Assembly (NCBI GenBank): GCA_020284085.1
Contig: JACEVL010000699.1
Location: forward strand, 1 to 64,000
Reading direction: 5' to 3'
From: Aporrectodea caliginosa
Taxonomy: Eukaryota > Annelida > Clitellata > Crassiclitellata > Lumbricidae
DNA length: 64,000 nt
Part shown: positions 1 to 64,000 of the stretch, piece after piece
How positions within the stretch are numbered: position 1 is the first letter of the stretch
Layout: every line of letters starts with the position of its first letter
Notes under the pieces: model-generated
Database searches by the model: none
The model's input: only the letters and a program-made list of their open reading frames with translations
Told to the model about the DNA's origin: nothing
Made by a program: the position numbers and the translations under genes

Positions 1-871
1 TTCATTAGTATCGTTGCAATAAGTCTATCTTGTCATGAGCAACATCTCTGTTTATATGAGCATTATTTTGTGAAGAATATAATCTATATGTGCCACTAAA
101 TAAAAACCTTTATTGGAACTGTCAGGAAAAAAGCGACAACAGTACTTAAATTATGTTTCCACCGTTTCCGGCAAGTATTTGCAAACGGAATAAATGTAGA
201 ATTATAGGTATTACGGTATTCATCTTGGGCTGCCAACGGTCCCGGATTCGCCGGCAGAGTCCCGGATTTGCCTTGGCGGGCCCGTGTCCCGGATTGATCT
301 CAAATTACCACAGTATTTGTTGTAGATATCCGCAGTGACGTGGACAGGGTAAATGTTGTTCTTGTTTTCGCACACTAGACTCGAACAACCGTCCGTAAAT
401 AAGCTTTACAGAAGGTAACTAGGTTGTAGCCTATCCTCTATGGAATAGCACGTCAACATGGGATGTTGGACAGCGCTGTGTTGAAGTCTTCAAAACTTTG
501 CACTGAGTTACTTGACTTTTTGTCCAACGCATTATCAGTTCATGTTTCCAACGCTTTTTGCTTAGGATTGTTCAGGATTATGAACTGCCTGTTGTCTCTA
601 ACAATCACAATTGCCTGAGCACCTCCCTTGTTAAAGCGGAACTGATGAAAAAATTTAATTTTAACATGACAAGTGCTGAGTTTTAAGACTACGCAGTGAC
701 CAGCACTTCTACTCTCCCGTCGCAGACCTAAATGACACATGCAATCTGCATGAATGTAATTGTACATTATGAATAATTTCGAAAAAATCGGCAATTAGAT
801 CAATGAGAACATGGCCTGGGACCATAAGCTAGGATCCTGCATGGTTACCATGATCGGTCACTGGAATTTAA

Positions 872-1818
872 CCCTCCGAGGACTGAACTTTTTGTAGTCA
901 TTCTAGTACTATGAGGGGGTCTAGCAGACCCCTAGGTCTATTGTACTGTTTTGCATTGACTATCCAATTTTTTAATTGTTGTAACTTAAAATTAAAACAA
1001 GGAGACACTGCAGACACTTGTATATGTGTAACATAACAATAAAACTAATTACAAATACTCGGGTATGCGAAGTATTCACATACATGTGAATTTATCAGTT
1101 ATGTAGCCTATCATTTTCAGTGGTACATTGTAGATAAACAAAACATGTAACAATGTAGATTCATATATATCGCGTCTTAGCAGTAGCATATTATTCGGAC
1201 AGAGTGATAAGTGCTATATAGATGTCCTTTTGGTCGTAATTACCTACAGTGCTGGTCAGCCTACTGGTCATTTTCCGTGGCACAATTGCAACAGCGACGA
1301 GACATCTTTACTCGTGAGTGTTCGCCACATACGTGCTTTTCACAGCCATCGCAAAGTTGCTTGCTTTTACGCTTTCTCTTCGCTGGACACACATAGCAAC
1401 AGCCTCTTCCAGCAATTGATCGCATTCCACGGACAATGGGTTGCACTTGTGACACATTGTAACCCATCATTTTCAGCTAGCGAAAATCTACGTCTAGAAG
1501 TCATTATCTAAGTTTGTTTACGTATATCCTTCACGAAATAATACTGTAATGCTTATACTTTATCAAAAAATAACACCAAATCATTTGCTGCACATTGCAA
1601 CCGCATGTGTTTTTAGCCTTATTTCTGGGTTATGTTGTTTACATGCCATTTCCATGGTAACCATTATGAGAAACCAATTGCATTTTTATTACTTTAGCGC
1701 ATTACTGGGCGAGCAACAAAGTCATAAAATATCACAACCAAACTCAATCGGATACTGAGTGAAATACTAAAAAAACCGGCCCGGGGTCTACTAGACACCC
1801 CTCATAGGCGTACGAGGG
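872..1818. mobile_element. piggyBac-like element with TTAA target sites
   Basis: A 947-bp element lies between TTAA at 868-871 and TTAA at 1819-1822. Its ends are CCCTC and GAGGG. Subterminal sequence is also inverted: a GAGGGGGTCTAGCAGACCCC block on the left matches a GGGGTCTACTAGAC block on the right. CCCT-type ends and TTAA duplication are the hallmarks of the piggyBac superfamily. It sits inside the hAT-like element of 225-2045, so it is the younger insertion. Confidence 0.88.
1261..1470 (-). pseudogene. piggyBac transposase C-terminal cysteine-rich domain remnant
   Basis: A 69-codon frame encodes a cysteine-rich tail of the form C-C-x2-C-x11-C-x2-C-x4-C-x2-H, ending with a further RRCCNC motif. 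The key stretch reads GRGCCYVCPAKRKRKSKQLC. This is the spacing of the zinc-binding domain at the C-terminus of piggyBac transposases, which in the family helps bind the element ends. The catalytic core is missing, so the surrounding element is non-autonomous. The identity rests on the motif and on the TTAA-bounded context; no alignment was run. Confidence 0.72.
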
Positions 1819-2053
1819 TTAAATTAATCAACTTTTTCTTCTTGAAGTTGATTCTAATTTTAAATATAGGCTGATTGTCTTTTGACGATTTGACTGCAAT
1901 TTTCAGTAGACTGTAGATCCTACATTAAGCTGACGCAATATTCATTACATAAGCCTACAGTGACGTGGACAGGGTAAATTGGTAATGGCATATCGACTGT
2001 GATAGCGGGCGTCCCGGAATGGCAAATCAAGAGTTGGTAGCCCTATACTCATC

Positions 2054-2830
2054 GGCAATGAGATCAGTTAACTTCATGTTTGATACCAGTTTCACAATGA
2101 TTAAACAGGTTGTGGCAATGACAGAGAACGCATGAAATCATACAACAATTCATTCTCGTTTTATGGGTGATGCTGGAGAATTCATCTGACCAGATCATAT
2201 TCATAGAGCCCACGTAAAGTTGCTGACAGAAGAAAGTCACATTCAGAGTTCGGTTAACTATCGAGAACATGGTCTCAGGGTGCGCCAATCAAGTATAGAA
2301 TTTTTTCTTTCTAGTTGCATGTCTATTAAAGAATCACAGGCACTCGAGTCCCACAGATTACTATGATCTGTGGAGTAGAGGTTGAAGAAGAAGGTATTCA
2401 GGAGGTTCAGGGACCCACTGTGGAGTTAAAGCAACTTAGTTCTGCTTTTGGAAGAGGAAACTCTCAGCTCGAGTTTCCCCGACACCAAAGACGTCTTAGA
2501 AGCGGGAAGGCCACTCAGTGTTGCTGTAACGCTGAATCCGTCTTATCGAAATGCCGTTCACCGTTCTCTGCAATGCAAGAAGGTTGGAACGACCTCTTCT
2601 TCACTACGATCTGCAGGTCCTGTCATCCGAGTATCGAATCGCCCCACAATGACATCGTAGAGTAGGTGTTTACCAAGTCCCCACATTAGAATGGCGAAAA
2701 TCTTCAAGACTACATGTATATATTGGATATCTATCGACAGAAGGGTCACGCGACAATACCCTAGAAGTAAGTTTCATTCATGGAAATCACATTTCACGAA
2801 AAGTAAATTTCATGTGAAAACAAAACCTGG
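2054..2830. other. Stretch without a recognised gene, downstream of the Mab-21 gene
   Basis: Open frames exist here (minus 2064-2288; plus 2363-2665 and 2448-2660) but none shows a motif I recognise. The plus frames at 2363 and 2448 overlap and could be one frameshifted coding relic. The stretch includes the 3' flank of the minus-strand gene ending at 2831. Confidence 0.4.
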
Positions 2831-5731
2831 TCATTGATGCGATGGCAAGCTCAAACTATTTTTTAAAATACAAAGCCTTTGCAGAAGAAATTTCCAAATG
2901 ATGTGTTCAAACGGAAGATTAGTTTCCTGAGCAGTAAATTCAGTCAATGCTTCTGTATATGGAAGATTGCAGTCGATACAACATCTGATTATCAAATATC
3001 TTGCAAGAAAATGTCTTCCACAGAAATAGTGACGATTATTTTTGTGATAGTAATGAAGAAGTGACGCGGTTTCACCGTTGCTAGAGTAAACATATCGGGC
3101 AAACCAGTGCTCAAACGTTGGTTGGGCAGTAACTGTTATCTCAACTTTCCCCAACTCGTTATTCAGAGGTGATAAATAATAGAAAAGTGTGTGAAATCCA
3201 AGCAAAGACTGTATGTCTCCATCGAAAAAAGAGTCAAACGGTGGAAACATCAAAACATTCGCAAATGCAAACTTCATCAAATCGCTCTGCAGATCAGGCT
3301 CATGAAGAATTCGTTCACACAAATGCTGCACCTCATCGTATTGGCGACATTTGTAAAGGTACAAAGCACGATAGCAGTCAACTGTGTTGCACTTGATGCC
3401 AAAGTCTTTACGAATCACATTGTAGAAGGAAGTCATATTTTCTAATGCATGTTCCATTAGAACACCAATTACTGTTTCTTTAGCTATCTTTACATCTGTA
3501 GCTTCGGTCTCTGTTAACGATTGTGGTGTGTAATATACGATCTGTCTGGCTATATTCTGAGTACTTGCCTTCATTGGGGAATTATATTTCGATGTTATTA
3601 AAGCCTTTAAGTATTTATCCATAGGAAATACCGAATCAGGCAAATCATGATCAAAATTTAAATTTTTGGATACTCTTTCGGTAGAATAGATAATTGATAA
3701 TACAGCTACATAATGAGCAAGCACCTCTGGTGAAAGACGCAGATCAAGATAAAGTCGCTTGCCGATGTAATGAAGATTACCATCAGTTCTTTTTCTGTGA
3801 AGCACACGCAATCCAACGATTCTTGCGACATCGTTAATGAACAACAAACATCCTGCATTCAGTGTTTCCCTTTGAGATGTTTGATCTGCGAGTACTGCCA
3901 AAGAGAGACGTATGGCTTGCTGGTATTCTGATGTGGCAAAATGAAGAGCAGCCAGATAGACCAACGCTGCAGAAGCAATGCCATTGGAGTTATAATCGTC
4001 GTATTCTAGAGCTTTTCTAAGGAATTCTTTTGACATGAGAGACAATAGTTGAAATTCTGAAGGACTATTTGATCCAGTTAAATTTTCCATGAGACCCTGA
4101 GCACGCAGGAATTGAAACCGACTACTCTGTGCTGTGTACGTTTTCGGAAAGTTGTGATACCGAGACCTTGCAATTTTAGGTTGCATCGAAATTGCGTTGA
4201 CAAAATTCACAAAGAGATTGCTATCCCATGAAATATATCCGCATCCTAAGCCATAGGCAGAATGCAGAATAAGCAGTAGATTGCCATAGTACATGAAACT
4301 TAGGTCGTTCTGTACTGTTGGAAGATCCATCGGTATACCATTTGCTTCGGGGGCAAAACTTCTCGGATAAGTTCCAGATCTGATGCAATTCTTAAATCCT
4401 GAACTGAACCCGTATTTTATCATTGGACGCCACATCATGTGAGAATTTGCTAATAGCGTATAAGTAAAAAAATCCACAGATTCTAATATATTCGCTTTCC
4501 TATATTCAACGATAGGCTTCACGCAAGCCATTAAAACTTCCATTGTGGCTTTAAGCTTGAAACGCCTCCTAGTGAATAGCAGTATGTAATTTTCCACGAA
4601 CCAATGACAAAGAATGCCAGAAATGCAGAATTCGTTTAGTCGTCTTTCAGTCTTTTCAAGCATTCTAGCGCTGGATGGCTCATGAAATAAGTTTGCTTCA
4701 GGAATAAAATAGTTCGGACAGTGTCTCTTCTTTAACCATTCTGAAAGCTTTTGTAACAACTCACAGCAGATCGCAATAACAGTAAAGGAATCCCACCATT
4801 CAGGTGACATCTTTTCACAAGTCCATAACATCAGAGTCTTTAAATGATACGTACAGAGAACCTCATCCTCCTTTGGACAATCTTTCTGTATTATTTCCTT
4901 CTTTGCAAAGAATCTCAGCAAATGATAGACAATCTGTTGAATTTGAGTCCAACTCTGAAGTAAAATCAATTCCGCCACAGAAAATGAAATTCTCCACTGT
5001 AGTTCATCGTCTCTGCAAGCACGGTGCTGAACGTAGACAACATGGCAACCATTCTCTCTAACCTCTGTGATTGTATCAATGGTCGGCCATCCGTTATTCC
5101 TATGTCGTTTAAGCCAACCTTGGGCTTCTTTAGGCCATTGAGGGCACCACAGGCTTTCAACGGCATCACTTGCGGAATATAAAGAAGAATGCGTAAGTCC
5201 TTTACGCGTAATTGCTGGACCACTCATGGTTGCGGGAAAGGCGTTTTTTCCTTCGATTGTTAAATTGGAATATTCACTTGCAATGCTATTAATATTTACT
5301 ATCCCGTAGCTATTTCTAAGAGCTGTACATTTAAATTCGTACTTTTTATATTTCCAATTATAGTTCATTTCCCCAAAACGTCGTAATCGAACAAAACCTG
5401 GATACTTATGATATGGTTCAATCTTGTACCACGTGATCATATCGGCCAGGCCACTCCTATCAATTGGTAGCACTGGAAAGTCCCCACTGAAGACCAGCGT
5501 ATTAGTGTGGGTGATTAGGAGATCTACGTCGTCAACGCATGAATTCAGCGGTTGGATATAGAACTCCGCATGGCTGCCACACACCATATCAAACCTTTTT
5601 ACTTCGTATTTCGAGCACGATAAGTTATGCATCTGATCAGAAACAGAAATAAATGACTTTGGAAGTAATTGACATGTGGAAACGATGAATTCAGATGCCA
5701 ATTCCACATTCCAATTTTCATATTCCGTCAT
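2831..5731 (-). CDS. Mab-21-domain (cGAS-like) protein with TPR-like C-terminal half
   Basis: This is an uninterrupted 966-residue protein. Residues about 35-350 carry the Mab-21/cGAS-like nucleotidyltransferase fold. There is a GS motif at 52-53, then DDVD at 67-70 supplying the D-x-D acidic pair (68 and 70). A candidate third acid is D189, just before WCPQWP (195-200). The conserved LQWRISFSVAELILLQSW block is at about 244-261 and TYHLKTLMLWTCE at about 294-306. Family members make cyclic dinucleotides on binding nucleic acid, or are catalytically dead developmental proteins. The second half is helical, with TPR-like pairs near 565-615 and 780-810. The coding region is a single exon. TTTTCATTTAG lies directly before the start codon and looks like a splice acceptor, so a 5' noncoding exon is likely. 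A CAT microsatellite lies just upstream. Catalytic activity is inferred from retained acidic residues only. Confidence 0.85.
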   Translation of the reverse strand: MTEYENWNVELASEFIVSTCQLLPKSFISVSDQMHNLSCSKYEVKRFDMVCGSHAEFYIQPLNSCVDDVDLLITHTNTLVFSGDFPVLPIDRSGLADMITWYKIEPYHKYPGFVRLRRFGEMNYNWKYKKYEFKCTALRNSYGIVNINSIASEYSNLTIEGKNAFPATMSGPAITRKGLTHSSLYSASDAVESLWCPQWPKEAQGWLKRHRNNGWPTIDTITEVRENGCHVVYVQHRACRDDELQWRISFSVAELILLQSWTQIQQIVYHLLRFFAKKEIIQKDCPKEDEVLCTYHLKTLMLWTCEKMSPEWWDSFTVIAICCELLQKLSEWLKKRHCPNYFIPEANLFHEPSSARMLEKTERRLNEFCISGILCHWFVENYILLFTRRRFKLKATMEVLMACVKPIVEYRKANILESVDFFTYTLLANSHMMWRPMIKYGFSSGFKNCIRSGTYPRSFAPEANGIPMDLPTVQNDLSFMYYGNLLLILHSAYGLGCGYISWDSNLFVNFVNAISMQPKIARSRYHNFPKTYTAQSSRFQFLRAQGLMENLTGSNSPSEFQLLSLMSKEFLRKALEYDDYNSNGIASAALVYLAALHFATSEYQQAIRLSLAVLADQTSQRETLNAGCLLFINDVARIVGLRVLHRKRTDGNLHYIGKRLYLDLRLSPEVLAHYVAVLSIIYSTERVSKNLNFDHDLPDSVFPMDKYLKALITSKYNSPMKASTQNIARQIVYYTPQSLTETEATDVKIAKETVIGVLMEHALENMTSFYNVIRKDFGIKCNTVDCYRALYLYKCRQYDEVQHLCERILHEPDLQSDLMKFAFANVLMFPPFDSFFDGDIQSLLGFHTLFYYLSPLNNELGKVEITVTAQPTFEHWFARYVYSSNGETASLLHYYHKNNRHYFCGRHFLARYLIIRCCIDCNLPYTEALTEFTAQETNLPFEHIIWKFLLQRLCILKNSLSLPSHQ

Positions 5732-5782
5732 CCTAAATGAAAAACATATGGATCCTAAACACTCATGGCCATAATAATTATT

Positions 5783-5785
5783 ACT

Positions 5786-5872
<87 letters not shown>

Positions 5873-5929
5873 TTCTTCTTCTTCATCTTCATCTTCATCT
5901 TCATCTTTATTATGATCATCATCATCATT
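5783..5929. repeat. (CAT)n / (CTT)n microsatellite
   Basis: About 88 bp of nearly perfect CAT repeat run into CTT- and CATCTT-type repeats. It begins about 55 bp upstream of the Mab-21 start codon. The poly-His and poly-Met frames across it are artefacts. Confidence 0.97.
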
Positions 5930-5989
5930 AGCAGGAACACAATTCTCGCTATTACCCTATAAAAAGAGCGAACAATCACCCTCATCGCT

Positions 5990-6365
5990 CACATTTTATT
6001 CATTAATCCGAGTAGTAGTATTAGGGGTATTTGGTGCAGCGAGGCCTAGATTTCAGGGGTTTTAGGTTATATAAGGCCCTATTTGGCCCATGGGCCTTTA
6101 GCCGAACCCTTATGACCCAAACGGTGGCCTCCTAGATGGTTTCCTTGCCGAATTGAGCACAACAAGGTCTAAGTAGGGCAATCCCACTTGGGGCCAGGGC
6201 CAGGGACACATACACGGGCATAATTAGCCCATGGGCTCTTAGCCGACCCCATTGGGAAGGTCCTATGACCCCAGGATATAAATTCTCTTTCATGTAAACT
6301 TGGGTAGTATCCAAAAAAGTAAAAATAAAGAAAAGGCTTGGGCGCATCTGTTTTTTTAAATTTCA
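5990..6365. other. Short repeated, palindromic non-coding stretch
   Basis: GGCCCATGGGCC-type palindromes with TTAGCCGA occur twice (near 6084 and 6228), each followed by a C-rich tract, which suggests a degenerate internal duplication. No gene is seen. Confidence 0.4.
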
Positions 6366-6369
6366 TTGA

Positions 6370-7628
<1,259 letters not shown>

Positions 7629-7629
7629 G

Positions 7630-8094
7630 TAGCAACTTTGGAATCAGTCCAGCATACACAGTTCAGTGTCATGGTGAGTTGCTTTATAAACTCTGCTCGC
7701 GCTTTTTCGCGACCTTTTTTGATCAGCTCTTTTTTTACGTCTTCGCTAACGGCTGTTCCTACAGATTTATGTCGTATCTCGTCCTTCATAACACGATATT
7801 TTTCAACCTCCTCAAGAATCAACTTGTATTCTTCCTCGCTGATCAGATCGTCTTCCAGGGCCTTCAGAACACGTCTATGTAATTATGGTATTGAGTTTAC
7901 TACTGGCCAGAACTCTTATGGCTTCGTGTTTTGCCGCTTTTGCCGAACATTTTTCGACTTATGGCAACTCTAGTGACATCAATCAAACTGGACAACATCG
8001 CACAAACTTCAAGAATTAATCCTGGCACCAGCAAGGCTGTTCCACCGGCTCCCGCGCCAAGTCCTAAAAGTGTAAGCTTACAAGTGGCAGACAC
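7630..8094 (-). pseudogene. Frameshifted coding remnant with hydrophobic segment and charged helix
   Basis: Read on the minus strand, a Gly/Ala-rich hydrophobic stretch (containing ALLVPGLILEVCAML) and a basic linker are followed, after a frame change near 7900, by IRVLASSKLNTI. Next come KALEDDLISEEEYKLILEEV and a basic tail rich in Lys and Arg. The two parts look like one protein: a membrane-like or coiled N-half and a helical charged C-half. It resembles a repeat-associated family I have seen in marine invertebrate proteomes, but I cannot name it. It ends against the LINE tail at 7628. Confidence 0.45.
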
Positions 8095-8149
8095 ACCAGT
8101 GAAAAAACGAAAATTAGATATTCAAAAATTAATAGCAACCAAAAACTGA

Positions 8150-8936
8150 TTAAATGTCATTCAATATACCGTTGGATAGAGCTCTTAATACTGAATAAAA
8201 CGATATATTCATTTTCAAATAATTATGCCAATATTTGTAGAAGTTATTAACTTTTTACCATTTCCCATAGTTCGCGACATGTCGCTAAGTCTGAAAACGG
8301 TTAAACACTAATAACTTTTTTATCCTTTGAGATATTTGAACCCATAGTATGTCATTCGATTCAGCTCTGAACCGCCTTTCTAATGGTAAATTGTGATGGG
8401 AGATTGTTTACCAGTACACATTTGTTTTAAAGTAAATTACAGTTTTTTGCAATTTTTCATTGATTCTGTTGTTATTTCAGCTGAATGCGCACTTTGTCCG
8501 ATAAAACTGAGCGCTAAGAACATTCCATTTTGATCGTGAATAATTGCAAAATTGTGAAGCATAAAAGCAACAATGCCTACTTGTTCTAAAACGCTGTTTA
8601 TTTTTGGCACTGACTTTTTACAATAATCCAGGGTCTTGAAGAATTAGGAATGAATAGAACTAAAAAATTTAATATTCTTAATATTCGTTTACCATTTTCA
8701 ATATTCGTCATTATTCGTCAATTTATAGAAATCTTAATATTCGTAATATGCGCATACTCGATCTATGGCCACCGCCGCCAAACAGAATGCAGGCGATAAA
8801 GATGTTGTCCTTGGGAGACACTCATGGCTTTGTGCTCAAAGCCTGTGATAGCATGACTGGTGATTTAGCTATGGCGAACTAATATCTATCAACGACGCAG
8901 CGATTTTAGCAAAAGTGTCACCAACACCATGATTAC
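8150..8936. other. AT-rich non-coding stretch
   Basis: No gene, RNA or element boundary is seen here. Confidence 0.5.
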
Positions 8937-9060
8937 TAGGGTGCTCCAGAAAATTAAAAGTTGAAAATTCATTGTTCCTCGGGGCACTTCCCATGCGTCT
9001 CATACAGATGACTCTAAAAATCCAAATTTTAGGCTTTTACATTAAGGCTAAGCCTTGCCC
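8937..9060 (+). mobile_element. Solo terminus of the divergent TAGGGTG transposon family
   Basis: TAGGGTGCTCC followed by AAAATTAAAAGTTG matches the inverted right end of the element at 35621-37344 (TAGCCTGGTCC followed by AAAAATTAAAAGTTG). The similarity continues into ATTG-TCC and CATG-GTCTC blocks. The matching opposite end was not found before the LINE at 9.7 kb, so the copy is truncated. Confidence 0.6.
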
Positions 9061-9734
9061 CAGCTTGATGTATTAAAACAATAGGCTATTCGCAATTTTT
9101 CAGTTGAAAACACAAATTACCGGTATTTAAGTATATATGAAAAATAATATGTTTCATACATATTGGCCAGAACATGAAAGGTTGCAAGTAAAAATACAAG
9201 AACTGAGGTCTGGAGTACCTGTACAAATACTTAAGTATCAAGTACAAGTACGAGTACAAGTACTAAGGTCTCGAGTACAAGTACATATGGCTACTGCAAG
9301 AACGAGGACTTCCTTGACAAAGCAATGGTGTATTGCCACATGCACTCATTTATAATTTTGCTTTTTTGAGAAATATAATGGATGTGAGCATCTTGTCACT
9401 CAGATTCGATCGATACTGTTTTAATATTAAACTAAACACACTTTCAACCGGAGCGCTAAATGCAAAGCACACTCACAACTCTAAACGCTTGTTTGTCAAG
9501 AACAGTTTTGCTGCATTCCAAACGTCCAAGCAATCAATTTCATCAATGTCATCATGGCCTCTGATATTCAATCAGGTTGTCGCTTGTGATGATAAGGTGC
9601 TCGGTTTCAAAGAAGATCGTGTACAGTAGTGACCAAAGTGACCAAATAGCTTAGACTTTTTGATGCATGAGGTCTGCAGTTTCGGTTGCTGCAACCGTAT
9701 CTGTGATTAACGTGCCAAAATGAGACGTTTGCGT

Positions 9735-11625
9735 AGCACCTGCAAAATAAACTTGATGAAATCCAGGCCATCATAGCTAGTTTGAAAAATACCAAAGCCA
9801 CTGGTTCACTCGATTTACCAGTTGATATTATAAAACGCATTGCCAAGTATGTATCACTACCGTTGACCCACTTGGTCAATCAATCTTTCTTAACAGGCAT
9901 TGTTCCTCTTAATATGAAAACGGCCATTATCTCCCCTATATTTAAAACTGGAGACTGTCTTGAGATAAAGAACTATCGTCCCATTTCCAAGTTAACCTGC
10001 TTTTCTAAGATTCTGGAGAAAGCTATGTACAAGCGAATATATGATTTTCTTTCAGCTAACCAAATTTTATATGAAAAACAATTTGGATTCAGAAAGAACC
10101 ACTCTACCAACTTAGCTATTATTGAAGTCCTAGACAATATTTCCGAAGCTATGGATGTAAGTAGTTGTACTCTGGTGTATTTTTAGACTTGTCAAAAGCA
10201 TTCGATACTTTAAATCATGACATTTTACTTGCCAAGCTATACCATTACGGTATTCGTGGGATTGCTCTGGATTGGTTTAGATCCTATCTCAAGGATAGAT
10301 ATCAACGGGTTTCCTATGCAGGGGTTCTCTCTAGTCTTGCACCCATACTTTGCGGTGTTCCACAAGGTTCAAATTTGGGTCCTTTATTATTTCTCATCTA
10401 CATAAACGACATCACAACCTGCTCCCCACCCTGCAACTGGTACTTTTTGCAGATGATACTTCGGCTTTTATAATGGGGAAAAACTACCATCAACTATTCC
10501 AAACTATGAATTTGGAGTTTAGTAAATTATCTTGCTGGTTCCAAGTGAACATGTTATCACTTAATATAAAGAAGTCAAACTATGTTTTATTTAAAAGCAA
10601 AAAGTCAAGGATTCCGAATACTTTTGACCCTACTTTAACTATCGATAACATTCAATTGTGCAGAGTCTCTAAAGTCAAATTTCTGGGGGTTATCATTGAA
10701 GAGAACTTAACATGGAAGGAGCACGTGGAGCATGTGAAGAACAAAGTAGCCAAAACTGTGGGGATCGTTCACAGACTTAAGGGGTCCTTACCAGCTCACT
10801 CTCTCAACTTATTATATACTACCCTTCTACTGCCTTACTTAAATTATTGTACTGTGGTGTGGCAGGTGGGTATCAGAATATGCTTAAACCTATATACATC
10901 CTCCAAAAAAGGGCAATAAGAGTTATCAGTGGAGCTCATTATCTAGCAGAGAGTTGCCACCTATTTAAGTCCTTAAACCTTTTAACAATTTACGACATTT
11001 ATAAACTTCAACTTGCAATGTTAATGTACCGGCACCACAATGGCACTCTCCCAGCTTTATTTAAATCATACTTCACAGTGATTACTGATGTACATGATTA
11101 TAACACTAGACATAGACAAAACTATAGAACAGAAAAAGGCAGGATAAATGCTAGATGTTTCTCGGTAAGAATAAAAGGACCGCAGTTGTGGAACTCTATT
11201 GATTCTTGCATGCGTGAACTACGCTCGTTGATTGCATTCAAGTGTGTATATAGGACTTCTCTGATTGACCAGTACTAACTCAGCAACTTATAACTTGGAG
11301 TGTGATGCTGTCTATTATCGCTTAACTTTGAATACTGTTACTACTGTTACTGTACGGCTGCCTTAGCCTGTTAACTGAATACATTTTGTTGTTGTAATTC
11401 TGTGACCGGTAACCAATGGGGAAGACTAGATAAGCTGTCCCAGCTTCATCTCCCCATGAATCATTTGCTACTTGACTTGCATACTCACATTCTTTTGGCT
11501 CATATACTGTTAATCTATAATGTGCTGTTAGTTAATTTAGTTGTTTAATGTGATTGCTGTTTATGTACTGTTATTTTTAACTGAATGCAAAATGGTTCAA
11601 TAAACTCAAACTCAAACTCAAATGT
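9735..11625 (+). mobile_element. Frameshifted non-LTR retrotransposon (Jockey/CR1 type), reverse transcriptase region
   Basis: The translation starts with the entry to the reverse transcriptase domain (KNYRPISKLTCFSKILEK). It continues with [16 protein letters not shown], then [27 protein letters not shown] (catalytic FADD), FLGVIIEENLTW and a C-terminal YNTRHRQ ... GPQLWNSI region. At least three frame changes (near 10180, 10450 and 10900) kill it. The endonuclease part is missing. The 3' end carries AATAAA and a CTCAAA repeat tail at about 11600-11622. Confidence 0.9.
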
Positions 11626-12439
11626 GGTCCCCAACAAAGCATGTGTCTCATTCACATAAGACATAATCATATCTGCACACATTAAATAAGAACATACTAG
11701 TTGTAGGCAGTCTTTGACTATTGGAGCAACACAAAGAAAATGCCTTAATTAGCGTTTTACGTAAAACAGAAAAGTGATTCGCAAATGACTACCTAAGTGG
11801 CCTAACTAAGCGCGTTTTGAAACAGATGAAAATGTTTCCTTAACAGAGCTATATGCGCCATCTCGCACACGCAGCAGAAGACTGTTTCGAGAGGAACATA
11901 GAACACAGAGGAACATAGAAAACTCGCAAATTTCACAAGTGAGCCCCATTCACAAATGAATTCTTTGTAAAAGCCATAGGTTCAGAGGTTTATTGCTCGA
12001 AGTCCTATAATACAATTAACAAAATGCATTATTTCCGTGAATAAGCTGGTTTCCCTATCGCGGCTTTCGTATGGTGCTAAGAAAGTTCAACGACTTACAT
12101 TTACATTACTCGATAGAGTTCAAATGATTTGCTAGTCACTGCTCACCTCTCCGTATGGAGTCTTTGCAAGTGCCTAACAAAGTTTGATGTTGTGCCAGTT
12201 GTTTTCTTCAACGATAGTTTCTTCACTACAAAACTTGCACTTAGCAGAAGTAGCAGTTCCCTTGAGAGTGAAATTATCATAACCAAACTTAACCGCTCTA
12301 GGAATATTAGTATTTTTATTTTTAGCATTATCACCGTCCGTGGCCGCTATTTTAGCAAGACAACCGGAAGAAAATAATTCTGATCAAGATGCGGTCCATA
12401 CAGAACTGCCAAATTATCCAATATCCAGAACGTAAGAAT
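11626..12439. other. Non-coding stretch
   Basis: The open frames at 12129-12377 (plus) and 12143-12334 (minus) show no recognisable domain. I see nothing else definable. Confidence 0.45.
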
Positions 12440-13265
12440 TAATTACTTAATTATTATTATTAAATAAATTTATAACGCGCGCAAGGTCACACCGAAATGT
12501 GAATCTGACGCGCGGATAGTCAGCCACCAGGTGAAGATGCACTTAGATTTCCAAATCCTTGAAAGCCAAGGACAAATAGTGAGTTGTGAGTCGCTTTTTG
12601 AAGGAAGGAAGTGAATTTGAGCTACGAAGAGAGAGTGGTAGTCGATTCCATTCCTTTGGAGCAGAGGCATGGAATGCACGAGAGCCCATAGCTGTTCTGC
12701 ATCGTGGCTCAGCTTGAAGACCTGTACTTGATGATCGCAGGCAACGAGGAGGGATGTAAGGAGTTAGTAGTGCATGAATATACTAGGTGTGCTGGTGCAG
12801 AGGGCTTTGTAGGTCAAACAGGCCAATTTAAATTTTATTATGAATTCCACAGGAAGCCAATGCAGCTCATGGAGTAGGACTGAGGAGCATGTTCGAAGTG
12901 GGACATGCATCACTACACGACCTAAGGAGTTTTGGATTCGTTGCAGCCTTTTGAGTTCAAGGTCTGAGACACCCACAACAAGGGAATTAGCATAATCAAG
13001 ACGAGAGGATACAAGTGAAGACGCTATAGTTAGAGAGATATTCTCAGTTAGACCTGGCCTGATGTGACGAATTGCCCTGATGTGATAGAAACAAGATCTC
13101 AAATGTGAGCTTACTTTCCAGGGTTACCCCAAGTGTTTTGACAGTATCTAAAAGAGCCACATCAGTGCCTGCAAGGTCGACACTAGAAAGTGACGGGAAA
13201 GAACGCAGGCGTTGGCATGAACCAAACAGAATTGCCTCAGACTTGTTTGGGTTTATGGCCAAACC
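12440..13265 (-). mobile_element. 5'-truncated CR1/L2-type LINE on the minus strand
   Basis: Read on the minus strand this is the C-terminal third of a LINE ORF2: INPNKSEAILFG, KTLGVTLESKLTF, CFYHIRAIRHI, SSRLDYANSL and ELHWLPVEF. It ends with a FHASAPKEWNRLPLSL-type WNxLP block and an ATT-rich tail near 12445-12475. Frame breaks occur near 13080 and 12760. Its truncated end abuts the 5' end of the plus-strand LINE that follows. The two proteins differ too much to be one inverted insertion. Confidence 0.87.
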
Positions 13266-16200
13266 ATAGAAACAGAACCATGGCCATTTTTCTCTGATTT
13301 TTGCTAGATTTCATTTTGTCTGACCTTGAAATGACATTGAGTGTGTTGCGTTCGTCGTGTCCACACGCCAGTGCGTTCGGCTCCGTTTATTTCTTAAATT
13401 TAACCAGATCTACGTCGTTTTCTGTTCTCGGGATTTTGCCTATTCTTAGTAAAAATTGTCGTGATTTATTTCTATTCGCTATTGTTTTATTTATTTGAGT
13501 CGTTAAAAAGTAACTTTGATTTTAACTTGATCTCGAACTAGTCTCGTGGATTAGATTTAACGTCATTCAAGATGGCCGTCGATCGATAAGGACCTTAATG
13601 CACCTGATGCCGTAATATGATTAACTGCTTCGACTCAATCTGGATTAATGATCTTCATCGTCGGAGTGTTTCGCGTTTCTACATGATGCGTCGATATTAC
13701 TCTAATCAAGATCTCTACAAAATCTGGTCTGCTGATCAACGACCTGTCCGCTCGCTTCGCAAGACGCTGTTCAGAACTCAGATCTGGTGTCCAGCAAATT
13801 GCCGGCTACATCGTCTTCTGCCTACAGATCTCTCGTTCGTGTCATCTCCGGCCATTCTACCGATGGCTACTATGATGAACACTCTGACGTCTCCGTTGAC
13901 ATCTACACCTCTTTCCTCTCTGCTGACATCTACACCTCTTTCCTCTTCGTCGTCGTCATCGTCTTCACCTTCATCCTCGTCTGAAATACCCTCCAGCTGC
14001 CTCTCTGGTCTTCGGGCAGCTCTCTGGAATGCACGATCCCTCTCCGATAAATTTGCTTTTATTAGCCAAACTCTTCTCGAGCGTCAACTCGATATCTTCG
14101 CTGTCACTGAAAGTTGCACCATGGATCCGAAGATGTGCCGATTTGTCGTGCTGCTCCGCCTGGCTACTCCTTCTGCGACCGTCCAAGACCTGCCCTTCTT
14201 GATGGACAACCTGCTCGTGGTGGTGGCATCGTCGTGTACCTTCGCTCTACGCTTCGTTTCTCCCGGATTGTTCTCGATATGGAAATTACTTCGTTCGAGG
14301 CACTTTGTTTAAGTATTGCGACCCCTCGTGGTTCGTTAACATTGCTAACTGTCTACAGGCCTGGCTCTGCTGCGCCCACTGACAGTTTCTTTGATGAGTT
14401 TTCTTCAGTATTAGAGAGCCTCATCACTCGAAATAGTCAACTATTAATAATCGGTGATTTTAACCTACATTTGGAAGATCCTTCTCTACCTCCTTCAAGC
14501 CGATTTTTGGATCTTCTAACACAATTCGGCCTTCGTCAACATGTCTCTGGCTCTACACACCTTCAAGGCGGTACTCTTGACCTTGTCATCACTCCTGAAG
14601 ACGTTACGGTACAAGATTTAAGAATCCTTCCGCCGACGCTCTCCGATCATTCTCCTATTGAATTCTCTATTCCTCCTCTTCATTCACAACCCATTCATGC
14701 ACTCAGGTATCTTCGTGGATGGAAATCTCTCGACCGAGGCGCCTTCAGTGAGGCTTTACGAAACTCGCCTCTCTTCTCCTCTACCTCGCAACTGGATACT
14801 CAGTCAACTTCACAACTCTTCGATCTCTACTCCTCTACAATCAGCAATCTTCTGGACAAGATGATTCCACTCCGTGGTATCAAGATTCGCGTTCGGCCAC
14901 TTGCCGTTTGGTTCGACCGAGAGTGTCATCAAGTTCGTCGTCGAACACGCTGTCTTGAACGACGTTTTCGTCGTTCTAGAGATCCAGCTGATCGTCTCGT
15001 CTGGATCAATCAACTGCGCTCCCTTCATCGTCTCTATCGTCAGAAAGAGGCGGCGTATTGGGAAGATTTGGTCAACAGAAACTCAAAAAATCCTAAACGT
15101 CTCTGGTCCGCTATATCCGGTCTACTGGGACGATCCTCTCCTACATCCGTGAATCCTTCATTCTCAGCGGACGATTTTCTACTGATGCTTACAACTAAAC
15201 TGGATGGGCTCCGAAATTCCACAGCTGGTTCAGCACCGCCTTCCTACACTTCTACTGAATCGGTGTTCAAGAACTTTCGACCTATCCTTGAATCTGAACT
15301 GCGTCATCTGCTTTCTACATCTAATTTAAAATCATGTGAACTTGACCCCCTTCCCCCGTTTGTTATAGTTGATGTACTAGATGACATTGTTCCCTTCCTT
15401 CTCTACTTGTTTAATAGGTCTCTTTCAGAAGGTCTCCTTCCAGCATCCCAGAAGCGCGCTATTGTGTTTCCCACTCTTAAGAAGCCCAACCTGGATTCTA
15501 GCATATGCCAAAACTATCGCCCTATTGCAAATCTCTCCTTTCTCTCAAAGACTTTAGAACGACTTGTTTCTCTGCAACTTCTTCCTTACCTTGAGCAGTC
15601 AGGCCTTTTACCGCCCAGACAATCTGGCTTTAGAGCTCGCCACTCAACTGAAACTGCTCTTCTCTCTCTTCTCTCTGACATCTATTCTGCTATGGATAAA
15701 TCCCATGTTACTCTCTTAGCACTTTTGATGCATCTTCAGCATTTGATATGGTAGATCATGATATTCTATTACATCGCCTTGAAATTTCCTTTGGTCTTAG
15801 TGGCCTTCCTCTTCTTTGGTTTCGCTCCTATCTTACTGATCGTACTCAAATGGTTATTCTAGGAGACTCTCGCACCTCATGGGTACCTGTTAAATTTGGA
15901 GTCCCTCAAGGATCTGTGCTGGGTCCACTTCTTTATATCTTGTTTACAGCTGATATTCCTCTTCTCTTTGCTAAACACTCGGCCTCTGGTCACCTCTATG
16001 CTGATGATGTTCAGGCCTATGTTCATGGCCCCTCTTCTCACCAGCTTGCTCTTTTCCAATCTATTGAATCTCTTTCTGCTGATCTCAATTGTTGGATGTC
16101 CTCTAATCGTCTTTCACTCAACTCTTCCAAGACTCAATTGATCTGGCTTGGCACTCGCCAGCAGCTAGTTAAACTTGATTACGATTTGCTTGCCACGAAA

Positions 16201-16940
16201 TTCCCTCAGTTTACTTTCTCGACAAATGTCCGTAACCTGGGTGTTACTCTTGACAGTACTCTTTCTTTCTCTGCACATGTCTCGAATCTCTCTCGGTCCA
16301 GTTTCTATCACTTGCGGCGTCTACGTGCCATTCGACGATCTGTCCCCTCGCCGATTTTTTCTTCCATGGTTCATGCCTTTGTCTGTTCACGCATTGACTA
16401 CTGTAACTCATTACTTATAGGCCTACCAAAACTCCGTCTGGCTCCACTGCAATCAGTACTTAATGCTGCTACTCGATTGATTGCCCGCCTACCTCGTTTC
16501 TCCCATATTTCGACTTTCATGGCTAAAGACCTTCATTGGCTTCCCTTAACTGCTCGGATTCAGTTTAAAATTATCTTTCTTACGTGTAAAACGTTTTTAG
16601 GTCAAGCTCCACGCTACCTCTGTGATCTTATGAGACGGCCTATCTCAGCTACTTCTGGACGTCCTCTCCGCTCTTTTGACCATCATGACCTTTTAGTTCC
16701 TCGGTCTCGGACTGCCACAGCACAGCATCGTGCCTATGCCTCTGTTGGACCTTTGCTATGGAATGACCTCCCTGCTTTAACTCGTGCTGTGATGTTATCT
16801 GGGAGCACCACTGTTTCTGCTCGTTCTCTTAAAACTTTTCTTTTTCGAGGGCCCTTCGCACTGGAAGCGCCTCTGATTAGGTTGTACTGCGAGAGGCGCT
16901 TTATAAATCCGTAAATAGAATAGAATAGAATAGAATTGAA
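13266..16940 (+). mobile_element. Nearly full-length CR1/L2-type LINE, two frameshifts
   Basis: From 13617 the translation gives a Ser/Thr-rich leader, then an APE-type endonuclease (ALWNARSLSDKFAFISQTLL, IFAVTES, IIGDFNLHL, SDHSPIEF). The reverse transcriptase follows (NYRPIANLSFLSKTLERLV, SAAFDMVDHDIL, GVPQGSVLGPLLYILF, YADDVQAYVH), then a complete C-terminal region to FLFRGPFALE. Frame breaks are near 14112, in the endonuclease, and near 15735, before SAAFD. The 3' tail is an AATAG repeat at 16914-16940. About 350 bp of 5' leader precede the ORF. Only two lesions are evident, so this insertion is fairly recent but not autonomous. Confidence 0.92.
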
Positions 16941-17879
16941 TGATCCCGAATTCAGTTTCAATATTTTTACCAGATATAGCGCTCGTTGAGACAAACAGAA
17001 CAAAAAGGGTTGATGCAAATCGGACAATTCGTTCATTTTTTGTGATAAAAAGTGTAAATTGATAATGGACCCAAGTTTCAAGTCACGAGCATGAGCGCCT
17101 GTAATGGGGTCTATGGGTAGACCCAACAGTGGAACAGTTGGCGGGTTGCTTACCAAGCTCTGCAAACAAGAGTGTAGGCCTATTTTATACTTACACAAAC
17201 AGAAACACTAGTTAAACATACTTAAACTTGATGCTAAATATTCATCACTTCTGAAGATAGTGGTAGCCATTCTACACTAAAGTGGATCGATTGTATAGGC
17301 TAAAATATTTTTTCTTAAATAACAAAATTTAATAGTGGGCAAAAGTTGCCTATTGGTATGACAAACACACAGTAAAAATTTGGTAATTATTGTGCATCAT
17401 CTTGAGGGTCCCCAAGAACTGTGAAGTTTTACTATATGGGACCATAAATATGCATGGGCAATATTATTGATTATTGTGAATCATCAGACGTGACAACGTC
17501 TCGTATTACATGTAACGTATTAACAAATCATAGAATACATTTTTATGCATAATTCAATGCACAAAATAATGTTAATTTGCAAAACGTTCAGGCTACGTTT
17601 GACCAAGTGATCATCGATCAAACAGTGGCGTCCACGTCTACGGTCGTCTGTCCGTGAACAAGAAAAACAGTTTGAACACCAGATGTAGCTGAACTTCACC
17701 TCCTTTTTTGCTCTTGTATGTTGGAAACTTCCTTTTTTCAGTGTTGCATCTCAAATGTTCATAAAAGTGACAAATTCAACAACATTGCCAAACGGCTTTA
17801 GGATTTGGTGCTGATATGGCTACTGTTGTTGTATTTAAAATTTCAGTCAAATGATAAACGTTTTGACCGAGTTATGACT

Positions 17880-17916
17880 CTTTTTCTAGGGGTCCACTTT
17901 TCATTGGGACACAGTG
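17880..17916. mobile_element. Solo mariner-type terminus
   Basis: GGGTCCACTTTTCATTGGGA followed by CACAGTG and TA has the form of a Tc1/mariner right end (inverse CACTGTGTCCCAATG). No left partner was found upstream. The neighbouring hAT inserted right at this end. Confidence 0.45.
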
Positions 17917-17921
17917 TAGAG

Positions 17922-18718
17922 TAGGCTGACCAGATATTGGAAACTAAAAACCGGGACACTTCGATCACAAAATAAATTTGTGATGTTGTCAATAATTAAT
18001 ATAATATAACTAGCACAAATATCTATTTTATGCTTATTATATTGGTATAAGACTATAAGACTAAGTAAGTGAAAGGTTTTATTCAAATCATGCTTTTAAA
18101 TTTAAATTTAAATTCTTAATTTCTCAAATCAGTTACTCAAATTTGGCACCTGAATGTAGGCCTTAATATGCTTCTTAAAAGTTCTGTTGTCTGCCAACAT
18201 TCTATCATAACAAATCTAGCTTTTAAATTTAAATTTAATTATTCTAAATTTATCAAATCAATCACTCATATTTGGCGCTTGAATGTATGCTTGTTAAAAG
18301 TTTTTGTCTGCTAATATTCTGTCGTAAAATTCAACACAATGTTTCTTCGATATTCACTTTCACTCTCATAACAGCTTCAAGAGTTTCTTCGGATAATCGA
18401 CTTTTTTATCACTACGACAATATGACGTTTAGAACCGGAGGAGGAAATATGCATGGTAATAAATAAAAGTGAGATTAAAAATGAATTTACTCGCCAGATG
18501 CCAGTAGTAAAATGAAGGAGACGTTGATCAAGTAAGTAAGTATATCCTTTATTTGATCACATGACAAACGCACATGAAATGCATTATAAGATCGGAAAGT
18601 CAGGTCAGTTTTTAAAAACCGGGACATATTTAGAGTTTGGCCTACCTTTCCCGGCAGCCGGGACAGCTAGCTGAAAACCGGGACTGTCCCGGGAAAACCG
18701 GGACGTCTGGTCAGCCTA
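17922..18718. mobile_element. hAT-like non-autonomous element, 797 bp
   Basis: The terminal inverted repeats begin TAGGCTGACCAGA on both sides. They are flanked by perfect 8-bp duplications GTGTAGAG (914-921 within the 17.9 kb line, and 18719-18726). Both ends carry AAACCGGGAC repeats. No transposase is recognisable; the interior is AT-rich and contains two related blocks (TTTAAATTTAAATT) near 18.1 and 18.22 kb. Confidence 0.9.
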
Positions 18719-19081
18719 GTGTAGAGTGATCTGCTACCCTCTTTTGGATTATTGATTTCACTTTTAAAAATAAAAAATAAATGACCATTAAGATAATTAA
18801 ATAAGCTGTAACAACGTTCAATCTCTTAAATCTATCATTCCTTAGTCTCGTAATATGAAATATTTCCTCAGCAGCACACTATTTCCAGCGTTTTCATTAA
18901 ATGAATGACACACAGAAATATTTCTTTATAATGACACCTAGATCACGTGGCCTACAATGGCGCGATACGGACGTTTTTCGACTAGTGAAGTTAAAACCTT
19001 ATTAAAGTAATATGCGAATAAAATAAAGCAACAGGACATGCTCACTTTGTTTCTATAACATTCACGGAATATATTCACTGA

Positions 19082-20690
19082 AATGCCTAAGAAAGAAATC
19101 TCAAAAGAAACCTTGAAAGTGGACCGCGACGAACTGATTGAGGCCCTGACGGACGAGCGAGTCATCGAAGCACTGGCTGATGGTTTCGCTAAGACCCGAA
19201 CCGGACAACATTGTTCGTGATCACATGAAGGTATTTGAAGAAAACTTAAAAACTACTGTAGAGAAGTTGGTGCAGGAGCGGGTCGACTCTCAAGTGAAGA
19301 CGTATGCAGATTCAGTCGATGGACTAAAAATTGCAAACGAGCAATTAAAGGAGCGAATAGAACAGTTGGAGACCTACTCAAGAGCCGACAATCTGACGAT
19401 TCATGGGATTCCGGAGAGGGTGACTGTCCAGGCTGTGAAGGGGACTTCGGGACAGGAGCAGGCGATCATGAGTCTACGAAGGAATCAGCTTCTACCACCT
19501 GCGATGTGATTGTCGATTTCTGCAACAAAAGACTGGGGGTCGCTATTGGAAGACAAGATATCTCGATAGCACACCGTCTTCGTTACGGGGACAGGTCGAT
19601 AGTCCGAAGGTTCGATAGTCCGAAGGTTCGATAATCCGAAGGTTCGATAGTCCGAAGGTTCGATAGTCCGAAGATTTCATGGTAAAACATATAGGATATG
19701 TAGAAATATATGTTTATGGGTAATCCCGTATTTTACGTTGATAAATTCCTTGGTCCGAAGGTTCGATAGTCCGAAGGTTCGATAGTCCGAAAGTGTCATG
19801 GTAAAACATATATGTATATGCACATTTATATGTATATGTACAGTATATGTATATATATGCATTTATATGTATATATATATGTTTGTATACGTTTATATCT
19901 GTTTGTATATATATATATATGTATTTATATCTATATATGTACATAATTATATGTATATATAAATGGATATATATTTATATATATATATGTACATATGTAT
20001 ATATATATATATAAGTTTGTAAATATATATGTATTTATATTTATATATATACATTTCTATATATAATATATATTATATACATATATGTGTGTGCATATGT
20101 ATATATGCATACATATGTATATATATTATACGCATATATATATACTTACTATGTATATATATGTACATATATAATAATATATGTGTATACATATATATGC
20201 ATATATATACATATATATATGTATATATATATGTATAAATGCATATATGTTTTACCATGAAATCTTCGGACCATCGAACCTTCGGACTATCGAACCTTCG
20301 GATTATCGAACCTTCGGACTATCGAACCTTCGGACTATCGAACCTTCGGACTATCGATACGTAACCCTTCGTTACAGCAAGAAGGAGGCAGCGCGGCCAA
20401 TCGTTGTTCGCTTCACCTCACGACGAATCCGCGATGAAGTATACAAAGCACGCCGAGCTCTCCGACTGCCTGTGGGACCCTCCGATCATCACTCTACGCC
20501 TGTCTACATCAATGAACATCTGACTGCAAACAACGCCGAGATTTTCTTCCGTGCACGAAGATTGCTGCGTAACAAGCGCATCACGGGAGCATGGACAAAC
20601 GGCGGAGAGGTCTACATCAAAAAGACACCAGCTTTGGACGAGAAACCTATCAAAGTGAAATCGATCCATGATCTGCCAAAAGAAGACTAG
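19082..20690 (+). pseudogene. LINE ORF1 (coiled-coil, RRM-like) split by a foldback element
   Basis: ORF1 opens at 19082 with MPKKEISKETLKVDRDELIE. It continues as a coiled coil (VKTYADSVDGLKIANEQL), then ETYSRADNLTIHGIPE, the usual start of the RNA-binding domain in LINE ORF1 proteins. It resumes at 20376 after the insertion with RPIVVRFTSRRIRDEVYKAR and ends at 20690. Frame changes lie near 19185 and 19440. If the 780-bp insertion and one 9-bp duplication are ignored, the reading frame on the two sides is continuous. It lies 165 bp upstream of ORF2, so the two form one LINE. ORF1 proteins bind the element RNA. Confidence 0.85.
19587..20366. mobile_element. Foldback element with 9-bp duplication (Mutator-like?)
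   Basis: CTTCGTTAC flanks the insertion at 19578-19586 and 20367-20375. The ends are GGG and CCC with imperfect inverted repeats. Inside are tandem 16-mers GGTTCGATAGTCCGAA: about five units at 19596-19674, two or three at 19756-19792, and about six inverted at 20265-20357. The centre is a TATATG-rich tract. GTTTTACCATGAAATCTTCGG on the right is the inverse of the left-hand CATGGTAAAAC block. Nine-base duplications and tandem repeats in the arms fit Mutator-like foldback elements; no transposase is present. Confidence 0.85.
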
Positions 20691-20855
20691 GAGACCCGAT
20701 CCTACATGCTCCGTGTCCATTGATTTAGGTATGACAAAACCATTTATCATATTGCTGGATGGAATGGAACTATGAAGTTTAAACATTACTAACTAGTTGA
20801 AGTTGGTTTATTCTGTGTTTATTGTTGTGGTTTATCACCTAGGTATAGGGGTTGA

Positions 20856-23800
20856 ATGGACAACTCAGACTGTTCAGTTTCGTGCACTTGCACGTACGTT
20901 AGCGAATGTGCATTGCACACATCCATAGACAATAGTTCTTGTACAATTTGTGTGAACCCAATTGATAAGAGATGTTGTAATAAGTGTATTGCACTTGACT
21001 TTGTAGCTAATCAAGCGGACAGTGACTCTGACATAAATAGCGCTGGGACAGTGACCCATCCTAGTAATGCATTTAATTCAGGTGCACCGATAGATCAGGT
21101 CTTTCAGCTAGTAGAAGAGTACCCTGAAAATTCTTTTATATTGAATAATCCAGATATTGACCCGGACACTAATTACTACAACTGTGTCAAGTTATGCTCC
21201 AGTAAATATATATGCGCTGATGAAATCTGTACAACATTTGAACAAACGGAACAATCCTTTTCTATCTTGCATTTGAACTGCAGGAGCCTTCAGCACAAGG
21301 TATCCGAAGTAAACATCTTACTATCAATAGTCCAGCCAACAATTCTAGCCGTAACGGAAACCTGGTTAAAAGCAGATACAGCTAACACTATTCATATGCC
21401 TGGCTATGACTTCACACACAAATGTAGAATTGAAGGCAAAGGAGGAGGAGTGGGCCTTTTTATTAGGAATGGTACAGAATTCCAATTGATAGAAGCTGAA
21501 TGGACATCGTCTAAACCCGGTGCTTATGAAAGCCTATTTATAAAAATTAAGCAAAAAATGGGGAGGGACCAAGTCGTTGGTGTCATTTACAGACCTCCGG
21601 GTGATAGTCTTAATATGTTCAACCAAGAACTTGAAATATTATTATCTCACTTATCTAGAAAAAAGGAAGATATTTTCCTGGCAGGAGACTATAATATGGA
21701 TTTACTAAAAATTAACTCGCATGTACCCACTCGAACATTCTTTAACATACTAACCTCAAACCGATTATTACCGACAATCTTAAGACCAACTAGAATAACT
21801 AAAGACACTGCCACACTAATCGACAACATTTTTACAAACACATTGACAAACTGCACCGATTCTGCTATTATTATAGACGACACTTCTGATCACTTGCCTA
21901 TTTTCACACAAACTAAAATTACAAGAGCATTAAGGGACAAAGCCCCAGTCTACGAGAAAAGAATTATTAATGAGACAACTAAAAGTATATTTCACAACTT
22001 TTTACATGCTGCTGACTGGTCAGAAGTCTATAGAGCGTGCGATCAGAGAGACCCAACTTTAGCATACTCGGCTTTTATTGAAAAATATAAATCATTGTAC
22101 GAATATTCTTTTCCGAAAACAACCTACTTGCCAAACAAAAGACACAACATTAAGCAACCATGGATGACGAAGGCCTTATTGAAATCTTGTAACAAAAAAT
22201 CACGATTGTATAAGAAGTATATTAAAGAACCTACACAGGAAAACAGGACTAGATTTGTGACTTATAGAAATAAATTCAAAAAAGTCCGTAAAGATGCTGA
22301 GAGACAATATTATGCAAATAAAATTCTTGAATGCGAAAATGACCTCAGTAAAACATGGGGAGTAATTAAATCACTTCTACATGGAAATGAATTTTCTTCT
22401 CTGCCAGATAGCTTTTTCATTGATAACCTAGAAATTAAAGAAAAAAATATTATTGCTAGCAAATTCAATGATTTCTTCACTGAGCTTGGACCCCAATTAG
22501 CTGCAAAAATACCTAACACGGATACTACGTTCCGGGATTTCCTGAAGAGCCCATCCGCCTCCTCTATTGGCATAGAATTAACGTCACCGACAGAATTAAA
22601 AACGATTGCTAAAGAGCTTCGTTCAACACACAGTAGAGGACTTGATGAAATTGACCCTCAAATTGCTAAATTTACCATAGAAGCCACCTCGATTCCTCTT
22701 GCGGAAATAATAAATTGCTCTATTACAACTGGCATTGTCCCAACAAGCTTAAAAATTGCTAAAATAATTCCAATCTTTAAAACAGGGAACAAACAAAATA
22801 TTTGTAACTACAGGCCAATATCTATTTTACCATATTTTTCTAAGTTTTTTGAAAAAATCATCTATGGAAGAATAATGTCATACATTACATCTAAGAACAT
22901 CTTGTTTAAAGGTCAGTATGGCTTTCGAACTGGACACTCTACTTACATGGCCGTCATGGAGATGTACGACAAGATTTCTGAAGCCAGGGATCAAAATTAT
23001 TTTTCAATGGGTGTCTTCTTCGATTTATCCAAAGCATTTGACACCGTAAATCATGAAATTTTAATTAAAAAATTGGAGCACTACGGAATAAGAGGCATAT
23101 GTCTTGACTGGCTCACTGATTACCTAAAAGATAGAAGACAATGTGTCTCATTTAACGGGCATATCTCGCATATATCTGAAGTCATATGTGGTGTGCCGCA
23201 AGGGTCTGTACTAGGCCCTTTGCTGTTCTTACTATACGTGAATGATGTCTCGAACACCTCGTCATTGCTTCATTTTATCATGTTCGCTGACGACACCAAT
23301 GTTTTCATGTCAAACAAATCTATTGAAGTATTAGTTAACACGATGAATGCTGAATTAAAACTCGTTGGGGAATGGTTTAAAGCCAACAAATTATCGCTCA
23401 ATCTTGCAAAGACGAATTTTATATTGTTTTGCTCTAAAAGGAAAATTGAACTGAATTTAGATTGTAATATGACTATTACTATAGATAATCAAAGCATAAC
23501 CAGAGTGTCATCATCTAAATTTCTGGGTGTGCACATAGACGAACAGTTAACATGGAAAGAACATATAACCGATATTTCTAAAAAGATATCAAAAAATATA
23601 GGCATAATTTCTCGTGTTCGACATCTCCTGCCACGATATATACTTGTAAATTTATATTATTCTTTAATATATCCGTATATATCCTATTGCAATCTCACAT
23701 GGGCCTCTACCTACCGTACCCGCTTGACCATGCTGACAACCTTACAGAAGCGAGTTATTCGAATCATATGTAATGTACCCTACAGAGCTAGCACCAAACT

Positions 23801-24080
23801 TTTATTCCTGAACATGAAAATACTACCTTTCGAATGCATTAATAAGCTGCAAGTGGCGCTATTTATGTACAAAATTCATTCGCGAACTTTGATCACTGGT
23901 TCTGTAAAAATTCTGAGATACATGACCACTATACAAGATCATCAAGCAATTACCACCAAACAAGTGTGCACACCAATAATAGGCAGCATAGTATCAGCAC
24001 ATACGGACCGCTGCTTTGGAACTCCCTGCCCAAAGAACTTACTTGTGTACCCACAGTCTATCAGTTCAAAAATAAATTAA
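20856..24080 (+). CDS. LINE ORF2: endonuclease and reverse transcriptase, essentially intact
   Basis: This is an open frame of 1074 codons. After a Cys-rich N-terminus comes an APE-type endonuclease (LHLNCRSLQHKVSEV, AVTETWLK, GVIYRPP, GDYNMDL, TSDHLPIF). The reverse transcriptase follows: [57 protein letters not shown] and FADDTNVF, with both catalytic motifs preserved. The thumb and C-terminal region follow. The last 60 or so codons look frameshifted near 23900: the family-typical end (YGPLLWNSLPKEL) is in the next frame. The element ends near 24432 with AATAAA and a GATT repeat tail. It belongs to the CR1/Jockey-type LINEs. ORF1 upstream is broken, so it would need help in trans. Confidence 0.92.
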   Translation: MDNSDCSVSCTCTYVSECALHTSIDNSSCTICVNPIDKRCCNKCIALDFVANQADSDSDINSAGTVTHPSNAFNSGAPIDQVFQLVEEYPENSFILNNPDIDPDTNYYNCVKLCSSKYICADEICTTFEQTEQSFSILHLNCRSLQHKVSEVNILLSIVQPTILAVTETWLKADTANTIHMPGYDFTHKCRIEGKGGGVGLFIRNGTEFQLIEAEWTSSKPGAYESLFIKIKQKMGRDQVVGVIYRPPGDSLNMFNQELEILLSHLSRKKEDIFLAGDYNMDLLKINSHVPTRTFFNILTSNRLLPTILRPTRITKDTATLIDNIFTNTLTNCTDSAIIIDDTSDHLPIFTQTKITRALRDKAPVYEKRIINETTKSIFHNFLHAADWSEVYRACDQRDPTLAYSAFIEKYKSLYEYSFPKTTYLPNKRHNIKQPWMTKALLKSCNKKSRLYKKYIKEPTQENRTRFVTYRNKFKKVRKDAERQYYANKILECENDLSKTWGVIKSLLHGNEFSSLPDSFFIDNLEIKEKNIIASKFNDFFTELGPQLAAKIPNTDTTFRDFLKSPSASSIGIELTSPTELKTIAKELRSTHSRGLDEIDPQIAKFTIEATSIPLAEIINCSITTGIVPTSLKIAKIIPIFKTGNKQNICNYRPISILPYFSKFFEKIIYGRIMSYITSKNILFKGQYGFRTGHSTYMAVMEMYDKISEARDQNYFSMGVFFDLSKAFDTVNHEILIKKLEHYGIRGICLDWLTDYLKDRRQCVSFNGHISHISEVICGVPQGSVLGPLLFLLYVNDVSNTSSLLHFIMFADDTNVFMSNKSIEVLVNTMNAELKLVGEWFKANKLSLNLAKTNFILFCSKRKIELNLDCNMTITIDNQSITRVSSSKFLGVHIDEQLTWKEHITDISKKISKNIGIISRVRHLLPRYILVNLYYSLIYPYISYCNLTWASTYRTRLTMLTTLQKRVIRIICNVPYRASTKLLFLNMKILPFECINKLQVALFMYKIHSRTLITGSVKILRYMTTIQDHQAITTKQVCTPIIGSIVSAHTDRCFGTPCPKNLLVYPQSISSKIN

Positions 24081-24432
24081 AAGTTCACCTTTTGACTGCA
24101 ACTGTTTAAGATTTACTACATGGATTGTGTATGCATTGCTCTGTTTTTTTTTATGATACTAGTTAACTCTGCATTTGTTGTTTGTTTTATTTCCTGTAAG
24201 AATAACTATGGACACCATAACAAGGATTGTTTGAAGACGTACTGTTGTAAATAATGAATAAACAAAATACTGTTAGATTAATGATTGATGAAACTAGGGT
24301 GACCCTGCTAGCGGAACCTTATGTTCCTTTGGGTCTGCCTTTTGACGCCACTGCACATGAATGTCTTGATTGTATTTGTTTGTGATAGTATTATGGTGAT
24401 CAATAAAAGAATTGATTGATTGATTGATTGAT
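24081..24432 (+). mobile_element. 3' UTR and (GATT)n tail of the LINE above
   Basis: The non-coding 3' end has AATAAA at about 24258 and again at 24401, just before a tail of GATTGATTGATTGATTGAT. A similar ATTGATTGATTG tail after GCGCTATATAAATTTT is seen at 56690-56717. Confidence 0.7.
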
Positions 24433-24576
24433 AGAAACAACGGCAGACGTTGTAAAGCTCGCAAATTCACCAAATGAAATGAAAAACACAGCCATTAGCA
24501 CTTTTGAGTCTGATAATTTGACTGCACGCTAATATCTCACCATGTTGATTGTCTTCGGCGAGTTCCCTTCTAGCCT

Positions 24577-24845
24577 ACTTGCCGGGGGTCTGATAGCGCA
24601 TTGGATAACACACTGGCATATAGAGTGAGAGGTACCGAGGTCGAGTCCGTAGGCGGCCATGCTTTGTAGGCTGCTATTAGCGCCGTGTATTGCAGGCTGT
24701 CTGTTCTGTTAGTAGTTAAGATGTATGTTTTCTGTCATTAATTTTTGTGTTCATGTGAATTGTTTCAATTGCATAACTGTACACTGTAACCGGTTGCGGT
24801 TTCTCAACCGGGTTGTTTCAATAAAGAATATTATTCTTATTCTAT
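24577..24845 (+). mobile_element. tRNA-derived SINE
   Basis: TAGCGCATTGG resembles an RNA polymerase III A box (at about 24594) and GGTCGAGTCC resembles a B box about 45 bp further on, the spacing of a tRNA. The unrelated body ends with AACCGGTTGCGG ... CAATAAAGAATATTATTC. The same tail type (TAACTGGTTGCGGTCTGTCA, AAAATAAAACGAAT) recurs at 46990-47040. No full tRNA cloverleaf can be folded from it. Confidence 0.6.
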
Positions 24846-25329
24846 CAGCCTCTGGAGGGCAGACTTCTTTGTATGTAGGTTGATAATAATACCGGAGATC
24901 GCTGAGTAGATCAGTTATATTTTTACCGACTATAAACCGGCCACAAGACTTCCCCTTATTAACACCGACTGACCAACACCGTTAATGCTTTACGAACTTG
25001 AAAACACCACAGACGAACTTTTATTTGAGACCGATTCGTAAATGAAACGACCCCACAGAGCATTCCCACGCTTGCAGCCGCTCAAAATCTTCAGAGACAT
25101 TTTGACAACAAGATTACTATAACTACTAATTTTGCGATATTGCGCTAGTCAACTTTGGTCGCAATCGCGATGAAATAGAAACGCAAACAAAACAGCTAAT
25201 AATTAACTGCCGCACTACTGCTGGGTTAGTTCACGCATGAAAAATCCGGGGCGAACATAGGTTATTATTTATAGCACATGTTTTCGTTCTCATGTAGGCT
25301 ATGAGTAGTGGAAGAAGTGCGGAAATGGG

Positions 25330-25457
25330 GGGCCAGTTCCGAAGCACTGCGGATATGAGGGCCAGTTCCGAAGCACTGCGGATATGAGGGCCAGTTCCGA
25401 AGCACTGCGGATATGAGGGCCAGTTCCGAAGCACTGCGGATATGAGGGCCAGTTCAA
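25330..25457. repeat. Tandem repeat, 29-bp unit, about four copies
   Basis: The unit begins GAAGCACTGCGGATATGAGG and ends GCCAGTTCC. It is nearly perfect and forms the outer edge of the inverted-repeat arm that follows. There are no spacers, so it is not a CRISPR array. Confidence 0.93.
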
Positions 25458-25900
25458 ACCCATGGCTGGTATGGGAGCCAATTCAAACCCGTGGTTGATA
25501 TGGGAGGCAATTCAAGTGGAAGGAGTGTATTTTCTGGAGCCAATTCAAAGGTCACAATGATGTAATCAGCTAGAAACGACTGTATTTTCTGGCGACAGTT
25601 CAAAGGTCAATCTATGACATCAGCGTGAAACACACACCCAACTAAAGCGGCGAGAGAGTCATTTCAAGGGTCGTTCTTCTTAGTGCCTCGCCGCCGCCTA
25701 CCACCCCACTCCAATCATTGCATCAGCTTTTACAAACATTGACCGCGTATGCGCATTGAACCACTGTATAGTTTAGCTGGGAGGGTCGTTTCAAGGGTCT
25801 CTCTCTTCGGAGTTCCAGTGCCTCCCCCTCCCCCTCCCCCTTCCAAGGTGACTCTTGTTTTTGTGTGGAAGCCAGAGCAGCCGGCCAATTGGAAGCCTAC
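25435..25900 (+). repeat. Arm A of a long inverted repeat (partner 37703-38166)
   Basis: About 460 bp from GAGGGCCAGTTCAAACCCAT to CCAATTGGAAGCC recur in inverse order and orientation at 37703-38166. Shared blocks include the inverse of GAACGACCCTTGAAATGACT, GGTAGGCGGCGGCGAGGCAC and AACAAGAGTCACCTTGGAAG. A third partial copy in the inverse orientation lies at about 40165-40480. The arms are 11.8 kb apart and enclose the ankyrin/SOCS exon and the PC4 gene. Confidence 0.88.
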
Positions 25901-28221
25901 TACAATTCTCTAAACATTACTTTATTGGACAAAAGTTAACTTGGACATAATTTGCACACGTAGGCAAAATTTTACGAGAGCATTCTCTGCGCACGTCCAG
26001 CCAGCTAAGCTTTGCACAAGCATTGTTTTACAAGGGCGACTAAGCCCAATTTATTAATCATTAAATACAAATTGTGTTCTTTTACTCTATAGGCCTAGCC
26101 AAGCTGCTATAACCGGTGTATTTGTGCGTTTACACATAGGCATGCTGCGTTGGGCTCGCATACATTTACTATACACATTAAGGCTATTTTATTAGTCATT
26201 AGACACAAATCGCATGGTTTTTGAATTTGGGCTCATCATTTTACACTTAGTTAGCAAACGCGCTGCTAGGTTTGACGTGTTTACAAGGCTGAACTAATCT
26301 CAATGAATATTCATTTGGCCAACTTCCCTTTACACGTAGTGTGGAAGCCAAGACATGCAGCCTTTGCGCTCTCGCATGCCATTACACCTCTCGCCATTTA
26401 GCACGGAATATTTAGTTGTTGTTATGTGTTTTTGAATGGCGATACAAACTTTTACCACTTAAAATCATGCTTAGTGAGTTCACACACAGCCGGTTTATAA
26501 CTCAGACTTATAATTTTCTAGAGAATTTTGACACTTAAGATGTGCATTTACACGTTGAACCTATGTTCTTTCTTCGGAGTATGGAGAGGCGTTTTGACTA
26601 GTGTGCTTTTACCACAAATTAGCGAGAGATGTAAAATTAAAGTTAGCAACTTAGATTTACTCTAGCAATGCGGAAGCTGGGTCTTCTTGCAATTTTGAAA
26701 GAGGGCACAGAGCTCGCTTTTTTCAACTTTTTGCAAAGCACACAGTTGTCTTTGCTCTATCGCGTTGCCCAACTGCGCACGCATTCATGGCTTAAACGGA
26801 AATTAGCAACCGTCTTTACACGCAAAATATCGATATATATGTAGAATCTTAGCTGTCTTGCATTTTGAAAGCCGGCTCTTCATCAGTATTTCATTACTTG
26901 CTTCACAGACATAACATCCTTTAACGCCAACTCGAAGTCTTCTTCATCGCCCTTTTCGCTCACTAGAAACTTCAGAACCGCTCGTAGCAAACTCATGTGC
27001 AGTTTTTACATTTAATGCTTAGTATATTTCAAATTAGAGAATAACAGTCGCATAAATTTTCTTATCAGGTTGCTTTACAGTGTGAAGGTGCACGTTAGTT
27101 TTACAGGAGACGAAGTCGGTAATGGCAATCAACAGTTTTTAGTTGTGCAAAAATTTCAAGAATTGGTTCTTAATTCTGAAAAATCTCAAATTCTTTGAGA
27201 TTCAGGTGGCATGGAAAAACCTCAATTGGGTAATTTTGCTTAGCAAGCGACTTTTACAGAGATAGAGAGGCAGAGAGAGAGAGAGAGAGAGGGAGGGTGA
27301 GACGTCTTTCGGCAGAGAACCGTGTTAGGCTTTTCTCCATGGTATGGAGGGGTGTTTCAAGAGCTCGCTTGGCGCATTTTTACATTTGACAGCTTACACT
27401 TATACAATTTTAAGCTTTTCACAATTCAATAGCCCTTTACTCAATAGAAAGTCCCAACTATGGTTCACATATTTAGGTCTGGTGAGGTGGTTTTGTCGTG
27501 CATGTTTGAAAGAATACAAAAATTTAGCTGTAATTATTCATTACTTTCGCAGCGCGTTAGCCTTCTATAGCAAGACACGTAGGTTTAATGTTATCAGATT
27601 ATGCTTAATCTACCCATGGGCATGCTGAGCCGACGTGCATTTTGAAAGACGACGCAATTATTTGCATCATCTCCAGGCCTTTAACTAAAACTCGCATTCA
27701 AAGCTAGCTTGACAGACTTAGCAATTCTTTTTACTTCTAAGGCATAGCCATCAACCACTTCTTTCTCTCTAGGATCTCAATTACAACACGAAACGTGTTT
27801 TTGAGAGCACTTTTAAGACTGTTGGCTTGCAATTACTCGATTGTCAAGCAAAAAATACACTCACATAGACAGCAAAGTCGTATTAAATCTCAAGTGTACA
27901 CGCTTTGTCAATATGGATGGCTTCTTAAGTTATTCGATTGTTGAGGTTTGTGTTAAGTTTTCTAGTCTGAAAAGATGGTGACTGTGCGTTAAACTGATGT
28001 CATTTTAAGAGACATAGCAAACAAGGTGTTTTTAAAAGCGCCAAAGACCCATGAATGAGAGCGAAAAATTAAGGCTTTTCTGTGAACTGAAGACTAGCTA
28101 GTCGGTTAAACTTAGGATATCCGCAGCTTGTATGTCTATATTTCTGAAGCATTGCTCAACGAATTTGCGTGTTTTTAGTTGACATTAATAAAATTGAATG
28201 AACGCATGTACAGTGCTTCTA
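25901..28221. other. Non-coding repeat body B
   Basis: No coding sequence is supported (plus 27344-27628 has no domain). The stretch has short recurring phrases such as GAAAG plus AGAGCTCGC and a GA-rich run at 27263-27292. The part from about 28.0 kb on is homologous, in direct orientation, to 39.6-40.1 kb. Confidence 0.5.
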
Positions 28222-29043
28222 CACTGTGTCCACGATAAAGTAGAACACTAGACTTTGTGAAATATCTTGGTCAATTGTAGTGTTATAAGTACTAAATTTG
28301 GTCACTTGAACTTCAGTCTATTCCATCTATACCCTGCAAATTTTATTACAATTGATGCAACGGTTACGAGGATATACCCTTATGAAATTGGGTGGTTCAG
28401 GAACCAAGTTACCGAACAGTAAAACGCATCGACAGATGCGTGCGCGGCTGATCCACCTGACCCAGCATCAGTTCTTCGACAGCATTGGTATAATTTTCAT
28501 TGTGTTCGTAACGCCCGATCTCGTGGTTTCCTTGCAACTGATCCGGTTGTGGCAATCTTTTTAACAGCTTGCTGACACCATCTAGGGACAAATCTTTCAT
28601 TGGAAAATCTGTAATGAGTCTCCTTGCGCCATACCCCTTCGTCCGTCTCAACTCCTTGATTAAAATCTTGTCATCTGCACTGAAAACCATTTCTTTACAA
28701 CCAACTACTGTTACTTAAAACAGGTCTCGTAGTGTAGCCTAACTGTTTCCGAAAATGACGCTTATAAACAACAGCCTATACAAAAGTATACATGTATCCT
28801 CTGCGGTAGCCAGAAAAATGACGTCATTCAATGCGTTTTACTGTTCGGTAACTTGGTTCCTGAACCACCCAATTTCATAAGGGTATATCCTCGTAACCGT
28901 TGCATCAGTTGTAATAAAATTTGCAGGGTATAGATAGAATAGACTGAAGTTCATGTGCACCAAATTTAGTATCTATAGTACTACAATTGACCAAGATAAT
29001 TATTTCACAAAGTCTAGTGTTCTACTTTATCGTGGACACAGTG
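28222..29043 (-). mobile_element. Tc1/mariner-type element with 210-bp inverted repeats
   Basis: TA at 28220-28221 and 29044-29045 flanks CACTGTGTCCACGATAAAGT and its inverse. The inverted repeats run about 210 bp on each side, to the shared AACGCAT near 28430 and 28833, and differ at scattered positions. The only coding relic is a minus-strand frame at 28409-28690 whose MVFSADDKILIKELRRTKGY and SLDGVSKLLKRL parts match the helix-turn-helix N-terminus of mariner-type transposases. The catalytic part is gone. The element split an older direct repeat shared with 39.7 kb. Confidence 0.9.
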
Positions 29044-29210
29044 TATATTCGATTGCTAAGACACGATAAACGCATATGAGCTTGCTAATGTTGCTGCTCT
29101 TCGGTTGAGCAAAGGCCTTTTTCATACTAATCCACCAACTTTACATGTTTCAAGTGTTTAAAAATGAGGTTTTAATCGATTTGCCGGTCGTTCTCTGCTT
29201 GAACGCTGAA

Positions 29211-29233
29211 GAGTCACAGCATAGCTGTGACTC
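29211..29233 (+). ncRNA. Hairpin, left copy, with compensated stem changes
   Basis: GAGTCACAGC-ATA-GCTGTGACTC is a perfect 10-bp stem. The homologous copy at 39950-39972 has two changed pairs, both compensated. A GGC-repeat tract follows in both copies. Whether it is transcribed is unknown. Confidence 0.4.
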
Positions 29234-29238
29234 CGTTG

Positions 29239-29266
29239 CGGCGGCGGGGGCGGCGGCGGCGGCGGC
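29239..29266. repeat. (GGC)n repeat
   Basis: A short GGC run directly follows the hairpin, as it does in the homologous copy at 39988-40020. Confidence 0.85.
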
Positions 29267-29589
29267 CTCTAACGATGCTAACACTGTATACAAGCTACTC
29301 AGTACATGTCCAACTCTTATAATTTTTGTCGTTTAGACGGCGAACAGAGTATCAAACATGAAATTCTCTAAAGCTCATTTGCTTGAATTTCCTCTTTAAG
29401 TATGAGTCCTGGCACAACTTGGGTTAACTCACTCATTGAGTAGTGCTAATCGTGCTCTCTCTTGAATTTTTTCTGAAACCTTAACCTGTGAACTTCCAAA
29501 ATTTGTAAACTTGAGAGTGTGAAACGACAAAAGTTTTGAATGCTGAAAGATGACAACTTGATGGATGAGAAATTTAAAATGTGTCATCA

Positions 29590-29680
29590 CAAAGTTCTGA
29601 AAACAGAAAGCTGGTAACCAAAGTTCTGAAAACCGAAAGCTGCTAACCAAAGTTCTGAAAACAGAAATCTGGTAATCTGT
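29590..29680. repeat. Minisatellite, about 29-bp unit, three copies
   Basis: AAAGTTCTGAAAACAGAAAG followed by CTGGTAACC is repeated three times with few changes. Its inverse resembles the TTCAGAAC-type minisatellite at 38.6-39.5 kb. Confidence 0.8.
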
Positions 29681-30302
29681 AGCAATGAATAGTGCATTAC
29701 ACAAACGTTAAACTCAGAAAGATGGGAACGCAAAGTTTTGGAAAGCTGAACGATGTGAACCTTTGCTATAGGTTTTACGTTTTGTTTGGATAGTGGCGTT
29801 TTAAAGTTGTTGCAGCCGCAGCATCAGCTGATGTCGAAGCAGTTAAACATGTTCGCACTCCAAAAGCGTCGTCGTCGGTGTTGTGTTGAAATGGAATGTG
29901 CCCAACGCTCCGTGCGCCCCCACAGCTGCTGCTACAGACCCCAACAGCTGCTGCTACAGCAGATTCTACAGCTGCAGATACCTCTAAAATAGCTGCCGCT
30001 ATTAAAAGCCGTCAATTCAAAATTTAAAGAAGACTTGTGTAAGCAGCTGGTTGCAAAATATCGAATTAAACTTTCGGCAACACCAACCCTGTGGCAAATA
30101 GAAAAGGCTTAAGCTGCTTCATATCAAACGAGTTGTAATTCAGTAAGTTCAGTTAAATTGGCATGACTCGGTTTGCAACGCCTGGCCTGCCAACTCCACT
30201 AGAAGCCGTGAACCCTCGCAGCCAGCACACAGCAGCCGCTCACGCCACATGTGTATGTATGTAATAATAATATGTGTAATAATAATAATATGATACGTTG
30301 AC

Positions 30303-30376
<74 letters not shown>
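30303..30376. repeat. (AT)n microsatellite, left half
   Basis: A 74-bp AT repeat. It is continued at 32485-32542, so one AT tract was split by the transposon between them. Confidence 0.95.
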
Positions 30377-30379
<3 letters not shown>

Positions 30380-32484
30380 GGTGTTTTTAAGGTACATGTG
30401 ATATTTTCAACTCAAATATTTTTTATCGGCCTCATCGAATTATTATGCCAATACATATATAAACTCCATATCTGAAACTATAGCCTGATAGGTGATTATT
30501 TAGGACTTGCTCAAGGCGACCGAAATTAGAAGAGAGAGCGATGGAAAGATCAATAGCAGTTGCGGAGCGAGAGGAACGTTATCGTGCAAGCACAGCTGTA
30601 TCGACGGACGTTTCTCTGTTGGAAACATCATCTGAAGAAGAGGAGTCATCAGCTTTAGCTCAGAAAAAGCCAGAACCGTTGACGTTTGCTTGGCCACAAA
30701 GTGACAGAGGGGAACAATCTCTGTATAGTTACACGTTATGTTGCACCAGCTCTAGATCGCATCAGAACCAGCTGCTCAAAAGCCTCTCATGTTTTATCTG
30801 CTCTCGCTGCATCAAATCCATATGCAGAACCAGCTGGTGAGCTCATCATCGGTCCTTCAGCGATCCATCGAGCAAGGAAAGATAACCGCGCAGCCCTGGC
30901 AGCAATGATTCGTGAATCTTTCAATCCGAAGGCTCTTACTATCCACTGGGACGGCAAGATCATGTCAGATGTTACAGTTACAGGACGAGGGTGTGTCGAT
31001 CGCCTTCCAATAATGGTATCTGGTAAGGATGTGTCCAAGCTATTGGCCATCCCCAAACTCCAGTCTGGTACAGCTCCCGTCAAGGAAGATGCGTGTTTGG
31101 CCAGGATCAGAAGTTAGGGGTTGACCGAATCGTGGCCGTGTTTCGACACAACAGCGAGTAACACGGATTGAAAGGGCGGTGTATGCATGAAGATGGATGC
31201 TGAATTAGGAATGGACCTCTTGTACCTTGCCTGTCGTTATCATGTTTCTCAAATAGTTCTGGACAAGGTTATTTTACTGCATGATTCTGTAAGAATTCGG
31301 TGAAGAACTCTTCAGTCATTTTCGTGCCTTCAGGCCGCAAATCGATCAGGCCAAGTATCGCACACAAGTGGAGAGTAAAGATGGAGCACAACGTGTCACA
31401 GAAATTCGAGTCTTCGAGACAATGTTATCACCTTAAGCCTTTGCATTGTAGCAACTGAGTACTGAATACAACAGAGACGACTACAAAGAGCTACTAGAAC
31501 TAAGTCCAGGTACCCAAAGGCATTTCAGTGCGCGCATTGGGTGGCACTGCGATCTATGTGATCAAGATGTTGCTTTTTATAGAGCTGTTTCCCATTCAAC
31601 AACGCTAGAGCACACAGAGGACATATCGACAATGCTACTGGAAAAAGGTGAGGAATCATCTACTTCGAGTGTTGCCTTTGTGATAACAACTTACGTGAAG
31701 TAGGCCTACTAGTTCAATGAAACCCCCAATGAACGATCTTCGATTCTTGAAGAAAATCCACACTTACACAGACAGGAAATCTCACAGGTCAACCTGCAAT
31801 CTCCCTACACCCTTGTGACGATTCAGTCACCGAAAAAGCTGAGGCATGGTCTACAACATGCTCAACAATCCGATGAATCCCCAACGAGGTTTCCTCCCAT
31901 ACAATGCACCTATATATAAAAGCACTACCGGATTTCTTCACCGCTTCTACCACCAAAATATCCCAGATCCTTGGATTGGATGACTTGGTCAAGACCAGCA
32001 ACAATGGGAGTCAAAACAATCATATAGAGAGACAAAAGATCATATTCGTCCTATGAATATGATCCTATGAGTCACGAACGATTTGACGGAGAAAGGAGCG
32101 ACCCTCATTCAGTCCTACAATGAAGCCCTGGCTGTTTCGAAATGAGGAACCGAAACATTTGTTCTACAAATGGTCGAGTATCATTGAAACAAATTTTCAC
32201 AGACAGTAAAGGGAATAAATAAATAAATTACAAATAACTGAAAGTATTTCCTTTGATTTTGCCTTATATTTTATGCGTAAGTGTTTAAATTTGCTTTTTA
32301 ACCGTGAAAATTGCAATGTATCACAATGCTTTCTAAGTGATAATTCTTACGGGGCTTTGAGCAAGTTCTAAATCTATTCCGATTTTCATCTAATTTGGCA
32401 AATGACAATGTTTCTCAAGGTGGAACACAAAAACAGCAAGGCCGATATCAATTTTGAAACTTCAGGATATTTAGACACACCCTA
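30377..32484 (+). mobile_element. Divergent 8-bp-duplication transposon, copy 1
   Basis: The ends TAGGGTGT and ACACCCTA lie inside an AT tract (ATATATAT on both sides). ATTTAGGACTTGCTC near the left and GAGCAAGTTCTAAAT near the right are subterminal inverted repeats. Coding relics, in several frames: DRIRTSCSKASHVLSALAAS and AIHRARKDNRAALAAMI; LTIHWDGKIM at 30938-30967; VDRLPIMVSG; CFDTTASNT at 31139-31165; YLACRYHVSQIVLDKV at about 31215-31260; and DYKELLELSPG at about 31470. Conserved Asp in IHWDG and FDTT and the C-x2-H motif suggest a DDE-type transposase with a hAT-like C-x-x-H segment. Many stops show the copy is dead. Confidence 0.72.

Positions 32485-32542
<58 letters not shown>
32485..32542. 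repeat. (AT)n microsatellite, right half
   Basis: The continuation of the AT tract interrupted by the preceding transposon. Confidence 0.93.
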
Positions 32543-32547
<5 letters not shown>

Positions 32548-32809
32548 CATATGCGTCTACTCTACTTATAATTGCTGCTTCGGCTATGTAAATCGTTGGA
32601 CACTGGTAATACAGCGTGCCCTATTGTTCATTGAACCTACAGAGAGCTGTAAAGTCCGAGTAGACACGCAGAAATTGCAGTGGGCGTGTTTCTTCGGTGG
32701 TAACTTATTCACAAAGTCCAAAATGACTCGATTGGACTGATGCCCAGGTGCAACAAACTGTGTGTGTGACATAATGAAGTTTAAAATATGTCATAGTAAA
32801 GGCTTTATA

Positions 32810-33685
32810 CACCGTGTCTCAATAAAAACTGTGCAAAATTGTTTCTGTCAGAACTTCGTCAATTTTCCACCAATTTTAATAAGTTTTGGTAGGTAGATGT
32901 ACCAATTTTCATATAACGCTTAAATTTTAACAATTAGAGTGCTCAGATTTTGTTCATCAATTTGCTAGAGGGCGTCAAAGTGAATGGGGCATACTATCGC
33001 GACAACCTTCTTGCCCAGAAGCTACTGCCAGATATACGCCGGATATCCCAGGGCGACTTTTTTGGCTTTCAACAGAATGGCGCCCCTGCGCATCGAGCAC
33101 GCGACACTGTCTTTTCCTGGAGCGAGAAACGCCCGACTACATAACTCCAACACTGTTACCGCCGAATTCACCGGATCTTAACCCAGTCGACTATAGCATA
33201 TGGAGTGTGCTGCAGGAGAAGGTTTACCGCTCCAGAATAGCCAACGCCGACGAACTCAAAACGCGTCTGATCGACGTGTGGGCGCTCTTTGACCAGTCGA
33301 TCGTTGATGCTGCTATCGGCCAGTGGCGTCGCCGTCTAAGCGCTTGTGTCCGTGTAAGCGGGGCACATTTAATTGTTATGACAGATCTGCTTAAAAGTGT
33401 TAGAATTGGTGCTCGAAATGTGCCCCGCTTACACGGACACAAGCACTTAGACGACGACAAAATCTGAGCACTCTAATTGTTAAAATTTAAGCGTTATATG
33501 AAAATTGGTACATCTGTGTTTAACAAGGTAGTGCGGTGATATGAGTCAGATGAGGTGGAAAATTTATGTATAGCATAAAATTTCAGCCATTTTGCCATCT
33601 ACCTACCAAAACTTATTAAAATTGGTGGAAATTTGACGAAGTTCTGACAGAAACAATTTTGCACAGTTTTTATTGAGACACGGTG
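32810..33685 (+). mobile_element. Tc1/mariner element with C-terminal transposase remnant
   Basis: TA (32808-32809 and 33686-33687) flanks CACCGTGTCTCAATAAAAAC and its inverse. Inside, the catalytic C-terminal part of a mariner-type transposase can be read: KVNGAYYRDNLLAQKLLPDI, FQQNGAPAHRARDTV, then in other frames PNSPDLNPVDYSIWSVLQEK and VDAAIGQWRRRLSACVRV. The usual FQQDGAPAH aspartate is Asn here, and the frame breaks near 33115. The N-terminal DNA-binding half is deleted, so the left terminal repeat runs straight into the catalytic part. A 37-nt palindrome (33334-33370 and 33416-33452) sits before the right repeat. Confidence 0.93.
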
Positions 33686-33742
33686 TAGATATACGCATAA
33701 TTCTACTAGAATATTTATATAGCTCTTCTATTTGACGCTGAT

Positions 33743-34252
33743 GTGGTGTTTTGGAACTCCGATTCCAGTGTGGTGGATTTACTTCTAAGCAACAACGCAG
33801 ATGTCAACTGTAGTAATAGAAGTGGATTCACTGCACTGGATGTGGCAATTCAACAGGAGAACTTTGAGGTTATGTTGAGGTTGCTAAGTATAAATGCACA
33901 AGTGTATATAACCGAAGCTGATAGGATTACAAGAATATCTCTCTTCGCTAGGAGTCTGCTAATTACTTCGTGCCCTCGAGTGTGTAGATTGTTCGTTAAC
34001 GGAGGGGCGTTGAGCAGTAGAGAGGGTTGGCTATTTGACACCATGCCAAATAATATAGCCGAAAACGAGTCAACCATGTGTATTCTTAAAAATTTCAGAG
34101 AAACTATACCAACACTACACGACCTGTGCTTGATATCAATCCGAGAAAGTTTGTCGTTAACTGGAAAATTCCAAGAGGCTATTAATGCTCTCGATTTGCC
34201 AAAAACATTGAAGCAGGATATACTCAAAATTGTTGATGTAGAAGATTATTAA
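33743..34252 (+). CDS. Terminal exon of an ankyrin-repeat and SOCS-box protein
   Basis: The frame gives the end of an ankyrin repeat region (VDLLLSNNADVNCSNRSGFT, then ALDVAIQQENFEVMLRLL). A divergent middle follows, then a C-terminal SOCS box: TLHDLCLISIRESLSL fits the BC box that binds Elongin B/C, and LDLPKTLKQDIL fits the Cullin-5 contact box. ASB-type proteins recruit ankyrin-bound substrates to Cullin-5 ubiquitin ligases. GATTCCAG ending at about 33768 is a plausible splice acceptor, so the true exon may begin there and the Met at 33743 be fortuitous. Upstream ankyrin exons were not found in the window. The intron before it carries the mariner element that ends at 33685. TATAAA near 34426 may serve as a weak poly(A) signal. 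Only 160 or so residues are seen, so the gene could be partial. Confidence 0.75.
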   Translation: MVFWNSDSSVVDLLLSNNADVNCSNRSGFTALDVAIQQENFEVMLRLLSINAQVYITEADRITRISLFARSLLITSCPRVCRLFVNGGALSSREGWLFDTMPNNIAENESTMCILKNFRETIPTLHDLCLISIRESLSLTGKFQEAINALDLPKTLKQDILKIVDVEDY

Positions 34253-34548
34253 ATGATGCGAAAATCATAATACTCAATACTCAGTTTATTATTTCGTCTA
34301 TTCTATTTAGTTTAGCTTAATATCATATATGTGAACAGACTCTCATATTTTGATGCAGATTCATCTAATTTGTTTGTTTGTATGTAAAATTGTCATTATA
34401 CATTACATGTGTTTGTCATTAATCATATAAAGTTTAAATGTAAGTACAATTTGGATGTTGCTCTAAGATTCTAAACAACCACAACGAGATTACTTGGTTT
34501 CATTATTTCTGTTTCAAACAAACTCACAATGAATTGTGAAGCTTTAAG

Positions 34549-34917
34549 GAAGAAGAAGAAGAAGAAGAAGAAGAAGAAGAAGAAGAAGAAGAAGAAGAAG
34601 AAGAAGAAGAAGAAGAAGAAGAAGAAGAAGCAGAAGAAGAAGAAGAAGAAGAAGAAGAAGAAGAAGAAGAAGAAGAAGAAGAAGAAGAAGAAGAAGAAGA
34701 AGAAGAAGAAGAAGAAGAAGAAGAAGAAGAAGAAGAAGAAGAAGAAGAAGAAGAAGAAGAAGAAGAAGAAGAAGAAGAAGAAGAAGAAGAAGAAGAAGAA
34801 GAAGAAGAAGAAGAAGAAGAAGAAGAAGAAGAAGAAGAAGAAGAAGAAGAAGAAGAAGAAGAAGAAGAAGAAGAAGAAGAAGAAGAAGAAGAAGAAGAAG
34901 AAGAAGAAGAAGAAGAA
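34549..34917. repeat. (GAA)n microsatellite, about 370 bp
   Basis: About 123 GAA units with a single CAG interruption near 34631. It lies between the convergent 3' ends of the ankyrin/SOCS exon and the PC4-like gene. The poly-Lys frame across it is an artefact. Confidence 0.98.
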
Positions 34918-35050
34918 AGAATGATTATCGAGTTGATGTAAAGTCTAATAGAGAAGAAGCAGAAAGCGTACTACACTCCATTCCACACTATGGTTTAAAG
35001 AGTTTCCTATAACTAGCAAGAAAAGGAAGTCATGTTCCATTTCACTAAAC

Positions 35051-35056
35051 TTTATT
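35051..35056 (-). terminator. AATAAA poly(A) signal of the PC4-like gene
   Basis: AATAAA on the minus strand lies about 70 nt past the PC4-like stop codon, a normal 3' UTR distance. Confidence 0.7.
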
Positions 35057-35124
35057 AAAGTTAACAACGATTTACGTAGCTCTCTAATTAGCAATTAAAC
35101 CACTCGCGAAGAGCAGTCAAGTTC

Positions 35125-35612
35125 TTAGCCTTTCGACTCACTAGCTTCTAGTCCAAGCGCAAACGGGTTACACTCTACACAGTTCAAATAACCCAACTGA
35201 TTGGCATGATCATCTCTCGAGTAACATGGTTTCGATGTTTTAAGTTCGGGTAAACAATCCTGTAGTTCACGAATTCGTACGAATAACGAGTCCCATTCAT
35301 CCAATTTCAGAGCAATACCACTTCGTGTGGGGCGCTCTTTGGTGGCGTTTGGAGGGAGGAAATAGCGACGGATGTTGACGCATCGGAAAGCTTTGGAGAT
35401 TGAAACGTAGTAACGTCCTCCGACATGTCGATAAAAGTCGACCGGTCGAGCTGCTTTGAGTAGATCCACGCTTCTGTCCATATCGTCCAGTTGTCGGATG
35501 AACATGGCCCACCTCGTTTTGTTGAACGAAACGCCTTTCTTGGTGGGATAGAGCTTTCCGTTGGCCTCATCGTATTCACGAATGTGTATCATCAGTTCGT
35601 CATTGTACATGG
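35125..35612 (-). CDS. Double PC4-domain protein, main coding exon (3' part)
   Basis: The 161-codon open part holds two PC4-like (p15/Sub1) modules. First: MIHIREYDEANGKLYPTKKG with VSFNKTRWAMF, then a linker DRSVDLLKAARPVDFYRHVG. Second: YYVSISKAFRCVNIRRYFLP with PTRSGIALKLDEWDSLFVRI. A Cys-containing tail (NQLGYLNCVECNPFALG) follows. PC4 domains bind single-stranded DNA and act in transcription or repair; the double form is known to me from marine invertebrates. The Met at 35610 is probably not the original start. Joined to the pieces at 37353-37399 and 37526-37579, the protein would be 198 residues. The split is made by the transposon at 35621-37344. The gene ends at 35125 with a nearby AATAAA. 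Confidence 0.85.
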
Positions 35613-35620
35613 ATGCAGAT

Positions 35621-37344
35621 TAGACTGGTCCAAACGTATATGGGAAAAAATATGTTTTCAAAATATGCTGCTCCACAAGGCTGCCCCTGTTATACTTGAC
35701 TAGAAGACTCTGTGTTGACAAAATTGAAGAGATCTGAGCATGTTTAGAGGTCGCTAGGTTTTGACACTTTTTGTAGAAATTGCAAAAATTGTGCATCTGA
35801 TGCGTTAATAGCTGCATTATGAATTAAAATTAGCACCCATGAACATCAAGCACCATCTTTCTAAATCACGATCAATATGCCAATGGAATTTTAGTAAATA
35901 AAAGAAAAATAAGCTTATTTACAAATAAAACACTTGTGTCAAGTTCTTTCTGATAGATAAACGGTTGTTGGCTTATAGCTATTTTTAAATCTTGCATGCC
36001 AATTACAATTCGTTGCAATTCGCTTCATATACAACTGGATTGTTCAATATTGCTCTATATGCTGCTAATATAGCATGATTAGAGTATTTTTTAAATCTGT
36101 GAAGCCATCCTTGAATACGAAATAAGCATACAGCACATGTTTTTTCACTTTCTGCAATAAAAGCTCATACGTGACAAAAACGGCAGCTATGGTGGAACTG
36201 GCATCAACCAGGAGTATGTTGGCTGTTAGCGACGCCTGACAAACACATTCTTGGGTCTGGACTCCCAAAAAATGAGGCAATCCTGAGGAATTCCATGTTG
36301 CATTACCAGAACAGTTGGTGAGACCCAGAAAGCAACAATAGGTCTAGTCGTTGCGTCGGTAATTCGGGAGATAGCTAGAATCCCGCACAGCTGGATTCGG
36401 GTGTTCGCAAGCACTGTAAGTTGTATAAGCCAAGATTTCTGCTGATTCAAGGAGTTACAGTTTGAGGTCGAATTAAATTAACTTTTTCAGTCGTCATCTA
36501 TTATATTTCTTCGAACACCTTATAGCCATGCGCTTTCTTTGATGAGCGTGTCACTGAAGACATCGAGGCTGATCTGGTAATACAATCTTACTCATCCACC
36601 TAATCCGCTATCCATGCAGCGTCTGGACAGGAAATCCTTCGACCATCAGACTCCACTGGAAGCGTATGTCAAGAGGAGATCTTTAAAACTGCTTGCTTCT
36701 TACCATCCATGGTCAAGTACAACCCACAGCCTTCCTATCAAATGCTTCTACTCCCTGATCACTTGACCCTACTTTCTAGTCGATTAAAGAAAATGTAAAA
36801 CTGTTGATGGTCGTCCACGACTGTGGGGAACGTGTAGTGGCTCTGATCCAATCTTACAATGATGTAATAAGGATGAGTCACAGAAACAATACTGCAACTT
36901 GTCTCCAGTCATCGGACAAAATTTTCTGTTCCAACGAAGGCAAATTGAAATAATAATGAGTTGCGGGTTTTCAAGCATTTCAATGACGGGATTTATGCAG
37001 ACTGGATAACTTCTTCAATTATCCAAACTATATTTCATTACAAAATTAATGCAGCCTGACTAAGCAGTAACACTAGGCCTACACTATATATTTCTAATTG
37101 GGGATGTTTATTGTTAAAAATAAAAACTGACTTGAAAAAAATTATAACTGATTTGAAAAAAATCAAATTTATACATGTTTTTTGACAAGTTCATACTACA
37201 TAGCAAAAAGTCGAAAAACATAGCGACCTCTAAATATAATCCAATCTTTCCAAAATTTTGCATAGAGACTCATGTTTTCATGTGTAACAAGGGCAGCCTT
37301 GTGGAGCAATGCATTTCCAACTTTTAATTTTTTGGACCAGGCTA
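35621..37344 (+). mobile_element. Divergent 8-bp-duplication transposon, copy 3, inside the PC4-like exon
   Basis: ATGCAGAT at 35613-35620 and 37345-37352 flanks inverted repeats of about 170 bp that start TAGACTGGTCCAAA (left) and TAGCCTGGTCCAAA (right, inverse). Both contain GCTCCACAAGGCTGCCC and TTTAGAGGTCGCTA. The inner sequence keeps relics of the transposase of copies 1 and 2, such as CGERVVALIQSYNDV at about 36825-36870, with many stops. The element's own coding strand is plus, opposite to the gene it split. Confidence 0.82.
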
Positions 37345-37352
37345 ATGCAGAT

Positions 37353-37399
37353 AGGAAGCGATTATACCCGATGGATTCTTTGAAAAGATATTGAGGTTT
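37353..37399 (-). CDS. PC4-like gene, 5' part of exon 2 cut off by the transposon
   Basis: On the minus strand, ACATGTATGTATAG is a splice acceptor ending at 37400. The 47 nt after it read KPQYLFKESIGYNRF and continue through the 8-bp duplication in frame with the 161-codon part beyond the element (47+8+2 nt = 19 codons). This continuity, together with the 8-bp duplication, shows the transposon landed in coding sequence. Confidence 0.78.
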
Positions 37400-37525
37400 C
37401 TATACATACATGTAAGAATAAAAGAAAGAAAAAATTAAATACATAATATGAATGAAAATGCTAAAACCTACAATTTACAGTATTAGTATAAGCATTTAAC
37501 TTAATATACAAAGAATTATACATAC

Positions 37526-37579
37526 GGAAATTGAAGTCATGTTGAGCTGTTTGTAGAATTCTAGCTGTGCTTGAGTCAT
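37526..37579 (-). CDS. PC4-like gene, exon 1
   Basis: ATG at 37579 opens 18 codons (MTQAQLEFYKQLNMTSIS) that end exactly at a GTATGT donor (37525 downward). The intron is 126 bp (37400-37525) and phase 0, so exon 2 follows in frame. An earlier in-frame ATG at about 37645 overlaps the TATA box and so should lie outside the transcript. Confidence 0.68.
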
Positions 37580-37644
37580 TATACTCGATCGAGTGAAGCA
37601 AAAGCTTTGCGAGCGATATACTATTGCAAGAAATAACGTGTTCA

Positions 37645-37651
37645 TTTTATA
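37645..37651 (-). promoter_or_regulatory. TATA box of the PC4-like gene
   Basis: TATAAAA on the minus strand stands 66 nt before the exon 1 start codon. That predicts transcription start near 37615 and a 5' UTR of about 35 nt. The inverted-repeat arm A' begins only about 50 bp further upstream. Confidence 0.5.
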
Positions 37652-37702
37652 CTATAAGAGAAATTGTACTTTAAACTTTGTACATTAACGTATAGAATAG
37701 TG

Positions 37703-38166
37703 TTGGCTTCCAATTGGTTGCTGCTCTTGCTTCCACACAAAAACAAGAGTCACCTTGGAAGGTGGAGGGGGAGGGCAGGCACTGGCCCTACGAAGAGAGA
37801 TACCCTTGAAATGACCCTCCCAGCTAAACTATACAGTGGTTCGATGCGCATGCGCGGTCAATGTTTGTAAAAGCTGATGCAATGATTGGAATGGGGTGGT
37901 AGGCGGCGGCGAGGCACTAAGAAGAACGACCCTTGAAATGACTCTCTCGCCGCTTTAGTTGGGTGTGTGTTTCACGCTGATGTCATAGATTGACCTTTGA
38001 ACTGGCTCCAGAAAATACAGTCTGTCGCAACTGTCGCCAAAAAATACAGTCGTTTCTAGCTGATTACATCATTGTGACCTTTGAATTGGCTCCAGAAAAT
38101 ACACTCCTTCCACTTGAATTGGCTCCCATACCAGCCATGGGTTTGAACTGGCCCTCATATCCGCAG
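37703..38166 (-). repeat. Arm A' of the long inverted repeat
   Basis: Inverse of 25435-25900: it begins GGCTTCCAATTGGTTGCTGC and ends at GAACTGGCCCTCATATCCGC, with the same order of internal blocks. It lies directly upstream of the PC4-like promoter. A 70-bp internal duplication (the AAAATACAGTC blocks near 38010 and 38045) differs from arm A. Confidence 0.88.
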
Positions 38167-38359
38167 AGGCAAACACTCCGATATGCAGAGGCTAGTAAGC
38201 ACTTTTCTAGCCATGTGGAGGCTGAGGCTGAGTTGACTCTCATTTTAGAAGACTATGCATTTCTCATTGTAGAGAGGGTGGCAGCGAGGCTAAGAAGCAG
38301 AGAGGCAGAGAGAGGCTAAGAAGCAGAGAGAGGCAGAGAGTTGCTTAGAGAGCGAGAGC

Positions 38360-38361
<2 letters not shown>

Positions 38362-38452
<91 letters not shown>
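38362..38452. repeat. (GA)n microsatellite
   Basis: About 90 bp of GA repeat, preceded by an imperfect AGAGGCAGAGAG array at about 38290-38360. Confidence 0.97.
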
Positions 38453-38454
<2 letters not shown>

Positions 38455-38589
38455 GCAGAGCTCGCGTTTTCTCTAGAAGTGTGGAGGCTGAGTCAACTGC
38501 ATTTTTGAACGACGGCCGAGAGCTATCGGTATTCAACTTTGCAAAGCACATGGTAGGCTTTTCGCTTTTAGAGCAAGCGGAGTTTTCAA

Positions 38590-39535
38590 AACTTCTTGTT
38601 TGCATCCTTAAAATTCGAGAACATCGACTTTGCAACGTTAAAATTTTCAGAACTCCCCGTTTGCATCCTTAAAATTTCAGAACTTGTTGTTTTAGTTCCT
38701 TTATATTTGAGAACTTCTCGTTTGCAACCTTAAAATTTCAGAACTTGACGTTTTCCATCCAATGCATTTCAGACCTTGTGGTGGCAAATTTAAAATTTGA
38801 GAACTTCTTCATTGCAACTTTAAAATTTGCGAACTTCTTGCTTGCAAATTTAAAATTTCTGATCTTCTTTGCAACTTTAAAATTTGAGAACTTCTCGTTT
38901 GCAAATTTAAAATTTCAGAACTTCGCGTTTGCAACTTTAAAATTTTCTAAACTTCTTCATTGCAACTTTAAAATTTTTGAACTTCTTGTTTGCTACTTTA
39001 AAATTTGAGAACTTCTCGTTTGCAAATTTAAAGTTTGAGATCTTCTCATTTGCAAATTTAAAATTTCTGAACTTCTTATTTACAACTTTAAAAATTTCAG
39101 AGCCGGTAGTTTTCCAAATTTTAATCCTCAGGTTTGCATCTTTTAGATTTCAGAGCTGATGGTTTTCGAAATTTTAATCTTCAGGTTTGTATCTTTTAGA
39201 TTTCAGACATTGTGGTTTTCAAAATTTTAATTTTCAGGTTTGCATCCTTTAGATTTCAGAGCTGGTGGTTTTCAAAATTTTAATCCTCCGGTTTGCATCT
39301 TTTGGATTTCAGAGCTGGTGGTTTTCCAAATTTTAATCTTCAGGTTTGTATCTTTTAGATTTCAGAGCTGGTGGTTTTTCAAATTTTAAATCTTCGGGTT
39401 TGCATCTTTTAGGTTTCACACTGCTTTTCATCCATTAAGTTTCAGAAATTCAGATTTGAATCGTTTACATTTCAGACCTTGTGCTTTTCATCCGTTAAGT
39501 TTCAGAACTTCTGAGTTGCATCTTTTAGATATCGC
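38590..39535. repeat. Degenerate minisatellite array, 30-bp then about 53-bp units
   Basis: From about 38590 to 39110 the unit is near 30 bp, with TTTAAAATTT-GAGAACTTCT and GTTTGCAA. From about 39100 to 39420 it lengthens to about 53 bp, with TTTTAGATTTCAGAGCTGGT and GGTTTTCAAATTTTAATCTT. The plus-strand open frames across it are repeat artefacts. Confidence 0.9.
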
Positions 39536-39949
39536 CATTCGGTATTAGGGTGTCTTCAGTGAAATTATGCTGACTGTGAGTTCTTTAAGTAACTCGTCGT
39601 TTTTCATCCTTGCAAAGGTATGTGACTGAGAGAAACGTACAAATTTTAGACGCTGAAACGATGGCGAACATGGTAAACTTATGACTGTAGCGTGTATGGT
39701 TCCATTTAAGAATGATCGCTCATCGAATTTACATGTTTTTAGCTGAAATAACTGAATGAATGAAAGCCTGTACAGGCCTTCTATTAGTTTGGAAAGCTAA
39801 TGAGGAACGCCTATGAGATTGGTAATGTCGCATCTCTTAGGTTGAGCAATGGCATTTTTTCTTAGTACACCACCAACGTGCCCTGTTTCAAGTGTTTAAA
39901 AATGAAGGTTTTAATCTATTTGCCAGTCGTTCTCTGCTTGTACACTGAA

Positions 39950-39972
39950 GAGTGGCAGCAAAGCTGCCACTC
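39950..39972 (+). ncRNA. Hairpin, right copy, with compensated stem changes
   Basis: GAGTGGCAGC-AAA-GCTGCCACTC is a perfect 10-bp stem. Against 29211-29233, two stem pairs differ and both partners changed together. The flanks (TTTCAAGTGTTTAAAAATGA upstream, a CGG run downstream) are homologous. Confidence 0.4.
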
Positions 39973-39986
39973 TGTTACACTCTGTT

Positions 39987-39987
<1 letters not shown>

Positions 39988-40020
<33 letters not shown>
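39988..40020. repeat. (CGG)n repeat
   Basis: A pure CGG run of about 33 bp follows a duplicated ACTCTGTTAC. Confidence 0.95.
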
Positions 40021-40021
<1 letters not shown>

Positions 40022-40164
40022 ACGGGCCTCCTCTGATCTTACCAGTATACATGGGCTGCCATGTCGCTTACACATTAGGGAGTTATAGCATCACTTTTGT
40101 CCAAGTCTTATAATTTTGGAGTTTATACTGCAAACAGAGTATCAAACTTGAAATTCTCTAAAGC

Positions 40165-40480
40165 TCACGTGCGCGGTCAATGTTTGTAAAAGCTGATGCA
40201 ATGATTGGAGTGGGGGTGGAAGTCGCTGGCGAGGCACTAAGAAGAATGACCCTTGAAATGAACCTCCCACAGCTTTTAATTAGTGGGTGTCTGTTTCACG
40301 CTGATGTCGTCGTTTGACCTTTGAACTGTACTTGGCATAATGAAGTGAGCCAGTAATGATAGTCGTATCTAGGTCAAAAGTGAGCCAGTAATGATAGTCG
40401 TATCTAGCTGATGACGTCATTGTGACCTTTGAACTGTACTTTGGGCTGGATTGGCTGACAAAAGTCATAGTTCTTCCACT
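40165..40480 (-). repeat. Third, partial copy of arm A'
   Basis: CGCGGTCAATGTTTGTAAAA through CTAAGAAGAATGACCCTTGA and GTGACCTTTGAACTG repeats arm A' in the same orientation with more divergence. The distal part has a duplicated GTGAGCCAGTAATGATAGTC. Confidence 0.8.
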
Positions 40481-40559
40481 ACTGCTATGTCGAATCATCC
40501 ATTTTGCACTTCCTATTTTTATTTTTGTTTATTAACGAAAACAAAGATGAATTTTCGTT

Positions 40560-40745
40560 ATTGTTATTTTCGTTATAGTTATAGTTATAGTTAATGATAT
40601 TTTTTAGTTACAGTTATAGTTATAGTTATCGTTAACGAAATCATTTTATTTTCGCTAACGAACATTTTCGTTATCGTTATCGTTAACGAGAATCACACTG
40701 CCGTGAACCATGTTCGTTAGCGAAAATAAAATGATTTCGTCATAA
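40560..40745. repeat. (GTTATA)n tract with long palindrome
   Basis: GTTATA units at 40563-40635 are followed by a palindrome: AATCATTTTATTTTCGCTAA at about 40638-40660 and its inverse TTAGCGAAAATAAAATGATT at about 40715-40738. GTTATCGTTAACGA units lie between. It looks like a small foldback repeat. Confidence 0.7.
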
Positions 40746-40871
40746 GCTAAACTATTAATACGAATGCGAGATCTTGTTCAAGAAAGACATATAATAGGAA
40801 AGATAATTATTCCAACGTACCAAAAATACGGGCTCACGCCAGTTTTATATTTAGAAGCAAATTCCCCATGG

Positions 40872-41680
40872 CAGGGTTGCCAGATTTCGAAAGTGTTTGG
40901 TCGCGAAACCAAGTCGAAAAGTAGCCCAAAAGTCGCGAGTTGAGCAGCTAAATGAAAACTTTAATAATTTTTTGCTAGGCACGTCAATAAGCTACTTCAG
41001 CATTACCAGTGCGCATGCGCAGCCAGTTTACTTTTACTTCCGGTGATAGTTCGCCGTTCAAAAACAAACGGAATGGTGCCGGTAGCGATGTTGCTGTGAT
41101 CTACTTTGACGCAAAGATTAGAAGATATTTGATTGCCACGAGTTCATGTTTAACTCGACGAAGTTGTCTTGTGGCATCTTTCTGTTATAAATTTCTTCAA
41201 TTCATCTAAATTCCCTCGATTAAAGTCGTCCACTTTGAACGATTCGTCTAAGCTATCCGCCATGTTTAGCTTTGTTTATGAACTGGGGAACTATCACCTT
41301 TCCCGTGATGCCTTGCGGGAAAAATAATGCTGAAGTAGCTTATATGCATACTTTTTTGGCTTCGCCAAGACACGTGATGAAACCATTGACGTACAAATTT
41401 TGGTTGCCAGACTGCTTAGTGCTTACCGTAGACTAGTCCGTACTCCGTAGAGCAGGCATTTATTTCTAAGTAAGCAACACCGCCTAAGAATAGTAGCTAG
41501 TAAGAGCGACCAAGTAGCCTAAGGCGGTCAATTTATGAGAATGCATAATGTCGCCGTCGCGACCGCGAGACAACTCAAAAGTAGCCCAAATATCGCGAGG
41601 TCGCGAGGACGAAGTTTTCAGTCGCGAGCGCCTTGAAAAGTAGCCCAACTCGCGCTTTTCGCGATGACCTGGCAACCCTG
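40872..41680. mobile_element. hAT-like element, 809 bp, perfect 8-bp duplication
   Basis: CCCCATGG at 40864-40871 and 41681-41688 flanks CAGGGTTGCCAG and its inverse CTGGCAACCCTG. Both ends carry AAGTAGCCCAA and TCGCGA blocks. A smaller inverted-repeat element (40990-41345) is nested inside. Related to the hAT at 51716-52126. Confidence 0.93.
40990..41345. mobile_element. Nested MITE with AGCTACTTCAGCATTA ends
   Basis: AGCTACTTCAGCATTA near 40990 and the inverse TAATGCTGAAGTAGCT near 41327 bound about 355 bp. TA lies on both sides. No coding sequence is seen. It lies within the hAT-like element, so it is younger. Confidence 0.65.
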
Positions 41681-41688
41681 CCCCATGG

Positions 41689-42900
41689 TCGATACTTTTC
41701 TGTAGCCTACCGCAGACGTAGACTACATCAACGGTCGAGTGATTGACAGTTGTAAGTTCTGGCACAGAGCTGATCGAGTGACTGACTGCGGGGTGCAAGA
41801 GTGCAGTTCCTGCAGGTGGCTGCGGAAATGGAAATCCCAGCTATTTAGCATGACCTGGCTCTCATGGCTTCATGGTGACAGGCTGTATGATTGTAATTGC
41901 TATAGGCCTAGTCGCCCTAATGTAACAGACAACAATAGTTTCGACCATGGGAATTTGTTCTAAAAATAAAACTCGCGTCATCGCTGCACGCTGCACGCAC
42001 ACGCATCGTGCGTTACAATAATGATTAAACTGCTCAAGTTTGGAGATTACGATTATGAACCCAACTTCTATTTCAGCAAAAACTTATTTTTTATCAATCC
42101 ATATTTCATTTTAAACTGAGAGCGCGTGATAAGCGTTTCCGATAATGAAATAATTTACCAACCTAAACGACGTGTTTGTAATTATGGATATAATTTAGCA
42201 ACGTAAACTAAGGATTTATCAGATAACCCGGTTACTACTGATAAAATGTAGGCCTAATTAAGTGCAAGTAACGTCGCATCCATTGCAATGTTTACTAGTA
42301 AAACGGTTACAGTACGTATCATGCAGTTAACTCGATCAGCTGCAGCTGGCAGCTGACCTTTTTCCTGCTAGAATTGCCAAGGACTTTAGATGGGATAAAT
42401 ATGGGATCTGTTACAGTAGGCCTCCTGTTCCAATGTGGGAAAATCGGCTCTATGAAGGCACGATCACAAGGTTATGCAATACAAATGGAAATTTATAGCG
42501 CGTTTGAGCAAGACAATTCTTGCACAAGAGCTCGTTGCATAATGAAAAGTTTCGACCGTGGGGAATTTGTTTCTAAAAATAAAACTCAATAGGTTACATG
42601 TATGGGTATATTTCACAACCGGAGGCAAATTCAGAAATAGAATTAGAGAAAAATAAAGTCATGCAAAATTGAAAAAATTTCTTACACAAATATTTGCATG
42701 GCATTGCTGAAGCATACTTAATATTGAACAGAGCTTAAATTTGACAGATTTGGCATAATTCTTTATTTTAGTTTTTTTGCTATACGAAACACATGCGACT
42801 TTGATCCCTAAATATTTACAATTCCGTTACGTACTAAATACGCATTACAATATACCACCACTGTTTATAATTAGTGATCAATTAGCATTAAAAGATTGCA
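41689..42900. other. Non-coding stretch
   Basis: No gene or clear element is seen. A TCGACC(A/G)TGGG-GAATTTGTT phrase with AAAATAAAACTC occurs twice (near 41941 and 42553), a short dispersed duplication. Confidence 0.4.
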
Positions 42901-42904
42901 GACC

Positions 42905-44040
42905 AAAGCGGAAACGGATAATTGCTTAGGAGAGGAACAATATGGGTTCAAGAAGGGAAGAGGGACAAGAGATGCAGTGGCAGCGCTAAGAGTAATAGCG
43001 GAAAGAAGCATCCAGCATGGACAGGACATATAGGCCTACATCTGTTTCGTAGACTATGAAAAAGGTTTTGGCCGAGTGGACTGGAAGAAATTGATGAGAA
43101 TATTGAGACGAATAGGAGTGGACTGGAGAGAAAGAAGACTGATAGGCAATCTATACATGGGACAAAGAGTAAAGATAAGAATCGATGGAGAATGCTCAGA
43201 ACCCGGAAAATAGGAAGAGGAGTGAGGCAGGGATGCCCACTGTCACCAATTCTATTCAACATCTACATAGAAGAAATTGTTAGAGAAACGTTAGAGGAGC
43301 TGTAAGAGGGGGTAAAAGTGGGTGGGAAAATGGTGAAAGCATTGAGATTTGCAGACGACTAAGCGATGATGGCAAGCAGTCAGGAAGGTCTACAACTAAT
43401 GATGGACCGCTTAAACAGCATATCAATGTATCAATGGACTATGACATGAAAATAAACATAAAGAAAACAAAGGTCATGAAGATAAGTAAGAGAGGGGAAG
43501 AAACAATAAACATCACATTAAATGGGGAAGAAATAGAACAGGTGAAGAAGTTCTGTTATTTGGGAAGTGTGGTTACAGAGGATGCAAGGTGCCATGTGGA
43601 AGTGAAAAGAAGAATAGCCATGGGAAAAGATGTATTCTACAAAAGAGGGGAGCTCCTCAGAGGCGGTCTAAACAGGAAGCTGAAGAAGAGAATGGTAAAG
43701 ACATTAGTGTGGAGTGTTGTCCTATACGGCTCTGAGACATGGACAATGAGGCAACAGTACACATTAGCCAGCCACTTCATACATCGTCTTTGCTTAACCT
43801 TAGATTCATGTATATCATAATTATATAGAATACGCTGGATAGCTAATATAAATGAGGATATAACATCACTTGGACTAACACTAAAGGGAGCAATGGACTT
43901 GTCAAATAACCGAGGACAATGGAGATCATCTTTTCGTATCCATCGCCGAAAAACGGCTCGCGTCAAGACCTGATAATGATAACGATGGTGATGATGTTGA
44001 TGATGGTGATGATGATGATGATGATATTATATTTTGCGAT
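42905..44040 (+). mobile_element. RTE-type LINE reverse transcriptase ruin
   Basis: Readable parts, broken by several stops: EEQYGFKKGRGTRDAVAALR; ICFVDYEKGFGRVDW; RQGCPLSPILFNIYIEE; then RFADD followed directly by a stop. Next comes an open frame (43434-43820) with KINIKKTKVMKISKRGEE, KKFCYLGSVVTEDARCHVEV and SVVLYGSETWTM. After a deletion or insertion near 43768, the family-typical C-terminal end RIRWIANINEDI and HRRKTARVKT follows. The 3' end is a GATGAT repeat at about 43978-44030. Of the LINEs here it is the only one of this type. Confidence 0.87.
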
Positions 44041-45685
44041 CTGGTTTCTCCAAAGTTCAACGACTTTGACTTGAATTGAGTCAATTGACCATAGATCGCT
44101 GCCTTGTGCTATATGTTAGCGGCGCTATAAAAGTCATTGGAATAGATTCTTTCATAGGATGCCATTGATGTAACCGATATGTATTGCTGTTCTGTTCCCT
44201 CTACAACTAAGTCGTTTAGATCTGGCAGAAAGTTATATCTTTATGGATTAAATTTTTTCCTCGGACTGTCTTCGGATTTTATGGGCCTTAGGAACCAGAT
44301 TAGGAGAAACAAATAAAGGACTATGAGATATCCTGAGAGGCATTCGTGGAAGATCAGATGGCGAAGAAGAGGACAGGAAGACAGACAGTGAGACAGATAG
44401 GAAGACATACAGTGAGACAGATAGACAGGAAGACAGACAGTCCTCTTCCTTGCCGTCTGATCTTCACACCGTCAGTGTACTCATGTATAGCTGAGATGCA
44501 TAGAGGCCTAGATGGAGCAGAAACCATGAAACAAATTTCTGCCTGGACAGCAATTGAACCCTCGAACTATCGGGTGACAGTCGATCACGATAGCCATTAG
44601 TTAATTACCGCACAGGACCTACTTGTAGATTAACTAAGTCTTAGTAGAGGTAATTTATAAAGAGTCGGTAGATCATAGGCTAGTTGCCATTACAATTAAA
44701 TCACCCAGTTGAGCCTGTGCTATACCCACCGCTTGAGAGGATGCTTGATGAAATTTGTACTGACTATCATGGGTGTTACTATGTCGTCAAACCATCCATC
44801 AAAGAACTTCTATTTTGCTTCATTGATGGATGGGTATTTTCCATTCAGCATCACGCCATTAACCATCATTTAAGAAGTCATTTTATTTCCATGTCTGTGA
44901 ATGATCACAATCAGGATTCTTGCATTCGTAAGCTTAAAGTTATCGAGTCTTTAGAATACCGGGTCGATGTTTACGTTTTATCCGAACTTTGAGACCAGAC
45001 TTCTGAAGAGGAGCCTGAGCTCAGGTTTCGGATGAACTTTCTTAACTTTTAAATACTCTTACAGTCTTTATGTGAATTTCATACATCTTGAGGATAAATT
45101 TAAAGCCATTTTTACCTGGCAGCTCATCTCCATTTGATCGTTGATCTAGATAGATGGAGATTGCTGAATGGTAACGGGCTGGCACGAAGATCAGAAGGAC
45201 AAGAAAATAACCTCATATAGTTGACTCAGACACAAACTCCTTAGGGGCGACTGTAAAATTAGCAATAGGACGGATGGACGCCATACAGTTAAATTCGATT
45301 CCTGTTAAGCTTTTTATCATCTGTTATCATCTGTCATGTTATCTTACTGCGTACCGTACTTGTCAGCTTGAGCAAACAATAAAATATAGTAATAATAGAA
45401 AGAAGGAATAAATAAACGAATATTAAAGGACTGTGATTCATTTAGGCAGGTATAATAGGTACACATTAACGTTATAGTACACGAAGTTATCAGATTACAT
45501 CAGATTACACCAACGCCCAGAGATTTGTATCAAGGTTTAAACCCTTTGTCGACACCTGTGTAACGTATTCCGCAACAGAAGGAATTTTACCTCTGAGAGG
45601 AAATCGGAAATTACGAGTGATAGAGAAGTTAGTTCGTTGCAATGATATGGGATTTCCGTGAAGAAAAGGCAGAGGATCTATTTTA
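44041..45685. other. Repeat-rich non-coding stretch
   Basis: GGAACCAGATTAGGAGAAAC with TATCCTGAGAGGCA (44289-44342) recurs at about 55325-55372, so this is a dispersed repeat. A hairpin with an 11-bp stem (CCATCCATCAA / TTGATGGATGG) lies at about 44791-44833. The frame at 44684-44992 has no recognised domain. Confidence 0.45.
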
Positions 45686-46500
45686 GACTAGGCTTGGAAT
45701 CTCAAAATGACACTGTTAGAAGCAAATCATGTAACAATTTGCTAACCGGTGTTTCATATTCCTTAGCCCCAAACATGTTAATTTAGACTCTAAAATTATG
45801 TCTCCATCACATAAAATGCTTCACTTATAGCCTATGTTTGAAGATAATGGCCGCCATCTTGTCCGCCATTTTGGTTTCCAGGTAGTGCTACATTATGTTT
45901 CTTTAGTTCTATCGCATTCCTTGACCCCGACAATGTTAATTTAGACTCTAAAATCAGGTTTCCATCACATACATGACTTCAATTATAGTCATCTGAAGAT
46001 TCTGGCCGCCATTTTGTCCGCCATTTTGTCCTCCATATTGGTTTTCTGGTAGTGCTACATATTTGTATTTAGTTCTATCGCAATCTTTGACCCTTAAAAT
46101 GTTAATTTAGACTCTAAAATCAGGTTTCCCGCACATACAATACTTCAGTTGTAGCCATTTGAAGATAATGACCGCCATTTTGTCCGCCATTTTGGTTTTT
46201 TGGCAGAGCTACTTGTGTGTTTTTAGTTCCATCACATTCCTCGACCCTGAGAATGTTAATTTAGACTCTAAAATCATGTTCCCATCACAATCAAAACGTC
46301 ACTGATAGCAATTTGAAGCTATTAGCCACCATTTTGGCCGCCATCTTGTTTTCCCATGCAACCGCTCAAAATCCAGGTTGCTAACAGCGATTTTCGTTTT
46401 CAGCAGGGTCAAATTAGTCTAGAAACACCGGTTAGCAAATTGTTACATGATTTGCTTCTAACAGTGATTTCTAGAGCCCTTTTCAAATTCCAAGCCTAGA
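45686..46500. mobile_element. hAT-like element made of 158-bp repeats with YY1-type motifs
   Basis: CTATTTTA at 45678-45685 and 46501-46508 is a perfect 8-bp duplication. The inverted ends (CTAGGCTTGGAAT) continue for about 70 bp through TGTTAGAAGCAAATCATGTA and AACAATTTGCTAACCGGTGT. Between them four units of 154-166 bp start at about 45777, 45935, 46101 and 46255, each opening GTTAATTTAGACTCTAAAAT. The units contain CCGCCATNTTG seven times plus two near matches. No coding sequence. Confidence 0.88.
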
Positions 46501-46559
46501 CTATTTTAATGACTGTAGGACTTTGGAAGGAACGACTTTAATTTTCAACGGACGTTGAC

Positions 46560-47770
46560 CTCGATCTGAAAAATTACTTTTAACAGTAGGCCCTAACTGT
46601 TCTCACCTTTTGTGTGTCAAAACAGAGCTGTAAGACAGTGTCGATAAAAACTAGTTCCGTAAAATAAAGAACCACAGATGATGGTCGTCATACAGAAACA
46701 TCCTAAGTTTATAAGAATATTACCAGATAAGCTATTTTGGGATCAAATTGCCCTACTCTTTGCCGCATAAACACAATCTGGCAAAACAGAGGCGAGAGCT
46801 TAAAAGGCATAACAGGAATGTGACCAATCACAGTTGACGAAACAGCAACCAATCCCCTGCCGCCTTGTAGATGACTATAAGGTGAGTCGAGTTTTAATAG
46901 CTCTCGGTAAATGTGCAAATCACCACCTGGTCCACCTCTACCATTTGCCTCTATAAATGTCCATGTAACTTCCTGTTAACACATTTGTATTGTAACTGGT
47001 TGCGGTCTGTCAACCTGTCAGAAAATAAAACGAATATCTATCTAACTGCCCTATTTAGCTTGTTCGTGTTGCCCAATGGCTAAATGGCTAAGCATCTTGA
47101 CCTAATAAGCGTTTGATGGCATATCTCTTTGAACTTTGATCTGTCACATTTCAATTACTTGAAAATCAACTTCACATGCGCTATTAATAGTTTAGAGAAG
47201 AAAATACCGGTCGTGGTAAAGCCATTAAGCTGTACCCCATAAAATTATATTAGAGTTGTCTGATGATAATATTATCATAATTATTGTGGTTTGGTCCACC
47301 ATTAAAATATGGCGAAAACGTCCAAAGAACAAATCCAACAATTACTATAATAGGTTATAGACTATATTTTTGTCTAAATGCGGTAGTTTTAAGCACAATG
47401 AGTATCCCAAGTAACATTATGGAAATTCGATTTAAAATTTAAAGATTTTTGTAATGAACTGCTAAACGAAGGTCATAAAACGCAGACTTGCAAAAATGGC
47501 AACCAATTTAATTTCTGTTGTTCTTACTTTAACGGCCTTGGTTTATATCGAAGGCCTACTGTTACGCAGAAGATAATTGTAACTCCGCTCTAAAGAGTAG
47601 GCTACTGACACGAACTGGTTACAGTCAAGACGACAAAATGTTAATGGTTTGTTCATACTTTTACCCAGGAAGGTTCTCAAGTAGGACATTTTTATTAACC
47701 TAAAAGTGCTGACTATGGCAGGATGTTATGGTATCCTTTAATATTGCTCTACTGGTGGTGCTTTCCAACA
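46560..47770. repeat. Dispersed repeat X, copy 1
   Basis: Blocks shared with copies at about 55.55-56.15 and 60.26-61.11 kb: GTCGATAAA-ACT plus TTCCGTAAAATAAAGA; TTACCAGATAA-CTATTTT; GTGACCAATCA-AGTTGACGA; ATTATGGA-ATTCGATTTAAA; and TTGATC-like 3' blocks. Within it lies a tRNA-like stretch (A box TGGCTAAATGG at about 47083) that is absent from the 60-kb copy, hence a SINE-type insertion. No protein is readable. Confidence 0.7.
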
Positions 47771-48854
47771 CGCGCACCGCAGGTCCAAGCCTGGTCGGTT
47801 CATTTTCAGTGGACGACCGAGCTCGCCAAATTTTGTAATCGGTGTAAAAATGAAGTAAAAGACAAACTCACTGGCTTACTTCCATAGCTATTCGTTCACA
47901 ACTTGGCTTATCATTTGACAATGTGAACATAACATCCACAAAGCCATTAATGACACACATAATAATTATAATATGCGATTTTTCATTGTGATTATTCAGT
48001 AATAAATTTTAATACAGTGACTTATTTTCAATAAGTGTAAGTAGTTGCTTTTGAGTTTACAGGTGCGTTCCTCGGATTCAAGAATAATTTCTTTGGTGGT
48101 CCACGGTTTCAAACAGGCTGTTCAGCCGCCTATTCCCGATCGCTGCGTCAAGACAGAGGGGTTATCCAAAGATGGAAAACGCAGAGTAGAATCCGTTTGT
48201 CTAGGGCGAGGAGATATTTTATGGTGGGTAGCGTTTAGAATAAGAGAAAATGAAAGGCTTCGAAGTCTATCGATTGTGTTTAGATTCATTGAAATGTTTG
48301 ATTTTAGTTTTGCCTGAGAAACAAGAGATAGAGGAAAGTGTGGCACACGATGGTAGGAAATATGGGTAGAGGAAATAAAAATCTGCCGTACTCGTGAGGG
48401 AAATCGTTCCATAATTATGTAATCGAGGTGCAATGTCGTTATGTGGATTGGTTAGAGAACTCCAGATCAGTGTAGTAACTGAGGAATGGTCAAGAGTGGG
48501 TTTGGATGTTGATCAATACCCCGCTGCCTCCTCCTCCTCTCTCTGGTTTATCTGGCCATCGCAATTGGATCTTCGTCTGACATTTCTAAAACTCCTTTGA
48601 TAAATAAGTTGGTGCCCTGCGGTTAGCTTTGGAATAACACTTCAGAATTTGCGTGTCTTTGTCTGACCTCTCTCTGCGTGTCTCAAGCGGACTCTGACCG
48701 TCTCTGAGCAATCTTTAGACAACCCTTCTGACAAGACGTAGCGCTCGTGAATAAGTTTAGCTTTCGATTAAGTAGCGCTTCAGGAATGTGAAGTTTACGA
48801 TTACGAAATCCAGACCCCTAATACAGACATATAATAGCCTAAGTATACATAAGC
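47771..48854. other. Non-coding stretch
   Basis: The open frames at 48045-48317 (plus) and 48122-48433 (minus) mirror each other and show no known domain. Confidence 0.4.
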
Positions 48855-48878
48855 CGTGGACCCGGTCCGGGGTCCACG
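48855..48878. ncRNA. Short perfect hairpin next to a pre-miRNA-like hairpin
   Basis: CGTGGACCC-GGTCCG-GGGTCCACG: a 9-bp perfect stem with a 6-nt loop, 12 nt before the larger hairpin. Confidence 0.4.
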
Positions 48879-48890
48879 CAGAAGCCTACA

Positions 48891-48970
48891 CGAATGCAGA
48901 CAGCAGAGATTCTTGGAAGGGTGCCAATAGCTACTGGCACTCTTCCAAGAAGCTTTGCTGTCTGCGTGCG
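48891..48970. ncRNA. Pre-miRNA-like hairpin, 80 nt
   Basis: Positions 48896-48926 pair with 48935-48965 around the 8-nt loop ATAGCTAC. Of 31 pairs only one is a mismatch (48909/48952) and two are wobbles (48906/48955 and 48920/48941). Four more pairs (one a wobble) extend outward to 48891/48970. Length, loop and a 22-nt-compatible stem fit an animal microRNA precursor, and near-perfect pairing is typical of cnidarian microRNAs. Strand is not determinable because both strands fold. I do not recognise the mature sequence. Confidence 0.5.
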
Positions 48971-49254
48971 GCTAGAAAGAGAGGGCCTAGCAATCATCGT
49001 GAATGCTGCCGCGCCTATGTATGAGATAGGCCTAAGCGCGTTGTGAATGCTTAATGCTCATATCCCAGCTACACGCATCATACTGGCGAGGCTGCAATAT
49101 AGGCAGCTATACCATATGTCACCACAATTCAATATAATAACACATTAGATATAATGCGCAAAATTAAGGAGATCGTTACAGAGAACTAGTGAGCAACAAA
49201 GCGTCTTCTTTATAGTAGAGGTCTAAAACTGCCTGTCAGCGCCTTCCTGGTCGT

Positions 49255-49480
49255 ATCTCGTTGTCCGTGTGCCTGTCTGTCTGTCTCATTAAGCATAAAC
49301 ACCACCGATCCTTCAATGGTCGAAAATTCGTAAAGAATCTTTCATTTATTCATCGCCTTAGATTGTCTGTGTCCAGTGAAGGTCGCTGTGTCCCGCTGCT
49401 CACCGTCCGTTCCTCTGTCTGTCTGTCTGTCCGTCAATCTGTATGTCTATTTGTTTGTACCTGCCTGTGTGAAGTAAATC
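49255..49480. repeat. TCTG-rich low-complexity sequence
   Basis: GTCTGTCTGTCT clusters at about 49275 and 49422-49440. No gene is seen. Confidence 0.5.
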
Positions 49481-49984
49481 TTTTAAATCCGTTGAATCGC
49501 CGTGTATTTCTGTTTGTCTGCGAGAAGGATTGAACGCTATGGGTTCCAGAAGATGCAGAGAATCTACGCAGCGGCCACTGATTCTGCGTCTGCAGCCGTT
49601 GATACAGCGGATAGAGCAAAGTCTACTGCTGCTGGCTTACCTCGGATCTTAGTGGGCAGCGTGCGTCGTTACTCCCTTCCTCTCGCTTCATCCTTCCACC
49701 CCCCTTAAGGCATAACGCGTTGTATCTATTGGAAAGCTGCCACGCATGCTTTGGCTACTAAAACACAGACGCATTGACAGATAGACACAGCCATACAGAT
49801 AAACAGAAACTCAAGAGCACAAACATCAGTGTACAGTATGCTCAAAGTCCTCAGACCTGTGGACAGAGAGTAGATGGAGTGCGGAAATGAATAGCGGAGT
49901 CCTTCTGTGTCACCGCCTCATCCGTTTAAAACAGGCGAAGAATTTTATGCTACGCTTGATTGCAGACATTTACAACCGACAAGG

Positions 49985-50165
49985 CTCGTTATTATCATTG
50001 TTATCGCCATCGTCGTCGTCTTTATCAGCACCAACACAACCAGCATTAGGGGCCTATCAGTATCATCACGACTATCAACACCAGCTTCGTCGTTGTCGCC
50101 ATTAGCATCATTATCATCGTCGTCGTCGTCATCGTCATCATCAGTATTCAACGATCATCACCACC
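49985..50165. repeat. Degenerate CAT/CGT trinucleotide repeat
   Basis: TCGTCGTCGTC and ATCATCATC tracts; the Asp- and Ser-rich frames across them are artefacts. Confidence 0.75.
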
Positions 50166-51121
50166 TTTTTCCATAACCACCAGGTTTACTTGTACGTTTA
50201 TGTTTCAGAGGAAAATTCGGTATGAACTGGAGACAGTTCTCGACGGGATAAATACTCTAAGGCTGAAATCAAGAACTGCTCGCTTCATTAAATTCAATAA
50301 TTCAATATATTAAATTTCAAAATTATCATATCTTTGTTTTCAGCTAAAAATATGGCAAGACTAGTTAGTACCACGAATCGACTCAATTGGAGTGTCGGTT
50401 CAGAAAAAGTAAGAAAAATGATCTCGCACGTTTCGTAAATAAAATAAGTTACTCGTTTCTTAGCTTTAAAGCACAAAAACATTAACTTCTCTGTGTAATA
50501 ATTTATTGCTGGAAATGTTCGTCACGTTTCTAGTAAAAATCAACTTTTAGATATTTTCTACACAAATTTAAAACTTCAGCTTGTCAGGAGGTAGTCTATT
50601 TATTCCTGTTACTTCAGATTTTACCAGTTATGTCACACTGACAAAAGAAAGTGGCGCTCAAGAGCGAAAACGACGTGCAGCTTTTGTTGCAAATGTGAAA
50701 CAATAGAGTAGTCCAAATGTTTTTAAGCGTTTCTAAACACAGTGCAATCTAGGAACGACTCCGAAACTTTGCCAGAACGCACGGTTGAGAAAGATATGTT
50801 GACACTGCGCAATTCAATGAACCTGGATAAAACCGCCCAAGAAAATATTGAAAAGGATTCTAATTTTGAAACTAGAAACACAAATATTGGAGGATACATG
50901 GAGACGTATAAACAAGCGAACTGGAGTCTCAAGTTACCCTAACGGTAGTTCACCTGAATCTGAGGCTGAGGAGAAGTATATTGAGCAAGAACAAGAAGTC
51001 GATACTAGAGAAGTTTTATTGTTTAGAGATGTTGGCCATCCTGATTTTGTCGCAACATCATGTCATTCAATTATCATGCAAGAATTATTCAATGAAATGT
51101 AAACATTATGAAAAAAATGTA

Positions 51122-52302
51122 TCTTATACTATAATTCTTAAAGTTTGTCCTTCCGTATGTATGTATGTTTGCAGTGTTTGGCTGTCAGGCTAAAGGCTCA
51201 GAAACGGAACGGTTTAGCGATTTGAAAAAAATTACAAAACATTATTACGCAACGTCTAATTCAACGCGACTATTTTCAGTTCGCAATTTTATTTAAACGC
51301 CGATATATGGCCATTTTAAATTTCCACGAGGCTATATATAAATATCGGTCTCTTACACCATGGCCATCACAGTAAGGCCATTTTTTCACGTCACGCATGC
51401 TAATTAAATATGCAATCTTACGTCACACGTAGCATATAGGTCAACGCTCTGATTCGCAACTAATCACGATGACCGTTGATTTAACATCAGAAGAATTTCT
51501 AGGTCATCGGACTGAAAAATTCGCCAATGCAACACGTTAGCGATACGAAATTTTTAACGAACGTTTTCATTTGAATTTCTATAGATCTCAACCCAACTAT
51601 ATTTCAACTCAAAATTTACTTTAAATTCCGATATTTGGACATTTTAAGTTTCGATGTGGTCAGAGTTTCAATGCCATTGAATTCTAGCAAATGCATGGGA
51701 GTATATTATTACATACAGTGTTGCCAGGTACTTTCCGGAAATCCCGCCCAAAGGCTTCCAAAAATCCGCCCAAAAGTAGCCCAATATAAATTATAACGTA
51801 AACTAAATGAAAATAGCTGAAAATGATCAGAATTTATTTAATTATTTACTTCTATTTGAACTTCGGTAACTCGTTTCATCGTAAACTTCAAAAATTGAAT
51901 GCATCTGAACGACGCCAAAAGTGACAAAGCAAAACACCCTAGTTCTAAAATCTCGCTCGCCTAGCATCTGAATGTTTTCCCCAGTTTTTGCAATACCGTT
52001 TTCCGTACAGCGGACAAGAATGAAAGTAGCCCAAACAACCGCAACCCGCGGACAGCGAATTTTTCCCGCAACTAAAATTTGAAACTAGCCCAATTGGGCG
52101 GGGAAACCGCGGAACTGGCAACACTGATTACATAGAGTTGAGTTAAACAAATTTCAAACCAGCGCGTAAATTCGCCAGAGGGATACACGAAAAATTTTCA
52201 CATCGTTAAATTCAAATTCACAGGCGTTGACGAAGATGTCGTTAAATTCAAATACACGGGCGCTGAGAAAAACCCGGGCGAACGCCGGGTAAAAACTGCT
52301 AG
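51122..52302 (+). mobile_element. Non-autonomous Helitron with a hAT inside
   Basis: The 5' end is A|TCTTATACTATAATTCTTAA. The 3' end is the hairpin ACCCGG-GCGAACG-CCGGGT, 8 nt, then CTAG|T. A 5' TC, a 3' stem-loop followed by CTAG, and insertion between A and T are the Helitron rules. The element is 1181 bp, or about 760 bp without the nested hAT (51716-52126 plus duplication). No Rep/helicase protein is present. Confidence 0.85.
51716..52126. mobile_element. hAT-like MITE, 411 bp, nested in the Helitron
   Basis: ATTACATA at 51708-51715 and 52127-52134 flanks CAGTGTTGCCAG and its inverse CTGGCAACACTG. The AAGTAGCCCAA block is shared with the hAT at 40872-41680, so the two are related families. 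Internal deletion has removed any transposase. Confidence 0.93.
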
Positions 52303-52592
52303 TTCCAATATAAAGAAGGTCCTTTCGCTGTTAAAAATTGACGTTTCTATTATTTTCTACTTGCTGAAGATCTTTTAGTTAACTGAGCTTGACACTGACG
52401 TATTCGATAAGAGCAATGAGTCAAAACGGATTGAGTAATTTGGCGATTCTGAGGATTGAAAAAGAGGTTTTCGATGAGATCGGTTTTGACTAAAATAATA
52501 GATGCGTTCCCATCTGCAAAGCTAGAAAAATTAGCCTGTAGCCAGTAACCCTAAACCTATTGTTTCTTAGCCGTCTCAATATTAGGCTTTAA

Positions 52593-53561
52593 CCCTCGGG
52601 CTACCAAGCTTTTTTGTGACACGGAATACCAAGGGGGTGGTTACCACCCCCTGGATTTCGGGTTTGGTTTCACATATCATTTCTTGTAATACACCAATGG
52701 ATTCAGCATTCAATTCTGTACAGAATGGTATATTTAGTTGTAGGCCTACATTATGTGAATGCACCTCGAAATTACATCATTTTAACAAAGGCACCGATAA
52801 TTAGCGATATTTTATATTATTGCGTACATTTTGTACATTTTGGATAAACAAATATACGATTATGTGTGTCTTGAAACTGATCTGTGTATCCAAAATACAT
52901 AAATACATACCTACACATGTTTATATACGTATAAATATGCATCCATACATATATACATGTACATGTATGCATGCATACATGTACAATGCCACATTCAGCC
53001 ATTTTCACACAGATTACGCGTATTATTATTTATTTTGATCACTTCCGGTTTTCAAAAGACAAACATGTAAGTATGCCAATGAAGCCCTGCATTCACTCTA
53101 AAGAATGGTATATTTGTTTCTCTTCCAGGAAGATAAATGAATATGCTACATACAAAAAACTAAGGGGGGAGTCCTTCCATTCAGCAATTTTTCACGCATA
53201 TTACGGGTATTATTATTTATTTTGATCACTTCCGGTTTTAAAAAGACAAACATTTAAGTATGCAAATGTAGCCCCACATTCCCTCTATAGAATGGTATAA
53301 TTTGTGTCTCTTAATATTAAATTACGGATAAGATATAGTCGAAATTCTAAAGGGGGTGGTATCCACCCCACCCCCCTTAGTGCCTCGGGTATATCGGGTA
53401 TAACTTTTGAATGGCGTGGGCTACCACCATGATGTTTACCTCAAAATGTGCGCCAATGAATCTGCTACAGCTACCTAAATTGCAAAAATTATATTCCACA
53501 TGGAACATTTTTTTGGCATAAAAACGTAGGGGCGGTGGCAACCCCCCTGGTAGCCCGAGGG
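52593..53561. mobile_element. piggyBac-like MITE, 969 bp
   Basis: TTAA at 52589-52592 and 53562-53565 flanks CCCTCGGGCTACCA and its exact inverse. Near both ends lie GGGGGTGGTTACCACCCCC-type palindromes. Inside, a block of about 185 bp (CAGCCATTTTCACACAGATT, then TATTATTTATTTTGATCACT) occurs twice in tandem. No transposase is present. The same family recurs at 62669. Confidence 0.9.
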
Positions 53562-53749
53562 TTAAGCAGATAATTACGACAATATGTTACTGTTAGTGTT
53601 ACAATATATCAACATTTAAAAAAATGCAAAAAGCTACTGCATTTGTTATGTAAATATGTGTCTGAAAATAGTTTGAAAATTATTTTCCATTTCTTCTGCC
53701 AGAGCTAGAAGCCATTGGATAAAATCCGGAATCATATCATTATTTCGAA

Positions 53750-55226
53750 TTGTATCAAATTAGTAACTTGCACACTAGACCTATGTGGCTCCCCTTCAAA
53801 TTACCGCCCTATCTCAAACTTGTCTTTCCTTTCGAAGCTTCTTGAGAAATTTGTGTCTGTACAACTGGTCCGCTACCTTGACCTACACTTTCTAATGCCT
53901 CCTCTTCAATCTGGATTTAGGAAATCCCACTCGAAGGAATCCCTTATGGTGAGTGTATTTCACGCCATTGATCGTTGCCATGTCACTCTACTTTCCCTCT
54001 ATGACATTAGTGCCGCTTTCGACACTGTTGATCACACCATCCTTCTTGACCGGTTGTCCAAGTCATTTGGGATTACTGACTCTGCTCTTCTCTGGTTACG
54101 CTCATTCTTGACCGATCTCTCTATCTCAGTAGTTATTGGTCCCACTCGTTATGGGTCCCACCCTCTCTGCTTGGGTCCACCTCTCTTAAGGCTTACCTCA
54201 CGGCTCGGCCCTTGATCCCCTTCTGTTAATCTTATATACCTCGGATCTGGCGGGGGGTACTTGGTCCACTGGGTGTCCAATTCAACCAATATGCAGATGA
54301 CACGCAGGCTTACCTGCATGGACCTGCAGAAAACAGCTGCTGTTATTGTTGAGCGTATTCTAGAGGCGTCAGCTCTTGACCCGATGGTTGTTCTTAAATC
54401 GCCTCCTTAGTAACAGAGATAAGACACAGTACATCTGGCTCGGTAGTCGTGCCCAGCTTACCAAGATAGGTGATGACTCCCTTTGCCTTCAGTTTTCAAA
54501 TGTGCACTTCTCTTCCTTTGTCCGTGAACTTGGATTCATCCTTGATCCTGTCCTCTCTCTGTCTGATGACGTCAATAGTGTCTCTCACTCTTGTTTCTAT
54601 TACTTACGTCAACGTCGTGCCATTCGCTAATCACTCCCACGCTGCATGCTATCACGACTTTGGTTCATGCCTTGATCTGCACCAGGATTGACTATGGGAA
54701 TGCGGTCTACATTGGTCTCTTCTCTACAAAAACACCTAAGCTTCAGACCATCCTAAACACTGCCGCCCTCCGCATAGGGGGCATTTCCACATTTGACCAT
54801 ACCTCCTCTTTTATCCGTGGCTCAGCGCACTGGCTCCCCATCCACCAGCGTATCCAATTCAAGGCCTGCTCCCTAATGCGTAACTGTCTTACTGGCTCTG
54901 CTCTTCTCTATCTTAGGGCATATTGTACCCCAGTATCTTCTCTGCTCGGTCGCTCCTCCCTTCTGTCCTCGGCCCGTGGTCACTTGAATGTCCCGCGAGG
55001 GCGTACTTCTACGACCCAGTCTAGGAGTTTCACCATTGTGCGTCCTACTAGCTGGAAACGATTGCCTTTTGTCTCTCCTGGCCGACCTTTTTCCATTTCT
55101 TTTGACCAGTTCCGCCAGCGCCTGAATACCTCTCTCTTTACCAATGAAGACACTGACCCGGGTCGGTAGCGCCTCTTATCTTGAGTGGCTCTATATAAAT
55201 ATTCCATTGCAATTACGATTACGATG
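53750..55226 (+). mobile_element. Degenerate CR1/L2-type LINE, reverse transcriptase onward
   Basis: Frames together read NYRPISNLSFLSKLLEKFVS, YDISAAFDTVDHTILLDRL, a decayed GVPQGS region, a YADD-like QYADDTQAYLH near 54290-54320, YIWLGSRAQL, AHWLPIHQRIQFKA and an end with TSWKRLPF. There are at least four breaks. The 3' end CTCTATATAAATATTCC carries an ATTACG tail (55212-55226). It is similar in type to the 13.3-16.9 kb element but a different family. Confidence 0.87.
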
Positions 55227-55544
55227 TATACCATGATAGGAACAGCACGATTATAAGTTAACTACGGATGCAGTCATTAAGCTTTGCACCTCGGCACTGA
55301 AATCCAATATGCCACTGCCTAGGCACCAGATTAGGAGAATAAGAGCTCTATTGAACTATCCTGAGAGGCAGTTGTAGGAAAGAAGTGTTGGAGACTTCAA
55401 TTTTCTTAGCTTCCTTACCTGAGAGCATGGAACCAGCCCTCTCCCTCGCCACTGGATCTTCCAACCGACAGCGTACAGTTACTGTACAGTACTCATTTAT
55501 ATCGTATCGTATCGTATCTGAGAATTTGTAAAGCGCCTCTTACA

Positions 55545-56150
55545 GTACTGTACAAGTCATTTCTATCAATGTAGGATAACGCAGACGTCGATAAGAAAAA
55601 TAATTGTTTTAAGCAGTTCTCAAAATACAGCTCTAAAACAGAGTCGATAAACGCTCGTTCGGTAAAATTAAGAGCAACAGGGAATGGTCGCCATACAAAG
55701 GCATCCTCGTTGTATGAGAATTGGCCTATTACCAGATAATCTATTTTAAGATTAAATTACCCGATACTAGACCCGCATCGGCTACAATATCCGAGAGGGC
55801 CTCGGCGCGAACAGGATATGCGCTTCAGCAGGAACAAGGCGTCGCGGAAGCAAACAAGCCGAAATTTTTGGAAAAGCACTATTAATAACCCAGAGAAGAA
55901 ACTAACTAATATGCTGCTATCGACAACACTTTTGGGTTAATAAAAACTGTCCCACTTGAAAATCTTTGATAAAAATTATAAAAAACGATAAAATTGTCTT
56001 CTTGAATCTTGATTGTAGCGAGTTGGTGTCTTCATTAGAGCGCAGTCACAATATTAGTCCTTATCTTCCGCGTAAGAGTGACGATATAAACCAATTCCGT
56101 CAAATTAACAGCAGAAAATAGTTGCCATTTTGTAGGTCTGTTTTATGACA
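55545..56150. repeat. Dispersed repeat X, copy 2
   Basis: Begins near the ACAGAGTCGATAAACGCTCG block and runs through TTACCAGATAATCTATTTTA, collinear with 46.6-46.8 kb, but then diverges or is deleted. Confidence 0.6.
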
Positions 56151-56629
56151 CTCATTCAGCATTTCATAAAAAATCTTCCAGTATCAATCGCTAGACATAA
56201 TGTCCCTCGGGATGCATTATTGTGCTTTGTACAACGGCATTTAGCCAATTGGTAGACTAACTGATTGTTTTAATTCTTTGGACGTAATTCGCCATATTGT
56301 AATAGTGGAAAAGGATACATAGTTTTATTATTATTATTTAGGAAGATATATATATATACCGCGCTCCTTCAAGGTGGACTACTCAGATGCGCTACCGGTT
56401 AGGATAATTATTCCCATCCATAATGGAGAATTTTCATGCATATTTGTTCTAATCCTCCAACCAACCATTTGGTGATGTCTTATATTGAGACTCTATAGTC
56501 AAAATATTTTGAAGATTGAGCAATATTTAGGACTTGCACCAACCAGTTGAAATTCGGTAAAATTGCATTTTTTCGTTTTAACCAATTATTCTTAAATTAT
56601 GAATTGGAAAAGTTTTTGCAAATCATCAA

Positions 56630-56717
56630 ATGTTTCAAGACCACCTTGAGCGCCTCTGAGTAGGGATCTTGAAGGGGCGCTATATAAATTTTGATTGATT
56701 GATTGATTGATTGATGA
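56630..56717 (+). mobile_element. LINE 3'-end fragment with (ATTG)n tail
   Basis: CTTGAGCGCCTCTGAGTAGG to GGCGCTATATAAATTTT, followed by GATT repeats: a short 3' end of a CR1/L2-type LINE. Confidence 0.65.
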
Positions 56718-58168
56718 TTAGCTTAACAGTGCTTTCTAATAAAAATTGAGCAAGAGCATTTGTTTTTGGAGGTACAGCGAGAAAATCGTCGGAGAGGAAC
56801 GATAGCCTCAGTAGATAGAAACCCCACACTCTAGAAAAGTGCGTGTTGTGGCTTAAAACAACTGCAGCAAATCATTCAGTGGAGACAAAACACGCAGAAC
56901 TTTGTGACATCGTCACTACCACCAGAGCTGATATTCAGGAAGATGATGATTATTGTGATGGATTGTTGTCCGACAGCAACAGTTTTACCTTGTCATATGA
57001 TCCTGAGAAAGATCCGTGAACTTCAAAGCTGCGAGTGATATAATAATTATAGGCACGGTGAATGTGATCACTCCTGAAGTGTATGCACTATGCAGTACTA
57101 GATCGTATAAAAGGAAGGGGAAAGGAAAGCTGATCAAATATTTCTGCAATGGCTTCATCAGGACAGATCCAGCATGATCCGAGTTCCAACATTTAACACG
57201 CTGCACCACGTCTAAGAGATCATGCTGGAGAGGATGATTTGCATCTATTATGTCTCAGAGGCTCCTGCAATAGAACTGTTTGGCCATTTCAAAGATTTAT
57301 AGCAACAAATAGATCAAGCTTCGTTTTTCATTCATTCCGGAGCTTTTTTCACAGCCCTTGACGATGAATAGTATGGCATCCATTATCGCTCCATGGAAAA
57401 CAGTGTCATAGAGTTTGGAGTAGCACAGCTGGAAACATTCCAAGCGCCAGATGACTACCCTGAACTGCTGGAGCTGTCGATTGCTTAATGGAATGTCTCA
57501 CAGTGGAATCCATTTCTGATATCCAGCAGCAATTCACCATGCCCGCTGGATGGCCAGAACCATTAACTCCATGATACTGTGGCTATTCCGCAAACAACAT
57601 GAATCATTGCAGGGTCCTCCAGATGACGAAAGTCGCGTGGTCCCTAATATCGTGAACAAAATAAGGAAGCATCTCAGTGCGGTCTGTCTCTTATTGACTG
57701 CTGTGTAATGTGTATGTCAGATACTGGGTCCAGAGCCCATCATCTGCAGCTGCTCCAAGAAATTATCTGTCCTCTTGCTTTGTAGTCTGCCGGGCTACCT
57801 TGACATGGATGTCGCAGCAGCTGCCACAACAGCATTAATTTTGGTCGCCGATTTATTATGATACAAAGTCATGTCTGAGCTACTGATAGGATTTGGATTC
57901 TTCAACGATAATGTCTCGGTGGAAGAGAAGAAATCACTTGTCATGGCTCTAAGAGATACTGAGTGGTATGACGAACCTCCAAAGCGGATTCCACTATTCT
58001 TCGTCAATCCAAAACAAAAATACTACATGACTACATCATGTACACGGCGTTTTATAAGATCCTGGGTGAGAAATTCTTGCTAATTGACTCCAGGGAATGG
58101 CTACTCCAAGAATCATATCTAAAGGACAGATGGTTGCCACCTCTGAGGAGGTTGTGAACGATCTTGCA

Positions 58169-59320
58169 CAGGGGTGAGCAAACTACGGCCCGCGGGCCAG
58201 ATCTGGCCCGCTAACACTTTTTATCCGGCCCGCCAACACATTTTATCCGGTACACACAATTCTTCAGAAAAGTAAAAAGTCATAAAATTCAGACCGCAAG
58301 AAGAATTCCTCATGCTGCTTTCTTACTTGCTATTCCGGTTTGTATTATTCGCATCCACTTAGATTTACATCTGTGAACAAGCATTTTCAACTTTGAAGAT
58401 AAAAAAATCCAAGTAAAGATCTCAGTTGGCTTATCTAAACTTGAACTCGATACCGGTAATACGAATGTGACCTTAGTCACTCGAAGCCGTTACTATCGGC
58501 TTCGCCAGCTCCGAGTGATTTCTCGCTCTTTTTCTGATGACGCACTAGCACTTGTGCATGCTTTCGTTACTAGTCGGATTGATCACTGCTGCCCGATCAT
58601 CGTTGGCTTCCCCCTTGGAATTCTGGGGGGAATAGATCGATGTTCTGCGCTCGGCTGCTCGGCTCATTGGGTGAATTCCCATATTTGGCCCTGTCTGTGC
58701 CTACATGCGCGATGTGTTGCGCTGGCTGCCTGTGGTCCAACGAATCTCATACCGTATTGCTGCTTTGGTTTCACGCTGCGTCCTTGGCTGTTCTCCATCT
58801 TACCGGAGCGACCTCTGCCGCCCAGTGTCCGACCTTGTGGCTCGTCGGACGTTTCGCTCCGCGACAACGGGGAACTCTTAGTTCCACGGGCTCGCTTGCT
58901 ATGCAGAGCCGAGCTTTCTCGGTTGCAGGCCTCTCCATCTGGAATGACCTGCCATCGGAGCTGCGTTTGCTACCTCTGACCAATCTAACTGGGTTTCATA
59001 AATCACTCAGGGCATTTTTCTTTAGCCGTGGCTGGGCTGGGAACGCCCTGAGTAGGTTTGTTGAAGGGGTTCTATATAATTGCCAAGACTGAATGAATGA
59101 ATGCAACCAGTGCAATCAATTGTGGATTAGGGGAAATTGTTCTGCATGTTCACAGTTGCATACATCTAACAAGTTACAGCCAAAGTATAATTAAATTTAA
59201 TTCAGTAAAGTTTTTTTTTTTTAGTGGTTATTAAAAGTTCACATGTAAAATGTGTTACCTGGCCCTCCGAACATTTTGGCATTTAATGTGGTCCAATGTG
59301 CCAAAAGTTTGCTCACCCTG
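58169..59320 (+). mobile_element. hAT (Charlie-like) element containing a LINE fragment
   Basis: ATCTTGCA at 58161-58168 and 59321-59328 flanks CAGGGGTGAGCAAACTACGG on the left and the inverse CAGGGTGAGCAAACTTTTGG on the right. ICEQAFSTLKIKKSK at about 58368-58412 is the CE-x2-FS dimerisation-domain motif of hAT transposases, so this was once coding. The rest of the transposase is gone. A LINE landed just after the motif. Confidence 0.93.
58440..59100 (+). mobile_element. LINE C-terminal fragment inside the hAT
   Basis: SRYYRLRQLRVISRSFSDDA and VHAFVTSRIDHC, then after frame breaks QSRAFSVAGLSIWNDLPSEL and a short end. The tail is TGAATGAATGAATG at 59090-59103. Similar in type to the fragment at 6.4-7.5 kb. 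Confidence 0.85.
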
Positions 59321-59949
59321 ATCTTGCAGAATGGGAGTTGTCTTGATTCAAGAATTCAATGCCTCGTTAACAGGCAACGAGGAACAAAAACAGATTAAAG
59401 TAGTTAAGGGCACTAGAACCACGTTCAGTGTGCCAGTAAGGGGAGCAGCTATCAAGAACTCCAGAGAAACTGGCAACATGAGCTATTAATGGATTCGTGG
59501 TAACTGAATTTTTACTTTAAATAGAGAGCCTAATGTTTTGCATAGCGTTCGCCGTTCGTCGCATTCAATAGATGCTACATTGCTACATTGCTACAAGGCA
59601 GCTATAGTGTTTTAGTGACTGTACTGAATACCTATTTTACGTACTTCGCACTGCTACTCTATCTCTACACTGCAATTCACATTTTTCATGCGTGTTTACT
59701 GTTTAGTGTTTTTGCTGTTAAGTATTTTACTGTTTCACTTGACGATTTTTACTGAAACACTATATATGAAACTTTCATTTATTTGTGCAAGTCCTAAATA
59801 TCATTTTATCATGCTAAAATTTTTACTGATTAGATAACTCTTTTGATCTAGTACCACGCTATGATGGGTTGGAAAATAACTTTCTAAAATTTTCATTTTT
59901 TAGAACACCCTACTACCGGCCCAACCCCGGCTAAACAGGACAGTTTTTG

Positions 59950-60165
59950 GATTTTTAAAGAACAAAGTAGGATGGCGGATTACCTCTGGGCACTAAGCGC
60001 AGTTTAGCAGGACTGCCATTCCAGATCGTAGGACCAGCGACCGAAAAATAACGTTGCTGCCTAATGGCTGTCCGCGAGCGGGGAACTAACACCTGAGCTT
60101 GGTTCGCCGGCCGAAGGGTCGATCGACACTGGACACCCGAGTGGAACAACAGAGTTACCGCAGAT
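59950..60165 (-). mobile_element. LINE ORF2 C-terminal fragment, minus strand
   Basis: The minus-strand reading RSTLRPANQAQVLVPRSRTA and YFSVAGPTIWNGSPAKLRL is the WNxLP-type end of a CR1/L2 LINE ORF2. It is very short. Confidence 0.75.
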
Positions 60166-60259
60166 ACAGGGAAGCCATTCCCTCAATTCACCACAAATCC
60201 AACTCACAGACTCTGTGGGAAGGGAGTCAATGCAGGACATCCCGTATATATACTCAGAG

Positions 60260-61110
60260 ACATAGCTAAATTATTACAAGAATATCACTGTATACGCTAT
60301 TTTTATATGAAATTGCCCGACGTCAGAGCTGCATCAGCGCCGCGTAAAAGCAATCTGCTACCTGGCGTAGACAAACGACGGTTCGCTGAATCCATAATAA
60401 AAATGTGACCAATCAGAGTTGACGAAGCAACAGCCAATCCCTTGCCGTCCAAGATGAGTTTTGTCTGAATGTCTGTTATTTAGTGTACGAATGACCACCT
60501 CCATCACTTTCCTCTATGAGTATCAAGACTATGTATTTCCTAACTCGCTGTTACTTTCCTCTTTACATGTAGGTTGTCCTTGTTGCGCAATGTTTATTCC
60601 AATCACCTGAAAATCAACTTCAGACGCACTAGTCCAGAGAAGAAACTACCTGCCATGTTAAAAGCCTTTAGGCTATGCTGATACATTTATAAACCAGAGT
60701 GCCTACCGTTACTATAGAGCAAAAACAATTAGGTGCTATGGGGCCAGATGCCGTTGTATTATGCACAATAATCTATATCAAAAACATTATGGATATTCGA
60801 TTTAAAATTTGAAGATTTTAAAAATGAAATACTGAACTAAACTTATGTCACAAAACGTAGGCCTCCAAAATCGCTGTCTGTTGCTGTTTACCTTACGGAA
60901 CTGGTTTATATCGCCACTGTTATGCGGTCGATACTTGTAACTCCGTGTTGAGGAAGACACCAAATAGTTACAACCAAGAAAATAATTTTAATAGTTTGTT
61001 TATAATTTTAATCAAACAGGTTTTCAAGAGTGACTTTTTTATTAGCCTCAAAGTGTTGACAACAACAGGATATCATAGGATCCTTTAACATCGCTCTCGT
61101 GAACTTGATT
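60260..61110. repeat. Dispersed repeat X, copy 3
   Basis: TGTGACCAATCAGAGTTGAC, ATTATGGATATTCGATTTAA and GGATC-TTTAACATCGCTCT blocks run collinear with 46.8-47.75 kb, without the SINE-like insertion seen there. Confidence 0.65.
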
Positions 61111-62664
61111 TAAACACAGAGCAATTCTTGCACATGTCCCACTGAAAATTAATAGTGGCAGGTCACTACCCATTCGTTAATTCATCAGATTATTTCTTAA
61201 AATCAAATGTCATCTAACGATACCTTGAAGTGAATTCAGTTCTTTCCGACGATGCATCAACGATAAAGTGAGATATGTAGGCCTTCTTGTGGGTTTTCCT
61301 GAGTATGGTCTTAGAACTAGAGGTTACTAAAGTAACCATCGTATGACTGCAAAATGTGCTTCAGCTTTGTGCATTGCTTGTACTGGTTTGATTCGCAGTG
61401 TAGTCTATCGTATTGTATTACGTTGCACTCAGATAAATATTATTATTATTGTTATTATTATTATTATTGTTATTTATATCATTATTATTGTTTTCATTAC
61501 TATTATTTTATTCGTAGGGCCTATTATCATTAGTGTCCGTATTAGGCTATTATTGTAATTGCCAGTATCATGAAAATGTAGGCCTGCAGTAGGCCTATAA
61601 TGCTGGTACCGTTATGAGTTCTTGGAAAACAATGCTAACATTAGTTTTGCGGACGTAAACGGTCTTTGTTGACATAAGAGATCAAGGAATTGGATCTTTC
61701 GCTCATATGACGCAGCGATAGTAAGTAAGCTGGTGTCCTGCGCATAGCCTTTGATGCACGAAATCAAGGTAGGCCTATAATAGGCCTACGTAATTTATTT
61801 AACATCTCGCTGTTTAAATCAGTCTACGATCTCATCACCCCAATTGTCTAGTGCTCGTGGAATTTATTAGCCCTAGTGAGCTAGTTAAGAGTTATAATGT
61901 TATATCCTATACTTGTGATTTATAACTATTTCTGCCACAATAATTATTATGCTTTTGTTACAGGTGGCCCATTAGCGGGACCTAGGTCCCTTAGGGTCTT
62001 AGTCCTATCGTTCCCTACTGTTGCAAGACTGTTTCATTGTACTTGTTTCTTTTTATTATTATTGACACTAGGGTTCAATAAAGATTGGGGTTAACTTATG
62101 GCAATGGCTAAGGTTAATTGTCTATAACATTCCCACTACTTCAAACCAAGGCGTGGAATTTTAATGTAATATAACAACTTTTTAAAACTTTCTATAGGCC
62201 TGTTCAAATAAATTGTAGTGTAATTAATGTTCTTTCTAAAAATATGTTCCTTTTCCTTCCTGCATGGTTGTTAACTCTAACTGACGCTTTGCAACTATTC
62301 TGCAACATACCGAGTTATGCAACACTATAGGCTTTTTCAACACCATTTCATGCAATCACAATCTGTAAATTTAAGAAACCCATTTTGTATATAATAAGGG
62401 CGCACGGGAGTATAATAGTGATTAGAGGTCGATTTTTTAAAATCCCGCAAGGAATTTAATTTGGTTCAAACGTTCTGCTCCATCTAGGCGCTTAACCAAC
62501 TCCGCTATATTGAGTAATCCTACACTGATAGACGGCACGCTGTCGGTGAAAAAATCAGACTTCGAGGGAGAAGATTGGTCACTCGCCTTCATACGCCTGA
62601 CATGCCGACGATAAAAGCATGAATTGGCTAACACTTCATACCCATGGTTGCCGCTCATGCTAGC
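61111..62664. other. Non-coding stretch with (ATT)n tract
   Basis: An imperfect ATT repeat covers 61438-61556. TAGGCCTA-type octamers are frequent. The minus frame at 62437-62658 has no recognised domain. Confidence 0.45.
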
Positions 62665-62668
62665 TTAA

Positions 62669-64000
62669 CCCTCAGGCTACCAAGGTTTTTTTCTGACGAT
62701 GGCTACCAAGGGGGGTGGTTACCACCCCCCTGGATTTCGGGTTTGGTTTCACATATCATATCTTGTAATACACTAATGGATTCAGCATAGGGCTGCCAAC
62801 TTTTGATGTTTCCATTCCGGGACACCCGCAGTCGTCAGATGTTCCATACCAATTTACCCTGTCACTGTATGCAACGAATGTTGCGTCAGGCTGTCAGCCT
62901 AATGTAGGATCCACAGTCTACTGAAAATAGTCGTTAATAATTGCAGTCAAATCATCAAAAGATAAGTGACCTATATTGAAAATTGGAATTAACTTCAAGA
63001 ATTAAATTCCATTGACCTACTAGTGTAACCATGCAGGCGTGAGGGCCCGACACGAGCGAAGTTCCTCTAGCCTATTAAAAAATTATACATGCCTGCAGAT
63101 TGCAGATGTCATTTAGGCCTATTATAAGTAAGTCGTATTTAACTCAACACATGTCATGTTAAAATTTATTTTTTGTCGACAATTCCGCTTTAACTAAGTC
63201 GATGCTCGGGCACTTGCGATTGTCATGCAGCAGGTCGTTCATATTGCTGAACACTCCCTCGCAAAACGCGTTGGAAACGGAACTGACAGTTCGTAGGACA
63301 AAAAGCTAAGCAACTGAGTGTAAAGTCTAGAAGCCTTCAACCCAACATCCGATGTTGAGCTCTGATAGAGCGCAAAACACAAAATTGATCGTAGCCTACA
63401 ACTTGTCGAGTTTAGTGTGCGAAAACAAGAACAACATTAAATTTTGGTGAAGTGGATATCTACACCAAATTCCGGGACAATTTAGGATCAATCCGGGACA
63501 CGGGACGCACAGGGCCGATTCCGGGACTGTCCCGGCGAATCCGGGACGGTTGGCAGCCCTAACAGCATTCAATTCTGTACAAAATGGTATATTTAGTTGT
63601 ACATTATGTGAATGCACCTCGCCTACATCATTTTTAACAAAGGAACCGATAATTAGCGATATTTTATAATATTGCGTACATTTTGTACTTTTTGGATAAA
63701 CAAATATAAGATTATGTGTGTTTTTAAACTGATCTATGTATCCAAGATGCACACATATATGTTTATATACGTATAAATATACATCCATACATATATATCC
63801 ATATATATATCCATACAGATATATATATAGGTTTACGTTGTGATGCTGTATTCAGCCATTTTCACACAGATTACTTGTATTATTATTTATTTTGAACACT
63901 TCCGGTCATCACAAAACAAATTAATCGGTATGAAAAAATAGCACTACATGTCCTCTATGCAACGGCATAATTTATTTCTCTTCTAAAATAAATTATGAAT
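62669..64000. mobile_element. piggyBac-like MITE, second copy, cut by the window end
   Basis: TTAA at 62665-62668 precedes CCCTCAGGCTACCAAG and the same GGGGTGGTTACCACCCC palindrome as the 52593 copy. The alignment continues after the nested hAT (CAGCATTCAATTCTGTACA onward) and past the window edge; the right end is not visible. Confidence 0.85.
62789..63560. mobile_element. hAT-like element nested in the piggyBac-like MITE
   Basis: AGGGCTGCCAAC and its inverse GTTGGCAGCCCT, with CCGGGAC-rich ends as in the 225-2045 element. Flanks TTCAGCAT and AACAGCAT match at 6 of 8. The uninterrupted site is visible in the 52593 copy (GGATTCAGCATTCAATTC), which fixes the insertion point. Confidence 0.87.

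Follow-up and report, generated by a model that had tools for sequence, protein, structure and literature searches.

A tandem-PC4 gene split by a small hAT-like transposon in Aporrectodea caliginosa appears to be cargo of a larger Maverick/Polinton-type-ended element

Introduction

PC4 proteins bind single-stranded DNA. Replicons of the phi29/Bam35 type encode small single-stranded-DNA-binding proteins (SSBs) together with their own polymerases: the annotation of phi29 lists an SSB of its own (gene 5), and a characterised SSB of Bam35 is the subject of PMC8276246. Vertebrate Mavericks are reported to have (AGT)2//(ACT)2 ends and 6-bp duplications (PMC8097293), and the size expected of a Maverick/Polinton is 15-25 kb (PMC6431247). 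Our full-text literature search, whose coverage stops short of most subscription papers and all preprints, returned no report of a polinton together with PC4.

The window analyzed here is a 64,000-nucleotide stretch of the annelid Aporrectodea caliginosa (assembly GCA_020284085.1, contig JACEVL010000699.1, positions 1 to 64,000), in which a preliminary description had recognized a PC4-like gene exon split by a transposon. Comparison of the locus with its genomic relatives suggests that the split gene, far from being an ordinary host gene, is cargo of a repetitive Maverick/Polinton-type-ended element, which went unnoticed in that first reading and is termed the carrier below.

The carrier has in common with Mavericks and Polintons (Polintoviruses) its 6-bp duplications, (AGT)2//(ACT)2-type ends, long inverted repeats and, provisionally, a polymerase-B-like ORF. 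It differs from them in several respects. Its size, 7.7-9.2 kb, lies under the typical 15-25 kb; its recognized genes are a polymerase-like gene and an intron-containing tandem-PC4 gene; the carrier pieces tested gave no integrase, ATPase, protease or capsid; and the polymerase is not recognized by profiles. Like phi29 gene 5 and the Bam35 SSB, the tandem-PC4 protein would be a small single-stranded-DNA-binding protein encoded with a replicon's own polymerase. Unlike them, this putative SSB is a tandem of the eukaryotic PC4 type, to which binding is ascribed by analogy.

Results

A coding exon interrupted by a small transposon

The PC4 unit and the element inserted into it comprise the following features, in window coordinates.

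37645..37651, minus strand: TATA box of the PC4 unit, read in the sequence and conserved in alignments with relatives
37526..37579, minus strand: exon 1 of the PC4 gene, 18 codons, from sequence reading and alignment with relatives
37400..37525, minus strand: 126-bp phase-0 intron, GTATGT...TAG, from sequence reading
37345..37399, minus strand: the part of exon 2 that precedes the cut and contains the first copy (37345-37352) of the 8-bp target duplication
35621..37344, minus strand: small non-autonomous DNA transposon, hAT-like by its ends and 8-bp duplication, 1,724 bp, whose inverted ends are imperfect and each span about 145 bp
35613..35620, minus strand: second copy of the 8-bp duplication
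35125..35612, minus strand: remainder of exon 2, encoding a tandem PC4 protein and a Cys/His-rich tail, open from the Met at 35610
35051..35056, minus strand: AATAAA, past the PC4 stop codon, read in the sequence

The gene structure given in the preliminary description is present in the sequence in every part, from the TATA box through the 18-codon exon 1, the GTATGT donor and the 126-bp phase-0 intron to an exon 2 that opens KPQYLFKES (at 37399, minus strand). Exon 1, the TATA box, the splice borders and exon 2 are matched by five aligned relatives (L041-L045); the relatives shown in the alignment have a GTAAGT donor and an acceptor identical to that of the window. The double PC4 protein and the AATAAA reported beyond the cut are likewise found, the downstream ORF giving two PC4 matches (Pfam PC4, 7.6e-18), and both fold and profile place the protein in the PC4/p15 family. 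A GAA/CTT microsatellite of about 123 units (34549-34917) lies immediately downstream of the gene.

Exon 2 is cut after 37345 and resumes at 35612. The intervening sequence, with tips TAGCCTGGTCC/GGACCAGTCTA, agrees with the reported 1.7-kb element with the same 8 bp on its other side: the duplication is exact, and when 1,681 pairs of boundary offsets were compared no other pair gave an identical 8-mer. The claim that a DNA transposon cuts a coding exon also holds against homologues, which match the residues on either side of the cut. The residues before the cut, on which the preliminary description had let its reading depend, were compared with homologues and match, leaving that reading in place: with a profile built from nine relatives, LFKESIGYNRFLSA scores 45, and the runner-up among the 127,918 six-frame 14-mers of the window scores 22.9. 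At the cut point the exon is uninterrupted, with FKESIGNNRFLSATTYKDELMIHIREYDE read without a gap, in all eight distinct genomic copies (13 finds in 12 loci, L007/L040, L008/L041, L009/L042 and L005+L006/L045 each being one place); L002-L004 and L047, which are more distant, do not enter this count.

The ends of the small element pair as inverted repeats over 16 bases at 94% and a further 129, ungapped, at 71%; comparison of the two arms confirms that the difference of roughly a quarter reported between them is real. With non-autonomous hAT elements it has in common 8-bp duplications, inverted subterminal repeats and short TAG-type tips, which we take to be hAT-type. It differs from them in the matter of the transposase, since none of the 12 ORF pieces of the window's copy holds a Pfam-recognizable transposase or remnant above the cut-off. 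The element is a genome-wide repeat, with at least 113 matches (40 scored of 1,326 candidates); among the candidates scored, 30 loci, the window's own copy counted, match it at 86-100% identity. Across 24 copies, again including that of the window, an 8-bp duplication stands exactly at the assumed ends in eight, lies within 6 bp of them in six and is absent in ten, and several of these duplications are AT-rich simple repeats.

That the interruption is an assembly artefact is exceedingly improbable. A single assembly stands behind the locus, but the inserted sequence is a multi-copy element with exact ends and an exact duplication, and 12 of the 23 other near-full-length copies have TAG-type tips at both expected bases.

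Elsewhere in the window, positions 8937-8978 hold a solitary end of a related small element (37 bases, 86%, tip TAGGGTG), for which no mate was found. A 92-residue interior piece of the small element gave six database protein matches with E up to 10, three of which have their matching parts in different frames; we read the six as other decayed copies. A match between an 18-base piece of the element's end and an IMG/VR contig (L001) was taken as chance, the alignment having stopped at 19-22 bases.

Age of the insertion

The preliminary description had offered, as one of two alternatives, the recent insertion of an already old element, and one half of this alternative survives. The arms of the small element differ about equally in 21 copies (median identity 0.76, range 0.71-0.85). 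Because they are only about 76% alike within each copy, end divergence is no measure of age and was rejected as such; judged by this comparison, the family is built with differing arms. Recency fares better. In a tree of 24 small-element copies the window copy's own branch measures 0.0256 substitutions per site, an upper bound on insertion age given the copies sampled, and a branch of 0.026 favours a fairly recent insertion into exon 2 of the PC4 gene.

In the PC4 gene, the window branch has 23 silent and 17 replacement changes of its own (w 0.18; Fisher p 0.003-0.005 against 11 rows representing six distinct copies). We considered this raised dN/dS as decay after insertion and dropped that reading, because at 7 of the 15 replacement sites that set the window apart from six other genomic copies the same residue is found in the metagenomic homologues P0001 or P0002; part of the replacement excess therefore predates the window copy. 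Five of the 15 residues occur in none of the 38 homologues having a residue there, and exon 2 adds an Asn-to-Tyr change (GYN for GNN). Of 52 near-invariant sites in the downstream ORF, a single one is changed. The few window-only amino-acid changes agree loosely with a short time since insertion, and the neutral-time figures calculated from the window-branch changes, 0.031-0.044, are upper bounds.

A larger element carries the PC4 gene

A PC4 search of the organism's own genome (1.098 Gb, 4,544 contigs) yields at least 146 matches (150 scored of 217 candidates), many of them open over about 180 residues. When eight 10-kb neighbourhoods of PC4 copies were compared, seven proved to have kilobases in common, including 7,959 bp at 92% between L044 and L046 and 5,229 bp at 98% between L040 and L041, and long non-coding flanks are common to copies on different contigs. 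The eighth, L047, is a distant copy whose match is limited to a piece of the gene.

Five copies among these neighbourhoods could be read to both tips (L040, L041, L044 with L048, L045 and L046), and all five are bounded by perfect 6-bp duplications: TACCTA, TTTGTA, CATATG, ATTGCT and TATGTG. Their tips are exactly AGTAGT//ACTACT in L044, L045 and L046, with the variant AGTAGG//CCTACT in L040 and L041, and their sizes range from about 7.7 to 9.2 kb. L042 and L043 yielded no inverted ends. Two copies that are 98% alike over 5.2 kb have different target duplications, which indicates that the carrier has moved recently in this genome. One copy (L045:1069-8756) is a nearly palindromic 7.7-kb element that has a 6-bp duplication and holds an inverted pair of PC4 genes; other such pairs are present on C1040, C358 and C662.

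A Pfam scan of another 13 ORF pieces, taken from L040, L044 and L046, gave no match above the cut-off to an integrase, ATPase, protease or capsid, though spliced genes could escape such a scan. The strongest match among these pieces, to Utp12 in L046 (3.7e-5), is below the cut-off. The ORF concerned (L046:510-902), with its sub-threshold match to a WD-repeat protein, lies near the far end of this carrier copy and is possibly a captured host fragment.

The window holds a reduced copy of the carrier.

25304..25881, plus strand: left terminal inverted repeat of the carrier; its tip is AGTAGT, and a 29-bp tandem array occupies 25311-25455
37720..38166, minus strand: right terminal inverted repeat of the carrier, outermost tip missing
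34354..37819, minus strand: stretch common in pieces to other carrier copies (gene, flanks and part of the tail), the inserted element and the microsatellite excepted

Its arms are 93-100% identical to each other in the longest paired stretches, and the left arm is about 77-85% identical to the ends of other copies. No right tip is seen, and the 6-bp flank on the left has no copy in 38101-39500; the missing right tip explains why no 6-bp duplication appears at this copy. The polymerase has left no significant trace in the window, and the interior of the carrier holds other sequences. This copy has suffered two insults, namely the loss of the polymerase region and the interruption of PC4, and it is most likely, we infer, a decaying passenger.

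Several other observations concern the contents of the window. Within the carrier lie an ankyrin/SOCS-box-like ORF (33743-34252) and a piece at 32931-33464 that reads like what we take to be a mariner transposase. Farther out are an open 966-aa ORF of a Mab-21-type nucleotidyltransferase (2831-5731) and an uninterrupted LINE-type ORF of 1,074 aa that includes an endonuclease and a reverse transcriptase (20856-24080). Scanned against Rfam at gathering thresholds, the window gave no match.

The polymerase-like ORF

Fuller carrier copies contain, convergent to the PC4 gene, an ORF of 1,119 or 1,127 aa, which is broken into pieces in L045. Its sequence presents DFE, D..NLYG, K..NNS.(Y/F)G (K..NNSVFG) and DTDSL in this order, and we take the succession DFE, D..NLYG, K..NNS.(Y/F)G, DTDS to be that of family B polymerase motifs. 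An exonuclease N..FD motif was not found by the pattern used. With the phi29 and PRD1 polymerases as yardsticks, the same patterns recover some motifs, those of phi29 being A, C and the exonuclease ones. Searches of Pfam, NCBIfam, PHROGs and PDB gave no family-B match. With hhalign, alignment to PRD1 covers 51 columns at motif B with an E of 0.0053 but a probability of 6.8%, and alignment to phi29 has a probability of 1% and does not fall at matching motifs. Since profile searches gave no recognition, the name polymerase-B-like is provisional.

A genome search with this protein finds at least 41 places (scored of 1,087 candidates), 32 of them without a stop. A convergent PC4 match lies within 12 kb at 25 of the 41, in 22 cases at 854-1,142 bp; this linkage count is a lower bound, both searches having scored part of their candidates. 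No PC4 match was found at the other 16, of which 11 belong to a subfamily 66-69% identical. Between L044 and L046 the polymerase dN/dS is 0.13. Among viral contigs no relative of the polymerase-like protein was confirmed. A Cys-rich piece upstream of the ORF (L044:6089-6427 and the matching part of L040), 62% identical between the two subfamilies, probably belongs to the polymerase gene as an N-terminal exon.

The tandem-PC4 protein

Between nine other copies the PC4 dN/dS is 0-0.08 where computable, silent sites being saturated in pairs with L047, with one exception, 0.14, for which a single replacement is responsible. These values indicate that PC4 is under strong purifying selection in the other carrier copies. 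The structure model of a PC4 homologue predicts two PC4 folds, and its best solved match is human PC4 (PDB 1pcf, TM 0.88 over the target), with DNA complexes of PC4 and MoSub1 among the structural matches. The fold is that of human PC4/p15 and MoSub1; the carrier protein differs from these in having two PC4 folds per chain and a Cys/His tail, and in being encoded by a mobile element.

Because PC4 proteins bind single-stranded DNA and phi29/Bam35-type replicons encode SSBs, the PC4 protein is, by analogy, most likely an element-encoded single-stranded-DNA-binding protein. No PC4 relative was confirmed among viral contigs and genome contigs. Tandem-PC4 relatives (P0001-P0083), mostly on short contigs, are spread over several metagenome and genome data sources, and the carrier may for that reason be widespread.

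Can the interrupted gene still work?

The preliminary description had left room for a gene that still works, either by splicing or from the downstream Met. The former route is closed for ordinary introns. An in-frame TAA at 35622, made of the element's last two bases and the first base of the duplication, stands three codons upstream of Met 35610; no AG occurs between this TAA and the Met, and the first AG, at 35567, is already within the first PC4 domain. GT-AG splicing therefore cannot restore a full first domain, and rescue by this route is ruled out. From the upstream side, the frame runs about 48 codons into the small element and then stops.

A host PC4-like gene that was hit and survives as a shortened protein from Met 35610 is, in our judgement, quite unlikely. 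In its favour, the ORF from this Met is conserved and, as had been reported for the coding part, free of stops, and several metagenomic homologues have a Met at the same position. The residue is, however, Thr in all eight intact genomic copies, so that the downstream Met is not their start codon; the gene itself sits in a repetitive element; and upstream ATGs would come first. The model of the uninterrupted homologue P0015 (mean pLDDT 86) places strands 1 and 2 at residues 2-7 and 10-17, and that of the window ORF from Met 35610 begins with the third strand of the first fold, so a start at 35610 would, according to these models, lose the first two strands of the first PC4 fold.

A different kind of rescue would be the removal of the transposon from the mRNA by 'SOS splicing', leaving an interrupted gene that still makes protein. 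In the primary work, excision reportedly depends on inverted repeats. Here a predicted fold of 1,850 nt pairs the ends with each other along their length, tip to tip, the right arm taking up 105 of the 107 pairs made by the left arm, and a construct in which a short loop connects the arms folds with a z of -13. A review (PMC13247085) describes how transposons are excised from animal mRNAs, the cut ends then being ligated by RTCB. Such a hairpin is, however, expected of any element with inverted ends, and precise excision of the 1,724 bp would leave the additional 8 bp behind and the frame shifted. With a gene copy that looks dispensable, we regard this rescue, to which the predicted hairpin points, as very improbable. 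Loss of function of the window PC4 copy is nonetheless not proven, because its ORF is stop-free and so few near-invariant sites (1 of 52) are changed.

Discussion

Taken together, these results make it highly probable that the locus consists of nested mobile elements, a small hAT-like insertion lying within the PC4 gene of a Maverick/Polinton-type-ended carrier (window about 25304-38166). On this reading, a large element with such ends carries a two-exon tandem-PC4 gene, fuller copies adding the convergent polymerase-B-like ORF. The window's carrier lacks its polymerase and one tip and has received the small hAT-like element in exon 2; the insertion stops the PC4 reading frame before the end of the small element, and this copy most likely decays as a passenger. 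In intact copies, the PC4 protein would coat single-stranded DNA as the element's own polymerase replicates the element, in the manner of viral SSBs in other protein-primed systems.

The carrier could instead be an inverted-repeat transposon of unrelated origin, with no Maverick among its relatives, whose PC4 and polymerase-like genes were acquired by capture. Its size below 10 kb, the want of an integrase or capsid among the pieces tested and a polymerase to which profiles did not respond would all suit such an origin, whereas the 6-bp duplications and the AGTAGT//ACTACT ends fit the description of Mavericks, and the order of the ORF motifs fits family B. We consider this origin unlikely. Within the Maverick/Polinton-type reading, we tentatively suggest, at somewhat less than even chances, a compact Maverick lineage without capsid or integrase genes: a two-gene, self-copying element composed of a polymerase and a host-derived double-PC4 SSB, under purifying selection, recently mobile and with relatives in other metagenomes.

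The split exon, taken alone, is ordinary insertion damage. A PC4 gene is usually read as that of a host transcription cofactor; here it is a conserved part of a repetitive, polymerase-bearing element. If this reading is true, caution would be due before such PC4 copies are counted as expansions of a host gene, the Polinton story would gain an element-encoded SSB, and the carrier would serve as a reduced replicon for the joint study of polymerase and SSB.
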